In this document: piece by piece, positions 1 through 64,000 of the stretch
How positions within the stretch are numbered: position 1 is the stretch's first letter
Layout of the letters: every line of letters begins with the position of its first letter
DNA from: Acidimicrobiales bacterium
GTDB lineage: Bacteria; Actinomycetota; Acidimicrobiia; Acidimicrobiales; Iamiaceae
Assembly (NCBI GenBank): GCA_025463985.1
Contig: JAODBM010000128.1
Location: 62,001-126,000, forward strand
DNA: 64,000 bases
Direction: 5' to 3'
Made by a program: the position numbers and the translations under genes
Notes under the pieces: generated by a model
What the model was told of the DNA's origin: nothing
Database searches by the model: none
The model's input: only the letters and a program-made list of their open reading frames with translations

Positions 1-356
1 TCTCCGGTGCCGAGATCACCGACGCCATCGTCCGCGTCGCGGACGGCGAGCTCGTCGTCGCGTCGACGCCATCACCGCGCCCCACGCTCGGCGATCTCCT
101 CTGGCCCGGCAAGTCGGACGGCCTCACCGAACGAGAGAGCCAGGTGCTGATCCTCGCGGCCGAGGGGCTGTCGAACCGCGAGATCGGCGCGGCGCTGTAC
201 CTCTCGCCGGAGACCGTCAAGGGATACGTCAGCCAGGTTTTGACGAAGCTCGAGCTGCGCAATCGGGTGGAGGCGGCGCGCTGGGCCCACCGCAACACGA
301 CCTTCGTGCGTCTCGGCCACCTGGGTGAAGCCGACTTGGAGGCGGCCGGTAGCTGA
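1..356 (+). CDS. LuxR-family response regulator, C-terminal part (cut by window edge)
   Basis: The reading frame is open from base 3 and ends at TGA 354-356, so only the last ~117 residues are present. They contain a complete LuxR-type helix-turn-helix: LTERESQVL, then GLSNREIGAALYLSPETVK and the recognition-helix stretch VLTKLELRNR. The segment before it (EITDAIVRVADGELVV) resembles the end of a receiver domain and linker, which suggests a NarL-type two-component regulator. The receiver and its phospho-accepting Asp lie outside the window, so this is inferred. The genes after it (STAS, LuxR/AAA) are also regulatory. A stem-loop 25 bp past the stop probably ends its transcript. Confidence 0.85.
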   Translation, partial: SGAEITDAIVRVADGELVVASTPSPRPTLGDLLWPGKSDGLTERESQVLILAAEGLSNREIGAALYLSPETVKGYVSQVLTKLELRNRVEAARWAHRNTTFVRLGHLGEADLEAAGS

Positions 357-380
357 CCGGACGGGGGTCGCCCGGCGCAT

Positions 381-401
381 CAACCCCCGGTCGGGGGGTT
401 G
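381..401 (+). terminator. stem-loop after the response regulator
   Basis: Perfect 8-bp arms CAACCCCC and GGGGGTTG with a 5-nt loop, 25 bp after the stop codon. No T-tract follows, as is common for high-GC actinobacterial terminators. Termination is inferred from position and stem strength. Confidence 0.5.
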
Positions 402-565
402 TCACCCACCTCAGTGACACGCACAGTGGTGCGGGCAGACGATGAACGAACGGATCCACCGGCGGCGGAAGTCCCTCGCTCACGTACCCGACTGGTCGGC
501 TCGCCCACGTGGTGGTGCCTGCCGCTGCTGCCCCCCGCCGACGCCCCGGGAGACGCCGCCCCCCG

Positions 566-892
566 ATGACCCACTCCACCGACCCCGTCCTCACGATCAC
601 GGTGGCTGTCGCTGCCGGCGGCCATGTCGTCGTCCGGCCCGCGGGCGAGGTCGATGCCGCCACCGCGCCTGAGCTGCTCGCCGCCCTGCTCGGGGCCTGC
701 TCCCCGCAGCTCACGGTGCTCGAGGTGGACATGGCCGGCGTCGCCTTCCTGGACTCGGCCGGCATCTCCGCGCTGCTCGCCGGACGCGCGCGGGCCGCCG
801 AGCACGGCGCCCGCTTCACCGTCTCCAACGTCCAGCCGGTGGTGCGACGGGTCCTCGACGTCACCGGCCTTTCGGAGACGTTCCTGGACTGA
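566..892 (+). CDS. STAS-domain anti-sigma factor antagonist
   Basis: The product is 108 aa, the usual size of a single-domain SpoIIAA/RsbV-like protein. It has the STAS core: GEVDAATAPEL near residues 27-37, then FLDSAGISAL with Ser64 in the position normally phosphorylated by an anti-sigma kinase. Known members bind an anti-sigma factor in the cytoplasm and release a sigma factor when unphosphorylated. The ATG at 566 was chosen because the ORF upstream of it is an arginine/proline-rich run with no STAS similarity. No partner RsbW-like kinase is visible here, so the partner must be encoded elsewhere. Confidence 0.85.
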   Translation: MTHSTDPVLTITVAVAAGGHVVVRPAGEVDAATAPELLAALLGACSPQLTVLEVDMAGVAFLDSAGISALLAGRARAAEHGARFTVSNVQPVVRRVLDVTGLSETFLD

Positions 893-1042
893 GCACCGCA
901 CAACACGGACGAGGATGCGGCCCCGCCCACAGCTCGCGCGTGCGGCCTGACGGGCCCCACCTCGGCGGGGTCATCGGCCGGCTCGACGCGTTTCCTGCGG
1001 AGACCACCACTAAGTTCCCGTGCTGCGACCCGAACTGCGGGT

Positions 1043-3721
1043 GTGATGAGTGCACAGGGGACGGCTGTGGCCGACTGGCCGTTTGTGGGGCGCAACACGG
1101 AGACGCGGCGGCTGGACGGCTGGGCCGCGAGCCTGGGTCCCGCCCTGTGCGTCCTGTCGGGCGAGGCGGGCTCGGGCAAGTCGAGGCTCGCCTTCCGCTG
1201 GCTGGCCTCGCTCCCCCCAGGCACGCCGCACGAGCTCGTGCTCTGCGGGCGGGAGCTGGCCGACGTGTCGTTCGGCTGCCTCGGGCCGCTCATCGGGCAG
1301 GCAGGACAGGAACCGACGTCGTTGCCGGGGACGGCAGCCGAGGCGTCGCTGCGGCGCGTCACCCGCGCCGGGGGACTCGTGGTCGTCGAGGACGCGCACT
1401 GGATCGATGCCGCCTCGGCGCTCCTGCTGCAGGACCTCGTGACCGACGAGGCGGTACGGGTGCTGCTCACGCTGCGCAGCGGCGAGCGGGTCCGTCCCGA
1501 GCTGGCCGACCTGCTCGTCGCCGGCGCCGGGATCGAGGTCGAGCTCGGCGTCCTGGACGACGCCGAGCTGGACCAGCTCCTCTCGGAGGCCTTCGGCGGC
1601 CCCGTCGACCCGGCGTTCGTCGCCTCGGTCCGCCGGATGACCGACGGCAACCCGCTGTACGTGCGAGAGCTCGTGAGCGGCCGACTCGGCACCGATGCGG
1701 TGCTCGTCGACGGGCTGTGGACGCTGGCGGGGCCCCTCGCCGTCTCACCGCTGCTCACGGATCTGATCTCGGCGCACATCGACACCCTCTCGCCCCCGGC
1801 GCGCGTCGCCCTCGGGCTGATCACGGAGGCCGGGACCATCGAGGAGGTGCACCTCCTGGCGCTCGTGACCCCCGAGGCCGTGGAGGAGGCCGAAGCCGCC
1901 GGCCTCGTGGAGCGCCTCGACCAGGACGGTGTGCGCGCCCTGCACGTCGCGCACGCCCTGTTCCAGGAGGTCGAGCAGGCTCGCACGCCGCTCGTCGAGC
2001 GCCGTGCGCTGCGTCAGCAGCTGGCCGACGGCCTGCTGGGTCTCGAGCGGCCCGGCGACGTGGACTTCCTCCGGGCGAGTCGCTGGCGCCTGGGTGCCCT
2101 GAAGCCCGTTGGCGACGACGACCTGCAGCGGGTGGTCGAGGTGGCCACGCGTTCGCACGACTTTCGCCTCGCGGCCGATTGCGCGCGGCGGCTGTGGATC
2201 CACCTCGGCACGCCCGCGGCGGCGCTGCAGCTCGGCGACGCCCTGTTCGCGCTCCACGCCCGCTACGACCTCGTCGAGATGGAGGACGTGCTCGCCGAGA
2301 GCCAGGCCACGATGTCGCCGCTCGACGAGCGGTACGCCGAGGTGGTCGCCATGCGCGAGCTCAACCTGAGCGTGGGCCTCAATCGGGCCCGTCCTTCGCT
2401 GGCCCTGCTCGAGCGGTGGGCGGAGCCCGGCGCGGACCAGGCCGAGACCGCTCGCCGAGCGATGGTGGTCGGAACGGCCCTGTTCTTCTCCGGCCTGCCG
2501 GACCGCGCCATCGAGGCGTTCGAGCACGTCGATCCCGTCACGCACCCGCACAGCGGCGTGTTCAAGCTCAACAGCTACTGGTGTGCCGGCCGCATCGCCG
2601 AGGTCCGCGCCGACATCGACGCCGTGCCGGAGGCCGACCGCGAGCCGTGGATGATCGCGCTCCGGTCGTCGTGCCACCTGTTCCAAGGCGAGTTCGACGC
2701 CGCCCACGAGGTCGCGCTCGACTGCGTCTCCGCCCTACAGCGGGCCACTATCGAGGACGCAGTCGGCAACCTGACCGCCTACGTGGTCGCCGGCTGGGCG
2801 TGCCGGCTCGCGGGGCGCAGCACCCAGGCCGTCGAGCTCTTCGAGACGGCGGTTCCGCTCGGCATCGGCGTGGCGATCATCCCACTCGGCATGCGCGCCG
2901 GCGCGGCGGCCGAGGTCGGCGACCTCGCGCTGGTGCGGCGCAGCTTGGCGTCGATCGAGGCGATCCTGGGTGCTGGCGGGCACGCCGAGGCCGGCATCCC
3001 GCTGGGTGCGATCGGGCTCGATGCGGTGACCCTCTACGCATCTGCTCCCGGTCGGGCGTGGGCCGCACTGGCCGAAGGCCGCAGCCCGGCCGAGGCGGGC
3101 ACGATCCTGCGGTCGACCGCGGCGCGGCTGAGCGAGCTCGGTCAGCACCTCAACGCCGCGTGGGTGCTCAGCGACGCCACCTGCCTGCGCCAGCTGCGGC
3201 GGGGCGACCTGGCCCGGTTCGCCGAGGCGCAGGACCGCGTCGGCGGGCGCTGGGTCCCGCTGTGGCGGGAGCACGCCGCCGTCGTGCTCGACCGGGACGT
3301 GGCGGGCCTGAGGTCGGTCGCTCAGCGGTTCGCGGCGATGGGCGACGTGCGGAGCGCGGTGTACGCCGCGTGGGCGGCGTGGCTGTTCGCGCTGGACTCG
3401 GGGACGTCGCGCGCCGCCGCCGCGCGGGAAGAGCTCGACGCGCTCGTCGAGCGCACCGACTGGCACCCGATGTTCCGCCCTCCGCCGGCCGAGCTGCGCG
3501 ACCTCACCCCGCGAGAGCTGCAGGTGGCACGGCTCGCCGCACAGGGGCTGCGCAGCCGCGACGTGGCCGAGCGCCTCGACCTCGCGGTGCGCACGGTCGA
3601 CAACAACCTGCAGCGCATCTACTCCAAGCTCGGGGTGTCGGGGCGGGCCGCGCTGCGGGACCTCGGCGGGTCGGACCCGCCGGGACCGAACGACGCCCCC
3701 GCCGCCTCTTCCCCGGCGTGA
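1043..3721 (+). CDS. large LuxR-family transcriptional regulator with AAA/NACHT-like ATPase (LAL type)
   Basis: This 892-aa protein has the LAL architecture. A P-loop (GEAGSGKS, residues 40-47) follows a GRNTE motif, a Walker B-like LVVVEDAHWID lies near residue 115, a long helical TPR-like middle follows, and a C-terminal LuxR HTH begins LTPRELQVARLAAQGL and ends VDNNLQRIYSKLGVSGR. LAL proteins (MalT relatives) are ATP-dependent transcription activators that sense a ligand through the middle region. The start is GTG 1043, with ATG 1046 as an equally good alternative. The gene is followed by a hairpin and then converges on the SDR/ligase pair. Its target is not evident. Confidence 0.9.
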   Translation: MMSAQGTAVADWPFVGRNTETRRLDGWAASLGPALCVLSGEAGSGKSRLAFRWLASLPPGTPHELVLCGRELADVSFGCLGPLIGQAGQEPTSLPGTAAEASLRRVTRAGGLVVVEDAHWIDAASALLLQDLVTDEAVRVLLTLRSGERVRPELADLLVAGAGIEVELGVLDDAELDQLLSEAFGGPVDPAFVASVRRMTDGNPLYVRELVSGRLGTDAVLVDGLWTLAGPLAVSPLLTDLISAHIDTLSPPARVALGLITEAGTIEEVHLLALVTPEAVEEAEAAGLVERLDQDGVRALHVAHALFQEVEQARTPLVERRALRQQLADGLLGLERPGDVDFLRASRWRLGALKPVGDDDLQRVVEVATRSHDFRLAADCARRLWIHLGTPAAALQLGDALFALHARYDLVEMEDVLAESQATMSPLDERYAEVVAMRELNLSVGLNRARPSLALLERWAEPGADQAETARRAMVVGTALFFSGLPDRAIEAFEHVDPVTHPHSGVFKLNSYWCAGRIAEVRADIDAVPEADREPWMIALRSSCHLFQGEFDAAHEVALDCVSALQRATIEDAVGNLTAYVVAGWACRLAGRSTQAVELFETAVPLGIGVAIIPLGMRAGAAAEVGDLALVRRSLASIEAILGAGGHAEAGIPLGAIGLDAVTLYASAPGRAWAALAEGRSPAEAGTILRSTAARLSELGQHLNAAWVLSDATCLRQLRRGDLARFAEAQDRVGGRWVPLWREHAAVVLDRDVAGLRSVAQRFAAMGDVRSAVYAAWAAWLFALDSGTSRAAAAREELDALVERTDWHPMFRPPPAELRDLTPRELQVARLAAQGLRSRDVAERLDLAVRTVDNNLQRIYSKLGVSGRAALRDLGGSDPPGPNDAPAASSPA

Positions 3722-3735
3722 GCGTCGGGCGCCGT

Positions 3736-3754
3736 CCCGGCCGAACCGGCCGGG
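3736..3754. terminator. bidirectional terminator hairpin between convergent genes
   Basis: Perfect 8-bp inverted repeat CCCGGCCG / CGGCCGGG with a 3-nt loop lies in the 60-bp gap between the convergent LAL regulator and the SDR. It could serve both strands. No U-tract is present. Confidence 0.55.
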
Positions 3755-3781
3755 CGCGCCGTGCCGGCGTGTCTGCGGGCG

Positions 3782-4516
3782 TCAGACGGTGAGGCTGAGG
3801 CCGCCGTCGACCAGGAGCGTCTGGCCGGTGGCATAGCGGGTGGTGACCAGGGCGAGGCAGGCGTCGGCGATGTCGTCGGGGGTGGCGACTCGGTGCAGGG
3901 GGGCCAGCTGGGTGACGCCGTCCTTGAGCGCGCCCCAGTCCTCGGTCCACGGCGTCGCCACCAGCCCGGGCGCGACCGCGTTGACCCGGACGTTTCCTCC
4001 GGCGTGCTTGGCCATGATCGCTGTGAGGTGATCGAGCGCGGCTTTGGACACGGCGTACGGCAGCGAGCTGCCGGTCTGCCGGATCCCGGCGATCGAGGTG
4101 ATGTTGATGATCCAGCCGTCGTCGGCGTCGCGCAGCAGGGGGAGGGCGGCCTGGCTCACGAGGAAGGTTCCGACCACGTTCGTGCGCAGGACCTTGTCCC
4201 AGTGCTCGGGCCGGACGGCGGCGATGTCGGCGAGGGGGACGTCGACGGTCACCCCGGCGTTGTTGACGAGGCCGTCGAGGCGCGCCCAGCGGGAGTGGGC
4301 GGCGTCGACGAGCGCGGTCGCGGTGGCGGGGTCGCCGATGTCCCCTTGGACGTAGATGGCGTCGGGCAGCTCGGCGGCGACCCGCTCGCCGGCGGCGACC
4401 GACGACGCGGAGTTGACCACGATGCCGGCGCCGAGCCCGGCCAGACGGCGGGCGACCGCGGCGCCGATGCCGCTCGACGATCCGGTAACGATGATGGCTT
4501 GCCCGGTGAGATCCAC
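3782..4516 (-). CDS. short-chain dehydrogenase/reductase (SDR)
   Basis: Classical SDR of 244 aa: cofactor motif TGSSSGIG at residues 11-18, NNAG, a catalytic Ser in NITSIAG, and YAVSK. The C-terminus TGQTLLVDGG is also typical. GTG 4516 was taken as the start because GGAG lies about 8 nt upstream and the TGxxxGIG motif falls at the normal distance. It is the second gene of a two-gene operon behind the CoA ligase (50 bp apart). Beside a candidate ketone carboxylase, it could be a secondary alcohol dehydrogenase that makes the ketone, or a beta-ketoacyl reductase. The substrate cannot be read from the sequence. Confidence 0.88.
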   Translation of the reverse strand: MDLTGQAIIVTGSSSGIGAAVARRLAGLGAGIVVNSASSVAAGERVAAELPDAIYVQGDIGDPATATALVDAAHSRWARLDGLVNNAGVTVDVPLADIAAVRPEHWDKVLRTNVVGTFLVSQAALPLLRDADDGWIINITSIAGIRQTGSSLPYAVSKAALDHLTAIMAKHAGGNVRVNAVAPGLVATPWTEDWGALKDGVTQLAPLHRVATPDDIADACLALVTTRYATGQTLLVDGGLSLTV

Positions 4517-4566
4517 GCTGGCTCCGTTCGGTTGGGCGACGCGAGCACGCTCGCGCCGTCGATCGC

Positions 4567-6573
4567 TCACTGGTCCATGCCCGACGGTGCGCCGCGGCGT
4601 CGACCAGCGAACGCTTCGAACGCCTCGAGCGACGTCGGCTGGGCGAGGGCGCCGATGCTGGCCGCCTCGGTCGCGGGCGTCCCCCGCAGGATGCGCTTGA
4701 CCGGCACCTCGAGCTTCTTGCCCGACAGCGTCCTGGGGATCATGGGGACCACCTCGATGTGGTCGGGGACGTGCCGCGGCGACAAGGCGGAGCGCAAGGT
4801 GGTGACGATGCGGCGGCGCAGGTCGTCGTCGAGCTCGGCGGCAGGCGCCAGCGCCACGAAGAGCAACAGCTCGCCCATGGCGTCGTCGCTGGCGTCCTCG
4901 AGGTGCACGACCAAGCTGTCGGCCACGTCCGGGAGCTCTTCGATGGCCGTGTAGAAGTCGCTCGTGCCGAGGCGCACGCCACCCCGGTTGAGGGTGGAGT
5001 CGCTGCGACCCGAGATCACGCAGGTGCCGTCGTCGCGGATGGTGATCCAGTCCCCGTGACGCCAGACGCCGGGGAAGTGCTCGAAGTACGACGCGCGGTA
5101 CTGCGAGCCGTCGTCGTCGCCCCAGAAGCCGACCGGCATCGAGGGCATGGGCTCGGTGAGCACCAGCTCGCCCTCCTCGCCGGTCACGGGCGCGCCGTCG
5201 GGGTCGAAGGTGGCGACGGCGCAGCCCATGTACCGGCAGCTGATCTCGCCGGCGCGGACGGGCGTCAACGGCGAGCCGCCCACGAAGGCCGAGCAGATGT
5301 CGGTCCCACCCGAGACCGACGACAACAAGACGTCGGCCTTGACCGCGTCGTAGACCCAGGTGAACCCTTCGGCGGGAAGCGGCGAGCCGGTCGAGCCGAT
5401 CGCGCGGAGGGCCGAGAGGTCCGCCAGGTCGGCGGGCCGGATGCCGGCCTTGCGCGACGACATGATGAACGGCGCCGACGTGCCGAAGAACGTGACGCCG
5501 AGGTCGCTCGCCATGCGCCAGAGCCCGTCGATCCCCGGGTGCGCCGGATTGCCGTCGAAGAGCACGACCGACGCGCCGACCAGGGGGCCCGAGACGAGCG
5601 AGTTCCAGACCATCCAGCCGGTCGTGGAGAACCAGAAGAACCGGTCGGCCGGTCCGAGGTCTGCATAGAGACCATGGTGCTTCGCGTGCTCCAGGGTGAT
5701 GCCCCCGTGGCCGTGCACGATGGCCTTCGGCAGCCCGGTCGTGCCTGACGAGAACAACACGTAGAGCGGGTGTGCGAAGGGAACCGGGTCGAACTTCGGT
5801 TCGGCATCTGCGTCCTCGACCAGCGTGTCCCAACGGATGGCACCGGGAACCCTCGCGGTCCCCTCGTCCAGATAGGGCACCAGAACCGTGTGCTGCACCG
5901 TTGGGAGGCCGGCCCGGATCTCGGCGACCTCATGTGAGCGATCCACCGCCTTGTCGCCGTACCGATAGCCGTCGACGACGAGCAGGACCGTCGGCTCGAT
6001 CTGGCTGAAGCGATCGAGGACCGAGCGGGCGCCGAACTCCGGCGCGCACGATGCCCACACCGCGCCGAGGCTGGCCGACGCCAGCATCGCGATCATCGTC
6101 TCGGCGATGTTCGGCATGTAGGCCGCCACCCGATCGCCGGCCTTGACGCCGCACCGCTGAAGGCCCGCCCGGCACGCGGCGACGGCCTGTCGCAGCTCGC
6201 CCAGCGTGAGCACCACCGGGTCGCGCGACTGCGAGAGCGACCACACGGCCACCTCGTCCTCGTCGACGCCCGGCATGGCCAGCACGTGGGCGGCGTAGTT
6301 GAGCGTCGCCCCCGGAAACCAGCGGGCCCCAGGCAGGTCGTGCGAGGTGAGCACCGCGGTCGGCTGCTGGTCGAAGGTGATGTCGAACTCGTCGACGATC
6401 GTCGACCAGAACGCGTCGAGGTGCTCGATCGACCACCGCCACGCCGCTTCGTGATCGGCGAGGCGGACCCCGTGGTTCGCCTCGAGGCGATCGAGAAAGC
6501 GGCCGAGGCGCGACGTATGGCGGGCGCCGGCGCTCGGCGTCCAAAGGGTCTGTGGAGAGCGGGAACGTTCCAT
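4567..6573 (-). CDS. acetoacetyl-CoA synthetase-like beta-keto acid:CoA ligase
   Basis: The 668-aa product belongs to the AMP-forming acyl-CoA synthetase superfamily and matches the length of acetoacetyl-CoA synthetases (about 650-670 aa). It has an N-terminal ACAS_N-like region (AWRWSIEHLDAFWSTIVDEF), the P-loop-like LFSSGTTGLPKAIVHGHGG, GWMVWNSLVSG, and a C-terminal GKKLEVPVKRIL with the Lys expected for the adenylation half-reaction. ATG 6573 has GAGGAGA 6 nt upstream. Known enzymes activate acetoacetate with ATP and CoA. The divergent operon encodes a HyuA/HyuB pair resembling ketone carboxylases, whose product is a beta-keto acid, so this enzyme may activate that product. Confidence 0.88.
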   Translation of the reverse strand: MERSRSPQTLWTPSAGARHTSRLGRFLDRLEANHGVRLADHEAAWRWSIEHLDAFWSTIVDEFDITFDQQPTAVLTSHDLPGARWFPGATLNYAAHVLAMPGVDEDEVAVWSLSQSRDPVVLTLGELRQAVAACRAGLQRCGVKAGDRVAAYMPNIAETMIAMLASASLGAVWASCAPEFGARSVLDRFSQIEPTVLLVVDGYRYGDKAVDRSHEVAEIRAGLPTVQHTVLVPYLDEGTARVPGAIRWDTLVEDADAEPKFDPVPFAHPLYVLFSSGTTGLPKAIVHGHGGITLEHAKHHGLYADLGPADRFFWFSTTGWMVWNSLVSGPLVGASVVLFDGNPAHPGIDGLWRMASDLGVTFFGTSAPFIMSSRKAGIRPADLADLSALRAIGSTGSPLPAEGFTWVYDAVKADVLLSSVSGGTDICSAFVGGSPLTPVRAGEISCRYMGCAVATFDPDGAPVTGEEGELVLTEPMPSMPVGFWGDDDGSQYRASYFEHFPGVWRHGDWITIRDDGTCVISGRSDSTLNRGGVRLGTSDFYTAIEELPDVADSLVVHLEDASDDAMGELLLFVALAPAAELDDDLRRRIVTTLRSALSPRHVPDHIEVVPMIPRTLSGKKLEVPVKRILRGTPATEAASIGALAQPTSLEAFEAFAGRRRGAPSGMDQ

Positions 6574-6878
6574 CGGTGTCTCCTCGATGCGCCGCTCGCG
6601 CGGTGCGCGACAGGCGAGGCGGGGGGCGGTGCAGGTCATGGTGCAGGCGCTGTCAAGAGGTGCAACGAGCCGCACGATCGGCCAAACGCCGGCGTCGGGG
6701 GGCGGTTGTAGAGATCCACATCCGGAAGGCGAAAAGTCTGTTCGGCCGGCCAATGACATCCGCCACACCGTCAGCCATCCTCCACTCAGCCACCCGCTCG
6801 CCGTGAAGTTCTCCGGTCGAGCGCAGACCCGCAATGGGTCTGACTTCCGGCTGCCCCATCTCCCGCGCTGAAGGACCC
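6574..6878. promoter_or_regulatory. divergent intergenic region between the ligase and transporter operons
   Basis: This 305-bp stretch has no credible gene and must hold both divergent promoters. It contains a perfect 7-bp inverted repeat (CAGACCC, 5-nt spacer, GGGTCTG at 6824-6842) about 37 bp before the plus-strand start. A GGCCGGCC palindrome lies near 6750. No convincing -35/-10 pair could be assigned. The inverted repeat is a candidate operator for the PucR protein encoded downstream, but that link is only inference. Confidence 0.4.
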
Positions 6879-8108
6879 ATGATGATGATCCGGTCACGCT
6901 CACGTCGATCCCGCTGCACGGCCGTCCTGGCGGCCACCGTCCTGCTCTCGTTGGCGGCATGCTCCTCCTCGAGCGGCTCGGCAAGCTCCGGCAGTTCGGG
7001 CTCGAGCGAGGTGAAGGTGGGGCTCCTCTTCGACAAGAGCGGTCCGCTGGCCGCGTTCTCGAAGATCGGCCTGGACGGCGCCCGCCTCGCAGCGAAGCAG
7101 ATCAATGACGGCGGCGGGTTCACGGTCGCTGGCAAGAAGTACACGATCAACCTGGTCGAGACCGATCCCCGCTCCGACGTCTCCCGCGCGTCGCTGCTGA
7201 CCAAGCAGCTGATCCGGGACGACAAGGTGAGCTTCATCATGGGCCCGACCGCGAACGAGGAGCTCTACGCCTCGCAGGCCGTGAGCCGGGGAACCGTGAC
7301 CCAGGTCGCCGACTCGGCCGGCATCGGCCTCGTCGCCGAGAAGAACTCGAGCGCCTTCGCCTACCAGCCGCAGCCCTCACCGTCGGTCTGGTACCCGGGC
7401 TGGATCAAGCAGCTGAAGACGCGCTACCCGAACATCAAGCGCATGGCCCACCTCATCGAGAACGACGACACGGGCAAGGTGCTTGCGGCTGCGGCCGAGC
7501 AGGGCGCCAAGGCGCAGGGGATCGAGATCACCACGCGCTTCTACGACCCGACGCAGACCGACTTCACCTCGGACCTCACGGCGCTCAAGGCCACGCACCC
7601 GGACGTGCTCGCCATCGGCATCATCCCGCCGCTGTACCCCACGCAGCTCAAGCAGGCCGTGCAGCTGGACGTCGCCACCACCGCATACCTCGCGCCGCTG
7701 GGTGACGAGAGCCTCGCCGTCGGCGCGACCGCACCGGTCCCGAAGACCAAGACGCCGATCTTCCTGACCCGGCTCTCGCCGGTGCTCGGCGCCAACGCAA
7801 CGTCGGCGGAGCGCAAGCAGGCCGCCGACGGGGTCAAGGCCGCCACGGGTGCGGACCTTCCGGCCGACGGTCTCCAATACCAGCTGTTCCTCTACTCGGG
7901 ATCGCTCCAGCTCTTCGTGAAGGCCATGGAGAAGGCGGGCACGACCACCGACCAGAAGAAGATCAACGAGGCCCTGAAGTCGGTCTCCTACGACACGCCC
8001 GTCGGGACGATGACCTTCGGTGACCACTTCCTCACCGCCTTCCCCCAGGACCTCGTGGTCGTCACCAACGGTGCCGTCAGCACCCGCGAGCACCTGCCCG
8101 CCGGGTGA
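6879..8108 (+). CDS. branched-chain-amino-acid-type ABC transporter substrate-binding lipoprotein
   Basis: The 409-aa product has a basic N-terminus, a hydrophobic stretch and a lipobox LAAC followed by a Ser/Gly linker, so it is exported and lipid-anchored. The mature part starts VKVGLLFDKSGPLAAF and continues with GARLAAKQIND, the normal Peripla_BP_6 (LivJ-like) beginning. ATG 6879 was chosen because AAGGA lies 4-8 nt upstream and the signal peptide then starts correctly. It is the first gene of the operon with the amidohydrolase, HyuA/HyuB and LivHMGF. The family binds amino acids but also amides, aromatic acids and other small organics. Here the ligand is probably the precursor metabolised by the operon. 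Confidence 0.9.
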   Translation: MMMIRSRSRRSRCTAVLAATVLLSLAACSSSSGSASSGSSGSSEVKVGLLFDKSGPLAAFSKIGLDGARLAAKQINDGGGFTVAGKKYTINLVETDPRSDVSRASLLTKQLIRDDKVSFIMGPTANEELYASQAVSRGTVTQVADSAGIGLVAEKNSSAFAYQPQPSPSVWYPGWIKQLKTRYPNIKRMAHLIENDDTGKVLAAAAEQGAKAQGIEITTRFYDPTQTDFTSDLTALKATHPDVLAIGIIPPLYPTQLKQAVQLDVATTAYLAPLGDESLAVGATAPVPKTKTPIFLTRLSPVLGANATSAERKQAADGVKAATGADLPADGLQYQLFLYSGSLQLFVKAMEKAGTTTDQKKINEALKSVSYDTPVGTMTFGDHFLTAFPQDLVVVTNGAVSTREHLPAG

Positions 8109-8165
8109 GCGGGCGCTCACCGTCGACGACGTCCCCCCACACGACCCGCAGAAGGAAACGCCCGC

Positions 8166-9851
8166 ATGTATGACATCTTGATCAAGGGGGCGACCGTCGT
8201 CGACGGCCTCGGCAGCCCGCCCATCCGATCCGACGTCGGGATCAAAGACGGCCGCATCGTCTTCGTCGGGAAGGCCGAGGAGTCCGGTCGTCGAGTGGTC
8301 GACGGGACGGGCAAGCACCTCATGCCTGGCTTCATCGACATCCACACGCACTACGACGCCCAGATCGCCTGGGACCCGTACTGCACGCCGGCCAACTGGC
8401 ATGGGGTGACCACGGTCGTTGCCGGCAACTGCGGCTTCACCTTGGCGCCCACCCGGCGGTCGCACCACGACAACCTGATCTCACTGCTCTGCCGGACCGA
8501 GGGCATGCCCCGGGAGGCGCTCGAGCACGGGATCCCGTGGGAATGGGAGACCTTTCCCGAGTACATGGACTGGCTCGACCACCAGCGCCTCGGCATCAAC
8601 TTCGCCACCAACATCGGGCATTCCGCGGTGCGGTACTTCGTCCTCGGCGACGAGGCGTGCGAACGCCAGGCGACCGATCATGAGATCCGCCAGATGCGGG
8701 CGCTCGTCGACGAGGGTCTCGACGTCGGGGCGGTCGGCTTCACCACGTCGTTCGTGCTCACGCAGAACGACCTGCAGGGGCGGCCAGTTCCGAGCCGTCT
8801 GGCCTCGGTGGACGAGACGCTCGAGCTCGCTTCTGCCCTGCGCGGCCGGTCCGCCGGCGTGGTCGGCGTGAACCTCGCGTCGATCCCACAGGGGATCGAC
8901 GCGGCCGAGCGGCAGCTGCTCCGCGACCTGGCCGCGGTGTCGGGTCGCCCGGTCAACTGGAACGTGCTGATCCAGTGGGACTCCGCACCTGGCGTCGAGG
9001 ACGAGCTTCTCGCCTTCGGTCACGAAGCGGCGGCCGGGGGCGCCCAGATCTGGGCCGTCGGCAGCTGCCTTCCGTTCGAGATGCAGTTCTCGCTGCGCTC
9101 GACGAGCCTGCTCGATCCCTTCCCGACGTGGAAGCAGCTGATCGCCCTCCCCGAGCCGGAGAAGCTCGCTGCGATGCAGGACCCCGAGTGGCGCCGACGT
9201 CTGACCGAGGACATGGACGGCCGGATCACCAGCTACTTCCACTGTCGCTGGGAGGACACGTTCGTGGTGAGCGCCCAGGCCGAGAGCCAGAAGCGCTGGG
9301 AGGGATCATCGGTAGCCGAGGTCGCGCAGCAGATGGGCACCGACCCGATCGGCGCCATGCTCGACGTGGCGGTGGCCGACGGCCTCAACACGCAGTTCCT
9401 CATGGCCCGGCTGGCCAACGTCAAGCCCGGCGCCGTCGAGAAGATCATCAACGATCCCAACGTGATCGTCGGGACGTCCGACGGTGGCGCCCACCTCGAC
9501 GCAATGTCCGATCCGCACTTCACGACGAGCCTCCTCGCTCGCTGGGTCCGCGACGAGGGAGCGATGTCCCTCGCCGCCGCGGTGCGGGCGCTGACGTTCG
9601 TTCCCGCGCAGCTCTATGGCCTCTGGGACCGCGGCCGGATCCAGGTCGGCGCCGCGGCGGATCTGATCCTGCTCGACCTGGAATCGCTCGGGTGGGGTGC
9701 GCTCGAGACGCTCCATGACCTCCCCGCCAACGCTCCCAGGTACGTCCGGCGCGCTCGCGGCTATGAACTCGTCCTGGTGAACGGGCGGCCGGCGCTTGAG
9801 GAGGGCGTCGAGACCGAAGAGTTCTCCGGCCAGCTCATCCGCGGGGCCTGA
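8166..9851 (+). CDS. N-acyl-D-amino-acid deacylase / D-aminoacylase-family amidohydrolase
   Basis: This 561-aa protein is a metal-dependent amidohydrolase. It has the N-terminal small beta domain (MYDILIKGATVVDG), the metal motif HTH at residues 60-62 within MPGFIDIHTHYDAQ, GNCGF, and a late GTSDGGAH region that carries the catalytic Asp. The length and order fit the D-aminoacylase branch rather than hydantoinase/dihydropyrimidinase. RBS GAAGGA lies ahead of ATG 8166. Members hydrolyse N-acyl-D-amino acids or related amides, but many have unknown substrates. Its place between the binding protein and HyuA/HyuB suggests it releases or processes the compound handled by them. Confidence 0.85.
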   Translation: MYDILIKGATVVDGLGSPPIRSDVGIKDGRIVFVGKAEESGRRVVDGTGKHLMPGFIDIHTHYDAQIAWDPYCTPANWHGVTTVVAGNCGFTLAPTRRSHHDNLISLLCRTEGMPREALEHGIPWEWETFPEYMDWLDHQRLGINFATNIGHSAVRYFVLGDEACERQATDHEIRQMRALVDEGLDVGAVGFTTSFVLTQNDLQGRPVPSRLASVDETLELASALRGRSAGVVGVNLASIPQGIDAAERQLLRDLAAVSGRPVNWNVLIQWDSAPGVEDELLAFGHEAAAGGAQIWAVGSCLPFEMQFSLRSTSLLDPFPTWKQLIALPEPEKLAAMQDPEWRRRLTEDMDGRITSYFHCRWEDTFVVSAQAESQKRWEGSSVAEVAQQMGTDPIGAMLDVAVADGLNTQFLMARLANVKPGAVEKIINDPNVIVGTSDGGAHLDAMSDPHFTTSLLARWVRDEGAMSLAAAVRALTFVPAQLYGLWDRGRIQVGAAADLILLDLESLGWGALETLHDLPANAPRYVRRARGYELVLVNGRPALEEGVETEEFSGQLIRGA

Positions 9852-9926
9852 CCCCTCGGCGAGCTCGCGCACCACCGAATCCACGCACCTGCACGCCCGC
9901 TGCACTACAGAGATCGAAAGGACGCC

Positions 9927-12092
9927 ATGGCCATGTCCCAGTTCCGTATTGGGGTCGACATCGGCGGTACGTTCACCGACTGCGCGATCGTCGACGGCGA
10001 CGGCACCGTCACCGTCGGAAAGGCGCCGACCACCCCGACGGACCCGTCCATCGGATTCTTCAACTCGATCACCGTCGCCGCCGAGAAGCTCGGTCTCGAC
10101 CTGCGATCCGCCCTGGGCCGCACCGATCGGCTGGCCCACGGGACCACGGTCGGCACCAACGCGATCGTGGCCCGTCAGGGCGCCAAGGTCGGCCTGATCA
10201 CCACCATGGGCCACGGCGACACGCTGCGCATCATGGACAATGGCGGCCGCTCCAACGGCGTCAGCATCGAGAAGATCCTCCACTATCCGAGCTCGGATCT
10301 CCCCGAACCGTTCGTCGCCCGCGCCATGGTGCGCGAGGTCCCAGAGCGGGTGGACGCCGACGGCGACGTGGTCGTCGCGCTGTCGGACGAGGCCATCCGC
10401 GAGGCCGTCGAGCAGCTCGTGGCGCAAGGCGCCGAGGCGTTCGCGGTCTGCTACCTGTGGTCCTTCATGAACAACGCGCACGAGCTGCGCACCCGCGAGC
10501 TCATCGAAGAGCTCGCGCCCGGCACCTCCGTGAGCCTTTCCCACGAGATCGCGCCGAAGGTCGGCGAGTACCCGCGCATGGCCACCACGGTCCTCAGCGC
10601 CTACATCGCCCCCTTGATGGAGCGCTACGTCGCCACCATCGAAGAGCGCGCCGCGGCGAACGGCTACCTGGGCCCGGTCTTCTTCATGCAGGGCAATGGT
10701 GGCTTGGCCACCGGCGAGATGGTGGGCCGCATGCCCATCTCCACGGTGCAGTCCGGGCCGGTCGCCGGCGTGATCGGCTCGGCCGACATGGCCGCGGCCC
10801 TCCAGGCCGAGGGCGTGATCACCACCGACATGGGTGGCACCACGCTCGACGTCAGCGTGATCGCGAACGGTCGCCCGCTCGCCCGGGAGGACACGATCGT
10901 CGAGCAGCACACGCTGTTCCTCGACCTGATCGACGTGCGCTCGGTCGGCGCCGGCGGTGGCAGCGTGGCCTGGATCGACGAGTCCTCGGGCGTGCTGCGC
11001 GTCGGACCGCGCAGCGCGGGGGCCGTCCCCGGGCCGGTCTGCTACGGCAACGGCGGCGAGGAGGTCACGGTGACCGACGCCGACCTCGTGCTCGGCTTCA
11101 TCGACCCCGAGCGGTTCCTCGGCGGCCGCATGCGACTGCGCGATGACCTCGCGCGGGCGGCGGTGGCGAAGCTCGGCGACCGGCTCGGCATGAGCGTCGA
11201 GGAGTGCGCGGCCGGCATCAACAAGGTGATCGACTCGAAGATGGGCGATCTCATCCGCACCATGACCGTGCAACGGGGCCTCGATCCCCGGAAGTTCTCG
11301 CTCTATGCGTTCGGTGGCGGCGGCGGCCTGCACGGTGCCATGTACGCCAAAGACTTGGGCCTGCAGGAGGTGGTCGTGCCGTCGGCCGAGACCGCGGCGG
11401 TGTGGTCGGCGCTCGGTGTGGCGGTCGGCGACTTCAGCCAGACCTTCCACCGTCCCGTCTACATGACCGAGCCGTTCGACGTCGCGTCGCTGCAGCGCAC
11501 GATCGAGGTGCTCGAGGCCCAGGCCGAGCGCTACAAGGCCGAGATCGAGGCCCACGTGGAGTCGGTCACGTTCACGCGGTCGGCGAGCTGCAAGTACGGG
11601 ATGCAAGTCTACGAGGTGGGGGCGCAGCTCGGCGACGGCACCCTCGACGACGAGGCCGTCCGGGCGATGATCGCGAGCTTCGAGGCCAACTACGCCCGCC
11701 AGTTCGGCGCCGACGCCGGCTACCGGGAGGCCGGGGTCGTGCTCACCGGGCTGTCGGTCACGGTCGAAGGCAAGGTGGCGACGGTGCCGCGCTCGAGCGA
11801 CGGCGCCGAATCGTCGGCGCCCGCGGGCGACGCGGAGCGGCCCTCGCGGCCCGTCTATTGGATGGAGTTCGGCTCGTTCGCCGAGACGCCGGTCTGGAAC
11901 GGCGAGCTGCTGACGCCCGGCAACGAGCTGACGGGCCCGAGCATCGTCGAGTACCCCGACACCACCGTCCTGGTCCGCCCGAACTGGCACCTGCGCGTCG
12001 ATGCCTTCGGGAACCTGCGGTTGAAGGGCCATGCGCACGACCCGCAGCCGATCGACGCCGACGCTCGCACCGCATCCGCACTCGCACTCTGA
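9927..12092 (+). CDS. hydantoinase A / oxoprolinase-family ATP-dependent subunit (acetone-carboxylase-beta-like)
   Basis: The 721-aa product has the ASKHA-type phosphate loops of HyuA: RIGVDIGGTFTD at residues 6-17 and TTDMGGTTLDVSVI in the middle, plus the late glycine motif AFGGGGGLHGAMYA. The size is close to the ~78-kDa beta subunit of acetone carboxylase and to stand-alone HyuA proteins. These subunits phosphorylate the substrate or bicarbonate using ATP. It has a good RBS (GAAAGGA) before ATG 9927. The HyuB partner starts 43 bp after the stop. On sequence alone N-methylhydantoinase or ATP-dependent lactamase is also possible. The gamma-like domain on the partner tilts the call toward carboxylation. 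Confidence 0.88.
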   Translation: MAMSQFRIGVDIGGTFTDCAIVDGDGTVTVGKAPTTPTDPSIGFFNSITVAAEKLGLDLRSALGRTDRLAHGTTVGTNAIVARQGAKVGLITTMGHGDTLRIMDNGGRSNGVSIEKILHYPSSDLPEPFVARAMVREVPERVDADGDVVVALSDEAIREAVEQLVAQGAEAFAVCYLWSFMNNAHELRTRELIEELAPGTSVSLSHEIAPKVGEYPRMATTVLSAYIAPLMERYVATIEERAAANGYLGPVFFMQGNGGLATGEMVGRMPISTVQSGPVAGVIGSADMAAALQAEGVITTDMGGTTLDVSVIANGRPLAREDTIVEQHTLFLDLIDVRSVGAGGGSVAWIDESSGVLRVGPRSAGAVPGPVCYGNGGEEVTVTDADLVLGFIDPERFLGGRMRLRDDLARAAVAKLGDRLGMSVEECAAGINKVIDSKMGDLIRTMTVQRGLDPRKFSLYAFGGGGGLHGAMYAKDLGLQEVVVPSAETAAVWSALGVAVGDFSQTFHRPVYMTEPFDVASLQRTIEVLEAQAERYKAEIEAHVESVTFTRSASCKYGMQVYEVGAQLGDGTLDDEAVRAMIASFEANYARQFGADAGYREAGVVLTGLSVTVEGKVATVPRSSDGAESSAPAGDAERPSRPVYWMEFGSFAETPVWNGELLTPGNELTGPSIVEYPDTTVLVRPNWHLRVDAFGNLRLKGHAHDPQPIDADARTASALAL

Positions 12093-12135
12093 GATGACGA
12101 CCTCGTCGACCATCTCGGCCCCCTAAGGAGGAGCC

Positions 12136-14484
12136 ATGGGTTTCAAGGAACGCTGGGAAAGCCTGCGGGACGGTTACCTGCCGCCGGAGAAGCTGGACGT
12201 GTCGGGCGTCGACCTCCATACCGACTATGAGGCCGACGTGGAGCCGATCACCTACGAGGTGCTCCGCTCCCGGCTCTGGTCGATCAACTGGGACCACCAG
12301 GACACGATCCGCCGGGTGTCGGGATCGGGCGTCACCGTGTACGCCGACGACTTCAACACCACCATCGCGACCGAGGACGGCGACGGCGTCGTCTTCGGCC
12401 CGAGCATCCAGTTCTTCGCCGGCTGTGCCGACCTGGCCATCAAGTGGACGATCGAGCACCGGGGCCCGAACGTCGGGATCCGTCCGGGCGACGTGTTCAT
12501 CCACGACGACCCGTGGGTGGGCACGAACCACCAGATGGACACGGCCGTGTACGCGCCGGTCTTCGTCGACGGTCGCCTCTACTGCTGGGTCTACAACTGC
12601 GTGCACCAGCAAGAGCTCGGTGGCGTCGAGCCCGGTGGCTTCGTCCAGCAGGCCGTCGATGCCTATTGGGAGGCCACGGCCTTCCCGCCCCTCAAGCTCA
12701 TCGACCGGGGTGAGTGGCGCGAGGACCTCGTAGACGCGTGGATCCGTCGGTCGCGCAACCCCGAGCTCTGCCTCCTCGAGCTGAAGTCGCAGGTGGCCGG
12801 CATCGAGTTCGCCAAGGCGCAGGTCGAGGCGGCCATCGCGGAGTACGGCGCCGGGGTGCTGAAGGGCGTCATGCGCGGCATGATCCACCGCACCGAGGCC
12901 GCGTTCCGGCGCCGCCTCGACCTCGTCCCGAACGGCACGTGGACCGACATCCGCTACATCGCCGGCGCCCTGCCGGGCGACCGGAAGGTCTACAAGATGG
13001 CGCTCGCGGTGACGAAGAACGACGAGGGCCTCGTCTTCGACAACGCCGGGACCGACGACGCCACGGGCTCGTTCAACATGGCGCCCGGCGTCTGGCGCGC
13101 GGCGATCCTGAACGCGGCGATGCCCCTCCTCGCGTACGACCAGTACCTCTGCGGCGCCGGCGTGCTGCGCTGCATCCAGTTCCGCCCCGCGCTCGGCACC
13201 ATCACCTCGGCGCGGCATCCGGCCGCGGTGAGCACGTCGCTCGGCACGACGAGCGCGGTGACCCAGGCGCAGTACGTGCTCAACAAGATGATGAGCGCCG
13301 CCCCCGACCTGCGGCCCGACATGCTCGGAGCGTCCGCGCTGCACACCCAGGTGTACACGCAGATGTTCGGCAAGGACAGCAAGGGCAACCCCTACGCCAA
13401 CTTCCCGTTCGACGGGGTGGGCGGCGGGTCCGGCGCCTTCTCCTTCCGGGACGGGATCAACCACGGCGGTGGCATCATCTCGACCCGCCTGCGGATCGGC
13501 GGCGTCGAGGAGTGGGAGCGCAACATCCCGTTCCTGTACCTCTACCGCAAGGAGGTCGCGGGCGGCGGCGGCCACGGCCAGTGGCGCGGCGGCACCGGCC
13601 TGGCCAGTGGCTGGACCGGCCACAAGACCGACGAGTCGTTCATCTCGTCCGGTGGCCTGTTCCAGTCGGTCACGCACGGCCACGGCCTCTCCGGCGGCTA
13701 CCCGGGCAGCGGGGGATCGTTCTGGGCCGCGCTCGACACCGACCTCGCGGCCGGCTTCGAGGAAGGACGCTTGCCGGGCAGCCCCGCGGCGGTGCGCGAG
13801 ATGGCGCCCCACGGCGGTCTGGCCGCGGCCAAGAAGTACGACCACCGGCTCGTCGAGGGTGACATCTTCGAGGTCACGCCCTGCCTGGGCGCCGGGCACG
13901 GCGATCCGCTGAAGCGGCTGCCGAGCTTGGTCGTCGACGACGTCGCCGACGGCCAGCTCCCGCTGGAGGACGCCCTGCGGGTCTACGGCGTCGTCCTCGA
14001 CGGCCACGGCGGCTTCGACGCCGAGGCGACCGACGAGGCCCGCGATCGCGTGCGGGCGCAGCGCCGAGCGGACGACGCCCGGCCGAACCCGCCGGCCGCG
14101 TCCGAGCGGCGGCTCGACCACGTCAGCGGCTGGGCCCTGGAGACGGTGTGCGTCGGCCGGGTGGACGGCGAGCCCTGGCTGGGGTGCGCCGACTGCCAGA
14201 CGGCGCTCGCGCCCGCGTACTCCGGCAACTACCGCGACGCGTGCTGCTGGTCGCAGCAGCTCCTCGAGGACATCGACCCCAGGGTGTTCATGCCGTCGCT
14301 CTCGCAGACCGACACGACCCTCGTGCTCCGGCAGTACGTGTGCCCCGGCTGCGGGGGGATCCTCGACAGCGACGTCTGCCAGGCCGACGATCCCGCCTAC
14401 CAGGACGTGCAGCTCGAGCCGGAACGGCTGGCCGACGTGCTCGACGGGCCCGCGGCCGCCGACGCGCCGTCGACGCTGGACTGA
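12136..14484 (+). CDS. HyuB-family subunit fused to an acetone-carboxylase-gamma-like zinc domain
   Basis: The 782-aa protein has a HyuB core of about 640 residues and a linker. The last ~120 residues carry CADC (684-687) and CPGC (736-739, in RQYVCPGCGGILD). That spacing and context resemble the separate gamma subunit of acetone carboxylase. The core keeps His132, Asp135 and His157. Their 3- and 22-residue spacing equals that of the manganese ligands I recall for the acetone carboxylase alpha subunit (His150, Asp153, His175). A strong RBS (AAGGAGGA) precedes ATG 12136. With HyuA it should form an ATP-dependent carboxylase or, less likely, a lactamase/hydantoinase. Confidence 0.87.
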   Translation: MGFKERWESLRDGYLPPEKLDVSGVDLHTDYEADVEPITYEVLRSRLWSINWDHQDTIRRVSGSGVTVYADDFNTTIATEDGDGVVFGPSIQFFAGCADLAIKWTIEHRGPNVGIRPGDVFIHDDPWVGTNHQMDTAVYAPVFVDGRLYCWVYNCVHQQELGGVEPGGFVQQAVDAYWEATAFPPLKLIDRGEWREDLVDAWIRRSRNPELCLLELKSQVAGIEFAKAQVEAAIAEYGAGVLKGVMRGMIHRTEAAFRRRLDLVPNGTWTDIRYIAGALPGDRKVYKMALAVTKNDEGLVFDNAGTDDATGSFNMAPGVWRAAILNAAMPLLAYDQYLCGAGVLRCIQFRPALGTITSARHPAAVSTSLGTTSAVTQAQYVLNKMMSAAPDLRPDMLGASALHTQVYTQMFGKDSKGNPYANFPFDGVGGGSGAFSFRDGINHGGGIISTRLRIGGVEEWERNIPFLYLYRKEVAGGGGHGQWRGGTGLASGWTGHKTDESFISSGGLFQSVTHGHGLSGGYPGSGGSFWAALDTDLAAGFEEGRLPGSPAAVREMAPHGGLAAAKKYDHRLVEGDIFEVTPCLGAGHGDPLKRLPSLVVDDVADGQLPLEDALRVYGVVLDGHGGFDAEATDEARDRVRAQRRADDARPNPPAASERRLDHVSGWALETVCVGRVDGEPWLGCADCQTALAPAYSGNYRDACCWSQQLLEDIDPRVFMPSLSQTDTTLVLRQYVCPGCGGILDSDVCQADDPAYQDVQLEPERLADVLDGPAAADAPSTLD

Positions 14485-14487
14485 CCG

Positions 14488-15348
14488 TTGAGCACCTTCC
14501 TGCAGCAGACCGTCAACGCGCTGGTGCTGGCGAGCGTCTACGCCCTGATCGGGCTGGGCTTGAACCTTTCCTTCGGGTTGACCGGCCTCGTGAACTTCGC
14601 CCACGGCCAGTTCCTGATCCTCGGCGGCTTCATCGCCTACGAGATCTTCCGTGCCACCGACTCGTTCGTCGCGGCCCTGCTCGGCGCGACGATCGCGATC
14701 GCGGTCCTCGGGGTCATCACCGAGCGCACGCTGTTCCGACGCACCTACGGGCGCCCGGAGGCCGGCTTCGTCGCGTCGCTCGGGTTGCTGTTCGTCATGG
14801 GCGCGGCGTTCGTGGAGATCTGGGGGCGTGACCCGCACAGCATCCGCCCACCCGTGTCCGGGTCGGTCACGGTGCTGGGAGCGATCATCAGCCTCGATCG
14901 CCTCACGGTGGTGATCCTCGGCGGACTGATGCTGGCCCTGGTGTTCGCCGGCTTGCGCTGGCTGCCGATCGGCCGCCGCACCCGGGCGGCCAGCGAGGAC
15001 CACACGGCGGCGCTGCTCTGCGGTTTCGATCCCCTGCAGTGCGGGGTGGTCGCCTTCACCGTCGGAGCCGCGTGCGCCGGGTTCGGCGGGGCGCTGCTCG
15101 CCACCGCCTTCCCGTTCACGGCCTACGCGGGCTACGGCTACGTGGTCAAGGGCTTCGTGGTCGCCCTCATCGCCGGGCTCGGAAGCATTCCGGGCGTGGC
15201 CATCGGCGGACTGCTGCTCGCGCTCGCCGAGGTGTACGGCGGGGCCTACCTGTCGAGCCCATGGTCGGCCGGGTTCGGGTACGCGGTCATGCTCGTCATC
15301 CTGCTCGTCCGGCCCCGCGGCCTGTTCGGGTCCGTGCGAGCGGCATAG
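14488..15348 (+). CDS. branched-chain-type ABC transporter permease LivH-like
   Basis: The 286-aa polytopic membrane protein has about eight hydrophobic segments. The signature GLGLNLSFGLTGLVNFAHGQFLILGGF near residues 22-48 is the usual LivH start. The late EAA-like stretch around IAGLGSIPGVAIGGLLLALAE contacts the ATPase. The start is TTG 14488, 3 bp after the HyuB stop, which implies translational coupling. It forms the membrane channel with the next gene. Confidence 0.9.
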   Translation: MSTFLQQTVNALVLASVYALIGLGLNLSFGLTGLVNFAHGQFLILGGFIAYEIFRATDSFVAALLGATIAIAVLGVITERTLFRRTYGRPEAGFVASLGLLFVMGAAFVEIWGRDPHSIRPPVSGSVTVLGAIISLDRLTVVILGGLMLALVFAGLRWLPIGRRTRAASEDHTAALLCGFDPLQCGVVAFTVGAACAGFGGALLATAFPFTAYAGYGYVVKGFVVALIAGLGSIPGVAIGGLLLALAEVYGGAYLSSPWSAGFGYAVMLVILLVRPRGLFGSVRAA

Positions 15349-15350
15349 CC

Positions 15351-16442
15351 ATGGCCGCAGCACGGACGAACGCGGAGGACCGGCACCCGCTGCGCAACGG
15401 CTTCGCCCGGCGCGCCGCGAGCGGCGGCCTGATCGCGATCGCGATCGCCGTCGCCCTCGGCGGTGGGTCGGAGAGCCTCATGTCGTTCGCGACCCTCGCG
15501 CTGATCTATGCGGTCGCGGCGGCTGCCGTCGATCTCATGAAGAAGGACGTCGGCCTCATCAGTCTCGGTCATGCCGCGATCTGGGGAGCGGGGGCCTACG
15601 CGGCCGCGCTGTGCGTGACGTCGGCCGGCTGGAGCCCGTGGCTGGCGCTGCTCGCCGCGGTCGCCGCGGGCGCGGTCGCCGCGGCGCTCATGGTCGTCCC
15701 CGTCATCCGCTCGGTGGGGTTCCACTTCTCGATCCTGACCCTCGCCCTGAACGAGCTCGCAGTGCTGGCCGTGGTCAACGGCGGCGACGTCACGAAGGGC
15801 TCGTACGGGATCGTGGTCCCCGGCTTGACCCGGCTCGGCCCGATCAACTTCGAGTCCAACATGGTCGTCGCCGGGCGGGTGCTGACGCCCACGGGCACCT
15901 ACCTGATCTTCGTCGCGGTGGTCACGGCGATCGCGCTGCTCGCCGTGGCCGCCATCCGGCGCACGGCCTGGGCGCAGACGCTGCACGCCGTGCGCGACGA
16001 CGCCCTGCTGGCCCGGTCGCTCGGGACGAGGCCCGAGCAGCACATCGTCCTGATCGCGATGGCGAGCGGCGCCTTGGCCGGCCTCAGCGGCTTCCTGTAC
16101 CTGAACGAGGCCACCGCCATCCAGCCGTCGCTCTTCAGCGGCCAGGCCTCGGTGCTGTTCGTGCTCATCGCCTTGCTGGGCGGGAGCGGCTACCTGCTCG
16201 GCCCCGTGCTGGGTGCGTTCGCCGCCGTGTTCCTCCCGGGCCTGTTCCAGCTCTCACCCGAGGTGCAGCAGATGGCGTACGGCGGGGCGCTCGTTCTGGT
16301 GGCGATCGCGTTCTCCGGCGGCTTGGCGAGCGGAGCCGACCGGGTGTGGCTCCAGCTCCGAGGCCGGTCCGGCGTGTCCGTCCCGGCGCTCGCCTGGCCG
16401 TGGCGGGAGCGCCCGGCTGCAGGAGGCCCCGATGGCCGGTAG
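15351..16442 (+). CDS. branched-chain-type ABC transporter permease LivM-like
   Basis: The 363-aa product has many membrane segments and the LivM signature DVGLISLGHAAIWGAGAYAAAL near residues 65-86, then GSGYLLGPVLGAFAAVFLPGL. ATG 15351 lies 2 bp after the LivH stop. An upstream in-frame extension to 15039 exists but would overlap LivH antigen-like, Arg-rich sequence and is rejected. Its C-terminal 11 bp overlap the ATPase start. It pairs with LivH as the transmembrane channel. Confidence 0.9.
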   Translation: MAAARTNAEDRHPLRNGFARRAASGGLIAIAIAVALGGGSESLMSFATLALIYAVAAAAVDLMKKDVGLISLGHAAIWGAGAYAAALCVTSAGWSPWLALLAAVAAGAVAAALMVVPVIRSVGFHFSILTLALNELAVLAVVNGGDVTKGSYGIVVPGLTRLGPINFESNMVVAGRVLTPTGTYLIFVAVVTAIALLAVAAIRRTAWAQTLHAVRDDALLARSLGTRPEQHIVLIAMASGALAGLSGFLYLNEATAIQPSLFSGQASVLFVLIALLGGSGYLLGPVLGAFAAVFLPGLFQLSPEVQQMAYGGALVLVAIAFSGGLASGADRVWLQLRGRSGVSVPALAWPWRERPAAGGPDGR

Positions 16443-17169
16443 CGGCGGCGTCGAGCTGGCCGGCATCAGCGTCGCCTTCCAGGGCGTGCGCGCGCTGTCC
16501 GACGTGGACCTGCACGTCGCCGCCGAAGGCGTGACCGGCCTGATCGGCCCGAACGGGTCGGGGAAGACGACGGTCTTCAACGTCGTGTCCGGCATGGTCC
16601 GCCCTGGCTCGGGCGTCTTGCGCTGGGAGGGCCAGCGCATCAACCGCTGGAGCATGCCGCGGCGCGTGCGGTCCGGACTCGTCCGGACGTTCCAAGAGCC
16701 GTCGGTGTTCGCGTCCATGACGGTTCGGGAGGCCTTTGCCTTCGTCGAACGGACCACAGCCCGCCATCACGGCGCCGGCAGCGCCCGCCCGGGCCTGCGC
16801 GACGAGCTGGTCGAGGTGACCCGCCTCGGGTCGTGCTGGGACAGCCCCGCAGCGCAGCTCGCGCACGGACAGAAGCGACTGCTCGGGGTCTCGCTGGCGA
16901 TGCTGGCCGCGCCTCGGCTGCTGATGCTCGACGAGCCGGCGGCGGGCATGAGCCCCGCCGAGCTCGACCTGCTCGGCGAGGCGATCCACAAGGTCCGCGA
17001 CCTCGGCGTGGGCATCTGGATCGTCGAGCACCACATGGAGTTCCTGTTCGGCATCGCCGACTACGTCGACGTCCTCAACGCCGGGACGGTCATCGCCTCG
17101 GGCACGGCGGACGAGGTGCGGCAGAGCGCCGAGGTGATCTCGGTCTACCTGGGAGGCGAGCATGTTTGA
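16432..17169 (+). CDS. branched-chain-type ABC transporter ATP-binding protein LivG-like
   Basis: The 245-aa ATPase has Walker A GPNGSGKTT (about residues 38-46), Walker B LLMLDEPAAG and a switch His in VEHHMEF. The ABC signature is degenerate (LAHGQKRLL instead of LSGGQ), which is seen in several LivG proteins. AGGAGG at 16421-16426 is a strong RBS for ATG 16432. The gene overlaps LivM by 11 bp and LivF by 8 bp. Confidence 0.9.
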   Translation: MAGSGGVELAGISVAFQGVRALSDVDLHVAAEGVTGLIGPNGSGKTTVFNVVSGMVRPGSGVLRWEGQRINRWSMPRRVRSGLVRTFQEPSVFASMTVREAFAFVERTTARHHGAGSARPGLRDELVEVTRLGSCWDSPAAQLAHGQKRLLGVSLAMLAAPRLLMLDEPAAGMSPAELDLLGEAIHKVRDLGVGIWIVEHHMEFLFGIADYVDVLNAGTVIASGTADEVRQSAEVISVYLGGEHV

Positions 17170-17902
17170 GGTGCATGGCCTCTCGGCCGGCTACGGGACC
17201 GGCGCCGACGTGATCAGCGGGGTCACCATCGACGTGTCGCCGGGCGAGGTCACCTGCATCCTCGGGCTGAACGGCGCCGGCAAGACCACCATGCTCAACG
17301 CGCTGTCGGGCCTCGTGGCGCGTTCGTCGGGCGAGATCGAGCTGGACGGATCGCGGCTCGACCACCTGACCCCGGTCGAGCGCGTGCACCAGGGCCTCGT
17401 GCACGTCCCCGAGGGGCGGCACATCTTCCGTCGACTGTCCGTCGAGGACAACCTGCGCGTGTGCCTCGGCCGCGGCGGTCGGAACGAGCGCGACCAGATC
17501 GAGCGGGTGTACGCGCACTTCCCGGCGTTGGCCGAGAAGCGCCGACGAGCGGCCGGCGGCCTCAGCGGTGGCCAGCAGCAGATGCTGGCGATCGGCCGCG
17601 GGCTCGTGCTGTCGCCCAAGACGCTTCTCCTGGATGAGCCGTCGGTCGGCCTCAGCCCGATGCTCGTCGCCGAGACGGCGGAGAAGATCGCCGAGCTGGC
17701 CGAGACGCTGCACATCCCGGTGCTGCTCGTCGAGCAGAACCTCGACATGGCGCTGAAGGTGGCCCGCCGCGCCTACGTGCTGCGCCGCGAGCTCGTGGGT
17801 CCGTTCGTGGACGACGAGCTGGCGGACCGGGACCGGATCCAGGCCATGTACTTCGGCGGGGGCCCGGCCTCGGACCCCGAGCGGCTCGCGACCCCGAGCT
17901 GA
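17162..17902 (+). CDS. branched-chain-type ABC transporter ATP-binding protein LivF-like
   Basis: The 246-aa ATPase has Walker A GLNGAGKTT, signature LSGGQQQML, Walker B TLLLDEPSVGLSP, and the LivF-typical VPEGRHIFRRLSVEDNL. It overlaps the LivG end by 8 bp and completes the transporter. A strong hairpin starts 2 bp after its stop, so this is probably the end of the operon. Confidence 0.92.
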   Translation: MFEVHGLSAGYGTGADVISGVTIDVSPGEVTCILGLNGAGKTTMLNALSGLVARSSGEIELDGSRLDHLTPVERVHQGLVHVPEGRHIFRRLSVEDNLRVCLGRGGRNERDQIERVYAHFPALAEKRRRAAGGLSGGQQQMLAIGRGLVLSPKTLLLDEPSVGLSPMLVAETAEKIAELAETLHIPVLLVEQNLDMALKVARRAYVLRRELVGPFVDDELADRDRIQAMYFGGGPASDPERLATPS

Positions 17903-17903
17903 G

Positions 17904-17931
17904 CGGTCGCGCTCGACGCGCGCCGCGACCG
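17904..17931. terminator. bidirectional terminator hairpin between LivF and PucR genes
   Basis: Perfect 8-bp arms CGGTCGCG / CGCGACCG with a 12-nt loop fill the 38-bp gap between the convergent genes. Function is inferred from position. Confidence 0.55.
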
Positions 17932-17940
17932 TGTCGGCGA

Positions 17941-19188
17941 TCAGCCCTCGCCGACGGCCAGGTCACGCGCGACGCAACGGCGCTCCTCGGCCCGACGCAA
18001 CAGGCGCATCGCGGTGGCGATGTCCACCAGCATCCAGAAGTCGTGCAGGTCGCCGCCCACGGCCTGCGTGAGCTTCTGCAACCGGTAGCGGACCGTGTTC
18101 GGGTGCATCTGGACCGCCTTCGCCGCGGTCTGGATGTTCATCCCGCAGTCGAGGTACGCCTGCAGCGTCGCACCGAGCCCATCAGGCGCATCGTCCGCGA
18201 GCAGCGTCTGGAGCTCAGGCGGCACGAGCCGCAGCGCCGTATCGGTCGCGCTCGACACGAGGTAGTCGTGGACGCCCACGTCGCTCAGGCACCGCACCGG
18301 CTCGCCGGCCGAGCACACGGCCAGCGCGGCCAGCGCCTCGCCGTAGCCGTCCCGGGCATCGAGCAGGCGCGGGTGGCCGAAGCTCACACCGGCGCAGGCG
18401 CTCGGCTCACCGGAGCCGCCGCCCGACAGCGCTCGGAGGATCGAGGACGCCGCACGGCGCGGCGCCGAGAAGACCGCGCCCACCAGCTCCGAGCGGCGAC
18501 AGCTGAGGATGTGCTGGAGGCCGGCGGAGGTGAGCTCGCTGCGCACGCGGGACTCCAGCCGCTGCAGGTCGAGGTCGCCGCTCGAGCGGCTGACGGGCAG
18601 GCGCGCCGTGACGAACGAGACCTCGCTCGACGGCTCGCAATCGAGCACGGCGAGCCGGATCGGCAGGTTGGCCTCGTTCGGCTGCCCCTGCAGGAGGTCC
18701 TCCACCAGCTCGTACTCGAGGCGTTGCCGCTCCTGCTGGAAGGTCGGGCCGCCCTCGCTGTACGCCGTGGTGGCAACGTTGCTCAGCTCGTCGACGTAGG
18801 CGAGCCAGTTGCGGCTGAGCGACGCCAGGTCGTCGCGGAACGCTTGATAGGGGCTGCCGAGCGCGACGAGCTCGTCCCAGGCGATCCGGGCCGAGAGCCG
18901 ATAGGCGTGCAGGTGGGTGGCCAGCGACATCGACGCCGAGCGCCGCCGCCCGGCAAGGTGGCGCCAGAACGCCAGCTCGTCGGGCCGCAGGCTCCGCCCT
19001 TCCATCTGCAGCTCGAGGAACTGCCGCAGGAAATGGGCGTTCGCCTCGTTGATCTCCTGCACCAGGCGCTCGTCCTGGATGGCGTCGTACTCGGCGATCT
19101 CGGCGCGCAGGTTTGCGAGCATGGCGCCCGCGATCTTGCGACGGTGACGATCGAAGTCCCGCAGGACCTCGGCGATGCTGTCTGCCAT
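17941..19188 (-). CDS. PucR-family transcriptional regulator
   Basis: A 415-aa regulator with a helical sensory N-terminal region. Its C-terminal PucR-type HTH (HTH_30) runs through NIQTAAKAVQMHPNTVRYRLQKLTQAVG. PucR proteins control purine, proline and other catabolic genes. ATG 19188 was chosen; an in-frame ATG at 19266 would add a poorly conserved Gly/Ser-rich 26 residues, and both have a GGAGG about 13 nt upstream. It faces the end of the transporter/carboxylase operon and is the best local candidate regulator for that operon, although this is only inferred from position. Confidence 0.85.
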   Translation of the reverse strand: MADSIAEVLRDFDRHRRKIAGAMLANLRAEIAEYDAIQDERLVQEINEANAHFLRQFLELQMEGRSLRPDELAFWRHLAGRRRSASMSLATHLHAYRLSARIAWDELVALGSPYQAFRDDLASLSRNWLAYVDELSNVATTAYSEGGPTFQQERQRLEYELVEDLLQGQPNEANLPIRLAVLDCEPSSEVSFVTARLPVSRSSGDLDLQRLESRVRSELTSAGLQHILSCRRSELVGAVFSAPRRAASSILRALSGGGSGEPSACAGVSFGHPRLLDARDGYGEALAALAVCSAGEPVRCLSDVGVHDYLVSSATDTALRLVPPELQTLLADDAPDGLGATLQAYLDCGMNIQTAAKAVQMHPNTVRYRLQKLTQAVGGDLHDFWMLVDIATAMRLLRRAEERRCVARDLAVGEG

Positions 19189-19448
19189 CGTGTCGCACGT
19201 CGCCTCCAGCCACGCGCTCCCGCCGCGCCAGCCGCTGGAAGGGCGGCTTCCTCCTTGCATCGTCATGGTGGCAGTCGCCCCCCTCCGGCGCGACTGCATG
19301 GCCGCTGGCGAGCCAGGTGCTGCGCAGTCTGCAGCGCCCCCGACTCCCCCTCGTCGCAGGGATCGTAGGCCGTCCCGCCGCGGCGGCGCGTCATCGCCAG
19401 GTCCGCCATCCACCGTGCTCTCGGCCGCGCCGAGCAGGCTGCGGGGCC

Positions 19449-20333
19449 ATGACGGACGAGCTGCCCGAGGTGTTCCTCTTCCTGCCCCAGATGCGCCTCT
19501 CGACCGACGCGATCGTCGAGCGGGCGGTAGCGGCCGAGGAGGCGGGCGTGGCCGGCATCGCGTTCATGGACCACCTCGCCCCTCCGATAGCCGAGCACCA
19601 ACCGATGTACGAGGCGCTCACGCTGGCGACGTGGGTCGCGGCGCGCACCGAGCGCCTGAAGGTCGGCACCCTCGTGCTCTGCGATGCGTTCCGCCATCCT
19701 GCGGTCCTCGCTCGGGAGGCGGTCACGATCCAGGAGGCGTCGGGCGGCCGGTTCGAGCTGGGCATCGGCTGGGGCTCGGTGCCCGCCGAGCTCCCGCGCT
19801 TCGGCGTCACCACCGCGGGGGCGCGCGAGCGGGTCGAGCGCCTCGGCGAGACGCTCACGCTGCTCGAGGCGTTCTGGACGGGCGAGCCCGTCCACCACGA
19901 CGGCCCCAACTTCCAGGTGGCGGGAGCGCAGCAGCTGCCCGTCCCCGCGATCCCGATCCCCATCGTCATCGGCGGTTCCGGACCGCGCACCCTTGCGCTC
20001 GTGCGCCGGCACGCCGAGTGGTGGAACCTGCCGGTCCACATGCTCGACCGGCTCGACGACCTCCGCGACCAGGTCGGATCGGCCCGGCCGTCGGTCCAGC
20101 ACATGGTCTGCTGGGAGGCCGACGCCGCGCTGCGGCCCGAGGCCGAGGCCACGGCGAGGCGCCGGTTCGGCGCGATGGGGCCGCTGCTCGTCGGCGACGC
20201 CGATCGCCAGCGCGAGCAGCTGCTCGACCTCGGCCGCCGCGGGGTCGAACGGGTCTATCTCTGGTTCACCGACTTCGCCGAGCCGGGGTCGCTCCGCTCG
20301 TTCGGCCGACACGTCCTCGGCGCCCGCGGCTGA
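19449..20333 (+). CDS. LLM-class flavin (probably F420-dependent) oxidoreductase
   Basis: The 294-aa product shows the luciferase-like TIM-barrel features: VAAEEAGVAGIAFMDH, ERLKVGTLVLCDAFRHPAVLAREAVTIQEASGGRFELGIGWG and IPIVIGGSGPRTLALVRRHAEWWN. In actinobacteria these usually use reduced F420 rather than FMNH2, and oxidise alcohols or reduce activated bonds. ATG 19449 begins MTDELPEVF; the ORF upstream of it is antisense to the PucR region. It is monocistronic and diverges from PucR across ~260 bp. Substrate unknown. Confidence 0.88.
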   Translation: MTDELPEVFLFLPQMRLSTDAIVERAVAAEEAGVAGIAFMDHLAPPIAEHQPMYEALTLATWVAARTERLKVGTLVLCDAFRHPAVLAREAVTIQEASGGRFELGIGWGSVPAELPRFGVTTAGARERVERLGETLTLLEAFWTGEPVHHDGPNFQVAGAQQLPVPAIPIPIVIGGSGPRTLALVRRHAEWWNLPVHMLDRLDDLRDQVGSARPSVQHMVCWEADAALRPEAEATARRRFGAMGPLLVGDADRQREQLLDLGRRGVERVYLWFTDFAEPGSLRSFGRHVLGARG

Positions 20334-20348
20334 CGCCCGCCCCGGGCG
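20334..20348. terminator. small hairpin between convergent genes
   Basis: CGCCCG / CGGGCG perfect 6-bp arms with a 3-nt loop directly after the LLM oxidoreductase stop and before the convergent envelope operon end. It is a short stem, so the terminator role is tentative. Confidence 0.4.
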
Positions 20349-20379
20349 CGCGAGGCGGCAGCCACGTGCTGCGCACGCG

Positions 20380-21240
20380 TCAGATCGTGGCGTAGACGCC
20401 GTTGAAGATCGTCTGGAAGTCGGCCACGTGCTTGGCGAACGACCCCTTGGCGCACAGCGTCTGCACCACGACCCCGAGACCGTCCTGGCGCACGTACACG
20501 TAGAACAGGGCCTCGACGGGGATCGTGCCGCCGCTCTGGCGCACGAGATAGCCGCTGCCCACGCCTGAGATCGCTTCGATCACCCGCGCCGACGGCAGCT
20601 TGGCCACCTTCACGTTCCCGATCTGCGACTGCGAGACCTCGGTCGCGAACTCCCGCGCCCGCCGCTCGAGCACCGAGTCGGCGCCCTCGCCCTTCTGCGT
20701 CGAGAAGAACAGGACCTCCATCACCGCGCCGCTGCTCGACATGGAGGTGCCGCCCGCGGTCTGCTGGTCCACCGTCCAGCCCGCCGGCAGCGTCGTCGAG
20801 ATGTTGTGGCCCAGGTCGATGCTCTTGCCACCCTGGTCGCTCGGCGTGACGGGCGCTGTGGTCGTGGTCGTCGAGGGGGCCACGGTCGTGACCGGCTGCG
20901 ACGGCTGCGGACCGGCGACCGGGACCGTGCTCGGCGGCGCCACGTGGTCGCGCGGCTTCTGCTGTTGCTGCTGCTGGTCGGTGAGCTGGCTGCTGTGCGC
21001 GCTGGCGTCGGCCGCGGTGTGCTTCGAGCCGGCGACGCTCGCCACGAGGGCACCGACACCGCCGGCCGCCAGCGTGAGCACCACCACCGCGGCGACGACG
21101 ACGGGGGTGCGGTTGGACGTCGGCTTCGGTGGGGCCACCGCGGCCGCCGGGATGGGGGGCGCCGGTCGGGGCGGGACGGTTCCCGGCGGTGCCGCCGGAG
21201 CGGGTGCGCCGGCCGGGGCGGTTGGATCATCTGGGGTCAT
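20380..21240 (-). CDS. Pro-rich, single-pass membrane-anchored protein of unknown function
   Basis: I do not recognise a family. The 286-aa chain has a Pro/Ala-rich cytoplasmic head (1-43) and one membrane segment (about 45-68, VVVAAVVVLTLAAGGVGALVA). A Gln run and Thr/Pro-rich linker (about 80-140) follow, and then a compact extracellular domain beginning IDLGHNISTTLPAGWTVDQQ. That domain resembles small lipoprotein-like folds that bind or shield partners. The last gene of the envelope module, 3 bp after the PrsW-like gene, so they are co-translated. Its topology (N-in) fits a surface-exposed component of the module. Confidence 0.72.
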   Translation of the reverse strand: MTPDDPTAPAGAPAPAAPPGTVPPRPAPPIPAAAVAPPKPTSNRTPVVVAAVVVLTLAAGGVGALVASVAGSKHTAADASAHSSQLTDQQQQQQKPRDHVAPPSTVPVAGPQPSQPVTTVAPSTTTTTAPVTPSDQGGKSIDLGHNISTTLPAGWTVDQQTAGGTSMSSSGAVMEVLFFSTQKGEGADSVLERRAREFATEVSQSQIGNVKVAKLPSARVIEAISGVGSGYLVRQSGGTIPVEALFYVYVRQDGLGVVVQTLCAKGSFAKHVADFQTIFNGVYATI

Positions 21241-21243
21241 CGG

Positions 21244-22449
21244 TCAACCCTCCATTCCGGCCGGCGCCGCGGGAACGGCTGCCGGGTCGTCGGGCCCGGC
21301 GTTGCGGCGCCGGTCTTGCTTCGCGGCGGCCCGCACGGAGGTGCCGCAGGCCATGCAGAAGTGGGCGCCGTCGGGGAGCGGGAGGCGGCACGACGGGCAG
21401 TGCGCGATGCCCGAGGCGGCCGAGCCGAGCCGGGTGCCGGCGACCGCCACCTCGAGCGCACCCTCGAGCAGCGCGACGTGCAGGAGCATGCGCAGCCGCA
21501 CCACCGCGGCCGCGGCCACGACGAGCCCCCAACCGAGGCCGACGATGACGCCGAGCGTGCCGCTGATGCGAGTGGACAGGTACAGGCCGAGCGAGAAGGC
21601 GACGTCGTAGAGCAGCGCCTTGCCGAGCGCCCGCAGGTAGCGCGGACCGAACCCCTCGTACCCGGGGCCGACGCCCGACCAGCCAGCCACGGCGATGCCG
21701 GTCGCGGCGCCGTACACGACCGGCTTGACCAACGCCGTGGTGACGATGAGCGCCACCCACAGGCCGGCGTCCGGGTGGGCCACCCGACCCAGACCGGCGG
21801 TGAACAGCGTCCGGTTGAGCACGAGCGTCTCGGCCGCGGCGAACGCCGCCCCGGACGCCACGCCGAAGGTGATCCCGTCGATGATGTCGTCGAACTTCGG
21901 CTTCGACGCCAGCCACACCGGGCCGATCTGGCGCAGCAGCTCGCCGCCGATCGGGGCCAGGATGCCGAGCACGAGCAGGTCCCGGCCGTTGATGGCGTTG
22001 CGGCTGCCGGCCAGGATCCCCGACGGCAGCACCACCTCCCGCCAGAGGTAGGTGAAAGCTCCACCCAGCAGCAACGACAGCACCATCGCGCCGGCCAGCA
22101 CCGGCAACGGCTCGTCCTCCCACTGGTTCACGTCCTGGAGGTACACGACGTAGACCACCGGCACGACGATCGCGGCGGCGGCGAACGCGGCGGTGAGCAG
22201 CCCGATGGCCGCGAGCACGACCGGGACGGCCAGGCCGGCCGCGAGCGCGAACCGGTAGGTCTGGGGAGCCGAGCCGGCGGCCAGCGGCATCAACGACGAC
22301 GAGAGGTTGAACGACAGGACCGACTCGCCCGGCTGGACGGCGAACGAGTGGTGCCGGCGGTCATCGCCGTCGGCCCAGACGTCGCCGCCGCAGGCCGGAC
22401 AGAAGCGGCCCCCGTCAGGCACCGCGCTCGCACAGCGTGGACAGATCAC
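21244..22449 (-). CDS. PrsW-like polytopic membrane protein with terminal zinc ribbons and degenerate protease motifs
   Basis: This 401-aa protein starts with a zinc ribbon (CPRC at 3-6, CPAC at 17-20) and carries a second near the C-terminus (CPSC ... CMAC). Between them are ~8 membrane segments with PrsW-like sequence, e.g. DGITFGVASGAAFAAAETL. The family motifs EExxK, FxxxE and HxxxD are only partly kept: Gly169-Glu170 with Arg173 replaces EExxK, FAAAE (203-207) is intact, and the HxxxD position before Asp282 is Ala278. Loss of one Glu and the His suggests it is not an active site-1 protease. It lies 58 bp after the exported protease gene. Confidence 0.72.
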   Translation of the reverse strand: MICPRCASAVPDGGRFCPACGGDVWADGDDRRHHSFAVQPGESVLSFNLSSSLMPLAAGSAPQTYRFALAAGLAVPVVLAAIGLLTAAFAAAAIVVPVVYVVYLQDVNQWEDEPLPVLAGAMVLSLLLGGAFTYLWREVVLPSGILAGSRNAINGRDLLVLGILAPIGGELLRQIGPVWLASKPKFDDIIDGITFGVASGAAFAAAETLVLNRTLFTAGLGRVAHPDAGLWVALIVTTALVKPVVYGAATGIAVAGWSGVGPGYEGFGPRYLRALGKALLYDVAFSLGLYLSTRISGTLGVIVGLGWGLVVAAAAVVRLRMLLHVALLEGALEVAVAGTRLGSAASGIAHCPSCRLPLPDGAHFCMACGTSVRAAAKQDRRRNAGPDDPAAVPAAPAGMEG

Positions 22450-22507
22450 AGCACGCCTCCTTGGTGGTCCGGATGAGGATCGGTTCGATGGTTCGGGCGG
22501 AGGCGCG

Positions 22508-24499
22508 TCATGGCACCTTCCCCTGCAGTCCCTGGGCGAAGGTGGAGCCGTCGATGGTCGTGAGCTGCAGGGCCGCGACGAACGTGGTGCCGGGCTTCAC
22601 GTGCACGGTCGCGTAGCGCGCCGCCGTCGCCGCGACGCCCTGTGACGACGCCGGCTCGAGCGTGAACTTGCCGCTGCGCAGCACCTGCACCCGGGGCACG
22701 AGCACCGAGCCGGCGGCGGGCCGCAGCTGGCTGGCGCCGCCGGTCTCGTCGAGCTGGTAGAGGCTCACGTAGGACACGCGGAGGTTGGAGTCGAGGGTCA
22801 GCTCGAGCTCGGCGGAGGTCTCGCGCCCGGCTGCCGTTCGGTAGATCAACGGCATCGAACCGCGGATCGTCCCCGATTGCTGCTGCAGGAACAGCGTGCC
22901 CGGCAGGGTGACCTTGCCGTCGGTGAGCTGCATGTACTCGAAGGCCCAGGGCGCCTGGATCGTGCCCCGGGTGCCGGCGTCGAGCGTTGCGGGGCCGGCG
23001 AGGAGGATGGTCGGGGCGCCGTCCTTGCCGTACACGCCCCACATGCCCCGAGCGCCTGCGAGCTTCGCGTTGGTGGCGTCGCTCACGGTTCCCGACAGCA
23101 GCACGCCACCGGCGTTGAGGCTGGCGAACGTCGGGCCGGTGGCGAGCGTCGGCCGCTCGCCGTTGGCGCTGCTGGCGACCGACGCGTAGAAAGCGTCGAG
23201 CACCGGCGCCCAGTCGTCAGCGGCGACGGTCGCCTTGTACTTGCCGAGTGCGTTGCCGGCGGCGGTCGCGTCGGCTGGGAAGTAGATCGACAGGCCCGCG
23301 GCCTGGCGGTTGGCCGCGCCGACCCGCTGGTACAGCCGCACGGTCGTGAGGGCGGCGAGCACGGCGTCGCGGGCTGCGGCCACGTCGGTGGGGAGGGCCG
23401 CGGGGTCCAGGTGGTTGAGCAGGTCGCCGAGGTCCACCGTCTGGAACGGGTTGGTCCCGGGGTCGAGCGAGCCGTAGGTGAGCACCTGGTGGCGGGCCCG
23501 GCTCAACGCCACGGCGACCGCCGGCATGTTGTCGATGAGCGCCCGCTCCAACGAGGCCAACGCCCGGTGGAACCGGTCCATCCCGCTCAGGTCGGTCACC
23601 GAGAACGCCATGGCGTCCTGGTTCGCCTGCGACAGCTGCGCGATCGCGGTCGCGTAGCTGTCCACGAAGTTCTTGGCCAGCGCGAGCGGCGTGGCGCCCG
23701 CGTCCATGGCGTTGATCTGGTCCTCGTCGATGAAGCCGGAGCTGAGCTCGACCTCCTCGTCGGCGACCATCAGCGAGGCGTACGGCGCCAGCGCCCGGGC
23801 CACCTCGTACTCGCTCATGAGGCAGGAGTCGAAGATGAGCAGGTCGAGCTTGTCCAGCCCCGCGGCGCGCTCGCCGCGGGCCAGCGCCGACGCCATCGCG
23901 TCGAGGTGGATGATCGTCTGGCGGGATCCGCTGGCGTTCGGCCCCTCATCCACGCTCGCGCCGACCCAGCCGGCGCCGTGGTCGGAGATCGACAGCGCGT
24001 AGTGGCGGGCCGGGTAGCGAGCCGCCGCTTCCTGGATGAACCACGCCAGCGTGTCGCCGTTGCCCATGTCGATCTCACCGAGGTCGGTGAGCAGCTTCGC
24101 CTTGCCGGCTTGGACCTCGACCAGCTGCGCGCCGGTCGTGATCGGCAGGCCGGCCACCGGCCCGTCGTAGTAGCCGACGGCCCGGTCGATCAGGACCACG
24201 ACCTTCACGTTGCCGCCGTAGCGGGCCTTCGTCATCTCCTCGAGGTGCAGCAGCTGGGCCGGCTCGAGGTTGTTGTCGCTGTTCGAATACACCATGTAGG
24301 TCCACTCGGGGAGCGCGGCCGCGGCGCGGCGGGCCAGCGCGTGGCGCGGCAGCGCCCGCGTCGCACGAGCGGCCGGGTGGGCGACCGCGGTCGAGGACGG
24401 CACGCCGACCCCGACCGCCACGCTCGCGGCCACCAAGGCGAGCGCGAGCGCGACGAACGTGGACGTCCGCCGAGCCATGGCGAGCGGGTTCCGAATCAT
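22508..24499 (-). CDS. exported clostripain-family (C11) cysteine protease
   Basis: The 663-aa protein has an N-terminal signal or anchor (residues 9-33, very Ala/Val-rich). A C11 catalytic domain follows, with WTYMVYSNSDNNLE at 66-79, the general-base His174 in SISDHGAGW and the nucleophile Cys226 in FDSCLMS. After the protease domain there are ~250 residues of beta-rich sequence. Clostripain relatives cleave after basic or other residues outside the cell and often self-process. The ATG overlaps the membrane-protein stop (ATGA), so the two are coupled. No lipobox is seen. Confidence 0.85.
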   Translation of the reverse strand: MIRNPLAMARRTSTFVALALALVAASVAVGVGVPSSTAVAHPAARATRALPRHALARRAAAALPEWTYMVYSNSDNNLEPAQLLHLEEMTKARYGGNVKVVVLIDRAVGYYDGPVAGLPITTGAQLVEVQAGKAKLLTDLGEIDMGNGDTLAWFIQEAAARYPARHYALSISDHGAGWVGASVDEGPNASGSRQTIIHLDAMASALARGERAAGLDKLDLLIFDSCLMSEYEVARALAPYASLMVADEEVELSSGFIDEDQINAMDAGATPLALAKNFVDSYATAIAQLSQANQDAMAFSVTDLSGMDRFHRALASLERALIDNMPAVAVALSRARHQVLTYGSLDPGTNPFQTVDLGDLLNHLDPAALPTDVAAARDAVLAALTTVRLYQRVGAANRQAAGLSIYFPADATAAGNALGKYKATVAADDWAPVLDAFYASVASSANGERPTLATGPTFASLNAGGVLLSGTVSDATNAKLAGARGMWGVYGKDGAPTILLAGPATLDAGTRGTIQAPWAFEYMQLTDGKVTLPGTLFLQQQSGTIRGSMPLIYRTAAGRETSAELELTLDSNLRVSYVSLYQLDETGGASQLRPAAGSVLVPRVQVLRSGKFTLEPASSQGVAATAARYATVHVKPGTTFVAALQLTTIDGSTFAQGLQGKVP

Positions 24500-26418
24500 G
24501 AGACGACCTCCGGAGCATCGAGCTCGGCTTCGACGTGGCGCTCCTGCTGCTTCTCGGCGCGAGCGAGCTGGAGCGGGCGGTCCGCCACGGCGCCGGCCAG
24601 CATCAGCGCGCTGAGCGCGTAGACGAGCGGCATGCCCAGCAGATCGAAGCCGTTGCTCGGCTGGGCGCTGGTGAGGAACCGCGCGGTGGCGACCTGATGG
24701 GAGGCGGTGAAGTACACCAGCAGCGTGATGCCGAACAGCGAGTAGCCGAGGTACAGGAACACCCGGCTCGCACGGGGGAACGCCCTGCTGGACGCATTGG
24801 CCCAACCGCCGGCGGTGAGGAACCCCCAGAGGAGCCCGAACACCACGAAGCCGATGCCGGTGAAGCCGAGCACGAGGCTGAACGGGTCGCTCACGAAGTG
24901 GCGCTGGCGGATGAGCGCCATCAGCAGCGCCACGAAGAAGAGCCGCTCGGCCCGGCCCTCGCTCAGCTGGCGGCGCGCCGCCCAGTAGGCGGCGAGCCCG
25001 ACCACGAGCGCGAACCAGCACTCGTCCACCTGCGCCTGGGTGAAGCTCAAGGCGCTGAAGTGGGACCAGGCCACGGTCACCTGCGTGTAGAGCAGCGTCG
25101 CGGCGACGCAGCCGAGGTAGAGGCCGAGGATGCGCTTGCCGCGCCGCGCCAGCAGCGGCGCGGCGGCGATGCCGATGATGCAGACCACCACCCGCTGCCC
25201 GTGGATGGCGTTGCTGTTCGACAGCACGTTCGACACGTGGAGGTCGAACCGAGCCATGCGCGCCCCGAGCGAGAGCGAGAACGTGCCGATCGCCTCGAGG
25301 ACGAACAGCGCCATGAACAGCAGCAGGGGCACGACGGTGATCGCCGCGGCGATGGGCAGCGCGCTGCGGGACGCGGTCCAGCCCACCTCGAGCTCGTCGT
25401 CGTCGATCACGTCCTCGGCGGCGGGGCGGCCGACCCCGGCGCGCTCGACCGACCACCAGATCGCGCTGATCACCCCCACGAGCCCGGCCGCCCCGGCGTA
25501 GCCGCCGATGACTCGACTGGCCGGACCCTTCGACACCGTCCGCCACAGCTCGGGGCCGAGGTCATGGATGCGCCACAGGGCGATCCCGGCCAGCAACGCG
25601 TAGACGCCCCGGACGGGGACGCGGCGATCGACGAACTCGAGGACCCAGCCGGTGGCGGTGGTGGCGAACGCCACGACACCGAGGCCTGCGGCGAAGATCA
25701 GCGGCAGGCTGAGGTCGCGGACGTCGGTGACGATGATGCTGAAGTGGTCGGCGGCGAGCGTCGAGCCGGCGAAGCGGTCGAAGGCGACGAGCTGCGCCTG
25801 CGCGACGGCAAAGACCGTGACCGTCGCGGCCAACAGCACGCCGAGCTCGAGCGCGGGCCGGGGCCGGAAGCGCCACGCCAGGGCGAACACGGCAAGCACG
25901 ACAGCGATGCCGGCCCAGCCCGCCCAGTGCCGCCAATCGTGGGTGCCGCCGAAGCGGTCGCCCGTCGAGCGCACCTCCAGCGTGAAGCTCAGGAACACGA
26001 GCAGCACGAGGAAGCGCAGGGGACGCATGGCCCGCAGCGCTCCGGCAAGCATGAGCGCCGCGCCCACGGCGAGGAGCAGCAGCGTGACCGGCAGGAGCAG
26101 CTCGGGCAGCAACGTCCCCCGACCGACCTGACCGTTGCTCTGGGCGATCAGCGGGCCGTGCGTGCGCCAGCGCTGCGCGGTGACGAGCACCCCGACGGCC
26201 ACGACGACCAGCGCCATCGCCGCGCCGACGATGGCCTTCACCAGCGGCCGGAGTCCCTTGAGCCTGATGACGCCGTCCCGGAAGACCTGCAGCACGAAGT
26301 CCCGCAGGATGCCGAACGTCGCGTCCCACACGAACCCCAGCACTTGGCGCGCCAGCGAGGGTCGCGGCCCGACGGGCGGGGCCGCCGGGGCCAGCGGTGG
26401 TCCGTCGACGACGGTCAC
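24496..26418 (-). CDS. polytopic membrane protein of unknown function (about 14 segments)
   Basis: No family was recognised. GTG 26418 overlaps the upstream beta-propeller stop (GTGA), which gives a 640-aa protein. Residues 1-60 are soluble, and then roughly 14 hydrophobic segments run to residue ~610. The chain ends with a charged cytoplasmic tail (ARAEKQQERHVEAELD). Short conserved-looking loop features include GTHDWRHWAGW and VLSNSNAIHGQR, but I see no transporter, transferase or kinase signature. It is locked by 4-bp overlaps to the beta-propeller gene before it and the C11 protease gene after it, so it is likely the membrane core of the module. Confidence 0.7.
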   Translation of the reverse strand: MTVVDGPPLAPAAPPVGPRPSLARQVLGFVWDATFGILRDFVLQVFRDGVIRLKGLRPLVKAIVGAAMALVVVAVGVLVTAQRWRTHGPLIAQSNGQVGRGTLLPELLLPVTLLLLAVGAALMLAGALRAMRPLRFLVLLVFLSFTLEVRSTGDRFGGTHDWRHWAGWAGIAVVLAVFALAWRFRPRPALELGVLLAATVTVFAVAQAQLVAFDRFAGSTLAADHFSIIVTDVRDLSLPLIFAAGLGVVAFATTATGWVLEFVDRRVPVRGVYALLAGIALWRIHDLGPELWRTVSKGPASRVIGGYAGAAGLVGVISAIWWSVERAGVGRPAAEDVIDDDELEVGWTASRSALPIAAAITVVPLLLFMALFVLEAIGTFSLSLGARMARFDLHVSNVLSNSNAIHGQRVVVCIIGIAAAPLLARRGKRILGLYLGCVAATLLYTQVTVAWSHFSALSFTQAQVDECWFALVVGLAAYWAARRQLSEGRAERLFFVALLMALIRQRHFVSDPFSLVLGFTGIGFVVFGLLWGFLTAGGWANASSRAFPRASRVFLYLGYSLFGITLLVYFTASHQVATARFLTSAQPSNGFDLLGMPLVYALSALMLAGAVADRPLQLARAEKQQERHVEAELDAPEVVS

Positions 26419-29400
26419 GACCCGCTCCCCGGAGGGGGCGCCAGGCCGAACAGCGCCGGGCCACCGGGCACGAGGATGGCGGGCCCGATGCGAGCCGGGG
26501 CCTGGATGAGGCTGACCAGCCCGAGATCGTCGCCGAGCCCCGGGAAGAGCGCCGTGACCCGGCCGGTGTCGGCCGCGACGGTCAGGGTCCGCCCGTGATC
26601 GAGCACCGTCCAGACCTGACCGTCGATCAGCGATGCGGTCCCGAGCGGCGAGGCCGGCAGGCTCACCTCCCAGCGCAGCGCGCCGCTGCTGGCGTCGAGC
26701 CCGACGAGCGCGGAGGTGCCGCCGACGGGCGCGACCACCGTCCGGTCCGTGGCCAGCAGCCGGCCGAACTGGGGGAGGAACGTCCCGGCAGGCAGCGTGC
26801 GGTTCCAGCGCACCGCGCCGGACGCGGTGTCGACGGCGACGATCCGGGCCGTGACGGTCGTGCCGTCGTCGACCGACGCGAGGTAGGCGGTGCGGCCGTC
26901 GGGGGCGAGCGCGAGCCCGGCCTCGGCGCCCGGTGCGCGCGACGCCCAGCGTGCGACGCCGGTGTGGAGGTCGTACGCGGTGAGTGGCAGCCCGGCGTAC
27001 ACGGTGCGATCGTCGGCGACCGGGCCGGCAGGACCGAACGACACGCCGAGCGCCCGCAGGCCGGCCGAGGCGTGCCGCCACAGCGACTGCCCGGTGCGCA
27101 GGTCGAACGCCTCGATCGTCACGGTGGCGCCGGCCTGCTCGGCCGCGACGGCGACCTCACCGCCGACGGCGAGGGGCTGTTGCACCGCGCCGGCGACCGC
27201 GACGGTCCAGCGCACGGCGCCCGACAGGAGGTCGACCCGCACGAGCGTGCCCGGCGCACCCTTCGCGGTGCCGGTGAACAGCACGACCGCCTCGTCGCCC
27301 ACGACCACGGGCGGGACGAGAGAGGACCCGCGGTGGGTGATGGCGCTGACGAGCTTCGTCGTCCCCGTCGCCGGGTCGCCGGTGTAGAGCCGGCCCGCGC
27401 TGTCGAGCAGGACGGCGCGGCCCCGCCATGGCGCGGCGGAGATGGCCAGGTTGGCGCCGCCGAAGGCCGGGTCCGAGTCGGGCCGGCGGATCCAACGCAG
27501 CGCCAAGGACGCGGGGTCGCTCGCGCTGATCGGCCCCAACCGGCGGAGCACGCCGTCGCGGTCCACGAGGTAGGCCGCGCCCCGGAAGAGCCGAGGCCCT
27601 CGGTTGAACGCGGGCGGCGCGTCGGTCGCGTCCTTGGTGTCCGAGGCCTGCCACGAGGAGACGACCTGGCCGTTCGGATCGACGAGGTCGAGCGAGCCGT
27701 CGGCGCGGGCCACGAGGAACCCGGCGGCGGTCGCGGCCGGGACGCCGACGTAGTGGCGGTCGCCGATCAGCCAGCGCCGGGCACCACCGGCCAGGTCGTA
27801 GCCGAGCAGCTCGCCGTCGTCGTTCACCGCGGCGACCGCCTGGCCGTCGAGGGCCGCACCGTTGGAGGCGCTTGCCCGCAGCGAAGCCGACCATCGCGGC
27901 GCGCCCGCCCGCACGTCGACGCGCGTGAGGGTCCCGCCGGCGCCGACGACCGTCGCGGTGCCGGCCACCGACACGATCGGGCTCTGCACGGGCCCGCCGG
28001 CCGAGGTCGACCAGCGCTTGGTGCCGCGGCGGACGTCGAGCCCATAGACGGTGCCGGCGTCGGTGCCGACGACGGCCACGCCCTGTTCGACGACCGGATC
28101 GGCGACCATCGCGGCATCGCCGCTGAACGTCCAGCGGAGCTTGCCGGTGGCGGCCTCGAGGCCACGCACCTTCCCGTCCTCGCCGGCGACGATCACCAGG
28201 TCACCGGCCACGACCGGGCGGGCGACGACGTTGTCGCCGGTCGACGACGACCAGAGGAAGAGACCCCGGGCGTCCAGCGCGTAGATCCTCCGGTCGGCGG
28301 CGCCGAAGAAGAGCCGGCCGTGCACGGGGTCGTAGCGGGGTGCGCCGTACACGCGCCCGCCGGTGGCGAACGACCACGCTCGCTGGCCCTGGGCCACCCC
28401 CGACGCGATCACCGCGGTGATGCCGTCGGTGTGCTCGGTCGCGGCCACGACGACGGGCGGATCGGTGGCGATCGGCTCCGGCGCGAACGTGGGCTCGGCC
28501 ACGGTCCCTGGCGCCTGGAGGCGCGAGATGCGCGACAGGTGCCAGCTCGCCGGCGCCGCGGTTCCCGGCGGTCGCTCGAGCGCGGGGACGGAGAGCCCCG
28601 CTGCCGCCACCCCGGCATGGTCGCCGAGCGAGCGCAACGTGTAGACCCCGCCGCCGGGAGCGTGGTCGGTGCTCGACGTGCCGCCCGCGCCGGCGCAGGC
28701 CTCGTCCCGCGTCTGCAGGACCGTCTGCTGCGCGCCGATCCCGTGCGTCAGGCGGTTGTCGACCGTGATGCAGTCGGCGTAGCGACCGGTCGGCGTGCTC
28801 AGCGGACCGTGGCTGACGACATGGCCGCTCGACCGGTACGTCTCGGCGCCGAGGCTGCCCTGGCTCGACCAGCGGTCGCCCAGCCGCGGGCGAGCGGGCA
28901 GCTCTTTCATGGGCGGGTCGAACAGGCGGGCGCCGCGGCCGGTGTCGGCGTAGCCGAGCAGGAAGGCCCCGCGCGCATCGATGAGGTGGACCGACTCCGA
29001 GAACGTCTGGGTGCCATCGAGGTTGGCCTCGCGGATCCAGCCGATCAGCACGGTGACCTTGCTGAAGGCTCGACGGGTGGCGACGCGGTCGACCGGGTTC
29101 GAGCCCATCACCGTGGTCGTCAGCAGCCGGACGAACGCCTTCGGCAGCTCGGTCAGGGCCCGGAGCCCGGGCAGCACCTCGAAGCTGTCGGACACCCAGC
29201 CCACGGGCCGGCCGGCCCTGGTGACGCCGACCAGGGCCGAACCGCCGTGCGGCACGAGGTAGTCGATCACGGGCAGGTTCGCGGCGGGGTCAGCGGCTCG
29301 CCACGGCCGCACGAACACGTAGGTGCTCGCCACCATCACCGCGACGACCGCGGCAGCGGCGCCCGCTTGGATGCCCCACCGCACGGCGAGCGGCGGAGGG

Positions 29401-29525
29401 GGCGGCCCTGCACTGGCCAAGTTCGAGCCCTGCACCCAGTCCCCACCCCCTCGTCCCGCTCCGCCCACGAGATCCTGATCGTGGCGACGATCGAGCCGCG
29501 ACGCATCAGGGGAACCCCGCGTCAT
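26415..29525 (-). CDS. membrane-anchored PQQ-like beta-propeller protein
   Basis: The 1036-aa chain has a Pro-rich head, a membrane segment (about residues 48-70), a ~330-aa unique domain, and then ~650 residues with WD/PQQ-like repeats. The repeats read VYGLDVRRGTKRW, VRGLEAATGKLRW, LVRVDLLSGAVRW and IVAVDTASGAVRW. These are typical of YncE/BamB-type propellers and not of catalytic PQQ dehydrogenases. Such domains dock proteins or ligands outside the membrane. The start is ATG 29525 but lacks an evident RBS; GTG 29435 (VQGSNLASAG) is an alternative. It heads the five-gene overlapping run. Confidence 0.8.
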   Translation of the reverse strand: MTRGSPDASRLDRRHDQDLVGGAGRGGGDWVQGSNLASAGPPPPPLAVRWGIQAGAAAAVVAVMVASTYVFVRPWRAADPAANLPVIDYLVPHGGSALVGVTRAGRPVGWVSDSFEVLPGLRALTELPKAFVRLLTTTVMGSNPVDRVATRRAFSKVTVLIGWIREANLDGTQTFSESVHLIDARGAFLLGYADTGRGARLFDPPMKELPARPRLGDRWSSQGSLGAETYRSSGHVVSHGPLSTPTGRYADCITVDNRLTHGIGAQQTVLQTRDEACAGAGGTSSTDHAPGGGVYTLRSLGDHAGVAAAGLSVPALERPPGTAAPASWHLSRISRLQAPGTVAEPTFAPEPIATDPPVVVAATEHTDGITAVIASGVAQGQRAWSFATGGRVYGAPRYDPVHGRLFFGAADRRIYALDARGLFLWSSSTGDNVVARPVVAGDLVIVAGEDGKVRGLEAATGKLRWTFSGDAAMVADPVVEQGVAVVGTDAGTVYGLDVRRGTKRWSTSAGGPVQSPIVSVAGTATVVGAGGTLTRVDVRAGAPRWSASLRASASNGAALDGQAVAAVNDDGELLGYDLAGGARRWLIGDRHYVGVPAATAAGFLVARADGSLDLVDPNGQVVSSWQASDTKDATDAPPAFNRGPRLFRGAAYLVDRDGVLRRLGPISASDPASLALRWIRRPDSDPAFGGANLAISAAPWRGRAVLLDSAGRLYTGDPATGTTKLVSAITHRGSSLVPPVVVGDEAVVLFTGTAKGAPGTLVRVDLLSGAVRWTVAVAGAVQQPLAVGGEVAVAAEQAGATVTIEAFDLRTGQSLWRHASAGLRALGVSFGPAGPVADDRTVYAGLPLTAYDLHTGVARWASRAPGAEAGLALAPDGRTAYLASVDDGTTVTARIVAVDTASGAVRWNRTLPAGTFLPQFGRLLATDRTVVAPVGGTSALVGLDASSGALRWEVSLPASPLGTASLIDGQVWTVLDHGRTLTVAADTGRVTALFPGLGDDLGLVSLIQAPARIGPAILVPGGPALFGLAPPPGSGS

Positions 29526-29561
29526 CGTCGCGTGCTGAGGTGAGGCGCGCGCGGGTCGACG

Positions 29562-30383
29562 TCAGACGAGGACGGATCCGCCGGCGACGTCGACCACGAT
29601 GCCGCTGATCCATGACGACGCGTCGGAGGCGAGGAACAACGCGGCCTCGGCGATGTCCTCCGGTGTGCCGAGGCGCCGGATGGGATGGTGCGCGCGCAGC
29701 TCTTCTTGGACGGCCTCGGGGATCTGCTGTTGGTTGCGCTCGGTCAGCACGGTCTCGGGTGCGATGCAGTTGACCCGCACGTTGAACGGTCCCGCTTGCG
29801 CGGCGAGGTCTTTCGTCAGCAGCTCGATCCCCGCCTTGGCTGCGGCGTAGGCGGCCGGTGCGGCGCCGTTGGGACGACGAGCGGCGGCCGACGACATCGT
29901 GATGATGCGCCCGGAACCTCGCTCCTTCATCCCGGGCAGCAGGCTCTTGACGCTCAGGAACGTCGCGGTGAGGTTGGCGTCGATCGAGGCCCGCCAGTCC
30001 TCCTCCGTGATGTCTTCGATCGGGCCGGGACGCACGCCACTGCCCCCCGCGTTCGCGACGAGGATGTCGACCGGCCCGACCTGGGCCTCGATGTGGTGGC
30101 GCATCGCCTCCACCTCGGCGAACCGGGTCAGGTCGGCGGCGACCGAGGACGCACGCCCTCCGGCCGCTTCGATCCTCGCCCGCACCGCCTCGATGGCCTG
30201 GGCATCGCGGCCGTGGACCACCACGTGCGCGCCTGCTGCCGCGAAGCGCTCGGCGATGGCGGCGCCGATGCCCCGTGAGCTGCCCGTGATCAGGGCGACC
30301 TGGTCCTGCAGCCCGTTCACGAAGGTGACCCTGGCGGCCTGCGGTGCGCGTGGGTGAGCGATCTGCTGCGGGTCAGCGGGCAT
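29562..30383 (-). CDS. short-chain dehydrogenase/reductase (SDR)
   Basis: Classical SDR of 273 aa: TGSSRGIG cofactor motif, ANAGG, catalytic Ser in TMSSAAARR and YAAAK, and an end DVAGGSVLV. ATG 30383 has GAGGAG ~10 nt upstream and overlaps the end of the reductase-like gene. A shorter form could start at GTG 30320 (VNGLQDQ). It could be a 3-oxoacyl or alcohol dehydrogenase. It ends 36 bp before the beta-propeller gene on the same strand, so the envelope module may be transcribed from the same promoter; this is inference. Confidence 0.85.
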   Translation of the reverse strand: MPADPQQIAHPRAPQAARVTFVNGLQDQVALITGSSRGIGAAIAERFAAAGAHVVVHGRDAQAIEAVRARIEAAGGRASSVAADLTRFAEVEAMRHHIEAQVGPVDILVANAGGSGVRPGPIEDITEEDWRASIDANLTATFLSVKSLLPGMKERGSGRIITMSSAAARRPNGAAPAAYAAAKAGIELLTKDLAAQAGPFNVRVNCIAPETVLTERNQQQIPEAVQEELRAHHPIRRLGTPEDIAEAALFLASDASSWISGIVVDVAGGSVLV

Positions 30384-30670
30384 CGGCCGGGTGCTCCTCG
30401 GTACGGGCGTGCTCGCCCAGGTGCCAGCCGGCCCCACTCGTCGCGCCCCCGCAGTCGGACGCGGATGGTCTCACCGCCGGCCAGGTTCAGCGTCCACCGA
30501 CCGCCTTCGGGAGAGAGCAGCGTGGTGCCGTCCCGCACGTAGCTCACCGGCTGCCGGTACCGCCGGCCGGATCGCCGGCCCCGATAGTCGAGCAGCATCA
30601 GCTGGCCGCTGAGTGGCGTCGGGAAGGGGAGCGCGAGCACCCGCCGCATCACGACGTTGGCCCGCCGCAT
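30317..30670 (-). CDS. deazaflavin (F420)-dependent nitroreductase-like protein, possibly frameshifted
   Basis: The 117-aa frame begins MRRANVVMRRVLALPFPTPLSGQLMLLDYRGRRSGRRYRQPVSYV, and has WTLNLAGGETIRVRLRGR. This matches small split-barrel Ddn/DUF385-like proteins. After RDEW the given frame becomes Arg/Pro-rich and runs 67 bp into the SDR. Another frame from the same point reads AGWHLGEHARTEEHPADAR and stops at 30373, overlapping the SDR ATG by 11 bp as in coupled genes. That suggests a one-base frameshift in the GGGG run near 30437, real or from sequencing. Cofactor use is inferred from family. Confidence 0.55.
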   Translation of the reverse strand: MRRANVVMRRVLALPFPTPLSGQLMLLDYRGRRSGRRYRQPVSYVRDGTTLLSPEGGRWTLNLAGGETIRVRLRGRDEWGRLAPGRARPYRGAPGRCPLTRSRSLTHAHRRPPGSPS

Positions 30671-30733
30671 CCTGCGGGCCCGCCGCTCGAGCTGGCCATG
30701 TTCGATGGTGGGGATCGGTCATGACATAAGCGT

Positions 30734-30756
30734 AGATATCGAACGGTTCGATGTCT
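30734..30756. promoter_or_regulatory. palindromic operator 1 upstream of MarR (near-perfect 23 bp)
   Basis: Core ATCGAA-CGG-TTCGAT (30738-30752), extended by AGA/TCT arms; only one mismatched pair. It lies between the divergent reductase-like and MarR genes, and a MarR dimer is the natural ligand. Confidence 0.6.
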
Positions 30757-30773
30757 AGTAATCATCCATAGCT

Positions 30774-30788
30774 ATCGAACGCTGCGAT
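30774..30788. promoter_or_regulatory. palindromic operator 2 upstream of MarR (one mismatch)
   Basis: ATCGAA-CGC-TGCGAT, a second copy of the first site with one base changed in its right arm. Centres are 36 bp apart. It ends 13 bp before the MarR start codon and could block its own transcription. Confidence 0.5.
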
Positions 30789-30803
30789 CTCTATGGTTGC
30801 GTG

Positions 30804-31277
30804 ATGGGCCCACCTGATGTCGATCCGATCGGTCTCCAACTCGCGCGCACGGCCAAGGCGGTGAGCCGTGCGTTCGACGACGCGCTCAGCAGCGCGGGCG
30901 GCTCGTTGCCGACGTGGCTCGTCCTGACGTCGCTCAAGGCGCGCCGCCACGCGGCGCAACGCGACCTGGCCGCGGCCGTCGGGGTGGAAGGGCCGACGCT
31001 GACCCACCACCTCAACCGGATGGAGGAGGCAGGGCTCCTCACCCGCACGCGCGACCCGAAGAACCGGCGCGTGCACCAGGTCGAGCTCACCGCGGGCGGC
31101 GAGGCCAAGTTCCGCGAGCTCGTCGGGGCCGTCCGTCGGTTCGACCGCGACCTCCGGCGCGGGTTCGACCAGCAGGAGATCGGCGCGCTGAGCGACCTGC
31201 TCGCTCGTCTCGCCACGAACGTGTCGGACGTGTCGTCAGGTGCGCCACCGGTGCCGACGGCACCCGCTGATCGCTGA
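30804..31277 (+). CDS. MarR-family transcriptional regulator
   Basis: The 157-aa protein has a winged helix with QRDLAAAVGVEGPTLTHHLNRMEEAGLLTRTRDPKNRRVHQVELT, the usual MarR recognition helix and wing. ATG 30804 (with GTG 30801 in the same frame) lies 16 bp after the second palindrome. The MarR family represses divergent operons and is released by small aromatic or lipid ligands. Here the divergent genes are the deazaflavin-reductase-like protein and SDR, and perhaps the envelope module. Convergent with the TauD gene. Confidence 0.9.
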   Translation: MGPPDVDPIGLQLARTAKAVSRAFDDALSSAGGSLPTWLVLTSLKARRHAAQRDLAAAVGVEGPTLTHHLNRMEEAGLLTRTRDPKNRRVHQVELTAGGEAKFRELVGAVRRFDRDLRRGFDQQEIGALSDLLARLATNVSDVSSGAPPVPTAPADR

Positions 31278-31301
31278 GCCCAGTGCCCGTCAGCGGGGCT
31301 C
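31276..31301. terminator. terminator hairpin overlapping MarR and TauD ends
   Basis: GAGCCC / GGGCTC arms with a 14-nt loop span the 12-bp gap and the stops of both convergent genes. It is modest in stability and inferred as a shared terminator. Confidence 0.35.
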
Positions 31302-32171
31302 GTCGCCTCGGAGCGTGACCCGCTGGATGACGCGTGGGGCGTCGCCGAAGTCGCCGGTCACGGCGTGCTGGGTGACGCGGTTGTCCCAGAAGCCGATGTC
31401 GCCGGCGCCCCAGTGGTAGCGCACCGTGTGCTCGGGCCGCACCGAGTGCGCGTAGAGGTACGCGAGCAGGGCGTCGCTCTCGTTGAGGGTCAGCTCCTTG
31501 ATGCGCGCCGTGAACCCGGGGTTGACGAACAGGGCCCGCTCGCCGGTCTCGGGGTGGGTGCGGACCACCGGATGCTCGACCGGCTCGAGCGCGGTGAACC
31601 CTTGGCCTTCCCAGCGGCCCTCGCCCACGTGGTCGAGGATGCCCTGGAACTGGCGCGTGCCGTCGTGGATGGCGGTGAGGTCGGCGAGGAAGCCCTGCAG
31701 CGCGGGGCTGAGACCGGCGAAGGCGGCGACCTGGTCGGCGAACAAGGTGTCGCCGCCGTGGTCGGGGACGGTCACGGCCCGCAGGATCGAGCCGAGCGGC
31801 GGTCGCTTCACGAACGTCACGTCGGTGTGCCAAGCGATCCCTCGCTCGTAGCTGGCGACGTCGCCGTAGGTCGCGTACAGGTTGCCCGTGGCGCTGTAGT
31901 CGATCTCGAACAGCTCGGGGTTGCCGGGGACGCCAGGAACGACGGGGTGGCCTTCGGTCGGCTCGCCGAAGTGGCGGGCGAACGCGAGGTGCTCGGCGGG
32001 GTCGAGGTGTTGTCCTGGGAAGAAGACGACGCGGCGTTCCAGCCAGACCTGGCGGATGGCGGCCACGGTCTCTGCGTCGAGCTGGCGGACGTCGAGTCCG
32101 CGGATCTCGGCGCCGATGGTGCCGGAGAGGTGCCGGACGTCGAGGTCGATCGTCGGTTCGGTCAGGGTCAT
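31290..32171 (-). CDS. TauD/TfdA-family alpha-ketoglutarate-dependent dioxygenase
   Basis: The 293-aa product has the 2-His-1-Asp iron site: HTD in AWHTDVTFVKRPP, and the second His in WDNRVTQHAVTGDF, followed by the Arg that binds ketoglutarate (RVIQRVTLRG). The length equals that of taurine dioxygenase and alkylsulfatases. Known members hydroxylate a sulfonate or sulfate ester and release sulfite or an aldehyde. The ATG overlaps the ATPase stop (ATGA). It is the last gene of a complete sulfonate-type uptake operon, so a sulfonate or alkyl sulfate is likely. Taurine itself cannot be assigned. Confidence 0.9.
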   Translation of the reverse strand: MTLTEPTIDLDVRHLSGTIGAEIRGLDVRQLDAETVAAIRQVWLERRVVFFPGQHLDPAEHLAFARHFGEPTEGHPVVPGVPGNPELFEIDYSATGNLYATYGDVASYERGIAWHTDVTFVKRPPLGSILRAVTVPDHGGDTLFADQVAAFAGLSPALQGFLADLTAIHDGTRQFQGILDHVGEGRWEGQGFTALEPVEHPVVRTHPETGERALFVNPGFTARIKELTLNESDALLAYLYAHSVRPEHTVRYHWGAGDIGFWDNRVTQHAVTGDFGDAPRVIQRVTLRGDEPR

Positions 32172-33037
32172 CGGGAACTCCTTGTTCGGGGGTGATCGGT
32201 GGATGGTCGGTCGGGCGAAGGGTCGGGCGCGTCCCGGTGGGTCGGCGGCGACGCCTGGCCGTCGAGGGCTCGAGCGCCCTCGGCGGCCTCGTCGACGCCG
32301 AGCTCGGCCAGCAAGCGGGAGCGCAGGTCGACGAACGCCGGGTCGCGACGTAGCCGCGGGCTCGCCACCTCAACGCGCACGTCGAGGGATATGGCACCGT
32401 CGGTGAGCACCAGCGCTCGGTCGGCCAGGAGGATCGCCTCGTCGACGTCGTGGGTCACGAGCAGCACGGCCGGCGCGTGGTGCGCGTGGAGCTGCTGCAC
32501 GAGGGCGTGCATGCGGATGCGGGTGAGGGCGTCGAGGGCGCCGAAGGGCTCGTCGAGCAGGAGCAGCGCGGGCTGGCGGACCAGGGCCCGAGCGAGCGCG
32601 GCGCGCTGGGCTTCACCGCCCGACAGCGTCTTCGGCCAGTCGTCCTCGTGGCCGGTCAAGCCCACCTCGGCGAGCGCGGCGCGCCCTGCTGCTGCAGCCG
32701 CGCGGCGCCCGCCGGCGAGGCCGAGCACGACGTTGTCGAGGACCGTCGCCCAGGGGAGCAGCCGGGGGTCCTGGAAGACGACCGACCGGGCGGCGGGCAC
32801 GAAGATGTCGCCCTCGACCTGGCGATCCAGACCGGCCAACGCTCGGAGGAACGTGGTCTTGCCGGAGCCGCTGCGGCCGAGCAGGGCCACGAACTCTCCG
32901 GGACGCAGCTCGACGTCGACGCCGCGCAGCACCGCACGGTCGCCGAACGTCCGCACGACGCCACGGGCCGATACGGCCAAGCCGGTGCCAGGAGCGCCGA
33001 GGTCGCGGTTCGCCGGAGCGCCGGCCAGCACGCTCAC
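32168..33037 (-). CDS. aliphatic-sulfonate/taurine-type ABC transporter ATP-binding protein
   Basis: The 289-aa ATPase has Walker A GRSGSGKTT, the signature LSGGEAQRAALARAL, Walker B LLLLDEPFGALDALTR and VTHDVDEAILLADR, all typical of SsuB/TauB. The C-terminal ~40 residues are a Pro/Asp/Ser-rich tail beyond the domain. GTG 33037 overlaps the permease stop (GTGA). The product energises the permease below. Confidence 0.9.
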   Translation of the reverse strand: MSVLAGAPANRDLGAPGTGLAVSARGVVRTFGDRAVLRGVDVELRPGEFVALLGRSGSGKTTFLRALAGLDRQVEGDIFVPAARSVVFQDPRLLPWATVLDNVVLGLAGGRRAAAAAGRAALAEVGLTGHEDDWPKTLSGGEAQRAALARALVRQPALLLLDEPFGALDALTRIRMHALVQQLHAHHAPAVLLVTHDVDEAILLADRALVLTDGAISLDVRVEVASPRLRRDPAFVDLRSRLLAELGVDEAAEGARALDGQASPPTHRDAPDPSPDRPSTDHPRTRSSR

Positions 33038-33963
33038 CGGCCCGGCTGCCAGCGGAGGAGGCGTCGCTCGAGGAAGCGGACCGTCCCGTCGGTGAGCAGG
33101 CCCAGGACGGCGTAGGTCACCAGGCCCACGACGATCACATCGGTCTGGAAGAACACCTGCGCCCTGGCCATCATGAACCCGATGCCGCTGGTGGCGTTGA
33201 TGGTCTCGGCGAAGACGAGGAGCAGCCACGCGATCGCGGCGGCGAGGCGCAGACCGACGAGGAAGCCCGGCAGCGCGCCGGGCAGCACGACCCGTCGGAC
33301 GAGCTGCCTGCGGTTGAGGCCCACCACCTCGCCCAGCTCCCGGTACCCCGGGTCGAGGGTCTTGATCGCGGTGCTCGTGTTGACGTAGATCGGGAACGCC
33401 ACCCCGATCACGATCATCGTGATCTTCACCGTCTCGCCGACGCCGAGCCACACGATGAGCAGCGGCTGCAGGGCGATGATCGGCACGAACCGGAGCATCT
33501 GGACGTTGGCGTCGATGAGGTCGTCGCCCGTGCGGGATAGGCCCGAGGCGAGGGCGAGGACCGTGCCGACGGGGACCCCGATCCCGAGCCCCCATGCCAC
33601 TCGCGTCACCGAGGCGACCAGCGAGTGGGGGAGGGTCCCGTTGCGCCAGAGGTCCGCGCCTGCGGTCACGACGACCGACGGCCCGGCGAGGATGTCCGAT
33701 CGCAGCCATCCGACGTCCGCGGCGATCTGCCACAGGGCGATGAGCAGGACCACGCCGACCAGCCGCTCGAGCCCTCGCGGCGCAGCGAACCGGCGCCGGC
33801 CCCCCGTCTTGGCGTCGCCGTGCCCGGTGGGCAGTCGCGTCAGGGTCGGGGAGGCGAGGGCCGGTGCCGGCGAGGTCGGTGCTCCGATGGCCTGCCGGGC
33901 GTGCGCGCGGTCCCGCCCGGTCCGGCGCGACGCCACATCGAAGCCGAGCGCTTGATCGCTCAT
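33034..33963 (-). CDS. aliphatic-sulfonate/taurine-type ABC transporter permease
   Basis: The 309-aa product has a long polar N-terminus (~65 aa) and then about six membrane segments of the SsuC/TauC type. The EAA loop is in ELGEVVGLNRRQLVRRVVLPGALPGFLVGLR. The ATG at 33963 is preferred over GTG 33972. The N-terminal extension is Pro/Ala-rich and not conserved in the family. Second gene in the operon. Confidence 0.9.
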   Translation of the reverse strand: MSDQALGFDVASRRTGRDRAHARQAIGAPTSPAPALASPTLTRLPTGHGDAKTGGRRRFAAPRGLERLVGVVLLIALWQIAADVGWLRSDILAGPSVVVTAGADLWRNGTLPHSLVASVTRVAWGLGIGVPVGTVLALASGLSRTGDDLIDANVQMLRFVPIIALQPLLIVWLGVGETVKITMIVIGVAFPIYVNTSTAIKTLDPGYRELGEVVGLNRRQLVRRVVLPGALPGFLVGLRLAAAIAWLLLVFAETINATSGIGFMMARAQVFFQTDVIVVGLVTYAVLGLLTDGTVRFLERRLLRWQPGR

Positions 33964-34015
33964 CGGCCCCACGCCTCGTGCCGGCGCTCGTCGGTTCGGG
34001 GGCCGCTGCGCCCGC

Positions 34016-35074
34016 TCACGGGTTCTGCACCTTGGCGACGAGGGCGTTGAAGCGGTTGTCGAACTCGGGCGCCACCGCGAGCGCCGCGGGGATCTGGCCG
34101 GCGGCGAGGAACCGGTCGGCGAGCTGCTGCTGGGGCTGCAGGATGTCGCCGGGCAGGGCGAAGAACCTCGTGGAGCCGGTGCCCTGGGCGACGACCTCGT
34201 CAGCCCGAGCCTGGGGCAGGTGGTACTGGTCCACGTAGACGGCCTTGGCCAGCTCTCGCGGATGGCCCTTCACCCAGCGGTACGCCTGCACCAGGCGCCG
34301 GGTGTAGTCGGCGAGCGCGGCCGTCTTGCCGGCGTCGGCCAGGGCCGTCGAGGAGGCGATGAGGAAGAGGGCGCGGTCGGTGAGGTCGGACGGGATCGCC
34401 GCGACCCGGGCCTTGGGGTGACCCTTGAGGAACAGGCTGATGAGCGGCTCGGTGCTCAGGCCGGCGTCGGCTGAGCCCGCCTGGAGGGCGGCGCTGACCT
34501 GGGTGATCGGGACGTCCACGGTCGTGATCTCGGACGGTTTGACGCCCGCCTTGGCCAGGCCGGTGAGCACCGCGGCCTCGGCGGACGTGCCGCGTTGGTA
34601 GGCGACGCGCTTGCCGCGGAGATCGGCCCAGCCCTTGATGGAGGCGTCGACGGTGAGCAGACCGCCGAGCGCCCGGTCGCTGGCCCACCCGGCCACGGCG
34701 ACGACCTCCTGCTTCGCGGCTTGGGCGAAGATGAGCGGCGTCGAGGCGATGAACCCGGCGTCGATGGCGCCGCCCTTGAACGCCTGGAGCATGGGCGGAC
34801 CGCCGACGAAGGCGGCATAGTCCACCGCGTAGCCGAAGGCGTGGTCCTGGCCGGAGATCCTCAGGACGGTCTTGAGGTAGTCGAGCTGATCGCCGATGCG
34901 CAGCGTGGTGCCCGACGGGATGGTTGCGGGGAGGGTGACGGGTGCGGCCGTGGTGGTCGGCCCGGTCCCGATCGCCGCTGCTCGGGTCGAGGCCGTGGAG
35001 CTGCATGAGCCCAGCACTCCAGCGAGGAGGACGGCGGCGAGCGGAGCGCCGAGGAGTATGCGACGTTGGGTCAA
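34016..35074 (-). CDS. sulfonate-type ABC transporter substrate-binding lipoprotein
   Basis: The 352-aa protein has a lipobox (LGSC at residues 20-23) and a Thr-rich linker, and then a SsuA/TauA-like fold. It includes LRIGDQLDYLKTVLRISGQ, IDAGFIASTPLIFAQAAKQ and LRGKRVAYQRGTSAEAAVL. The start is TTG 35074 with GGAAAG 7 nt upstream. It is the first gene of the operon, and its promoter must lie in 35075-35219. No sulfonate-specific residue could be verified. Confidence 0.88.
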   Translation of the reverse strand: MTQRRILLGAPLAAVLLAGVLGSCSSTASTRAAAIGTGPTTTAAPVTLPATIPSGTTLRIGDQLDYLKTVLRISGQDHAFGYAVDYAAFVGGPPMLQAFKGGAIDAGFIASTPLIFAQAAKQEVVAVAGWASDRALGGLLTVDASIKGWADLRGKRVAYQRGTSAEAAVLTGLAKAGVKPSEITTVDVPITQVSAALQAGSADAGLSTEPLISLFLKGHPKARVAAIPSDLTDRALFLIASSTALADAGKTAALADYTRRLVQAYRWVKGHPRELAKAVYVDQYHLPQARADEVVAQGTGSTRFFALPGDILQPQQQLADRFLAAGQIPAALAVAPEFDNRFNALVAKVQNP

Positions 35075-35219
35075 AGTCTATCTTTCCGGTAAATACGATC
35101 GACTGAGTCATGTTTAGGCAACCCGTCGGCGACTGGCAAGCGACATCCGTCACATCGCGGCGCCCGGCCAGCGACGGCCGGCGTCGACGCGCCGAGGCCG
35201 GAACTTGTCACCCCTTGCT

Positions 35220-35235
35220 AAAGGGGATACTCTTT
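35220..35235. promoter_or_regulatory. motif site a (AAAGGGGATACTCTTT), aldolase/DUF35 promoter
   Basis: Site of the recurrent region-5 motif, 17 bp before the start codon of the aldolase gene. TACTCT (35228-35233) looks like a -10 element, and TTGTCA (35205-35210) is a plausible -35 with a 17-bp spacer. Confidence 0.65.
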
Positions 35236-35252
35236 TGAGGTGACGATCCGAT

Positions 35253-36455
35253 ATGAGCTGCCCGCCGATGGCCGTTGAGGAGGTCGCGATCGTCGGCGTC
35301 GGAGCGACGCCGTACTACTTCCGGGGCGAGTCCGCTCCGCAGACGATCACCGAGCTCGCCGGCAAGGCGATCCTGGCGGCGTGCGACGACGCAGGCATCT
35401 CGGTCACGCAGATCGACGGCTTCGCGTACTACTCCGAAGCCAGTGCCGGCTACGGCGACAAGATGGACACGGCCACGTTCATGGAGACTCTCGGCATCCC
35501 TGAGGTGACCTTCACCGCGGCGCTCACCTCTGGTGGCGGCGGCTCAGCCGGCTCCATCGGGTTGGCACGGGCCGCGATCGTCGCCGGCGACGCCACCTAT
35601 GTGGTGACCGTGATGGCGCTGCAACAGCTCAAGCAGCGGCTGGGCACCGTCTTCGGTGCCGCTCCGCTCAGCCCCCAGAACTCGTTTCTGATGTCATCGG
35701 GACTCGTGGGCCCGGGGCACCTGATGTCGGTGCTGACCCGTCGGCACATGCACCTCTACGGCACGCGTCGCGAGGCGTTCGCCGAGATCGCCATCTCGAG
35801 CCGGAAGAACGCCGCCAACCGTCCGCAGGCCCAGAAGCGCGACCCGATGACGCTCGACGACTACTTCAGCGCGCGGATGATCGCCGACCCGTTGTGCCTC
35901 TACGACTTCTGCTTGGAGACCGACGGCGCGGTGGCCGTGATCACGACCTCGCTCGATCGCGCCCGTGACCTCAAGCAGAAGCCGGTCAAGGTGCTGGCCG
36001 TGGCTCATGGCGGGCGCCGGGAATGGGGCCGCGCCTTCGCCTGGTACGGGATGCCCGACCCCGACTTCGCCTCCTCAGGCCATGCTCCCGTCGCTCAACG
36101 GCTCTATCGACGGGCCGGCGTCGGCCCTGGCGACATCGACGTCGCCCTCATCTACGACCACTTCACCCCCATGGTCCTGATGCAGCTCGAGGACTATGGG
36201 TTCTGCGCGAAGGGCGAAGGCGGACCGTTCGTGGAAAGCGGCGCGATCCGCTACGAGGGGGGATCCATTCCGGTCAACACCCATGGCGGCCAGCTCTCGG
36301 AGGCCTACATCATCGGCATGACCCACGTGAAGGAAGCGGTCGAGCAGATTCGTGGCGCTGCGATCAATCAGGTCGCCGGCGCCGAGGTCGCGCTGGCGAC
36401 CGGTGGGCCGGCCTCGATACCCGTGAGCGGGTTGATCTTGGGCCAGGACCGATGA
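35253..36455 (+). CDS. SCP2-thiolase-like (Ltp2-type) acyl-CoA aldolase
   Basis: The 400-aa product resembles SCP2/lipid-transfer thiolases: EVAIVGVGATPY, NTHGGQLSEAYIIG and the C-terminal QVAGAEVALATGG. The thiolase nucleophile Cys is absent (ALTSGGGGSAGS replaces the usual C-x-S motif). This matches Ltp2-type retro-aldolases that release a ketone and a short acyl-CoA, which are known to act with a DUF35 partner. A conserved Tyr lies in YDHFTP. RBS GAGGTGA precedes ATG 35253; ATG 35268 is an alternative. The stop overlaps the DUF35 ATG, so the two are co-expressed. Confidence 0.85.
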   Translation: MSCPPMAVEEVAIVGVGATPYYFRGESAPQTITELAGKAILAACDDAGISVTQIDGFAYYSEASAGYGDKMDTATFMETLGIPEVTFTAALTSGGGGSAGSIGLARAAIVAGDATYVVTVMALQQLKQRLGTVFGAAPLSPQNSFLMSSGLVGPGHLMSVLTRRHMHLYGTRREAFAEIAISSRKNAANRPQAQKRDPMTLDDYFSARMIADPLCLYDFCLETDGAVAVITTSLDRARDLKQKPVKVLAVAHGGRREWGRAFAWYGMPDPDFASSGHAPVAQRLYRRAGVGPGDIDVALIYDHFTPMVLMQLEDYGFCAKGEGGPFVESGAIRYEGGSIPVNTHGGQLSEAYIIGMTHVKEAVEQIRGAAINQVAGAEVALATGGPASIPVSGLILGQDR

Positions 36456-36892
36456 CCGACACCCGATCGACGACGCTGCCTCCCGAGTCGATCCGGATCA
36501 CGACCGACTCGTGGACCGAGCCGTTCTGGCTGGCGGCCAAGGACGAGCGTCTCGTCGCGCCGCGCTGCGGCTCGTGCGGAACGTTCCGCTTCCCGCCAAC
36601 TCCCTTCTGCCCGGCCTGCCGATCCCAGGACACCGACTGGGTGCCGGTCTCCGGCGGCTCGGTCTTCAGCTACAGCATCGTTCGCGGCCTGCCCGGGAAC
36701 CGGGACGCGGTCCTGGTGCCCGTGGTCGTGGAGTTCGCCGACGCCCCGGGCGTGCACGTGGTCAGCAACCTCGTGGATGCCGACCCTGCCGACGTCGAGA
36801 TCGGACGCGCGGTGACGCTCGACTTCGTCGTCATCGCGGACGACTGGAAGCTTCCCGTCTTTCGCCTGGCCGACCTCGCTGCCGAACGCTGA
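36452..36892 (+). CDS. DUF35 / OB-fold acyl-CoA-binding protein with rubredoxin-like zinc ribbon
   Basis: The 146-aa product has the ChsH2-tail-like architecture: a zinc ribbon CGSC ... CPAC (with RFPPTPFC between), and then an OB-fold (FSYSIVRGL...). In steroid side-chain catabolism, such a domain binds and positions an acyl-CoA for the partner aldolase. ATG 36452 overlaps the aldolase stop (ATGA), so the pair is one functional unit. The MaoC hydratase fused to DUF35 in some mycobacterial proteins is separate here. Confidence 0.88.
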   Translation: MTDTRSTTLPPESIRITTDSWTEPFWLAAKDERLVAPRCGSCGTFRFPPTPFCPACRSQDTDWVPVSGGSVFSYSIVRGLPGNRDAVLVPVVVEFADAPGVHVVSNLVDADPADVEIGRAVTLDFVVIADDWKLPVFRLADLAAER

Positions 36893-36896
36893 CGCA

Positions 36897-36912
36897 TTAG
36901 AGTATCCTCTTT
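36897..36912. promoter_or_regulatory. motif site b (reverse orientation), acyl-CoA dehydrogenase promoter
   Basis: TTAGAGTATCCTCTTT. TATCCT (36903-36908) is a -10-like hexamer that ends exactly 8 nt before GTG 36917, so the mRNA may be leaderless. No RBS fits in the gap. Confidence 0.65.
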
Positions 36913-36916
36913 AGCT

Positions 36917-38248
36917 GTGACGGCAGCAGCGCAAGACGAGGAGCACCCGAGGGGCACGGTGACGGCACGCGCCGAGGCCGTGCGCAGCGGCGGCATCGAG
37001 CCGGACGACGTCGAGACGTGGGTCCGGGCCAGCTGGGACCTGTCGCTGACCGTGCGCGAGTGGTGGCGACTGCTCGTCGAGGCGGGCTATGCCTATCCGT
37101 CCTGGCCCGTCGGCCTGGGCGGGCGTGCGGTCTCGAGCGCGACGGCGCGCATGGTGACCGCCGTGCTCGCCCGCGCCGGGGTGATCGCTCCTCCGGTCGG
37201 CCACGTGGCCGCGACCCTGGCCGCGCCCACCCTGTTCGACCACGGGAGCGAGGCCCAGGTCGAGGAGCTGGTGCTTCCGATCGCTCTGGGTGAGGCGTCC
37301 TGGTGCCAGCTCTTCAGCGAGCCAGGCTCGGGCTCGGACCTGGCCAGCGTGGCCGCCCGAGCCGTGCGCGACGGCGACGAGTGGGTGGTGACCGGGCAGA
37401 AGGTCTGGAACTCGGGTGCCGACACCGCGGACTTCGGCATGCTGCTCGCCCGTACCGACCCCGAGCAGCCGAAGCATCGCGGCATGAGCTACTTCGTGAT
37501 CGAGATGCACCAGCCCGGCATCGAGGTGCGCCCGCTGCGGCAGATGAACGGCGCCAGCTCCTTCTGCGAGGTGTTCCTCTCCGAGGCGCGCGTCCGGCCC
37601 GAGCGGCTGATCGGCGACCTGCACGGCGGCTGGCGCGTGGCGCAATCGACCTTGGGCCATGAGCGAGCGTCGGTGGCCGGTGGGTTGCTCCCCGGTCTGT
37701 TCACCGCCCGATCGGGAACGCATGGCGACCTCGACCGAGCGGTGGGTGAGGTGATCGAGGCGGCGCGGGCCACGGCCAAGGCTCGCAAGAGCGTGATCCG
37801 CAGCGGGGCCGTGCCGTCGAAGGTCATGATCGACCTGGCCAGGCAGCACGGGGTCGCCCACGAACCGGTGGTGCGGCAGGACCTCGCCCGCTACCTCACG
37901 CAGGTCCGGGTCAACGGATGGACGATGCGTCGGATCGCCGCGGCGCGAGGCCGTCTCACCGGATCGGACGGGTCGATCGCCAAGATCACGACCTCGCGGA
38001 TCTGCCAGGTGTCGCGCGATCTCTCGTACCGCATCGTCGGTGCTCACGGGATGCTCTCGGGGCCGGCTTCGCCGCTGGGGGGCGAGCTGCAGGTCGTGAA
38101 CCTCGCCAGCCCCGGCACGCGCATCGGCGGTGGAACCGACGAGATCCAGCTCAACCTGCTCGGTGAACGGGCCCTGGGGCTGCCACGCGAGCCGGGCGAC
38201 GAGCAGGATCGGCCCTACCGGGAGCTGAAGGTCGGCACCCAGCGGTGA
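36917..38248 (+). CDS. acyl-CoA dehydrogenase
   Basis: The 443-aa flavoenzyme has SWCQLFSEPGSGSDLASVAARAVRDGDEWVVTGQKVWNSGA (the substrate and FAD contact region) and GGGTDEIQLNLLGERALGLPREP (C-terminal helix). It oxidises an acyl-CoA to its enoyl form. The N-terminal ~20 residues are extra relative to short-chain ACADs. The start is GTG 36917 with no RBS; the motif immediately upstream suggests a leaderless message. Substrate unknown, but the neighbours point to a branched acyl chain. A terminator hairpin follows it. Confidence 0.88.
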   Translation: MTAAAQDEEHPRGTVTARAEAVRSGGIEPDDVETWVRASWDLSLTVREWWRLLVEAGYAYPSWPVGLGGRAVSSATARMVTAVLARAGVIAPPVGHVAATLAAPTLFDHGSEAQVEELVLPIALGEASWCQLFSEPGSGSDLASVAARAVRDGDEWVVTGQKVWNSGADTADFGMLLARTDPEQPKHRGMSYFVIEMHQPGIEVRPLRQMNGASSFCEVFLSEARVRPERLIGDLHGGWRVAQSTLGHERASVAGGLLPGLFTARSGTHGDLDRAVGEVIEAARATAKARKSVIRSGAVPSKVMIDLARQHGVAHEPVVRQDLARYLTQVRVNGWTMRRIAAARGRLTGSDGSIAKITTSRICQVSRDLSYRIVGAHGMLSGPASPLGGELQVVNLASPGTRIGGGTDEIQLNLLGERALGLPREPGDEQDRPYRELKVGTQR

Positions 38249-38267
38249 CGGTCGTCCGTCGGTCGAA

Positions 38268-38296
38268 GCCGCCTCAGGCCACCCGCACGAGGCGGC
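38268..38296. terminator. bidirectional terminator between convergent genes
   Basis: Perfect 8-bp inverted repeat GCCGCCTC / GAGGCGGC with a 13-nt loop, between the acyl-CoA dehydrogenase and the convergent crotonase. Role inferred from position and stem strength. Confidence 0.55.
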
Positions 38297-38305
38297 CCCC
38301 GCAGA

Positions 38306-39139
38306 TCACGCGTCGGCGGACGGTGTCTCGGCCGCGCGGCGGCGCATCCGTCCCTGCATCTGGCGAACGGCCTCGGCTTGGTGCTCGGCCTCGCTGGCGA
38401 AGAGCCAGCGCCGCCGCTCGACCTCTTGCTCCGCGGCGTTCAGGTTGTCCTTGACCAGGGCCAACAGGGCCGCAGGAGCTCTGACCAGTTGCTTCGCCAC
38501 GTCGAGGGTGTGCTGCCTGAGCTCGGCCGCCGGGAGCACCGCGTGCACCATTCCGAGGTGGAGAGCCTCGGCCGCGGTGAGCTTCTCGTTCAACAGGTAG
38601 AGGCGGCGCGCCTGGGCGGTGCCGAGGATGGTCGTCCACCACACGGTGCCGCCGTAGTCGCCGGAAAGGCCGTTGGGGGAGAAGCTCGCTGAGAACACCG
38701 CGTCCTCCGACGCGAACCGCAGGTCGCACGCGCCCGCCAGGCTCAACCCGGCCCCGACCGCCGGTCCACCGATCATGGCGATCGTCGGCTTGGCCATGAG
38801 GTGCAGCAGCATCGCGGCGTGCCGGTCATGGCGGCCCAGGTCGCCGGCCAGGGCCTCGGGGGGCACGCCGAGCTCGCTGCCGGCAGATCCGCGGCCGCCG
38901 CCCTTCACGTCGCCACCCGAGCAGAACCCCCCGTGCCCGCCTTCGGGGGCGGCCCCGGTGAGGACCACGACCTTCGCGTCGGGATCGTCGGCCATCTGCT
39001 TCACGGCGACGTCGAGAGCGCCCATGAGCTCGCCGTTGAGGGCGTTGCGGCGGTGGGCTCGATTGAGGGTGATGATCCCCACGCGGTCGGAGATCTCGGT
39101 CAGGATCACCGGACCTTCGTGATCTGCCGGATCGGTCAC
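38306..39139 (-). CDS. enoyl-CoA hydratase/isomerase-family protein (atypical active site)
   Basis: The 277-aa crotonase keeps the CoA/oxyanion-hole motifs (RNALNGELMGALD, GFCSGGDVKGGG, GPAVGAGLSLAGACDLR). The two Glu residues needed by true hydratases do not appear: the first lies in SPNGLSGDYGG and the second in AQARRLYLL. An Asp in GDYGG could act instead, as in isomerases or ring-opening hydrolases. GTG/ATG 39139 begins MTDPADHEG. It diverges from the ACAD pair across a promoter region with motif site c. Confidence 0.82.
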   Translation of the reverse strand: MTDPADHEGPVILTEISDRVGIITLNRAHRRNALNGELMGALDVAVKQMADDPDAKVVVLTGAAPEGGHGGFCSGGDVKGGGRGSAGSELGVPPEALAGDLGRHDRHAAMLLHLMAKPTIAMIGGPAVGAGLSLAGACDLRFASEDAVFSASFSPNGLSGDYGGTVWWTTILGTAQARRLYLLNEKLTAAEALHLGMVHAVLPAAELRQHTLDVAKQLVRAPAALLALVKDNLNAAEQEVERRRWLFASEAEHQAEAVRQMQGRMRRRAAETPSADA

Positions 39140-39171
39140 GGCCGTGGTCGCCTCTCGTGCGCGGAATCGGT

Positions 39172-39187
39172 ATTGAGGGTACTGTAT
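39172..39187. promoter_or_regulatory. motif site c (ATTGAGGGTACTGTAT)
   Basis: Lies in the 77-bp gap between the crotonase (minus) and the ACAD pair (plus). TACTGT reads as a -10 toward the plus genes; TACCCT reads as one toward the minus gene. Confidence 0.6.
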
Positions 39188-39216
39188 AGCGTCATGGCGA
39201 GAAGGGGTGTGGTGCC

Positions 39217-40350
39217 GTGCAGTTGGACCTGACGGACGACCAAGAGCTGTTCCGTGAGACGACCGTCCGCTTCATCGAGTCCGAGCTCCCCGTGTCCCGC
39301 ACCCGCCTGCTCCACGACCACGAGCTCGGCTACGAGCGGGCCTGGTTGCGGAAGTCCGCCGAGTTGGGCTGGCTGGCGATGTTGGTGCCCGAGGCCGACG
39401 GTGGCGGGAGCATCAGTGGTGCGCCCGTGCTCGACGCCGCGATCGTGTCGGAGCTGCTCGGGCGGTACGTGCAACCGGGGCCGTTCATCGCGATGAACGT
39501 GGTCGCGTCGGCGCTCGCCGCTCGCGGATCCGACAAGCAGCGCGCCGAGCTGCTCGGAGGGATCGCGGCAGGGGAGACGGTGGCCACGTGGGCGTTCGCC
39601 GACGCCGCGGGGAACTGGGATGCCGGTGCCGGGCTGCAGCTGCAGCGGCTGGGGTCCGAGCTGGTGCTGACTGGGCGACGAGGGTTCGTTGCGGACGCGG
39701 CGTCGGCCGACTGGCTGCTCGTGGTGGCCACGCTCGACGGCTCGCCGATCCAGGTGCTCGTCCGCGCTGATGCGCCGGGCGTGCGTGTCGCGCCGCTGAC
39801 GTGCCTCGACCTGTCCCGTCGGGTGGCGAACGTCGACCTCGACCGCGTGGTCATCACCGACGATGACGTGGTCGGCGCCCCCGGCATCGACCCGGTCGAG
39901 TCCGCGCTGCTCCACGCCGTCGTCCTCAACTGCGCCGACACCATCGGCGCCAGCCAAGCCCTGTTCGAGACCACGGTCGCCTACGCGAAGGACCGGGTGG
40001 CGTTTGGTCGGCCGATCGGCTCGTTCCAGGCGCTGAAGCACGTCATGGCCGACCAGGCCCTGTTCCTCGAGACGGCAGAGGCCGGCGCCGTGGCTGCCGC
40101 GGAGGCGCTGCAGCGCGGCGACGACGATGCCGCCCTGGTCGTGAGCATGGCGGCGGCCTACATCGGCGACGTGGCCAACGACCTGGCCCAAGAGTGCCTC
40201 CAGATCCACGGCGGGATCGGGTTCACCTGGGAGCACGACCTGCACCTCTACCTGCGACGCATCCGCTTCAACTCCGCGGCGTACGGCGATCCGACCTGGC
40301 ATCGCGAACGGGTGTGCACGCTCGCCGGCCTCGGCGGAGGTGCGACATGA
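39217..40350 (+). CDS. acyl-CoA dehydrogenase, first subunit of a pair
   Basis: The 377-aa product has ACAD domains with IHGGIGFTWEHDLHLYLRRI near the C-terminus (the FAD-binding and interface region), and AYAKDRVAFGRPIGSFQALKH. It overlaps the next ACAD gene by 4 bp (ATGA), as in the heterotetrameric ACADs known from steroid catabolism in which only one subunit carries the base. GTG 39217 has GAGAAGGGG upstream. Two adjacent ACADs of different type imply a single enzyme. Confidence 0.87.
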   Translation: MQLDLTDDQELFRETTVRFIESELPVSRTRLLHDHELGYERAWLRKSAELGWLAMLVPEADGGGSISGAPVLDAAIVSELLGRYVQPGPFIAMNVVASALAARGSDKQRAELLGGIAAGETVATWAFADAAGNWDAGAGLQLQRLGSELVLTGRRGFVADAASADWLLVVATLDGSPIQVLVRADAPGVRVAPLTCLDLSRRVANVDLDRVVITDDDVVGAPGIDPVESALLHAVVLNCADTIGASQALFETTVAYAKDRVAFGRPIGSFQALKHVMADQALFLETAEAGAVAAAEALQRGDDDAALVVSMAAAYIGDVANDLAQECLQIHGGIGFTWEHDLHLYLRRIRFNSAAYGDPTWHRERVCTLAGLGGGAT

Positions 40351-41597
40351 GCGACCTCGACGCCTACCGCACCCAGGCCCGCGCATGGCTCGCCGCCAAC
40401 CTCACGCCGAAGGATCCGTCGAAGGTCCTCCGGGCCGCGCACGGCGCCTCGCCCGAGCAGCTCGCAGCAGACCGCGCCCTCCAGAAGGTCGTCTACGAGG
40501 CGGGCTACCTCGGCATCGCGCTGCCGGCCGAGTACGGCGGCCAGGGCTTGACCAAGCAGCACCAGCGGATCTGGAACGAGGAGTCGGCGCGCTACGCCGT
40601 GCCGGCGCCCGGCGGCATCGCCAGCCACGTGACGCTGGGCATCGTGATGCCGACGATCCTGGCCCACGCCAGCGAGCAGCAGAAGCGGGCCTGGGTGCCC
40701 AAGATGCTCAGCGGTGACGAGCTGTGGGTGCAGCTGCTCTCCGAGCCCGGCGCCGGCTCGGACCTGGCCGGGCTGTTGACGAGGGCGACGCTGGACGGCG
40801 AGAGCTGGGTGCTGAACGGCACCAAGGTGTGGTCCTCGGGGGCGATGAGCGCGGACTTCGGGGTCTGCCTGGCCCGCACCGACTGGGACGCCCCGAAGCA
40901 CAAGGGTTTGACGTGGTTCAAGGTCCCGCTCGCCGACGACCGGGTGACCGTACGGCCCATCCGGGAGATCAACGGGAGCGCCGAGTTCTGCGAGGAGTTC
41001 CTCGACGACGTCGTCGTGGGGCCGGAGATGGTCATCGGCGAGGTCAACGAAGGCTGGGCGATCACCAACACGATGCTTGCCGTCGAGCGCGGCGCCGGAG
41101 CTGCACAGAGCGGCGCCACGCCTGCGCCGAGCGATCGACGCCTCGCTCCGGACCTGGTCGCGTTGGCCGAGCGGCGGGGGACGAGCGGCGACCCGGCCGT
41201 CCGTCAGCTGATCGCCCGAGCCCACATCAACGACTTCATGCAGGCCCAGCTCACCAGACGGCTGGGCGAAGCGATGGTGGCCGGCTCCGTGCAACCCGTG
41301 GTCGCGTCCTTCATCAAGCTCGGACTCGGCATCGTTCAGCCCCAGCGGGCGGCCGCGGCGATGGAGATCGCGGGGCGGGGTGGCGTCGCCTGGGCGCTCG
41401 ACGACGATCCGGGGAGCACCGCGTCGGTCAACTTCCTCAACGGGCGCATCATGTCGATCGCCGGCGGCAGCAACCAGATCCAGCGCAACATCGTGAGCGA
41501 ACGGATCCTCGGTCTTCCTCGCGAACCGAGCCCCGACGGCGACAAGCCGTTCCGCGACGTCCTGCGCGACGCCCGCAGCTGGGGCAAGAAGACCTGA
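40347..41597 (+). CDS. acyl-CoA dehydrogenase, second subunit of a pair
   Basis: The 416-aa ACAD has QLLSEPGAGSDLAGLLTRATLDGESWVLNGTKVWSSGA and IAGGSNQIQRNIVSERILGLPREP, the stretches that hold substrate and FAD. ATG 40347 overlaps the preceding ACAD stop, so they are translated together and probably form an alpha2beta2 enzyme. The role inferred is alpha,beta-desaturation of a branched or ring-bearing acyl-CoA. A motif site follows before the CoA-transferase. Confidence 0.88.
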   Translation: MSDLDAYRTQARAWLAANLTPKDPSKVLRAAHGASPEQLAADRALQKVVYEAGYLGIALPAEYGGQGLTKQHQRIWNEESARYAVPAPGGIASHVTLGIVMPTILAHASEQQKRAWVPKMLSGDELWVQLLSEPGAGSDLAGLLTRATLDGESWVLNGTKVWSSGAMSADFGVCLARTDWDAPKHKGLTWFKVPLADDRVTVRPIREINGSAEFCEEFLDDVVVGPEMVIGEVNEGWAITNTMLAVERGAGAAQSGATPAPSDRRLAPDLVALAERRGTSGDPAVRQLIARAHINDFMQAQLTRRLGEAMVAGSVQPVVASFIKLGLGIVQPQRAAAAMEIAGRGGVAWALDDDPGSTASVNFLNGRIMSIAGGSNQIQRNIVSERILGLPREPSPDGDKPFRDVLRDARSWGKKT

Positions 41598-41615
41598 TCG
41601 ACATCCGTCTTCCGA

Positions 41616-41631
41616 GTTAAGTACACTCTTT
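41616..41631. promoter_or_regulatory. motif site d (reverse orientation), CaiB promoter
   Basis: GTTAAGTACACTCTTT, in a 59-bp gap before the fused CoA-transferase. TACACT is -10-like and leaves a 29-nt leader with GAGGGGA before ATG 41657. It suggests that the transferase is separately controlled from the ACAD pair. Confidence 0.6.
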
Positions 41632-41656
41632 ATGACCTGAGTCGAGGGGACCCAGC

Positions 41657-44116
41657 ATGTCGGAAGACGAGACGACAGAGCCGCGATCGGGGCCGCTGGC
41701 CGGGCTCCGGGTGCTCGACCTGTCGACGATGCCCTCAGGGGCGCAGGCGAGCCAGACGCTGGCCGACTTCGGCGCCGAGGTCGTCCACGTCGAACCCCCC
41801 GGGGGCAGTGGCTTGCGGGGTCAACCCAGCTATCCGTTCCTGGCACGCGGGAAGCGAAGCGTGGTCCTGGACCTCGGCGACGATGAGGACCTCGCCACCG
41901 CCCGCTCGTTGGCGCTCGGGGCCGACGTGCTGATCGAGACGTTTCGGCCCGGGGTCATGGAGCGCCTGGCGCTCGGCTACGAGGAGCTGCAGTCCGCCAA
42001 TCCCCGCCTGGTGTTCGGCTCGGTGACCGGGTTCGGTCGCGTCGGTCCCTACGCCGGCGTGAAGGGTTACGAGGCGTTGGTGATGGCCCGGATCGGGGCG
42101 CTCTGGACCTCGGCCGGCATGGTCACCCGTGATGGACCCGCCCACGTGTCGGTGCCGTTCGCGAGCTACGGCGCCAGCCAGCAGCTGCTCACCGGCATCC
42201 TGGCCGCGCTGCACGAGCGCGAACGCAGTGGTCAGGGCCAACGCGTCGACTGCAGCCTGGTGAAGGGCGTGGCCGCGCTCGGCACCTGGAACTGGTACAC
42301 GCGGGTGATCACGTCGAAGTACCCCGACGCGTTCCTGCCATCGCCGCCCTTCTCCGCCGCCGGACTGCCCCAGACGCCAATCCTGTTCATGCTCCTCATC
42401 GGCCTCACCGGCGACGGTCGCTGGCTGCAGTTCTCCCAGGTGCAGCTCCACCTGTACGTCGCGATGCTGCGGGCGATGGGCCTCGACTGGATGGTCGACG
42501 ACGACGAGTGGAAGGGCGCCGTCTTCGCCGCGGACGAGTCGAAGGTCAGCGAGTACTGGGATCGGCTGTTCACCGCGGTGCGGGACAGGTCGCTCGCCGA
42601 GTGGCAGGAGCTGTTCGAGAAGGACCACGACGTCTGGGGCGAGACGATGCGGCGGGGGAGCGAGCTGCTCGACCACCCGCAGATGCAGCACCTGCGAGCG
42701 GTCGTCCAGCTCGACGACGCCGAGCGCGGACCCGTCCGCCAGCCCGGCCCGATCGCGCAGCTCTCCGAGACCCCCGCGGTGCTCGAGCGTTCCGCGCCCG
42801 GCCTCGACGCGGACGGCGACGCGCTCCGGTCCAACCCATGGGCCGCCCAGGCGGCATCAGCCACCTCCGCCGGACCTGACGGAGCGCTCGGCGACATCAC
42901 GGTGCTCGAGCTCGGGACCTTCTTCGCCGCGCCGTTCGGCGGCACGGTGCTGCGCGAGCTCGGTGCCCGCGTCATCAAGGTCGAACCGCTCGAGGGTGAA
43001 CCGATGCGCAACCTGTTGGCGTTCCCCGAGGTCGGCGCGGCCAAGGCCATGCACGGCAAGGAGAGCATCGCGGTCGACCTCGGGACGGAGGAAGGCCGAA
43101 CCATCGTGCACGAGCTGGCTCGAAGGTCCGACGCCGTGCTCCAGTCGTTCCGCGCTGGTGTGGCCGAGCGACAGGGCGTCGACAGCGAGACGCTGCGAGG
43201 CATCAACCCCGAGCTCGTCTACCTGAACGCCCCGGGCTACGGCATCGACGGCCCGTGCGGCGATCGGCCCGCCTACGCCCCGACGATCGGGGCCGGCAGC
43301 GGGCTGGTCATGCGCAACGTCGGGCCGTCGATCCCCGAGGACCCTGGGCTGAGCCTGCAGGAGATCCGGGCCAACGCGGTGCGCCTCAACGGCGCCGGCA
43401 CCACCGAGTACGCCCAAGCTGATGGCATCTCCGCGCTGACGGTCGCGTCGGCCCTCGCGCTCGGCGTGCTGGTACGGGATCGCACCGGCGTGGCGCAGAC
43501 CATGCTCACCACGATGCTCAACTCGACGGCGCACGCCCTGGCCGACGACATGGTCGAGCACGCCGGCCGCCGCGAGACGCAGCACGCTGACGTCGAGCTC
43601 TTCGGCTACGGCGCCCGCTACCGGCTCTATGAGGCGGCGGATGCCTGGATCTACCTGGCGGCACCCGCGGAGCCCGAGTGGGACGACCTCGTCGCCGCCT
43701 TGTGCGACGACGTGGATCTGGCGGGCGACGCGCGGTTCGCCGACGAGAGCTCGAGGCGCCACAACGACGCAGAGCTCGCCACCGTGCTCGCCGCCACGTT
43801 CCGCACAAAGCCCGCCAAACACTGGGAAGACCACCTCATCGACCAGGACGTCGGTTGCGTCGTCGCGCACGACGAGCCCCCTGAGGCGGTCCTGCAGTCG
43901 CAGGAATTCGCCGGTGCGTCGGAGCTGCTGGTGGAAGTCGAGCACCCCACCTTCGGAGATCACGTCCGACTCAAGCCGCTCGTCGAGATGTCCCGCAGCG
44001 AGACGGTCGCCGAACCTGGTTGCCTGCTCGGCCAGCACACCGACAAGATCCTGCGCGAGCTCGGCTACGACGAGGCCGCGATCGGCGACTTGCGGTCGCG
44101 CAAGATCGTCGCTTGA
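41657..44116 (+). CDS. double-length CaiB/BaiF (family III) CoA-transferase
   Basis: The 819-aa product is a head-to-tail fusion: residues ~15-400 and ~415-800 are both CaiB-like (LAGLRVLDLSTMPSGAQASQTLADFGAEV, then DITVLELGTFFAAPFGGTVLRELGARVIKVEP). The catalytic Asp position appears lost in the first half (VPFASYGASQQLL) and kept in the second (AQADGISALTVAS). Known members move CoA between carboxylates or racemise alpha-methyl acyl-CoAs. RBS GAGGGGA precedes ATG 41657. It probably handles the CoA ester of the cluster's substrate. Confidence 0.85.
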   Translation: MSEDETTEPRSGPLAGLRVLDLSTMPSGAQASQTLADFGAEVVHVEPPGGSGLRGQPSYPFLARGKRSVVLDLGDDEDLATARSLALGADVLIETFRPGVMERLALGYEELQSANPRLVFGSVTGFGRVGPYAGVKGYEALVMARIGALWTSAGMVTRDGPAHVSVPFASYGASQQLLTGILAALHERERSGQGQRVDCSLVKGVAALGTWNWYTRVITSKYPDAFLPSPPFSAAGLPQTPILFMLLIGLTGDGRWLQFSQVQLHLYVAMLRAMGLDWMVDDDEWKGAVFAADESKVSEYWDRLFTAVRDRSLAEWQELFEKDHDVWGETMRRGSELLDHPQMQHLRAVVQLDDAERGPVRQPGPIAQLSETPAVLERSAPGLDADGDALRSNPWAAQAASATSAGPDGALGDITVLELGTFFAAPFGGTVLRELGARVIKVEPLEGEPMRNLLAFPEVGAAKAMHGKESIAVDLGTEEGRTIVHELARRSDAVLQSFRAGVAERQGVDSETLRGINPELVYLNAPGYGIDGPCGDRPAYAPTIGAGSGLVMRNVGPSIPEDPGLSLQEIRANAVRLNGAGTTEYAQADGISALTVASALALGVLVRDRTGVAQTMLTTMLNSTAHALADDMVEHAGRRETQHADVELFGYGARYRLYEAADAWIYLAAPAEPEWDDLVAALCDDVDLAGDARFADESSRRHNDAELATVLAATFRTKPAKHWEDHLIDQDVGCVVAHDEPPEAVLQSQEFAGASELLVEVEHPTFGDHVRLKPLVEMSRSETVAEPGCLLGQHTDKILRELGYDEAAIGDLRSRKIVA

Positions 44117-44136
44117 ACGGCCGAGGAGATGACGTC

Positions 44137-44913
44137 ATGACCGAACCCGAGCTGGTCGAGGATCGGCAAGGAGCCGTCCAGATCCTGCGGTTGAACCGGC
44201 CGGCGGCCCGCAACGCGCTGACTCCTGGGCTGATCAGCGCACTCGGCTTCGCGTTTGAACGAGCCGAGCACGATCCGGAGATCCGCTGCGCCGTCCTCAC
44301 GGGAACCGGCGATCGAGCGTTCTGCGCGGGCATGGACCTGCGGGCGTTCGCCGACGGCGTGCGGCCGTCCGAGGAGGATCAGGCCGGCATGAAGGCGTTC
44401 GCCCGCTTCGCCCGCGGCCAGCTCACGATCCCGGTGGTCGGCGCCGCCAACGCCACTGCCGTCGCCGGGGGGTTCGAGCTGCTCCTCGGCTGTGACGTCG
44501 TGGTGGCCTCCGAGGCCGCGAACTTCGGTCTCCCGGAGGTGAAGCGGGGCCTGTTCGCCGCCGGTGGGGGTGTCTTCCTCAGCACCCGCATCCCGCGTGC
44601 CATCGCCATGGAGCTGACCCTGACCGGTGATTCCATCGGCGCCGCACGGGCGCTGGCGCTCGGACTGGTCAACGAGGTGGTTGCCCCCGAGCAGGTCCTG
44701 GATGCGGCCGTGCGGCTCGCCGAGCGGATCGCGCGCAACGGTCCGCTCGGCCTCTCGGCCACCAAGGCGCTGGCTCAGGCCGCGCGCGGCAACGACGACG
44801 AGGCCTGGAACCTCCTCGGCGAGTGGCAGGCGCGGGTGTTCGCGAGCGACGACGCCAAGGAAGGCGCCTCCGCCTTCGTCGAGAAGCGCGACCCCGTCTG
44901 GAGGGGCCGCTGA
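44137..44913 (+). CDS. enoyl-CoA hydratase with canonical Glu pair
   Basis: The 258-aa crotonase has DRAFCAGMDLRAF, ATAVAGGFELLLGCDVVVASE, the first Glu in GLPEVKRGLF and the second in AMELTLTGDSIG. Both positions of a true hydratase are filled, unlike the other two crotonases in the region. ATG 44137 has GAGGAG upstream and lies 20 bp after CaiB, so the two form an operon. It likely hydrates the double bond made by the ACADs. Confidence 0.9.
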   Translation: MTEPELVEDRQGAVQILRLNRPAARNALTPGLISALGFAFERAEHDPEIRCAVLTGTGDRAFCAGMDLRAFADGVRPSEEDQAGMKAFARFARGQLTIPVVGAANATAVAGGFELLLGCDVVVASEAANFGLPEVKRGLFAAGGGVFLSTRIPRAIAMELTLTGDSIGAARALALGLVNEVVAPEQVLDAAVRLAERIARNGPLGLSATKALAQAARGNDDEAWNLLGEWQARVFASDDAKEGASAFVEKRDPVWRGR

Positions 44914-44949
44914 TCCGAGGTCACCGATCGCCGCGGCCCCGTCGCGCGA

Positions 44950-47106
44950 TCAGCGGATCAGCGGATCACGGGGCAGCCCGAGGATCCGTTCGCCGATCTG
45001 GTTGCGCTTGATCTCCGACGTGCCGCCCGCGATCGACATGGCCCGGTGCATGAGCGCGAGCCGACCCGACAGCGCCCCAGCACCGTCGAGGAACGCCCCG
45101 TCGGGGCCCGCGAGCGCGGTGAGGATCGCGGCGGCCTCGTGGCCGTTCTCTGACAGGACCAGCTTGGTGACGTTGCCCTCGGGCCCGGGCCCGCCACCGG
45201 CCAACGCTCGCTGGATGCTGCGCAGGTTCAGGACGTCGACGGCCTGGGTGTTGGCGGTGTAGCGCCCCACCCGGGTCGGGCCGCCGGCCAGCCGCTCGGG
45301 GTGCGCGTCGAGCGCGTCGATGAGGAGCTCGGCCGGCAGCGCCATGCCGCCCTGTCCGCCGCCGATGCTCACGCTCTCGTTGCCGAGCGTGGCGCGGGCG
45401 ACGGTCCAGCCGCCGTCGACCGGCCCGACGACGTCGTCATCGGGGACGAACACGTCGTCGAAGAACACCTCGTTGAACTCCGACTCGCCCGTCGGCATCT
45501 TCAGGGGACGGGTCTCGACGCCGTCGGCGTGCATGTCGATGACCATCGTGGTGATGCCCTGGTGCTTCGGCGCATCCGGGTTCGTCCGCACCGTGGCCAG
45601 GCCGAAGCTGCTCACGTGCGCCCCGCTGGTCCACACCTTCTGACCGTTCACGAGCCAGCCGCCGTCGACCCGGGTGCCCTTCGCCTTCACGCCCGCGGCA
45701 TCGGACCCGGCATCGGGCTCGCTGAACAGCTGGCACCAGATCACGTCCTGGTCGAGCGCCGGGCGCACCCAGCGCGCCACCTGGTCGTCGGTGGCGTGCT
45801 GGATGAGCGTCAGGATCACCCAGCCGGTGATGCCGTAGGCCGGCCGGACGATGCCGGCCGCTGCGAGCTCTTGCTCGATCACGAGCTGTTCGATCGCACC
45901 CGCGGAACGCCCGAACGGCTTCGGCCAGTGCGGCAGCGCGTACCCGGACTCGATCAGCGTCCTTCTCCGGGCGTCGCCGTCGAGATCGCGCAGGCTCTCG
46001 ACGAACGCGCGGACGGTGTCGCGGATGGGCTGCGCCTCGGCCGGCAGGTCGACGATGCGCGAGCGCCGCACGCCCTGGCGGTGGAGGCGGGTGACGTCGA
46101 CGGCTGCGGCCTCGGCGTCGACGACCGACGCGATCGCCGTGGCCCTGCGGAGGTACAGGTGCGCGTCGTGCTCCCACGTGAAGCCGATGCCGCCGTGCAC
46201 CTGGATGTTGAGCTGCGCGTCGAGGTCGGCAGCGGGGACCGCCAGGGTTGCGGCCATGGCTGCCGCATACGAGAAGCGGTCGCCGCCGTCGGCCGCCGAC
46301 CTGGCCGCCTCCCAGACCAAGGACGTGGCCAGCTCGACCGCCACGAGCATGTTGGCGCAGTGGTGCTTGACCGCCTGGTACGTGCCGATCGGCCGGCCGA
46401 ACTGCTCGCGCGCCTTGGCGTACTCGGCGGCTCGCTCGGTGCACTCGCGGGCGACCCCGACCGCCTCGGCGGCCAGGATCGTGCGAGCGAGGTCGACGAA
46501 CCGCTGCTTGGCGCCCACCAGCAGCTCGGCGCTCGCCCCGTCGAGCACCACGCGAGCAGACCGGCGGGTCGGATCGAGGTTCGGCGGCACCTCGACGCTC
46601 GCGCCGCTGCCGCGCAGGTCGACGACGGCGACGTCGTCGCCCACGGGAACCAGCAGCACGTCGGCCAGGCCCCCGCTCATGACCGCACCCGCGCGTCCGT
46701 TCGCGGCGCCAGCGAGCACCTCGACGTCACCGCACACCGAGACCCCGGCGACGGTCGAGCCGTCGGCCAGGCCCGGCAGGAGGCGAGCCTGCTGCTCAGG
46801 CGACCCGGCGGCGGCGATCGTGGCGCTGGCGATCACGGTGGGGACGAACGGGCCCGGTGCGATGGCCCGGCCCAGCTCCTCGACCACGACCACGAGCTCG
46901 GGCAGGCCGAAGCCCGAGCCGCCGCGCTCCTCGGGGAGGTGCAGCCCGAGCCAGCCAAGGTTGGCCAGGTCGCCCCAGTAGCCGGGCAGGGTCTCGCCGT
47001 CTGCGTCGAGGAGGGCCCTGGCCGCGGCTCGAGATCGGTGCTTGTCGAGGAAATCCCTCACGGTGCTGCTCAAGGCGACGTGCTCTTCGCTGATGGCGAT
47101 CGACAT
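44950..47106 (-). CDS. fused double acyl-CoA dehydrogenase (FadE34-like)
   Basis: The 718-aa product carries two ACAD units. The N-half ends with IQVHGGIGFTWEHDAHLYLRR; the C-half has WCQLFSEPDAGSDAAGVKAKGTRVDGGWLVNGQKVWTSGA and SIAGGTSEIKRNQIGERILGLPRDP. Length and order match mycobacterial FadE34/ChsE3 (711 aa), which acts on the steroid side chain as a single-chain heterodimer. The ATG at 47106 lies 4 nt from motif site e; TACTGT ends 6 nt upstream, so the message may be leaderless. ATG 47106 was chosen because no upstream RBS fits the longer ORF. Confidence 0.88.
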   Translation of the reverse strand: MSIAISEEHVALSSTVRDFLDKHRSRAAARALLDADGETLPGYWGDLANLGWLGLHLPEERGGSGFGLPELVVVVEELGRAIAPGPFVPTVIASATIAAAGSPEQQARLLPGLADGSTVAGVSVCGDVEVLAGAANGRAGAVMSGGLADVLLVPVGDDVAVVDLRGSGASVEVPPNLDPTRRSARVVLDGASAELLVGAKQRFVDLARTILAAEAVGVARECTERAAEYAKAREQFGRPIGTYQAVKHHCANMLVAVELATSLVWEAARSAADGGDRFSYAAAMAATLAVPAADLDAQLNIQVHGGIGFTWEHDAHLYLRRATAIASVVDAEAAAVDVTRLHRQGVRRSRIVDLPAEAQPIRDTVRAFVESLRDLDGDARRRTLIESGYALPHWPKPFGRSAGAIEQLVIEQELAAAGIVRPAYGITGWVILTLIQHATDDQVARWVRPALDQDVIWCQLFSEPDAGSDAAGVKAKGTRVDGGWLVNGQKVWTSGAHVSSFGLATVRTNPDAPKHQGITTMVIDMHADGVETRPLKMPTGESEFNEVFFDDVFVPDDDVVGPVDGGWTVARATLGNESVSIGGGQGGMALPAELLIDALDAHPERLAGGPTRVGRYTANTQAVDVLNLRSIQRALAGGGPGPEGNVTKLVLSENGHEAAAILTALAGPDGAFLDGAGALSGRLALMHRAMSIAGGTSEIKRNQIGERILGLPRDPLIR

Positions 47107-47110
47107 ATGA

Positions 47111-47126
47111 AAACAGTACCCTCTAT
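47111..47126. promoter_or_regulatory. motif site e (reverse orientation), divergent promoter
   Basis: AAACAGTACCCTCTAT in the 52-bp gap between the double ACAD (minus) and the LLM oxidoreductase (plus). It lies 5 nt upstream of the minus-strand ATG and about 32 nt before the plus-strand ATG, and could serve both directions. Confidence 0.6.
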
Positions 47127-47158
47127 TTGACTGGTGAGAAATACGAGAAGGAGCGGTC

Positions 47159-48190
47159 ATGAAGCTAGGCGCCAGCGTGAGCATGCGCGACGATCCGGAC
47201 GCGTTCGGCCGGCACGCCAAGCAGCTGGAGGACGCAGGCGTCGAGCACCTCTGGACGGGCGAGGCCTATACCGCGGACGCCGTGTCGACCATGGGCTTCC
47301 TGGCGGCTGTGACGAGCCGGGCCACGATCGGGTCCAGCATCCTGCCGCTCTACTCCCGGACCCCGACGCTGCTCGCGATGACGGCCGTCGGGATCGACCG
47401 GCTGTCGCGCGGCCGCTTTATCCTCGGGCTCGGAGCGTCGGGACCGCAGGTGATCGAGGGCTTCCACGGCGTGCCCTATGACCGCCCGCTCGCCCGGACC
47501 CGCGAGATCATCGACATCTGCCGCGCGGTCTGGCGACGCGACCGCCTCGAGCACGACGGCGACAACTACCAGGTGCCGCTGGCCGAGGGGCAGGGCACCG
47601 GCTTGGGCAAGGCGCTGAAGATCGCCGATCACCCGGTGCGCGATCGCATCCCGATCTACGTCGCGTCGCTCGGTCCGAAGAACGTCCAGATGACCGCCGA
47701 GGTGGCGGAAGGGTGGCTGCCGCTGCACTTCTGGCCCGATCGGGCCGCCGACCTGTGGGGAGGCTCGCTCGCGGCCGGGCTCGCGCAGCGGGATCCAGCG
47801 CTCGGGCCGCTCGAGATCGTGGCCGGCGGCCCGCTGGCCATCGGCGACGACGTGGACCACCTTCGCGACAAGGCCCGGCCGATGCTCGCCCTGTACTACG
47901 GCGGCATGGGAGCGCGCCGCGAGAACTTCTACAACGAGGTGCTCAGGCGCTACGGGTTCGAGTCGGAGGCGGAGAAGATCCAGGATGCCTACCTCGGCGG
48001 CGACCGGAAAGGGGCGGCCGCGCTCGTGCCGAAGGAGCTGATCGACGGCATGTCGCTGGTCGGCGACCTGGGCTTCGTGAAGGACCGGATCGCGGCCTAC
48101 CGCGCCGCGGGGGTCACCGTGCTCAACATCGAGCCGATCGGTCCGAACAAGATGGCCGACGTCGAGACGTTGGCCAACCTGCTGGCCTGA
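47159..48190 (+). CDS. LLM-class F420-dependent oxidoreductase
   Basis: The 343-aa product has the TIM-barrel motifs MKLGASVSMRDDPDAFGRHAKQLEDAGVEHLWTGEAY, RLSRGRFILGLGASGPQVIEGFHG and IYVASLGPKNVQMTAEVAEGWL. These match the long-chain F420-dependent branch (glucose-6-phosphate dehydrogenase/mer-like). GAAGGAG lies ahead of ATG 47159. In this region it may carry out a hydride-transfer step such as reduction or oxidation of a CoA-thioester enone. It is convergent with, and only 12 bp from, an SDR gene. Confidence 0.88.
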   Translation: MKLGASVSMRDDPDAFGRHAKQLEDAGVEHLWTGEAYTADAVSTMGFLAAVTSRATIGSSILPLYSRTPTLLAMTAVGIDRLSRGRFILGLGASGPQVIEGFHGVPYDRPLARTREIIDICRAVWRRDRLEHDGDNYQVPLAEGQGTGLGKALKIADHPVRDRIPIYVASLGPKNVQMTAEVAEGWLPLHFWPDRAADLWGGSLAAGLAQRDPALGPLEIVAGGPLAIGDDVDHLRDKARPMLALYYGGMGARRENFYNEVLRRYGFESEAEKIQDAYLGGDRKGAAALVPKELIDGMSLVGDLGFVKDRIAAYRAAGVTVLNIEPIGPNKMADVETLANLLA

Positions 48191-48202
48191 TCGGCCGGGG
48201 TG

Positions 48203-48961
48203 CTACTTCGGGGCGAAGCGCTGACCACCGTCGAGTCGGATCGTCGAGCCGTTCAGCATCGGGTTCTCCACGATCGCTACCGCGAGGCGCCCGTACTCGT
48301 CGGGCCGGCCCATGCGCTTGGGGAACGCCGCATCCTTGGTGAGGACCTCGGCGAACTCGTCGGGGATGCCCTTGGTGATGCCGGTGCTGAACAGGCTCGG
48401 AGCGATCGCGAGGGCCCGGATCCCGAGGTTGCCCAGGTCGCGGGCCATGGTGAGCATCATCCCGGCGATGGCGGCCTTGGCCGCCGAGTACGCCACCTGG
48501 CCGATCTGGCCCTCGTACGCCGCGATCGACGAGGTGTTGATGATCACGCCGCGCTCCCCGTCCTCGGGCTCGTTCGTCGACATGTGGAACGCCTGCAGGC
48601 GATTGAGGTTGAACGTGGCGATCAGGTTCAGCTCGATCACGCCGCGGAAGGCGTCCAGCGGGTGCGGTCCGTCTTTTCCGAGGGTGCGCGCCGCAACGCC
48701 GCCGCCGGCGGTGTTGATCGCGATGTGCAGGCCGCCCAGCGCCTCGACCGCATCGGAGAGGGCCCGCTCGGTGTTGTCGGCGTCGGTGACGTCGACCGGG
48801 TGGAACGACCCGCCCAGCTCCTTGGCCACCTCCGCGCCGGCGGAGGTGGGCAGGTCGAGGATGGCGACCGAAGCGCCTTTGCGCCGGAGCTGCTCGGCCG
48901 ACGCCCGGGCCATGCCTGAGGCGCCGCCCACGATGATTGCTTTCTTGCCGTCGATCTCCAC
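48203..48961 (-). CDS. SDR, 3-hydroxyacyl-CoA dehydrogenase type II-like
   Basis: The 252-aa SDR has VGGASGMARASAEQL (cofactor motif, with Ala in the last Gly position), NTAGGG, a catalytic Ser in NTSSIAAYEG and YSAAKAAIAG. The size and pattern fit beta-hydroxyacyl-CoA dehydrogenases of the 17-beta-HSD10 type. It diverges from a crotonase across motif site f. It probably oxidises the hydroxyacyl-CoA produced by hydration. Confidence 0.87.
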   Translation of the reverse strand: MEIDGKKAIIVGGASGMARASAEQLRRKGASVAILDLPTSAGAEVAKELGGSFHPVDVTDADNTERALSDAVEALGGLHIAINTAGGGVAARTLGKDGPHPLDAFRGVIELNLIATFNLNRLQAFHMSTNEPEDGERGVIINTSSIAAYEGQIGQVAYSAAKAAIAGMMLTMARDLGNLGIRALAIAPSLFSTGITKGIPDEFAEVLTKDAAFPKRMGRPDEYGRLAVAIVENPMLNGSTIRLDGGQRFAPK

Positions 48962-49047
48962 GTCGCTTCCTCTCTTCGGCCAGGCTGTGCCGCCGGGCAG
49001 TCTCCTCGATCAGGCCGCTCGACACGACCAGACCCGCTGGGCCCTGA

Positions 49048-49063
49048 AAAGAGGATACCCTAA
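49048..49063. promoter_or_regulatory. motif site f (AAAGAGGATACCCTAA)
   Basis: In the 178-bp divergent gap between the SDR and a crotonase. TATCCT reads toward the SDR and TACCCT toward the crotonase. Leaders of about 70-85 nt would follow on both sides. Confidence 0.6.
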
Positions 49064-49139
49064 AGGCAGGACCCGTCCGGCGAACGAAGGTCGCAACCGC
49101 CCCGGACCATCAGCGGGGCCCGCGCGCAGGGAGGCAGCC

Positions 49140-49913
49140 GTGGAGCTCGAAACCATCACGTTCGAGGTCGAGGGGCACGTGGCCACGATCACCTTGGACC
49201 GGCCCGACGTGCTCAACTCGTTCAACGATGCGATGGCCAGGGAGCTGACCGACGCCTGGCAGACCGTGCGGGACACCGACGACATCCACGTGGTGGTGCT
49301 GCAGGCCAACGGTGACCGGGCGTTCTCCACCGGTGTCGACGTCAAGGGCGGCGGCACCTGGTTCCAGAGCGAGAACATCTGGAACAGCTTCGATCCCGGG
49401 CTCACGCTGTCGCCCAAGATCCATCACCGGGTCTGGAAGCCGGTGGTGACCGCCGTGCACGGGCTGTGTGCCGGTGGCGCCCAGTACTTCCTGAACGAGT
49501 CCGACATCATCATCTGCTCCGATGACGCCGTGTTCTTCGATCCGCACGCCAACGTCGGCATCGTGTCCGCGCTCGAACCGATCGGGATGCTGCACCGCGG
49601 CGTGCCCCTGGGTGACGTGCTGCGGTGGGCGCTGATGGGCAACGAGGAACGCATCACCGCCGACACGGCACTTCGCTTGGGACTCGTCACCGAGGTCGTG
49701 GCACGCGATCACCTGCGCTCCCGAGCCCGGGCGATCGCCGATTCGATCGCCAGGCGGAACCCGCGGGCCGTGCAGGGCACCGTGCGCGCGATCTGGGAAT
49801 CGCTCGACATGAACCGCACCACGGCCATCCAGAACGGGCTGGCGTACACCCACATCGGCAACCACCCCCGCGAGGTGCCGACGGGACCCAAGCAGCCGAC
49901 GCGCTTCCGCTGA
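49140..49913 (+). CDS. enoyl-CoA hydratase/isomerase-family protein (lacks canonical Glu pair)
   Basis: The 257-aa crotonase has DRAFSTGVDVKGGG and VHGLCAGGAQYFLNESDIIICSDDAVFFDPHANVGI. The two catalytic Glu positions seen in 44137-44913 are not filled (DPHANVGIVSALEP and PLGDVLRWALMG), so this may act as an isomerase, hydrolase or retro-Claisen enzyme. GTG 49140 has GGGAGG 9 nt upstream. It is monocistronic and convergent with the P450 gene. Confidence 0.82.
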   Translation: MELETITFEVEGHVATITLDRPDVLNSFNDAMARELTDAWQTVRDTDDIHVVVLQANGDRAFSTGVDVKGGGTWFQSENIWNSFDPGLTLSPKIHHRVWKPVVTAVHGLCAGGAQYFLNESDIIICSDDAVFFDPHANVGIVSALEPIGMLHRGVPLGDVLRWALMGNEERITADTALRLGLVTEVVARDHLRSRARAIADSIARRNPRAVQGTVRAIWESLDMNRTTAIQNGLAYTHIGNHPREVPTGPKQPTRFR

Positions 49914-49934
49914 AGCGAGCCGAGTCGACCGACG

Positions 49935-51146
49935 TCAGTCCCAGACCAGCGGCACGTGATCGGGTCCGGCCACGGGGCCGACGTGCTCGTGGATCGTGGC
50001 GGCCTCGGCCAGGCGGTAGTGGGGGATGCGGGCGTGCCACTCCTCCATCGCCACCCGCAGCTCGAGGCGGGCGAGGTGGGCGCCTACGCAGCGGTGCGGC
50101 CCGCCGCCGAACGCGAGGTGCCGGTTCGGCTTGCGGTCGGCGACCAGCTCGCCGGCCCGTTCGAACTGGGCGGGGTCGCGGCCGGCGGCCGCCGTCGGGA
50201 GCACGACGCGATCGCCGGCCTTCATCGGACAGCCGGCGTACTCGACGTCCCGGGTGACCACCCGGACGGTCGTGGCGATCGAGTAGAGGCGCATGAGCTC
50301 CTCGATCGCGACGGGCCAGTCCCCGGGGTCGTCGAGGAGGGCCTGCCGCTGGTCCGGGTGCTCCGCGAGGTGCCAGAACGAGTAGGCGAGGACGTTGGCC
50401 ACGGTGTCGAGCCCGGCGAGGTAGAGCAGGAACGTCATGGCGTACAGCTCGAGCTCGCCGATCGGCTCGCCGTCGACCTCGGCGGCGAGGAGCTGGCTGA
50501 GAAGGTCGTCGCGCGGCTCGGCTCGGCGGGCCTCCAGGCCGGCGGCGAGGTGTCCCACGATCTCGATGGCCGCTCCACCGCGGATGGCCTGGTCGGGATC
50601 GTCGTCGTTCGTCGTGTGCAGCACGGCCTGCGCGAGGGCGACGAACGTGTCGACCTGGTCGCTGGGCAGGCCCATCAGCTTGAGGAAGACCGTGGTGGGG
50701 AAGCGAAGGCCGAAGTCGCGCAGCACGTCGCAGCCGCCGCGGGCCACCAGGTCGTCGATCAACGAGGCGCACAGGGCGCGGACCTCATCCTCCATCTTGA
50801 GCACGTTTCCGGGCGAGAGGGGCCGGCTCAGGAGCTGGCGGTACGTGCCGTGCTCCGGTGGATCGAGCTCCTCGGGGATCAGCTGCTGGCTCGACGCGCC
50901 CAGGTACTGCACCGAGCTGCTCGAGAACAGGCCCGGATCCTGCAGCGCATCATGGATGTCGTCGAACCGGAGGAGGTACCAGAGGTCGTAGCCGAGCCCT
51001 TCCGCGATGTCGCTGCGAAACGCCCGCGTCTCGGCTTGGAGGCGGGTCCACTCGGCGAAGTGGCCGGCCACGAGGGCCGGGTCCGTGCTGTGGTCGAAGC
51101 CCGACCGGAGCGGCACCGAACTGGCCTGTGGCGGGGTGGAGGTCAC
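49935..51146 (-). CDS. cytochrome P450
   Basis: The 403-aa bacterial P450 has the I-helix AGLDT, the K-helix EELMR and the heme-binding FGGGPHRCVG with Cys353. No redox partner is seen nearby. It overlaps the SDR stop (GTGA) and lies in an operon with SDR and ALDH. That order suggests hydroxylation of a methyl group followed by oxidation of the alcohol to aldehyde (SDR) and acid (ALDH), after which the ligase at 60.5 kb could make the CoA ester. Confidence 0.92.
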   Translation of the reverse strand: MTSTPPQASSVPLRSGFDHSTDPALVAGHFAEWTRLQAETRAFRSDIAEGLGYDLWYLLRFDDIHDALQDPGLFSSSSVQYLGASSQQLIPEELDPPEHGTYRQLLSRPLSPGNVLKMEDEVRALCASLIDDLVARGGCDVLRDFGLRFPTTVFLKLMGLPSDQVDTFVALAQAVLHTTNDDDPDQAIRGGAAIEIVGHLAAGLEARRAEPRDDLLSQLLAAEVDGEPIGELELYAMTFLLYLAGLDTVANVLAYSFWHLAEHPDQRQALLDDPGDWPVAIEELMRLYSIATTVRVVTRDVEYAGCPMKAGDRVVLPTAAAGRDPAQFERAGELVADRKPNRHLAFGGGPHRCVGAHLARLELRVAMEEWHARIPHYRLAEAATIHEHVGPVAGPDHVPLVWD

Positions 51147-51913
51147 GGGCGCATGACGAAGCCGCCGTCGACGTTGAGCACCTGGCCGGTGATCCAGCTG
51201 CCGGCATCCGAGCAGAACAGCAGCAGCGCGCCGCACAGCTCGCTCGGCTGGCCGACGGCCCGCGTGGCCGCCCGAGCCTCGAGCATCGCCAGGTACGGCG
51301 AGCCCTCCGGCGTGAGCGACTTGCCGGCCTCGCTCGCCACGATCCCCGGCGCGATGCAGTTGACGGTGATGCCGGCCGGCCCGAGCTCGCGGGCCAGCGT
51401 GGTCGTCAGCCCGACCACGGCGATCTTGGTGATGCCGTAGACGGACTCGGCCGGGAACGCCCCCGCCGACGCCTGGTTCACGATCCGGCCGCCGCCACGG
51501 GCCTGCATCGACGGGGCCACGGCCTTGGCGCACTGCCACGCGCCGGTCACGTTGACCGCGAACGCCCGATCCCAGGCGGCGCGCTCGTACTGCATGGCCG
51601 GGGTCATCACGATCTGGGCCATGAGCGCGGCGTTGTTCACGAGGATGTCGATCCCGCCGAACCGCTCGGTCGCGGCCGCGACCATGGCGGCCACCGACGC
51701 CTCGTCGGAGATGTCGACGGCGACAGACAGCGCGTCGCCGCCGTTCTCCTCGATGGCGTGGGCGATCGACTTGGCCCCGCCGTCGTTGATGTCGGCGCAG
51801 ACGACGGCCGCACCGGCATCCGCCAGGGCGTGGGCGTAGGTCTCGCCGATGCCCCCCGGCGCGGTGCCCGTGACGATGGCGACCTTGCCGTCGAGCGACA
51901 TGTGGTTGGACAT
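51143..51913 (-). CDS. short-chain dehydrogenase/reductase (SDR) in P450 operon
   Basis: The 256-aa SDR has TGTAPGGIG (cofactor motif with one extra residue), NNAALM, a catalytic Ser in NQASAGAF and YGITK. It ends GQVLNVDGGFVMRP. ATG 51913 was used; an ATG at 51901 is also plausible (MSLDG). It lies 33 bp after ALDH and 4 bp overlaps the P450. Probably the alcohol dehydrogenase of the oxidation series; alternatively a ketoreductase. Confidence 0.88.
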   Translation of the reverse strand: MSNHMSLDGKVAIVTGTAPGGIGETYAHALADAGAAVVCADINDGGAKSIAHAIEENGGDALSVAVDISDEASVAAMVAAATERFGGIDILVNNAALMAQIVMTPAMQYERAAWDRAFAVNVTGAWQCAKAVAPSMQARGGGRIVNQASAGAFPAESVYGITKIAVVGLTTTLARELGPAGITVNCIAPGIVASEAGKSLTPEGSPYLAMLEARAATRAVGQPSELCGALLLFCSDAGSWITGQVLNVDGGFVMRP

Positions 51914-51946
51914 GGGTTCCCCCTGCTTGGGTCTCGTGGGCGGGTG

Positions 51947-53416
51947 TCAGTCGCCGGCGATGAAGACGTTCTTGATCTGCAGGAACTCGTCGAGACCGGC
52001 CCGACCGCCCTCACGGCCGAAGCCGCTCTGCTTGTAGCCCCCGAACGGAGCGGTCGCCGGCAACGCCTCGAAGCCGTTGACGTACACCGAGCCAGCCTCG
52101 AGGCGGGCGGCCACGCGGTGGGCACGCGCCACGTCGCGGGTCTGGACGTACGCCGCGAGGCCGTAGGTGGTGTCGTTCGCGATCCGGATGGCCTCGTCCT
52201 CGTCGTCGAACGGAGTGACCACCAGGACCGGGCCGAAGACCTCTTCCTGTGCGATGCGGCTGGCGTTGTCGACGTCGACGATCAGCGTCGGCGTCACGTA
52301 GAACCCGCCGGCCAGAGCGCCCTCAGCGCGCGTGCCGCCGGTGACGACACGGCCGGCGCCCGTCGTGCGGGCCTCGTCGACCATGCCGAGGATCCGCTGG
52401 CAGGCTCCCGCCGACACGACGGGACCCACGACCGTGGTGGGGTCCATCGGGTTGCCGACGGGCAACGACGAGACGAGGGCCTCGAGCTTGACCACCAGTT
52501 CGTCGTAGACGTCGCGGTGCACGAGCGTGCGGGTGGGCAGTGCGCAGCCCTGCCCCGACATGAGGCCCACCGTCATGAAGACGCAGAACATGGCGACGGC
52601 GTCGAGGTCAGCGTCCGGGAAGACGAGGTTGGCCGACTTGCCCCCGAGCTCGAGGGCCACGGGCGTGACGGTGTGTCGGGCGGCTTCGAGGATGGCCTTT
52701 GCCGTCGGGAGGCCACCGGTGAAGGAGATCTTCGCCACATCAGGGTGGCGAACCAGGCGGTCGCCCGCTTCGGGCCCGCCGGGCAGCACGTTGAGCACGC
52801 CGGGCGGCACGCCGGCGTCGGCCAGCAGCTGGGTGAAGCGATCGATCGCGAACGGCGCCAGCTCCGGCGACTTCAGCACGACCGTGTTGCCCGCCGCCAA
52901 GGCCGGCGCCACCTTCATGCCGACCGAGATCAACGGCCCGTTCCACGTGATGATGATCCCGACGACGCCGTACGGCTCGCATCGCGTGTAGTCGAAGCCG
53001 TTCCCCGACACCTGCGGCACCGAGCCTTCGATCTTGTCGGTCCAGCCGGCGTAGTAGCCGAACCACTGGGCCGCAACGGCCGGTCCGCCCTGGGCCAGGT
53101 TCACCGCCGTCCCGCCTTCGGCGGCGGCGATGGCTGCGAGCTCTGCGGCGTGCTCTTCGAGGACGGCCTCCATCCGGAGAAGAACCCGTCGACGCTCCGT
53201 GGGGGCCATGTCGCGCCAAGCGGGGAGCGCAGCGCGGGCCGCGGCGACCGCCGCGTCGACCTCGTCGGTGCCCGCGAGGTGCACGATGCCCTGCGCCGTG
53301 CCGTCGGCCGGGTTGACCTTGGTCATCGTGCCGACCGACGTCTTGTCGATCCAGCTGCCGTCGATGAAGAGCCGCGCCTCACCCAGGTCGGACTGGTCGA
53401 TCGTCTGCGTGCTCAT
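51947..53416 (-). CDS. NAD(P)-dependent aldehyde dehydrogenase
   Basis: The 489-aa product has the ALDH signatures: WNGPLISVGMKVAPALAAGNTVVLK, general-base Glu in LELGGKSA and nucleophile Cys in SGQGCALPTRTLV. The size is standard for non-acylating ALDHs. It is the first gene of the operon with SDR and P450, and faces the TetR gene across 167 bp that contain two inverted repeats. It should oxidise the aldehyde made by the P450/SDR pair. Confidence 0.9.
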   Translation of the reverse strand: MSTQTIDQSDLGEARLFIDGSWIDKTSVGTMTKVNPADGTAQGIVHLAGTDEVDAAVAAARAALPAWRDMAPTERRRVLLRMEAVLEEHAAELAAIAAAEGGTAVNLAQGGPAVAAQWFGYYAGWTDKIEGSVPQVSGNGFDYTRCEPYGVVGIIITWNGPLISVGMKVAPALAAGNTVVLKSPELAPFAIDRFTQLLADAGVPPGVLNVLPGGPEAGDRLVRHPDVAKISFTGGLPTAKAILEAARHTVTPVALELGGKSANLVFPDADLDAVAMFCVFMTVGLMSGQGCALPTRTLVHRDVYDELVVKLEALVSSLPVGNPMDPTTVVGPVVSAGACQRILGMVDEARTTGAGRVVTGGTRAEGALAGGFYVTPTLIVDVDNASRIAQEEVFGPVLVVTPFDDEDEAIRIANDTTYGLAAYVQTRDVARAHRVAARLEAGSVYVNGFEALPATAPFGGYKQSGFGREGGRAGLDEFLQIKNVFIAGD

Positions 53417-53505
53417 CGTGGCCCCTTGTCGCGCGCCGTGGCGCCGCTACCGCTGGCGGTCCAGCGAGCGCCGATCGTTCGGCTTCTAACAGTGTCCTGA
53501 ATTCG

Positions 53506-53520
53506 CTTGCCTTCGGCAAG
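53506..53520. promoter_or_regulatory. inverted repeat upstream of TetR (CTTGCC-TTC-GGCAAG)
   Basis: Perfect 6-bp arms with 3-nt spacer, in the divergent promoter region between the P450/ALDH operon and TetR. Candidate binding site or promoter element. Confidence 0.5.
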
Positions 53521-53525
53521 GTACA

Positions 53526-53542
53526 TCGGACAAACTTCGTCC
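53526..53542. promoter_or_regulatory. inverted repeat upstream of TetR (CGGAC-N7-GTCCG)
   Basis: Perfect 5-bp arms and 7-nt spacer; this geometry is typical of TetR-family operators. It is 42 bp before the TetR ATG. Confidence 0.5.
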
Positions 53543-53583
53543 GCAAGAGGTTCTTCTCGCAGCCGACCCGAGGAGGAGTGCAG

Positions 53584-54210
53584 ATGTCGACGACGACCGG
53601 TGAGCGCCCGGGTCGGGGCCGGCGACGCGACCCCGAGGTTGACCGCCAGGTCTTGGAAGCCGCGCTCGTCGAGTACGGCCGGACGGGGTGGGCGGCCTTC
53701 ACGATGGACGCGGTCGCCAAGGCTGCGGGGGTCGGGAAGTCCTCGCTCTACCTGCGCTGGCCGACCAAGGAGCTGCTGCTCGCCGACGCGATCGAGCAGC
53801 ACACCCAGCCTCTGACCGTCTCTGAAACGGGCAGCCTGCACGGCGACGCCATGCTGCTCGCGACCAACCTGCTGGTCCACCTCCTCGATCCGATCGGGTG
53901 GGCCACCCTGCGAGTCGCAGTCGACGCGGCCCTGGCCTCGACGCACCTCGAGCAGCTCCACGGGCGGGTCACGTCGATGCACGACGAGGCCGGGCGCGAG
54001 CTGGTGGCGCGCGCCATCGCCCGAGGCGAGCTGGCGCCCGACGTGCCTGTGCAGAGCGTCGTCGAAGGCCTCTTCGGATCGGTCCTGGTGCACGCTCTCG
54101 CGCTCTCGCCGTCGGCGCACGAACAAGCGAGACGCCAACCGGTCGCACACGTCGCGCCGTTGGTCGAGCTCGTGCTCGCCGGTGCCCGAGCGTTCACGAA
54201 GGCAGGCTGA
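53584..54210 (+). CDS. TetR-family transcriptional regulator
   Basis: The 208-aa protein has an N-terminal HTH: FTMDAVAKAAGVGKSSLYLRWPTKELLLADAI, with 13 Arg/Gly/Pro-rich residues before it. The C-terminal ligand domain is short and helical. ATG 53584 has AGGAGG 8 nt upstream; GTG 53578 is less likely. It diverges from the ALDH-SDR-P450 operon and likely represses it by binding the two inverted repeats in the gap. Its ligand is probably the substrate or a CoA thioester. Confidence 0.9.
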   Translation: MSTTTGERPGRGRRRDPEVDRQVLEAALVEYGRTGWAAFTMDAVAKAAGVGKSSLYLRWPTKELLLADAIEQHTQPLTVSETGSLHGDAMLLATNLLVHLLDPIGWATLRVAVDAALASTHLEQLHGRVTSMHDEAGRELVARAIARGELAPDVPVQSVVEGLFGSVLVHALALSPSAHEQARRQPVAHVAPLVELVLAGARAFTKAG

Positions 54211-54280
54211 CGGAGGCTCCGCGAAGAGGCGAGCGACGGGATCCGTCGGGCGTGGCCGCGGCCGTTCCCCGCGAGCCCGT

Positions 54281-55414
54281 TCAGCTGGCCGTCGCCAAGG
54301 CCGGCGGCTCGCCCACCTCGGGGAAGAGGTCGAGGAAGGCACCGACGGTCATGCGATAGCGGACGGCGTCGTCCACGCCGTCGAACAGGCCGTGCAGCGT
54401 CTCCTGCGTGTGCCCGAACGTTCCCTCCATGTGCGGGTAGTCGCTGCCCCACATCACGTTCTGATAGCCCATCGCCGTCACGGCCCCCACGGCGCTCTCG
54501 TCGTGCTGGAACGACGCGTACACCTGGTCGAAGAGGATCTCCTTGGGCGTCCGCTCCAGCTTCGGGCGGACCATGCCGCTGTGCTGTCGATAGCCCTCGG
54601 TCATGCGGTCGCCCAGGAACGGCACCCACGTCGCGCCGCCCTCCGAGACCAGCACCTTGAGGCCGGGGTGCCGATCGAGAGCGCCCGACGCCACCATCTT
54701 CATCGCGGCGCGCTGGCCAGAGAACGTGGTCTCGGTGTAGTTGAGGATCGCGCCCCCGGGGCCCCGGTACGCCACGCCGATGTCGTCACCGGTCGAGAAG
54801 TCGATCGGGTCGGTGCCGATGTGGAAGGCGATGACCATGTTCGCCTCCTCCGCCGCGGCCCAGAACGGCTCCCAGTCGTCGCGGTTGTAATCGCGCTGGT
54901 GAGACGGCGGGGTCGTCGGGAGGAACACGGCCCGATAGCCGAGCTCGGCGGTGCGGTGGAGCTCGTCGATGGCATCCTCGATCGAGAGCATCGACACCTG
55001 CGCCGTCGGCACCATGCGCGGCGAGACCTGCAGGATCGTCTCCGCCGCCCAGTCGTTGGAGACCTTGATCGCCTCGCGAAGCGCCTCGCGGGTGCGGAAC
55101 GACGCGTTCCACATGCCGAGGGACGGGAAGACGACCTCGCCCCAGATGCCTTCGCCATCGAGGTCGACCAGACGTTGCTCGACGTCGCGTGCGCCGGGCG
55201 GCCGGTGGCTCGCCTCGTAGAACTCGGTCTGCGCCACGTTGGGCAGACGGCGACGGAACTCCTGGCCGTCGACGTGCACGGTCTCGAACTCGCCGTCCGC
55301 GTCCTTGACGCTGTGGGGCATGAGCGCGGCGAGCTTTGGTGGCAGGTTCGCACGCCAGAGGTCGTCGGGCTCCAGGAAGTGGGAGTCCCCCGAGTTAGCC
55401 CAGATCTTGTCCAT
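54281..55414 (-). CDS. amidohydrolase family 2 (ACMSD-like) metal-dependent hydrolase
   Basis: The 377-aa product has a TIM barrel with GDSHFLEP at the metal site, IAFHIGTDP (metal His), and WGSDYPHMEGTF (metal Asp). This is the ACMSD/amidohydrolase_2 family, which decarboxylates or hydrolyses cyclic or aromatic acids. It is convergent with the TetR gene and has its own promoter with motif site g. The first motif is DSH rather than HxH, as in several members. Confidence 0.85.
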   Translation of the reverse strand: MDKIWANSGDSHFLEPDDLWRANLPPKLAALMPHSVKDADGEFETVHVDGQEFRRRLPNVAQTEFYEASHRPPGARDVEQRLVDLDGEGIWGEVVFPSLGMWNASFRTREALREAIKVSNDWAAETILQVSPRMVPTAQVSMLSIEDAIDELHRTAELGYRAVFLPTTPPSHQRDYNRDDWEPFWAAAEEANMVIAFHIGTDPIDFSTGDDIGVAYRGPGGAILNYTETTFSGQRAAMKMVASGALDRHPGLKVLVSEGGATWVPFLGDRMTEGYRQHSGMVRPKLERTPKEILFDQVYASFQHDESAVGAVTAMGYQNVMWGSDYPHMEGTFGHTQETLHGLFDGVDDAVRYRMTVGAFLDLFPEVGEPPALATAS

Positions 55415-55446
55415 GCGCAGAAGTCCTCACCAGACGGGCGGCAGCA

Positions 55447-55462
55447 AAAGAGTAATCTCTTT
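55447..55462. promoter_or_regulatory. motif site g (best palindrome: CAAAAGAG-TAAT-CTCTTTTG)
   Basis: Perfect 8-bp arms at 55445-55464 around a 4-nt spacer. It lies 31 bp before the amidohydrolase ATG, which is on the minus strand. This copy defines the symmetry of the whole motif family. Confidence 0.7.
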
Positions 55463-55545
55463 TGGAAAGATACCCCGCCTGGGCGCGGGTGCCAACCCCC
55501 TGAGGAGCCGTCTACCACCCATTTACAAGTCGCCCTCGTTCTGAT

Positions 55546-55561
55546 AAAGAGTATCCTTAAA
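55546..55561. promoter_or_regulatory. motif site h (reverse orientation), ABC transporter promoter
   Basis: AAAGAGTATCCTTAAA, 23 bp before GTG 55585. TATCCT (55552-55557) is a probable -10 for the plus-strand SBP gene. Confidence 0.65.
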
Positions 55562-55584
55562 TTGACCTTGTCCAAGGGGGACCC

Positions 55585-56910
55585 GTGCAAACCTCAAGTC
55601 CGCACCGCGTCGCGGTGCGTCGCCGTCGCAAGCTCGTCGCCACGCTCGTCGCGGGGGTGACCCTGCTTGGAGCCTGCAGCAGCAAGAGCTCGACCACCGC
55701 GGCCCCCGGCGGCAACGGGGCGGGCGGCGCCAACGTCGGCAAGAAGGTCGACAACGCGGCCACGGTGCTCGGTGCAGCCAAGAAGGCGACGGGCACTCCA
55801 GTCAAGGTCGGTGTCTTCAACGTCGAGGGCGGTTCGACCGTCAGCCTGCCCGGCATCGGCGATGCCGCCGTCGCCGCCGCCCAATTCGCGAACGAGCACC
55901 TCGGTGGGCTCGGCGGGCACCCGATCGAGATCGACCGGTGCGCCGACAAGGGCGATGGCGCATCTGCGACGGCGTGCGGGAACCAGTTCGTCCAGGACAA
56001 GGTGGTCGCTGTCGTGTCGGGACAACCGTCCCAGGCCGACCAGCTGGTTCCGACGGTGGCCGGCGCCAAGATCCCGTACTTCGGATCGTCGCCCGTGGCA
56101 TCGACCGAGGTCTTGACGAAGGGCCTCTACTTCGTCTCCCCCGGGTTCCTGGGGAGCCTCGCGGCATGGGCCGACTACGCGAAGACCAAGGGCTACAAGA
56201 AGTTCGGCATCGTCGTCGTCGACAACCCCCAAGCGACCGCTGCGCTCGGCGCGCTGGGCGGCCCGCTGTTCAAGAAGGCGGGGGTCACGCTGGCCGTCAC
56301 GACGGTCCCCCAGGGCACCGCTGACGCCAGCACGCAGGTGCAAGCAGCCCTGGCCAAGACCCCCGACGTGATCGGCATGGTGGGCGACAGCACGGTGTGC
56401 CAGGCGGTGCTGTCCGCACTCAAGGCCTCGAGCTCGACCATCCCGAAGATCGGCATCAGCCCCTGCCTGAACGAGTCGGTGCTGACCGCGGTCGGGACAC
56501 CGGCCCTCGAGGGCATGGTGATCTTCGAGAACGGTGACGCCATCTCGGACCAGCCCGAGGCGAAGCTCTACCGGGCCGTCATGCAGACGTACGCGCCAAA
56601 GAGCGACGCCGGGGGCCTGTCGAACGCCGGCTACCTGAGCATGCTGTCGTTCGTGCGGGCCGCGAACGCGGGTGGCCTCACCGGTGACGTCACCGCGTCC
56701 TCGGTCGGCACCGCCCTCGCCGCGGCCAAGAGCGTGCCGATGCCGCTCGGCGACGGCCAGACCTTCTCGTGCGATGTGAGCGCCATGGCCGGAACGGTCA
56801 TCGCCTCGACGATCTGCAACTCCAAGCTGTTCCTCACCACGGTGAAGAGCGGCAAGGAGAGCCCGAGCTTCACGGTCGTCGACTCCGCTCCGCTGTTCAA
56901 GCAGAAGTAG
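55585..56910 (+). CDS. branched-chain-type ABC transporter substrate-binding lipoprotein (second system)
   Basis: The 441-aa lipoprotein has a basic N-terminus, a hydrophobic stretch and a lipobox LGAC, then a Gly/Ala-rich linker. The LivJ-like domain begins PVKVGVFNVEGGSTVSLPGIGDAAVAAAQFANEHLGG. GTG 55585 has AAGGGGGA upstream. A strong hairpin follows it and probably lowers transcription of the channel genes. The substrate is likely a carboxylate or lipid-derived compound feeding this cluster. Confidence 0.88.
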   Translation: MQTSSPHRVAVRRRRKLVATLVAGVTLLGACSSKSSTTAAPGGNGAGGANVGKKVDNAATVLGAAKKATGTPVKVGVFNVEGGSTVSLPGIGDAAVAAAQFANEHLGGLGGHPIEIDRCADKGDGASATACGNQFVQDKVVAVVSGQPSQADQLVPTVAGAKIPYFGSSPVASTEVLTKGLYFVSPGFLGSLAAWADYAKTKGYKKFGIVVVDNPQATAALGALGGPLFKKAGVTLAVTTVPQGTADASTQVQAALAKTPDVIGMVGDSTVCQAVLSALKASSSTIPKIGISPCLNESVLTAVGTPALEGMVIFENGDAISDQPEAKLYRAVMQTYAPKSDAGGLSNAGYLSMLSFVRAANAGGLTGDVTASSVGTALAAAKSVPMPLGDGQTFSCDVSAMAGTVIASTICNSKLFLTTVKSGKESPSFTVVDSAPLFKQK

Positions 56911-56928
56911 CCACGAGCACCCCGTCCC

Positions 56929-56974
56929 CGACGAAGGGATCGCCGGCCGCCGGTCGGCTGGCGATCCCTCGTCG
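56929..56974 (+). terminator. strong intra-operon stem-loop after the SBP gene
   Basis: Inverted repeat CGACGAAGGGATCGCC / GGCGATCCCTCGTCG (15-bp stem with one bulged A) and a 15-nt loop. It lacks a U-tract. Between the SBP and the channel genes it may act as a partial terminator or mRNA-stabilising hairpin that raises SBP levels. Confidence 0.6.
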
Positions 56975-57016
56975 CGGGCTCCTTCGACCGATGGAGCCCG
57001 TCACCCGAACAGGATC

Positions 57017-59776
57017 GTGCTGCTGATGGCCCACCTGGCTTTCCTCCTCCTCGGCCTCGGGAACGGCGCCGTCTACGCGGCGCTCGCCCTGGCGCTGGTG
57101 GTCACCTACCGCAGCTCCGGAGTCGTCAACTTCGCCACCGGGGTGATCGCCCTCTACACCGCGTACACCTACGCCTTTCTCCGGGCCGGCCTGCTCCTCA
57201 ATCCGGTGCCGGGCATGGGCCTCACGGTGGATCTCGGCTTCACGCCCCAGCTCTGGCTCGCGCTTCCCATGGCGTTGGCCATCGCTGCCGGGTTCGGTGC
57301 CCTCTTGTACCTCGCGGTCTTCCGACCGCTGCGGTCCGCGCCAGCGGTGGCGAAAGCTGTTGCATCGCTGGGGATCATGGTGGCGCTGCAGGCGATCCTG
57401 GCGCAGAAGGTCGGCACGACTCCGGTCAACGCCACGCACATCTTCCCGAACCAACCGTTCAAGATCTCCACCGTCGGCATCGATCCGCAGAACATCTGGC
57501 TCGCCGTGACCATCGTTGCGGTCACCGCCGTCCTCTGGCTCATCTTCCGCTCCACCCGCTTCGGCCTGGCCACCCGCGCCGCCGCCGAGAGCGAGAAGGG
57601 CGCGATCGTCACCGGCCTCCAGCCCGATCGCATCGCCCTCGCGAACTGGGCGCTGAGCGCGGCGGTCGCGGGCCTCGCCGGCATCCTCATCGCCCCCGTG
57701 GCGCCGATCGTTCCGATCTCCTACACCCTCTACGTCGTACCGGCGTTGGCCGCCGCCCTCGTCGGCGGGTTCACCGTGCTGCCCGTCGCTGTGCTGGCCG
57801 GCTTGGCGATCGGCGCGCTGAACTCCGAGTTCTCGTACTTGCAGTCGCAGCACCAGCTCACGTGGTTGACATCGGGTGCGGCGGCGGCGCTCGTGCCGCT
57901 GGCACTGATCATCGGGTACCTGGTCGTGCGTGGGAAGCCGCTGCCGTCCCGAGGCGCACTCGTCCTCCAGACGCTGGGCCGTGCCCCCCGCCCGCGGACC
58001 CTGCTGGTACCGGCCATCGTGTCTGGAGCACTCGGCGTCGCGGGGCTCGCGCTGACCACCGGGACCCACCGAGGAGCGCTCACCACGAGCTTCATCTGGG
58101 CCATCGTCGCCCTGTCGCTCGTGGTCGTGACCGGGTTGGCCGGACAGATCTCCCTCGCCCAAGTCACCCTCGCCGGGGCAGGCGCCTTCGCCCTGAGCCG
58201 GTTCACCACGAACATGCACGTGCCCTTCCCGATCGCCCCCCTGCTGGCGGCGCTCGTCGCCACCGTGATCGGCGTCGTCATCGGCCTGCCGGCCTTGCGC
58301 GTCCGGGGGCTGCCCGTCGCCGTCGTCACCCTGGCCCTCGCCGTCGCGCTGGATGCGTTCTGGTTCTCGAACCCGACCCTGACCAACAACAACAATCCGG
58401 CCGTGGTGAGCCCGAAGCTGTTCGGGCTGGACCTGTCCGTCGGGGCCGGCCAGACGCAGAACCGCTTCGCATTCGGTCTGATGTGCCTGATCGTGCTCCT
58501 CGCCGTCGGCATCGGCGTCGCGTTCCTGCGACGAAGCCGCCTGGGCGCGGCCATGCTCGCGGTGCGCGCCAACGAGCGCTCAGCCGCGGCTGCCGGCGTG
58601 GACATCGCCCGAACGAAGATCGTGGCCTTCACGCTGTCGTCGTTCATCGCCGGACTCGGCGGCGCCCTCCTCGCCTACCAACAGACTCGGGCCAACGAGG
58701 CTGCGTACAACCCGATCTTCGGGCTCGGTCTCTTCGCGACCGCCTACCTGGCCGGCATCACCTCGTTGAGCGGCGGCGTGCTGGCCGGCCTCGCCGTCAA
58801 CGGCGGCATCCTGTTCGTGCTCCTTGGCGAGCACACCAAGCTCGGCAAGTGGTACGAGGTGGTGACCGGCCTCATGCTCGTGCTGGTCGTCATCCTCAAT
58901 CCCGAGGGCGTCGCGACGGTCTTCCACCTGCTGGCGGACCGGCTGCATCGGTGGCGCTCCGGCCCCGCCGCCGTCACGGCCCACGGCCAGCGGCCCAGCG
59001 AGGGCCTGCAGCCGACCGCGGAGGTGGCCGGCGGGGCGCCGCTGCTGCAGGTGCGTGGCGTGGGCGTTCGCTACGGCGGCGTCGTGGCCGTGGACGACGT
59101 CTCGTTCGAGGCGCTGGAGGGCCACATCGTCGGGCTCATCGGTCCGAACGGCGCCGGCAAGACCACCCTCATCGACGCGGTCAGCGGCTTCGCCAACGCC
59201 GAGGGATCGGTGCAGTTCGCCGGGCAGACGCTCGACGGGCTCAAGCCGCACCAGCGTGTGCGGCGGGGTCTCGGCCGCACGTTCCAGGGCATCGAGCTCT
59301 ACGAGGACCTCAGCGTCACCGAGAACATCGTCGTGGGCACCGAGGCCGCCCGGCACGGCGCCGCGCTCCAGAACGGCGACTTCGCCGACATCTCCAGGCT
59401 CTGCCAGCTCCTCGACCTCGCTGACGTGGCGGATCGACCGGCTCGCGAGCTCTCCCAAGGGCAACGCCAGCTGGTGTCGGTGGCCCGGGCACTCGCAGGA
59501 AGGCCACGGATGATCCTGCTCGACGAACCGGCCGGCGGCCTGGACAGCGCGGAGAGCCAATGGTTGGGCGAGCGCCTCCGGCGAGTACGTGACCTCGGCG
59601 TCACCGTGCTGATGATCGATCACGACATGCACCTCGTGCTCAACGTCTGCGACCGGATCCATGTGCTCGACCTCGGACGTCTCATCGCCTCGGGCACGCC
59701 GTCAGAGATCCGCGCCAACCCGGCAGTGACCGCCGCCTACCTCGGCGACTCCCACGCCCCGGAGGTGATGGCATGA
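57017..59776 (+). CDS. triple-fused branched-chain-type ABC transporter: LivH + LivM + LivG in one chain
   Basis: The 919-aa protein joins three units: residues 1-~300 LivH-like ([30 protein letters not shown]), ~330-640 LivM-like ([22 protein letters not shown] ... [16 protein letters not shown]), and ~675-919 LivG-like. The ATPase part has [38 protein letters not shown] and IDHDMHL. GTG 57017 or ATG 57026 may start it. The stop overlaps the LivF ATG (ATGA). The region-2 system encodes the same parts as separate genes. Confidence 0.88.
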
Positions 59777-60474
59777 GCAGCGCGCTCAGCTGCCACGGCC
59801 TGGACGCCGGCTACGGCGGCAACCCCGTCGTCCGCGGGTTCGACCTGACCGTGGGCCAGGGCGAGGTGATCGCGCTCCTCGGCCCGAACGGCGCCGGCAA
59901 GACCACCGTCCTGCTGACCCTGGCCGGGCTGATCCCGAAGATCGGCGGCGAGATCTCCATCGCGGACCAGACGGTCGGACGCTCATCCGCAGCCGCCATC
60001 TCGAAGCGAGGGCTCGTGCTCGTGCCGGACGACCGGGCACTCTTCACCACGCTCACGACCCGCGAGAACCTCCTCCTCGGAAAGCGCAAGGACGGCCTCG
60101 GGGTCGACGCCGTCCTCGGGTACTTCCCTGAGCTGGGCCGGCGCCTCGACGTCGCCGCCGGGATGCTGTCGGGCGGGGAGCAGCAGATGCTCGCCATCGG
60201 GCGCGCGCTGGTGCAACGGCCGAAGATCCTGCTGATCGATGAGCTCAGCATGGGGCTCGCCCCCGTGATCGTGCAGTCCCTCCTCCCGATCGTCCGCCGC
60301 GCCGCCGACGAGACCGGCTCCGGCGTCGTGCTCGTGGAACAGCACGTGCACCTCGCTCTGGACATCGCCGACCGTGCCGTCGTCCTGGTGCACGGCCAGA
60401 CGGTGCTCGAGGGCACGGCCGCAGAGCTGGCCGCCGACGACGAACGGCTGGAACATGCCTACCTGGGCGGCTGA
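59773..60474 (+). CDS. branched-chain-type ABC transporter ATP-binding protein LivF-like
   Basis: The 233-aa ATPase has [43 protein letters not shown] and VEQHVHLAL. The Walker B is IDE followed by LSMGL, the LivF form. ATG 59773 overlaps the triple-fusion stop. It completes the second transporter and ends ~34 bp before motif site i. Confidence 0.9.
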
Positions 60475-60508
60475 TCCGATGGTCATCGAAGGTCCGAGGA
60501 TCGAGGAT

Positions 60509-60524
60509 TAATGGTATCCTCTAT
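60509..60524. promoter_or_regulatory. motif site i (reverse orientation), ligase promoter
   Basis: TAATGGTATCCTCTAT. TATCCT (60515-60520) ends exactly 8 nt before ATG 60529, the same spacing as at site b. No RBS fits, so a leaderless message is likely. Confidence 0.65.
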
Positions 60525-60528
60525 TCAA

Positions 60529-62094
60529 ATGGAGCAGCACCCGTGGGCCGGCCGACTAGGCTTCTGGTGGGTCGCCGAGGACCACCCCGACCTGCCCGCG
60601 ATCGTCGAATCGCCGACCGGCCTGACCCTCAGCTTTGGCGAGCTCGCGGGCCGGGCGCACCAACTGGTCCACGCCCTCCGCAGCCGCGGCATCAGCGCCG
60701 GCGACATCGTCGCCTACGCCCTTCCCAACGGGGTCGACGCGCTCGTCGTGCAGCTCGCCGTGCAAGAAGCCGGGCTCAAGTACATCGCGCTCAACCCCGC
60801 GCTCGCGGGCGCTGAGATCTCGTCGATCATCGACCATGCGGGCGCGGCGGCAGTCGTCGCTGGCGCCGAGTACGCCGATCGGGTGCACGAGCTCGCAGGC
60901 ACCGGAACGATCCGGCTGCGCGCCGCGGTCGGTGGCCCCATCGAGGACTTCGTCGCCTACGACGACCTCGTCGCCGGGCAACCCACGACCGAACCGGCCG
61001 ACCGCCGGCTCGGCGGACCGATCACCTACTCATCCGGCACGACCGGCAAGCCCAAGGCCATCCTGCGACCGATGCCCGACGTCGATCCGTCGGTGTATGC
61101 CGACCAGACCAAGCTCTTCGCGAGGGCGTTCTCGTTCCAACCGCTCCAGGGCGCGCACCTGATCTCCGCCGGAATGCACCACGGTGGCTGCCAAGCCTTC
61201 TACCAGGGCGCGCTCAACGTCGGCCAAGCACTCGCGATCTTGGGCAAGTTCGAACCCGAAGCGTGCCTCGCGGCCATCGAACGCCAGCGCGTGACCACCG
61301 CCTACATGGTGCCCACCCAGTTCGTCCGGCTCCTGCGGCTGCCGGAGGAGGTACGGGACCGATATGACGTCTCGAGCCTGGAGGTCGTCGTGCACTCCGC
61401 CGCTCCATGTCCGATGGCGATCAAGCAGCACATGCTCGACTGGTGGGGCCCGGTCATCTGGGAGACCTACGGGGGCATGGAGGGCGCGGCCACGATCGCC
61501 AAGCCCCACCGCTGGCTCGAGAAGCCAGGCACCGTCGGCCGGGCCATCGCCGGCATGCGGGTGAAGATCCTGGCCGAAGACGGCTCCGAGCTCGCGCCGA
61601 ACGAGTCGGGCCACGTCTACCTCGAACCCGACGACAAGACCTTCGAATATCGCAACGACCCCGACCTCACGGCGTCGGTGAGCCGCGGCCGAGCCTTCAC
61701 CCTGGGCGACATCGGCTACCTCGATGTCGACGGCTACCTGTTCCTGCAGGACCGGGCCAAGGACATGATCATCAGCGGCGGAGTCAACATCTTTCCGGCC
61801 GAGTGCGAATCGGTCCTGGTCACCCATCCGCTCGTCGCGGACGTCGCGGTCATCGGTGTGCCGGATGCCGAATGGGGCGAGTCGGTGAAGGCGATCGTCC
61901 AGCTCGCCCCCGGCACCGAAGCGTCCGAACCGCTCGCCGCCGAGCTGATCGCCTTCTGCCGTGAGCGGCTCGCCGGATACAAGTGCCCGCGCACCGTCGA
62001 CTTCCGTCCTGACCTGCCACGCACCGACGGCGGAAAGCTCTACAAGCGGCTGCTGCGCGACGAGTACTGGGCGACGGAGAAACGTCAGGTGTAG
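60529..62094 (+). CDS. AMP-forming acyl-CoA ligase (FadD-like)
   Basis: The 521-aa ligase has [15 protein letters not shown] (AMP-binding P-loop), YGGMEG, the adenylate-binding [24 protein letters not shown], and the C-terminal Lys in [16 protein letters not shown] 60529 was preferred over the upstream ATG 60511 because the motif site occupies 60509-60524 and the remaining spacing matches site b. It would activate the carboxylate product of the P450-ALDH route, or the imported acid, to CoA. Confidence 0.9.
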
Positions 62095-62149
62095 CGCTGG
62101 GACGACGCCTGGTCGCCCGCGCCGACGGAGGGGACGGCTTCTTGGCCCG

Positions 62150-63469
62150 TCAGCGTCCGGAGCGCCGCTGGGCCGTCAGCTCGTTGTGCCGAGCGAACAT
62201 CGATGCCGACTGGCGCTGCAGCTCCACCGGCGTGGGCGGCAGCGGCGGCAGGCCCGCCCCCGAAGACGGAAGCGACACCGTCGCCGTGGCATACGCCGTC
62301 TCGATGTCGCGCTGGCTGTGCATCTTGAGCTCGAGATCCACCAGGTAGCGACCGTCCTGCTCGCGCTTGCCGGTCACCGCACCCGAGAGGAACTGGGTAT
62401 CGCCCATGTAGTTGAACTTGCGGATCGAATCGCTCATCGTTTCGATGAAAGCGTCGTCTCCGGCCCAGTCCGACACATGGTGGTAGAACCAGCTCTGGCG
62501 CATCACCCCGTAGTCGTAGGACATGGGGTTCCCGATGGCCTTCGCCCACTGCGAGTCCCAGTGCAAGCGTTGCGCGACGTCCCAGATCCCTTGCTCGTTC
62601 TTGATGTAGAAGGGAGCGATGCGGGTGCGGTTCTTGTAGCCCACCCGGGATGACCGCAATCCGTACGGCACGAAGCCGTAGCCGCCGGCATGGAAGGCGA
62701 TCATCTCGGTCACCGTGAGGGGCCCCTTCACCATCGCCGGCAGGGCGTCGCCGACCTGCACGTCTTCCCAGCAGCGCTTCTCGGCGCCGCGGGGACGCTC
62801 AGCCGCGTAGATGGCGTCGATCTTCTCGTAGTCCTCGTCGGTGTAGTGGGCCGCTTCGATCTCGGCATACTTGCCGAGCGAACGCGCCTTCTTGCGCTCG
62901 GTGAGGATGCGCAGGATCCGATAGACGCCGATGACCTCGCCGAACTGGTCGAGCACGACGTCGCGTCGAACCTGCACGGCTGAGCGTCCGGCGAACTCCG
63001 AGGACTTCACCTCGAGGCTCTCCTCGCCCGCGAACGAGTACATCCGGTCGCCCGGCCGCACGGGCCGGTACCACTCCCAGGAGCCGCCGGATACGAAGAC
63101 GTGCACCCCACGGAACAGGCCTTTGGTCTGCTGCTTGATCTCGGCGGGCATCGGGTCCCCGAGCATCGGAGTCTTGATGTGACCGGCCATGGTTCCGTGG
63201 CCGATCTGGGTGCCCCACCTCGTGGTCGGCCCGTACTCCTCGTCGACGTACAGCGGGTTGTCATCGCCGACTCCGAGCGACCAGTTGCGGATCGCATCGG
63301 GCGTGGCCACCGAGTTCAGCTCGCGCTGACGGCTGGCGGTGTCGATCCCGATGAGCACGCGGGCGCGCTCGAGGTCCTCGTCGGTCAGCTCGTACTGCAG
63401 CGCCTCCTCGAACTCCTTCTCGAGTTCGGGGTCGACCTGCAAGGACTGGGCAGGAACGTCGGTGCTCAT
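62150..63469 (-). CDS. MaoC/FAS1_DH-like double hot-dog acyl-CoA dehydratase
   Basis: The 439-aa protein has two hot-dog-like halves. The first has SLGVGDDNPLYVDEEYGPTTRWG (MaoC-type substrate region) and the second WFYHHVSDWAGDDAFIETMSDSIRKFNYMGDTQFLSGAVTGK. These resemble FAS1_DH_region proteins and MaoC hydratases of steroid catabolism. ATG 63469 has GGGAGA upstream and motif site j 27 bp before it. It probably hydrates an enoyl-CoA; it could be the hydratase partner of the DUF35 protein. Confidence 0.82.
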   Translation of the reverse strand: MSTDVPAQSLQVDPELEKEFEEALQYELTDEDLERARVLIGIDTASRQRELNSVATPDAIRNWSLGVGDDNPLYVDEEYGPTTRWGTQIGHGTMAGHIKTPMLGDPMPAEIKQQTKGLFRGVHVFVSGGSWEWYRPVRPGDRMYSFAGEESLEVKSSEFAGRSAVQVRRDVVLDQFGEVIGVYRILRILTERKKARSLGKYAEIEAAHYTDEDYEKIDAIYAAERPRGAEKRCWEDVQVGDALPAMVKGPLTVTEMIAFHAGGYGFVPYGLRSSRVGYKNRTRIAPFYIKNEQGIWDVAQRLHWDSQWAKAIGNPMSYDYGVMRQSWFYHHVSDWAGDDAFIETMSDSIRKFNYMGDTQFLSGAVTGKREQDGRYLVDLELKMHSQRDIETAYATATVSLPSSGAGLPPLPPTPVELQRQSASMFARHNELTAQRRSGR

Positions 63470-63495
63470 CTGAGTTCTCCCTCGTGCCGGACACA

Positions 63496-63511
63496 AAAGA
63501 GGATACTTTGT
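63496..63511. promoter_or_regulatory. motif site j (AAAGAGGATACTTTGT), MaoC promoter
   Basis: Ends 27 bp before ATG 63469 on the minus strand; rev-comp TATCCT is a probable -10. Confidence 0.6.
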
Positions 63512-63598
63512 TTCGCCGGACCGTGCCACGCCGGCAGGACGCGCCGGTGACGACCGAGGATCAGTAAGCGAACCGGCGAGAAAGGCCTGACGCCCCGG

Positions 63599-64000
63599 TT
63601 AGTGGAAGAAGCCGGCGAGGACGTCGAGGTGGCGTTGCATGCGGTGCCGCGAGAGATCGCGGTCTCCGGAGATCAGGGCGTCGGCGATCTTCGTGTGCGT
63701 GTGCGTGACCTCGTCACCCACACGGGCCCGGCCGCGCTTGGAGAGGGTCCCGACCTCGTGGAGGTGGCTCAGCCGGATGAGCACCAGAGCCAGCAGTTCC
63801 AGCACCCGGTTACCCGACAGCGACGCGATGACCGCGTGGAGATCGTGCGCGGCCGACGTGAACTCCTCGTCGGGCGCCTCGATCTCAGCCACGAGCGCGG
63901 CGCGCAGTCGGCCTTCGCCGACGTGGTCCATGTGCTCGATGACGTTGTCGACGGTGGCGAGCTCCACGCCCGAACGCACCTCGAAGACGTGCGCGGCGGT
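63599..64000 (-). CDS. FCD-domain (FadR-like) GntR-family regulator, C-terminal part (cut by window edge)
   Basis: The frame is open to base 64000 and stops at 63599, so only the last ~133 residues are visible. They form an all-helical FCD domain: AAHVFEVRSGVELATVDNVIEHMDH, then AALVAEIEAPDEEFTSAAHDLHAVIASLSGNRVLELLALVLIRLSHLHEV and HTKIADALISGDRDLSRHRMQRHLDVLAGFFH. The D-x3-H and two later His residues fit the metal/ligand pocket of the family. The winged-helix DNA-binding domain is outside the window. It ends ~130 bp upstream of the MaoC gene and is a candidate regulator of the motif regulon. Confidence 0.85.
   Translation of the reverse strand, partial: TAAHVFEVRSGVELATVDNVIEHMDHVGEGRLRAALVAEIEAPDEEFTSAAHDLHAVIASLSGNRVLELLALVLIRLSHLHEVGTLSKRGRARVGDEVTHTHTKIADALISGDRDLSRHRMQRHLDVLAGFFH

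Follow-up and report, generated by a model that had tools for sequence, protein, structure and literature searches.

A HyuB-type subunit fused to a carboxylase gamma-like domain in an Acidimicrobiales genome, and its place in the hydantoinase/ketone carboxylase superfamily

Background

To our knowledge, only two types of ketone carboxylase have been characterised. The acetone carboxylase of Xanthobacter autotrophicus (AcxABC, PDB 5svb/5svc/5m45; Acx in the following) consists of one ATPase chain, one metal-binding chain and one gamma chain, encoded in the order A-B-gamma. The acetophenone carboxylase of Aromatoleum aromaticum (ApcABCDE, PDB 5l9w; Apc), with the gene order A-gamma-C-D(-E), includes a second ATPase chain, alpha', and an epsilon subunit; its gamma is short, being devoid of the N-terminal extension of about 50 residues found in Acx gamma. 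The same HyuA and HyuB folds recur in caprolactamase CapAB (PDB 6yra) and in the ATP-dependent N-methylhydantoinase (PDB 7hk5/9h03), neither of which has a gamma subunit. The superfamily is defined by its ATP motifs and its metal site (PMC5214803, PMC8453981), and the presence of a gamma gene is one criterion for the annotation of carboxylases (Weidenweber et al., PMC5214803).

In this work, we describe a locus contained in a stretch of 64,000 nucleotides, here called the window, from the genome of an Acidimicrobiales bacterium of the Iamiaceae (contig JAODBM010000128.1). An earlier note, based on the sequence alone, had proposed that a HyuB subunit encoded there carries a C-terminal extension similar to the gamma subunit of acetone carboxylase, and that it forms a two-protein ketone carboxylase together with HyuA.

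Results

The fused gene and its operon

The features of the locus are collected in Table 1. The fused gene starts with an ATG preceded by an aaggagga ribosome-binding site and runs without interruption, its codon-position GC pattern being alike on both sides of the linker. Its HyuB-type core is the counterpart of the alpha chain of acetone carboxylase and of the delta chain of acetophenone carboxylase. The gene lies in an operon with the order binding protein, amidohydrolase, hyuA, hyuB-gamma, livHMGF, where consecutive genes are separated by 57, 75, 43, 3, -10, 1 and -8 bp. The ATP motifs of the HyuA partner are intact (DIGGT at residue 11, DMGGT at 301, GAVPGP at 365) and HyuB carries an Asp/His/Asp/His site, so that both hallmarks of the superfamily are found. 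The top-scoring model for HyuA is that of the caprolactamase alpha subunit CapA, at 537 bits.

Table 1. Coordinates of the fused gene, of its domains and predicted ligands, of the surrounding genes, and of the unfused haloarchaeal counterparts
Feature	Position	Strand	Basis
Acetoacetate--CoA ligase, divergent from operon	4567..6600	-	TIGR01217 797.8 bits (cut-off 520.9)
ABC-transporter substrate-binding lipoprotein, operon start	6834..8108	+	Peripla_BP_6 2.3e-38
Amidohydrolase (Amidohydro_3), 561 aa, same operon	8166..9851	+	Pfam 1.6e-34; 75 bp before hyuA
hyuA, 721 aa, ASKHA ATPase partner subunit	9927..12092	+	Hydantoinase_A
hyuB-gamma fusion gene, 782 aa	12136..14484	+	Continuous ORF, ribosome-binding site, two Pfam domains over cut-off
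HyuB-type core, residues 37-591, Hydantoinase_B	12244..13908	+	Pfam 2e-91
Predicted metal site: Asp72 (12349-12351), His132 (12529-12531), Asp135 (12538-12540), His157 (12604-12606)	12349..12606	+	
Phe94, at the acetone carboxylase His111 position	12415..12417	+	Alignment column
Gamma-like zinc domain, residues 677-763, Acetone_carb_G	14164..14424	+	Pfam, hhalign, PDB profile search, model
CADC, Cys684 and Cys687, predicted Zn ligands	14185..14196	+	Invariant 72/72; aligned with Apc gamma CxxC
CPGC, Cys736 and Cys739, predicted Zn ligands	14341..14352	+	Invariant 72/72; aligned with second Apc gamma CxxC
Branched-chain-amino-acid-type ABC transporter LivH, LivM, LivG, LivF	14488..17902	+	BPD_transp_2 twice, ABC_tran twice
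PucR-type regulator, convergent with livF	17941..19413	-	HTH_30 1.8e-17, GGDEF_2
Haloarchaeal unfused hyuA-hyuB-gamma	L223:7968-10255, L224:7968-10248, L228:7932-10162		

The tail is a gamma-subunit homologue

In the whole protein, the Acetone_carb_G model (PF08882) scores 21.9 bits, the cut-off being 21. Because a lone score so close to the cut-off is weak, relatives were collected. The tail alone scores 26.3 bits (E 9e-6), all 68 of the homologous tails examined match the same model, and a profile built from these 68 tails aligns by hhalign with acetophenone-carboxylase gamma at E 1.7e-23 and with acetone-carboxylase gamma at E 4.6e-16. A search of the PDB with the tail profile retrieved 5l9w_C (E 4.2e-16) and 5m45_C (E 1.7e-8). 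The AlphaFold2 model of the tail, with a pLDDT of 89.5, has only four significant Foldseek matches, 5svc_C, 5svb_C, 5m45_C and 5l9w_C (E 3.2e-5 to 3.6e-4), all of them gamma chains of acetone or acetophenone carboxylase, the next match being at E 0.43. Cys684, 687, 736 and 739 are invariant among 72 full-length fused proteins; in Apc gamma the corresponding CxxC cysteines are Cys22/Cys25 and Cys75/Cys78 (PMC5214803).

The profile comparison, together with a confident model that matches solved gamma subunits alone, settles the point: the tail of the window HyuB is a genuine gamma-subunit homologue. We considered whether it could instead be an unrelated zinc ribbon, matched to Acetone_carb_G by chance through its two CxxC motifs, as the marginal single-sequence score and the fact that a generic Zn ribbon is also matched by 5 of the 68 tails might suggest; given the match of every tail to Acetone_carb_G, the profile-profile E-value and the absence of other significant structural neighbours, this was rejected as extremely improbable. 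Tails that have lost their cysteines are, moreover, still recognisable, and haloarchaea have a separate gene annotated as gamma at the very same place.

The extension was thus rightly described as gamma-like, and its CADC (684-687) and CPGC (736-739) motifs, as well as His132, Asp135 and His157, lie where the earlier note had placed them. The specific resemblance to acetone carboxylase has to be revised: judged by sequence, acetophenone-carboxylase gamma is the closer relative, and the tail also shares with it the lack of the N-terminal extension of Acx gamma.

In two cases, the gamma tail is retained with most of its zinc cysteines gone: the protein encoded at L057 16002-17933 (-), with SVTG...CPVTG, and the one at L226 9983-12292, on the Rhodococcus opacus plasmid pCP105, with TKTA...CPIS. 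The gamma domain can therefore outlive its zinc site. Some Acx gamma chains (L028, L037, L041) are also without most of the zinc cysteines.

Structure of the full-length protein and its metal site

The full-length model of the fused protein (pLDDT 91.5, pTM 0.93) finds its best PDB chains by Foldseek in the alpha subunit of acetone carboxylase, 5m45_A (E 1.9e-48; about 24% identity) and 5svc_A; Apc (5l9w_A) ranks third, followed by N-methylhydantoinase and CapB. When profiles are compared, a profile of ten fused proteins scores best with the Apc chain ApcD, at 338 bits versus 279 for hydantoinases.

Asp72, Asp135 and His157 are found in 72 of 72 fused proteins and His132 in 71; the four residues align with acetone carboxylase Glu89, Asp153, His175 and His150, respectively. 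The parallel drawn earlier between the His132/Asp135/His157 triad and the metal ligands of acetone carboxylase is thus borne out by the alignment, but the triad is not diagnostic. Ordinary HyuB proteins have it with the same spacing in nearly all rows tested (His 21/21, Asp 19/21, His 21/21), every Apc and Acx row contains it, and the lactamase CapB has all four metal ligands, a correspondence stated outright in the caprolactamase paper (PMC8453981); being present in every class, hydantoinases included, the triad was discarded as a carboxylase signature. Nor is the site as a whole Acx-like: the fourth ligand is Asp in the window protein, in Apc and in hydantoinases, and Glu in all Acx rows.

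A further difference concerns acetone carboxylase His111, for which a role on carboxyphosphate has been proposed (PMC5543143). Of 89 fused proteins, 83 have M, F or L in this column, which is His in all Acx rows, and Phe is also found there in 4 of 12 Apc-type rows. Phe94 in place of His111, together with Asp72, makes the surround of the active site unlike that of Acx. Directly after His132, all 72 fused proteins have Gln, a position occupied by Ile or Ser in two hydrolase references, by Asn in Apc and by Pro in Acx.

Relatives, split versions and distribution

Whole-genome searches of the order and of the phylum revealed nine further HyuB-gamma fusions, eight of which are adjoined by hyuA, the ninth being truncated where its contig ends. 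When 84,980 species genomes were scanned, at least 544 relatives were confirmed; the best 80 of these were retrieved for analysis, and the gamma tail is present in nearly all complete proteins among them. The possibility that the fusion is unique to the window genome could thus be dismissed. Within the family, 23 further genomes were searched and gave no fused gene, their sole matches being ordinary HyuB; on these grounds the hyuA/hyuB-gamma operon can be regarded as accessory, and it may have been acquired laterally. In the window's genome, which is 83% complete, there is no second Acetone_carb_G gene, and other Hydantoinase_A matches fall only on contigs C80 and C155, in both cases at a contig end. 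The gamma domain is likewise missing from all 20 control loci of ordinary HyuB, in line with the earlier statement that ordinary HyuB proteins lack the tail.

Unfused hyuA-hyuB-gamma sets occur on plasmids of the haloarchaea Haladaptatus, Haloterrigena and Natronosalvus. Their HyuB shares 35-38% identity with the window protein up to residue 625-634, where the match ends, and its gene is followed within 2 bases, or overlapped, by a gene of 93-99 aa annotated 'acetone carboxylase subunit gamma'. The split gammas score 94-102 bits with the fused-tail model, versus 47-61 with Apc gamma and 32-43 with Acx gamma, and the tree places the corresponding HyuB chains within the fused group or immediately next to it. 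The same lineage thus includes versions in which gamma is a separate gene, which provides independent confirmation of the identity of the tail.

Elsewhere in the phylum, acetone-carboxylase alpha chains are themselves fused to gamma (L060:6342-9212, L061, L062 and L192:5692-8514); these form one clade in the tree, and indicate that gamma fusion arose more than once. In a single family of the same order, a gamma-like match of divergent sequence falls within a separate small ORF (L048:9737-10423, L049:8890-9600 on the minus strand, L050:8529-9212), about 2 kb downstream of hyuBA genes in B-A order.

Phylogenetic position

HyuB trees separate hydantoinases (Hyd, with CapB and N-methylhydantoinase) from Acx plus Apc in strongly supported clades, and place the gamma-bearing HyuB, both fused and split, as a third group between them. 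The window HyuB is excluded from the Acx clade (100%) and from the Apc clade (99%), and its core also falls, in an unrooted tree, outside the fully supported Hyd clade; L231, a fused haloarchaeal protein, branches basally on the Hyd side. For HyuA, the tree groups the ATPases of the fused systems with hydantoinases, on the side of CapAB and N-methylhydantoinase, at 98% SH-aLRT, and not with Acx/Apc; despite this grouping they lie, the tree being unrooted, outside the Hyd clade proper. All these trees are unrooted, were built in quick mode and contain long branches. As the HyuB and HyuA trees do not lean in the same direction, we did not accept them as proof of function. By sequence, gamma-bearing proteins are a distinct lineage between hydantoinases and acetone/acetophenone carboxylases.

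Gene neighbourhoods

The gene divergent from the operon is firmly identified as an acetoacetate--CoA ligase (NF002937 910 bits, cut-off 639), the enzyme expected downstream in the pathway of a carboxylase forming a beta-keto acid. The same gene is found in L137, where it divergently adjoins the fused operon, and in L177, immediately downstream of a true acx operon. In a close relative, L065, an AMP ligase, an SDR, hyuA and hyuB-gamma form an overlapping cluster, and a Rhodococcus opacus plasmid features the order SDR, hyuA, hyuB-gamma, SDR, CoA ligase; both clusters are consistent with a route from alcohol to ketone, acid and CoA ester. The split sets of haloarchaea adjoin 2,3-butanediol dehydrogenase and 2-oxoacid-dehydrogenase-complex genes (Haladaptatus, L223), an acetoacetate decarboxylase family gene, an AMP ligase and an enoyl-CoA hydratase (Haloterrigena, L224), or a thiolase and an acyl-CoA dehydrogenase (Natronosalvus, L228).

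Two side observations concern individual loci. On the Mycobacterium branderi plasmid pJCM12687 (L225), fused hyuB-gamma and hyuA lie amid five cytochrome P450 genes, along with a 2,4'-dihydroxyacetophenone dioxygenase family gene, surroundings which suggest a ketone-degradation island. In L073, of the same subclade as the window protein, an Amidohydro_3 homologue (12322-13829, 337-bit match) lies directly downstream of the fused gene.

Overall, the neighbourhoods of fused genes are very diverse. Genes of acyl-CoA metabolism, among neighbours chosen by codon-model gene picks, lie within 4 kb of 20 of 39 fused cassettes versus 3 of 19 ordinary ones (p 0.011), the ordinary controls coming from one order and not being phylum-matched. 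Separate counts for each gene family revealed no significant difference between fused and ordinary cassettes, and two ordinary, gamma-less hyuAB plasmid loci are also located amid CoA genes. Since only the pooled acyl-CoA measure differs, neighbourhood statistics were not retained as proof.

Discussion

The window locus resembles Acx in having one ATPase, one metal chain and one gamma, in a gene order, hyuA followed by hyuB-gamma, which matches A-B-gamma except for the fusion, and in the acetoacetate-CoA ligase nearby, as in L177. It differs in the short tail, in Asp72 and Phe94 in place of Glu89 and His111, and in its position in the tree, where a fully supported branch splits Acx from the window lineage. 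Apc provides the closest core profile, ApcD, the closest gamma, and the same Asp as fourth ligand. Its gene order has gamma as a separate gene after A, and neither the second ATPase chain nor the epsilon subunit is found at the window locus, which has one hyuA only; Phe occupies the His111 position here, and the tree branch is a separate one. Since the enzyme departs from Acx in tree position, Glu89 and His111, and from Apc in gene set and tree position, neither name is apt, although the enzyme may well work like either. CapAB and N-methylhydantoinase share both folds and represent the side to which HyuA is nearest in its tree, but they have no gamma, and their HyuB core belongs to a different, fully supported clade.

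The earlier proposal of a two-protein ketone carboxylase holds as far as composition is concerned: one ATPase chain and one chain joining metal site and gamma, in agreement with the split haloarchaeal versions and with the lack of another Acetone_carb_G gene in the genome. As to activity, we consider that HyuA/HyuB-gamma probably carboxylates a carbonyl substrate to a beta-keto acid, with a probability of roughly 55%. This reading is favoured by the composition, by the structural ranking, by the flanking acetoacetate-CoA ligase and by the neighbours of relatives, while the HyuA phylogeny, Phe94, and the amidohydrolase and amino-acid-type transporter of the operon call for caution.

In the reaction we propose, HyuA, given its intact ATP motifs and the mechanism of the family, would use ATP to phosphorylate the carbonyl compound to an enol phosphate. 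The intermediate would reach the predicted Asp72/His132/Asp135/His157 site in the HyuB core, which the gamma domain would clamp with a structural Zn held by the four predicted cysteine ligands. There, the activated carbonyl would most likely combine with bicarbonate or CO2 to give a beta-keto acid, which could then be activated by a CoA ligase, for instance the acetoacetate-CoA ligase encoded next to the operon. A ketone-type compound of polar nature, imported by the ABC transporter of the operon, is the likely substrate; simple acetone appears unlikely, because the operon encodes ABC-type uptake as well as an amidohydrolase.

A substrate that is nitrogenous or polar would suit both amidohydrolase and importer, and hydrolysis has to be weighed. 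The enzyme could be an ATP-dependent hydrolase of cyclic amides (a hydantoinase, lactamase or imidase) in which gamma was kept, or gained, as a structural clamp; the ABC transporter would serve for uptake, and the amidohydrolase would cleave the ring-opened product. HyuA, by tree and by its CapA score, speaks for hydrolysis, as do a metal site common to hydrolases, the presence of amidohydrolase and LIV-type transporter in the operon, the former again beside the fused gene in L073, and the view that a direct catalytic role of gamma is unlikely (PMC5214803). All characterised hydrolases of the family, however, lack a gamma subunit (PMC5214803), as do the control loci, the operon adjoins an acetoacetate-CoA ligase, and several relatives lie beside SDR and CoA-ligase genes, not beside genes for nitrogen compounds. 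Hydrolysis is, in our opinion, a possible but rather unlikely function.

More doubtful still is an ATP-dependent activation of a lactone, enone or cyclic diketone with some other, lineage-specific outcome. The position of the lineage in HyuB trees, apart from Hyd and Acx/Apc, would agree with it, and so would the lineage-specific Gln after His132, the replacement of His111 by M, F or L, and the diversity of the neighbourhoods; nothing, on the other hand, points positively to any particular other chemistry.

For carboxylation in the lineage at large, which spans several bacterial phyla and haloarchaea, the odds appear about even: its members would be biotin-independent carboxylases of two or three polypeptides, acting on carbonyls beyond acetone and acetophenone and having a metal surround unlike both known types.

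In the open-access PMC literature, to which our search was confined, no description of a HyuB-gamma fusion was found, and a term search of PMC10865871 returned no mention of the fused architecture. Domain databases may already list the combination of Hydantoinase_B and Acetone_carb_G. The parts and the fold were already known; the novelty is best seen in a third lineage with gamma inside the hydantoinase/ketone carboxylase superfamily.

In the annotated records examined, the relatives are named just hydantoinase B/oxoprolinase family protein, and a fused gamma evades the criterion of Weidenweber et al. (PMC5214803), which relies on a gamma gene. The fused domain is a sequence marker which sets hundreds of genomic loci apart from ordinary hydantoinases. 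It also makes testable whether gamma is a mark of carboxylation or a mere scaffold, the natural split, fused and zinc-ligand-less versions being ready comparisons for its role. Shared by hundreds of relatives, the layout marks a large branch of ATP-driven carbonyl enzymes which is apparently uncharacterised and in which new carboxylases are probably included.

Follow-up and report, generated by a model that had tools for sequence, protein, structure and literature searches.

The locus considered here, five neighbouring genes for envelope proteins (E, D, C, B and A), raises the question of whether these genes encode a single machine and, if so, whether an exported clostripain-like (C11) protease lies at its core, as the original prediction had proposed. 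The genes were examined within a 64,000-nt stretch of Iamiaceae DNA, referred to below as the window, and by comparison with other genomes.

Organization of the locus

Five same-strand coding genes in a row were confirmed at positions 20380 to 29525, where they had been predicted, and GC3 is 0.93–0.96 in each of them (Table 1). The predicted junctions were also confirmed on the sequence: E and D overlap at GTGA, D and C overlap at ATGA, and gaps of 58 and 3 nt follow. Just 36 nt separate the start of E from the end of a co-directional SDR gene upstream, and transcription may therefore begin ahead of E; this SDR gene is not conserved along with the five genes. A promoter/terminator scan found no sigma-70-like promoter. 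The same scan was uninformative about termination, since five of the six terminator-like sites (1.7 expected) are on the plus strand and the sole minus-strand site is inside D. Two other identities were considered and rejected: a defence system, because none of the five genes matched the anti-phage models of PADLOC, and a mobile-element origin, because D has no match on plasmids.

Table 1. Coordinates of the genes and features discussed in the text (window positions)
Feature	Position	Strand	Remarks
Gene E	26415..29525	minus	1036 aa; PF13360 1.4e-40
Outer region of E between TM and propeller	28401..29288	minus	~290 residues; alignment; family marker
Propeller region of E	26436..28400	minus	at least ten W-motif blades
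Gene D	24496..26418	minus	640 aa, GTG start; no Pfam/NCBIfam family
Gene C	22508..24499	minus	663 aa; Peptidase_C11 4.9e-28
Catalytic His174 codon (DHG) of C	23978..23980	minus	matches His133 of PmC11 (PMC4850288)
Asp224 (S1 pocket), Ser225 and catalytic Cys226 codons of C	23822..23830	minus	PmC11 Asp177/Cys179 (PMC4850288)
C/B gap	22450..22507	minus	58 nt, strong AAGGAGG ribosome site ahead of B
Gene B	21244..22449	minus	401 aa, GTG start; PrsW-like with two zinc ribbons
N-terminal zinc ribbon of B	22390..22443	minus	C3, C6, C17, C20
C-terminal zinc ribbon of B	21346..21399	minus	C351, C354, C365, C368
Gene A	20380..21240	minus	286 aa; starts 3 nt past B
Outer domain of A (aa 135–286)	20383..20838	minus	modelled PsbP/Mog1 fold

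The exported protease and its predicted membrane partners

The original prediction of an exported clostripain-like protease is well supported. C matches Pfam PF03415 (Peptidase_C11) with 99.1 bits, where the curated cut-off is 25.8, and has a predicted N-terminal export signal; its best PDB match, at 1.4e-8, indicates a distant sequence. The C11 active site of C is intact: His174 and Cys226, the latter being the only Cys in the protein, are kept in all eight aligned C11 proteins, and the S1 Asp stands two residues ahead of the catalytic Cys. The region between His and Cys, the putative region of activation cleavage, contains a basic residue, the Arg of SGSRQ. The Aquihabitans homologue has Ser in place of the S1 Asp, and for this reason the specificity or activity of that enzyme may differ.

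B was predicted to be a degenerate PrsW-like protein with two zinc ribbons, and this description holds. Its score against Pfam PF13367 (PrsW), 23.5 bits, is exactly the curated cut-off (E 4.4e-5), in an alignment that stops at profile position 107 of 196, and its eight hydrophobic segments are the usual count for PrsW. The active-site motifs of PrsW are EExxK in TMH3, a His in TMH5 and HxxxD/N in TMH6 (PMC4602095). The first of these reads GGELLRQ in B, with the second Glu (E170) alone kept. The TMH5 His and the TMH6 HxxxD/N are absent, and B has His only at positions 33, 34, 225, 324, 350 and 363. Glu170 and Glu207 are retained; in the B homologue of genome G116, discussed below, the Glu residues are gone as well. 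With both active-site histidines of PrsW lost, B is a probable pseudoprotease. The two ribbons, with eight Cys in total and four in each, are predicted to bind zinc. Profile matches to B in other genomes that were confined to approximately residues 1–59, mostly in long ORFs, were rejected as homologues of B and are single zinc ribbons instead. Inactive relatives of CPBP/PrsW proteases that act as partners have precedents in APH-1 and LnsB, with LnsB being required jointly with a papain-fold enzyme (PMC7387801).

A has the composition and topology expected of the predicted Pro/Gln/Thr-rich single-pass protein: a Pro-rich cytosolic tail, one TM segment (~aa 47–65), a Gln/Thr/Pro-rich stalk and an outer domain. 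It matches no family in Pfam or NCBIfam, and no Pfam family was found for the outer domain at E values up to 10. An AF2 model of the outer domain, itself of moderate confidence (pLDDT 71), resembles PsbP/Mog1 proteins (Foldseek 5.8e-5; VIA Z 11.6 over 144 residues), and a PsbP/Mog1 fold is assigned with moderate confidence. Members of this fold group include Tsi3, Tli4/TplEi and SciW/Eag, immunity proteins or chaperones whose binding partners are exported enzymes. The modelled fold is also that of M. tuberculosis LpqN, which takes part in cell-envelope biogenesis.

Possible fusions involving PsbP-like domains were also noted. Inspection by eye of “YPAGW”-type starts suggested fusion of such a domain to C11 in L023 and L025, and to D in L013. 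Profile comparison gave these fusions no support, and they are kept as leads only. A C11 protein with a PsbP-like C-terminal domain in G111 was likewise recognized by eye only, with an hhalign probability of 0.7%.

The anchored propeller and its predicted polytopic partner

E consists of a short cytosolic tail, one TM segment (~aa 49–72), an outer domain and a propeller region (~aa 376–1030) of the PQQ_2/BamB type. Its score against the NCBIfam equivalog for BamB, TIGR03300, is 121.7 bits, below the cut-off of 285.2. The original prediction of an anchored beta-propeller of ~650 residues was correct as to the propeller region and the TM segment, and can be refined in two respects. Blade motifs ~40 residues apart number at least ten in the ~650-residue region, which is probably two tandem propellers, and there is an extra outer region. 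The latter contains the only two Cys residues of E, Cys252 and Cys277, a pair conserved in three species; just 3 genomes of the 178 searched in the phylum have homologues of this region, making it a specific family marker. D, as predicted, belongs to no Pfam or NCBIfam family, and has no recognizable transferase or transporter family. The 14 membrane segments proposed for it are possible, with a count that ranges from 11 to 14 depending on the threshold. An AF2 model of D, built from three sequences, was discarded as unusable (pLDDT 40).

Recurrence in other genomes

Additional evidence for a true linked unit came from Aquihabitans sp. G128, the only further genome that carries all five genes. 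They are contiguous and on the same strand, in the order B-A-C-E-D, with identities of 59% for B, 38% for C, 35% for E, 34% for D and 28% for A, and with junctions of ~2 nt (B/A) and GTGA (A/C and E/D). The five-gene set is rare. A D profile matched 6 of 396 phylum genomes including the window, and two of these matches, marginal at ~70 residues, were set aside as likely chance. Among 395 class genomes the profile matched the window alone, with Aquihabitans coming from a separate search of relatives. Searches around G435, G620 and G623 yielded nothing further for D.

Parts of the set recur elsewhere. G116, from the same class and another family, has an operon coupled by GTGA and ATGA that encodes B with both ribbons, an A-like protein just 16% identical to the outer domain of A, and an exported protease. 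This protease is sedolisin-like, with a pro-kumamolisin domain (1.2e-16), an S8/S53-type catalytic domain (6.8e-15) and ExxxD and GGTS motifs. E and D are absent from the 20 kb examined around the operon. As the one case of a B-A-protease link outside C11 loci, this operon independently supports the predicted association between exported proteolysis and the membrane proteins. In G435, E and D form an overlapping pair directly downstream of an intact PrsW gene (120.4 bits) and near a partly degenerate PrsW gene coupled to one for a zinc-ribbon single-pass protein; no C11 gene was found in the ~20 kb examined around the pair. A further genome, G590, has E at a contig end. In six other actinobacterial genomes, tblastn detected no A, B, D or E neighbours of the C11 genes.

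These data do not support a C11 protease at the core. Given the protease swap in G116 and the E-D pair of G435 with no C11 gene nearby, the conserved cores are therefore E-D and B-A-plus-protease, and C11 is the swappable part. Scattering in relatives, which the original prediction had named as grounds for refutation, thus occurs in part: E-D and B-A are found apart from each other, but all five genes are contiguous in Aquihabitans.

A model for the module, and alternatives

We give roughly even odds to a model in which the five genes form a single operon and encode an extracellular proteolysis module, tethered to the membrane and made of two sub-modules, B-A-protease and E-D. C, a probable C11 zymogen, would be exported via its N-terminal signal and would cleave after basic residues outside the cell. 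B and A together would be its partner in the membrane, keeping the exported protease in place, chaperoning it or restraining it, possibly in a physical complex, with B serving as a scaffold rather than an enzyme, by analogy with proposals for APH-1 and LnsB. The anchored propeller of E, coupled to D, would probably dock or sense substrate or wall material, and would pass this on to the protease or gate the protease. The G435 locus weighs against this model, since an E-D pair with no C11 gene in the ~20 kb examined need not serve a protease.

Regulated-proteolysis signalling is a less likely explanation. E or A would be the sensor, C would cut a membrane-protein ectodomain at site 1, and the B/A ribbons and Pro-rich tail would relay the signal inward. 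PrsW is known to act as a site-1 protease (PMC4602095), an intact PrsW adjoins E-D in G435, B has a ribbon at each end, and several bacteria have PrsW proteins fused to intracellular domains that include zinc ribbons (PMC3482391). However, neither a sigma/anti-sigma pair nor any other transcription factor is part of the conserved unit, and B is missing the catalytic histidines. The secreted protease of G116 is of the sedolisin type, a family of bulk endopeptidases and not of signalling enzymes. We consider it similarly unlikely that E and D are the main actors in envelope biogenesis, assembling or exporting a surface polymer or protein with BamB-like docking, and that the role of the protease is confined to maturing or policing what they make. 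The BamB/AfsK-like propeller of E, the E-D pair of G435 with no C11 gene nearby, the E gene of G590 and the modelled fold that A shares with LpqN are consistent with this idea, whereas the absence of E and D from the 20 kb examined around the B-A-protease operon of G116 and the lack of a recognizable transferase or transporter family for D weigh against it.

Far less probable is that the genes process and export a secreted peptide or a polymorphic toxin, a role that has been proposed for systems linked to PrsW. Such systems are associated with PrsW and with caspase-like peptidases (PMC3482391), but no gene for a candidate peptide, toxin or immunity protein was seen in the conserved unit, B has no active site, and PADLOC gave no match. 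A chance neighbourhood of unrelated envelope genes would fit with the splitting of the set in G435 and G116. This explanation is already unlikely, and we rate it as equally remote, given that the five genes are contiguous in another genus at just 28–59% identity, in rearranged order and with start-stop overlaps, and that additional families also have the B-A and E-D pairs.

A bolder extension of the proteolysis model is tentative, and we think it probably goes too far: the genes may represent an undescribed class of machine, in which the zinc-ribbon pseudo-PrsW (B) and the PsbP-like ectodomain protein (A) form a dedicated handler of exported proteases, independent of protease class (C11 cysteine or sedolisin-type serine), joined in Iamiaceae to the novel E-D pair to give a five-part surface proteolysis complex. 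The most telling clue is that the B-A pair stands beside a cysteine protease in one case and a serine protease in the other, which sets the handler apart from the enzyme. In agreement with the original prediction, no description of such a five-gene module was found in the open-access papers searched. A literature search for PrsW with a zinc ribbon found nothing on such a system, and one for kumamolisin with PrsW or with Acidimicrobiia found no papers. If B-A is a general handler, it would be a bacterial case of an active protease served by an inactive relative of a membrane protease, for which gamma-secretase has so far been the main case argued. Such an arrangement would be testable with three genes, would offer a reason for the persistence of zinc-ribbon PrsW relatives that have no active site, and would provide a role for the unnamed polytopic family of D.

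Comparison with known systems

C shares with clostripain and PmC11 the C11 Pfam domain, catalytic dyad, S1 Asp and export signal. It differs in its distant sequence, its long extra C-terminal region and its operon with four predicted membrane partners, a gene arrangement not found described for clostripain or PmC11. The propeller repeats of E match both BamB and AfsK. In contrast to BamB, E begins with a TM segment and has no lipoprotein Cys; in contrast to AfsK, no kinase domain ahead of the propeller was found in a Pfam scan. The extra outer domain and the pairing with polytopic D are further differences from both. The outer domain of A has, as modelled, the fold of PsbP/Mog1 proteins such as MTC28, Apa and LpqN of M. 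tuberculosis and Tsi3 and Eag/SciW, and MTC28, which is secreted, is also proline-rich. Unlike these proteins, A has a membrane anchor and is coupled both to B and to a protease, and it has no family match at the sequence level.

B resembles the PrsW/CPBP superfamily, including APH-1 and LnsB, in its PrsW homology, eight segments and retained Glu, and inactive members of this superfamily have been proposed as partners of other enzymes. It differs in missing both His motifs, in having a zinc ribbon on either side, and in that its putative partner is an exported protease. There is a parallel in how B may work with LnsA/LnsB of Staphylococcus aureus, where an inactive CPBP membrane protein is needed together with a papain-fold (NlpC/P60) enzyme (PMC7387801). 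This parallel is an analogy only, the LnsA/LnsB enzyme family and reaction, lipoprotein N-acylation, being unrelated.

Gene layout in the window

The original prediction placed five minus-strand genes in an envelope module with a C11 protease at its core. Their positions proved exact, and all five are coding, with GC3 of 0.93-0.96. Transcription runs from E (an anchored propeller protein) through D (a polytopic protein), C (the exported protease) and B (a PrsW-like protein) to A (a Pro/Gln/Thr-rich single-pass protein). The proposed junctions were also borne out: E and D overlap by GTGA and D and C by ATGA, the C-B gap of 58 nt contains a strong ribosome site, and B and A are 3 nt apart. Only 36 nt separate E from the end of an upstream, co-directional short-chain dehydrogenase gene, and transcription could therefore begin further 5′; because no convincing homologue of this gene adjoins the module in Aquihabitans sp. 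G128, the operon may carry a host-specific 5′ extension. The genome holding the window spans 4.19 Mb in 238 contigs and is 83% complete.

Coordinates of features discussed in the text
Feature	Sequence	Position
Short-chain dehydrogenase gene, same strand as E	window	29562-30437
Gene C	window	24499-22508
Two PrsW paralogues, one intact, the other partly degenerate	L011 (G435)	13722-14837 and 15979-17028
Chain with D-like C-terminal block	L013 (G620)	53-3640
C11 protease with added C-terminal domain	L023 (G111)	9018-11570
C11 protease with added C-terminal domain	L025 (G224)	7875-10592
Subtilase-like protein	L026 (G583)	11729-15463

Recurrence and division of the gene set

Only one of 60 relatives has D, namely Aquihabitans sp. 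G128, which belongs to the same family as the window, probably Iamiaceae (class Acidimicrobiia). There all five genes lie together on one strand; their order is B-A-C-E-D rather than E-D-C-B-A, with the E-D and B-A pairs intact. B and A are about 2 nt apart, A/C and E/D overlap by GTGA, and C adjoins E. Identities in tblastn are 59% for B, 38% for C, 35% for E, 34% for D and 28% for A; apparent indels break several of the Aquihabitans reading frames, and the proteins concerned were compared piecewise. In this published complete genome A, B, C and E each appear frame-shifted, probably through indel errors, and annotation may consequently overlook the module.

Beyond Aquihabitans, the predicted linkage holds for the two pairs, while the full set divides in genomes G435 and G116. 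A profile search with D brought up distant homologues from other classes within the phylum. In G435, E and D overlap again, by ATGA, directly downstream of an intact PrsW with EExxK and both His motifs; farther upstream, a partly degenerate PrsW is TGATG-coupled to a single-pass protein with a zinc ribbon. The ribbon is carried in this lineage by the single-pass partner, not by PrsW. No C11 gene occurs in the G435 stretch of ~20 kb around E-D, and tblastn found none of A, B, D or E next to the C11 genes of six further actinobacteria.

A profile search with B across 158 genomes of the class found one full-length homologue outside the window, in G116, from another family. This B, which keeps both ribbons, shares a three-gene operon, joined by GTGA and ATGA overlaps, with an A-like protein and an exported protease of the pro-kumamolisin type that carries the sedolisin ExxxD and GGTS motifs. 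An exported protease thus adjoins B-A at all three loci with full-length B, with the protease class exchanged. The genome searches, which are samples, give at least two complete five-gene loci and at least one B-A-sedolisin locus.

Protein features

C is a C11 protease (PF03415, 4.9e-28 in a Pfam scan). The only Cys of the entire chain is the catalytic Cys226, and His174 and the S1 residue Asp224 are also present, corresponding to Cys179, His133 and Asp177 of PmC11 (PMC4850288). Between signal peptide and C11 domain, at residues 40-65, lies an Arg-rich stretch, AARATRALPRHALARR, a possible propeptide that a protease specific for basic residues could remove by self-cleavage.

Zinc ribbons flank the eight-segment PrsW-like body of B on both sides, in agreement with its earlier description as degenerate PrsW with two ribbons; a comparative survey recorded fusions of PrsW with zinc ribbons (PMC3482391). 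The active site of PrsW is predicted to consist of an EExxK motif (TMH3), a His (TMH5) and an HxxxD motif (TMH6) (PMC4602095). B retains Glu170 and Glu207 and lacks both His, and the G116 homologue has lost the Glu residues as well, which makes B most probably a pseudoprotease.

E is membrane-anchored, with an extra outer region bearing a conserved Cys pair and a BamB/AfsK-type region that, from its blade count, is probably two propellers. D matched no family in Pfam or NCBIfam searches. A runs from a Pro-rich tail through one TM and a Gln/Thr/Pro stalk to an outer domain. The AF2 model of this domain (three sequences; pLDDT 71) resembles PsbP and Mog1 (Foldseek 5.8e-5; Z 11.6 over 144 residues), mycobacterial MTC28, Apa and LpqN, as well as Tsi3, Tli4 and SciW, which are immunity proteins or chaperones. 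A common fold with the PsbP/Mog1 group is no proof of function.

Several other chains bear on these families. An ORF in G620 has a soluble domain (residues ~790-945, with 'FQIAYPSGW'), PsbP-like by eye, between TM blocks, and ends in a D-like C-terminal TM block; it is a possible A-D fusion. C11 proteases in G111 and G224 carry a C-terminal domain of ~140 residues that is PsbP-like by eye; sequence-profile tests gave this proposed A-C11 link no support. The C11 chains of loci L023 and L024 begin, like A, with a Pro-rich tail and TM. In G583, a C11 lipoprotein-like protease adjoins a large secreted subtilase-like protein whose C-terminal part has repeats of a wall-binding type; two proteases may be neighbours here too.

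Proposed role and alternatives

In the simplest account, B-A would handle an exported protease from the membrane side, B serving as scaffold and the outer domain of A binding the protease or its pro-form; in the Iamiaceae, E-D would be linked to this handler as a pair for docking or sensing on the outside. Binding, control and substrate are all things we infer. One alternative is a unit of envelope biogenesis with the protease as accessory; E-D does occur in G435 with no C11 close by. Another would be a proteolytic signalling chain, but the unit has no regulator; a third would be a peptide-processing unit, but neither peptide nor immunity gene was seen in the set.

No description of the gene set was found in the open-access literature, itself weak evidence of novelty, and it is rather unlikely that the set is a new class of machine. 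The module is rated as combining known kinds, an exported protease and a pseudo-PrsW partner. Inactive relatives of B's superfamily have been proposed as partners, namely APH-1 in gamma-secretase and LnsB, which is required alongside the papain-fold enzyme LnsA (PMC7387801). By analogy, B may likewise serve another enzyme.
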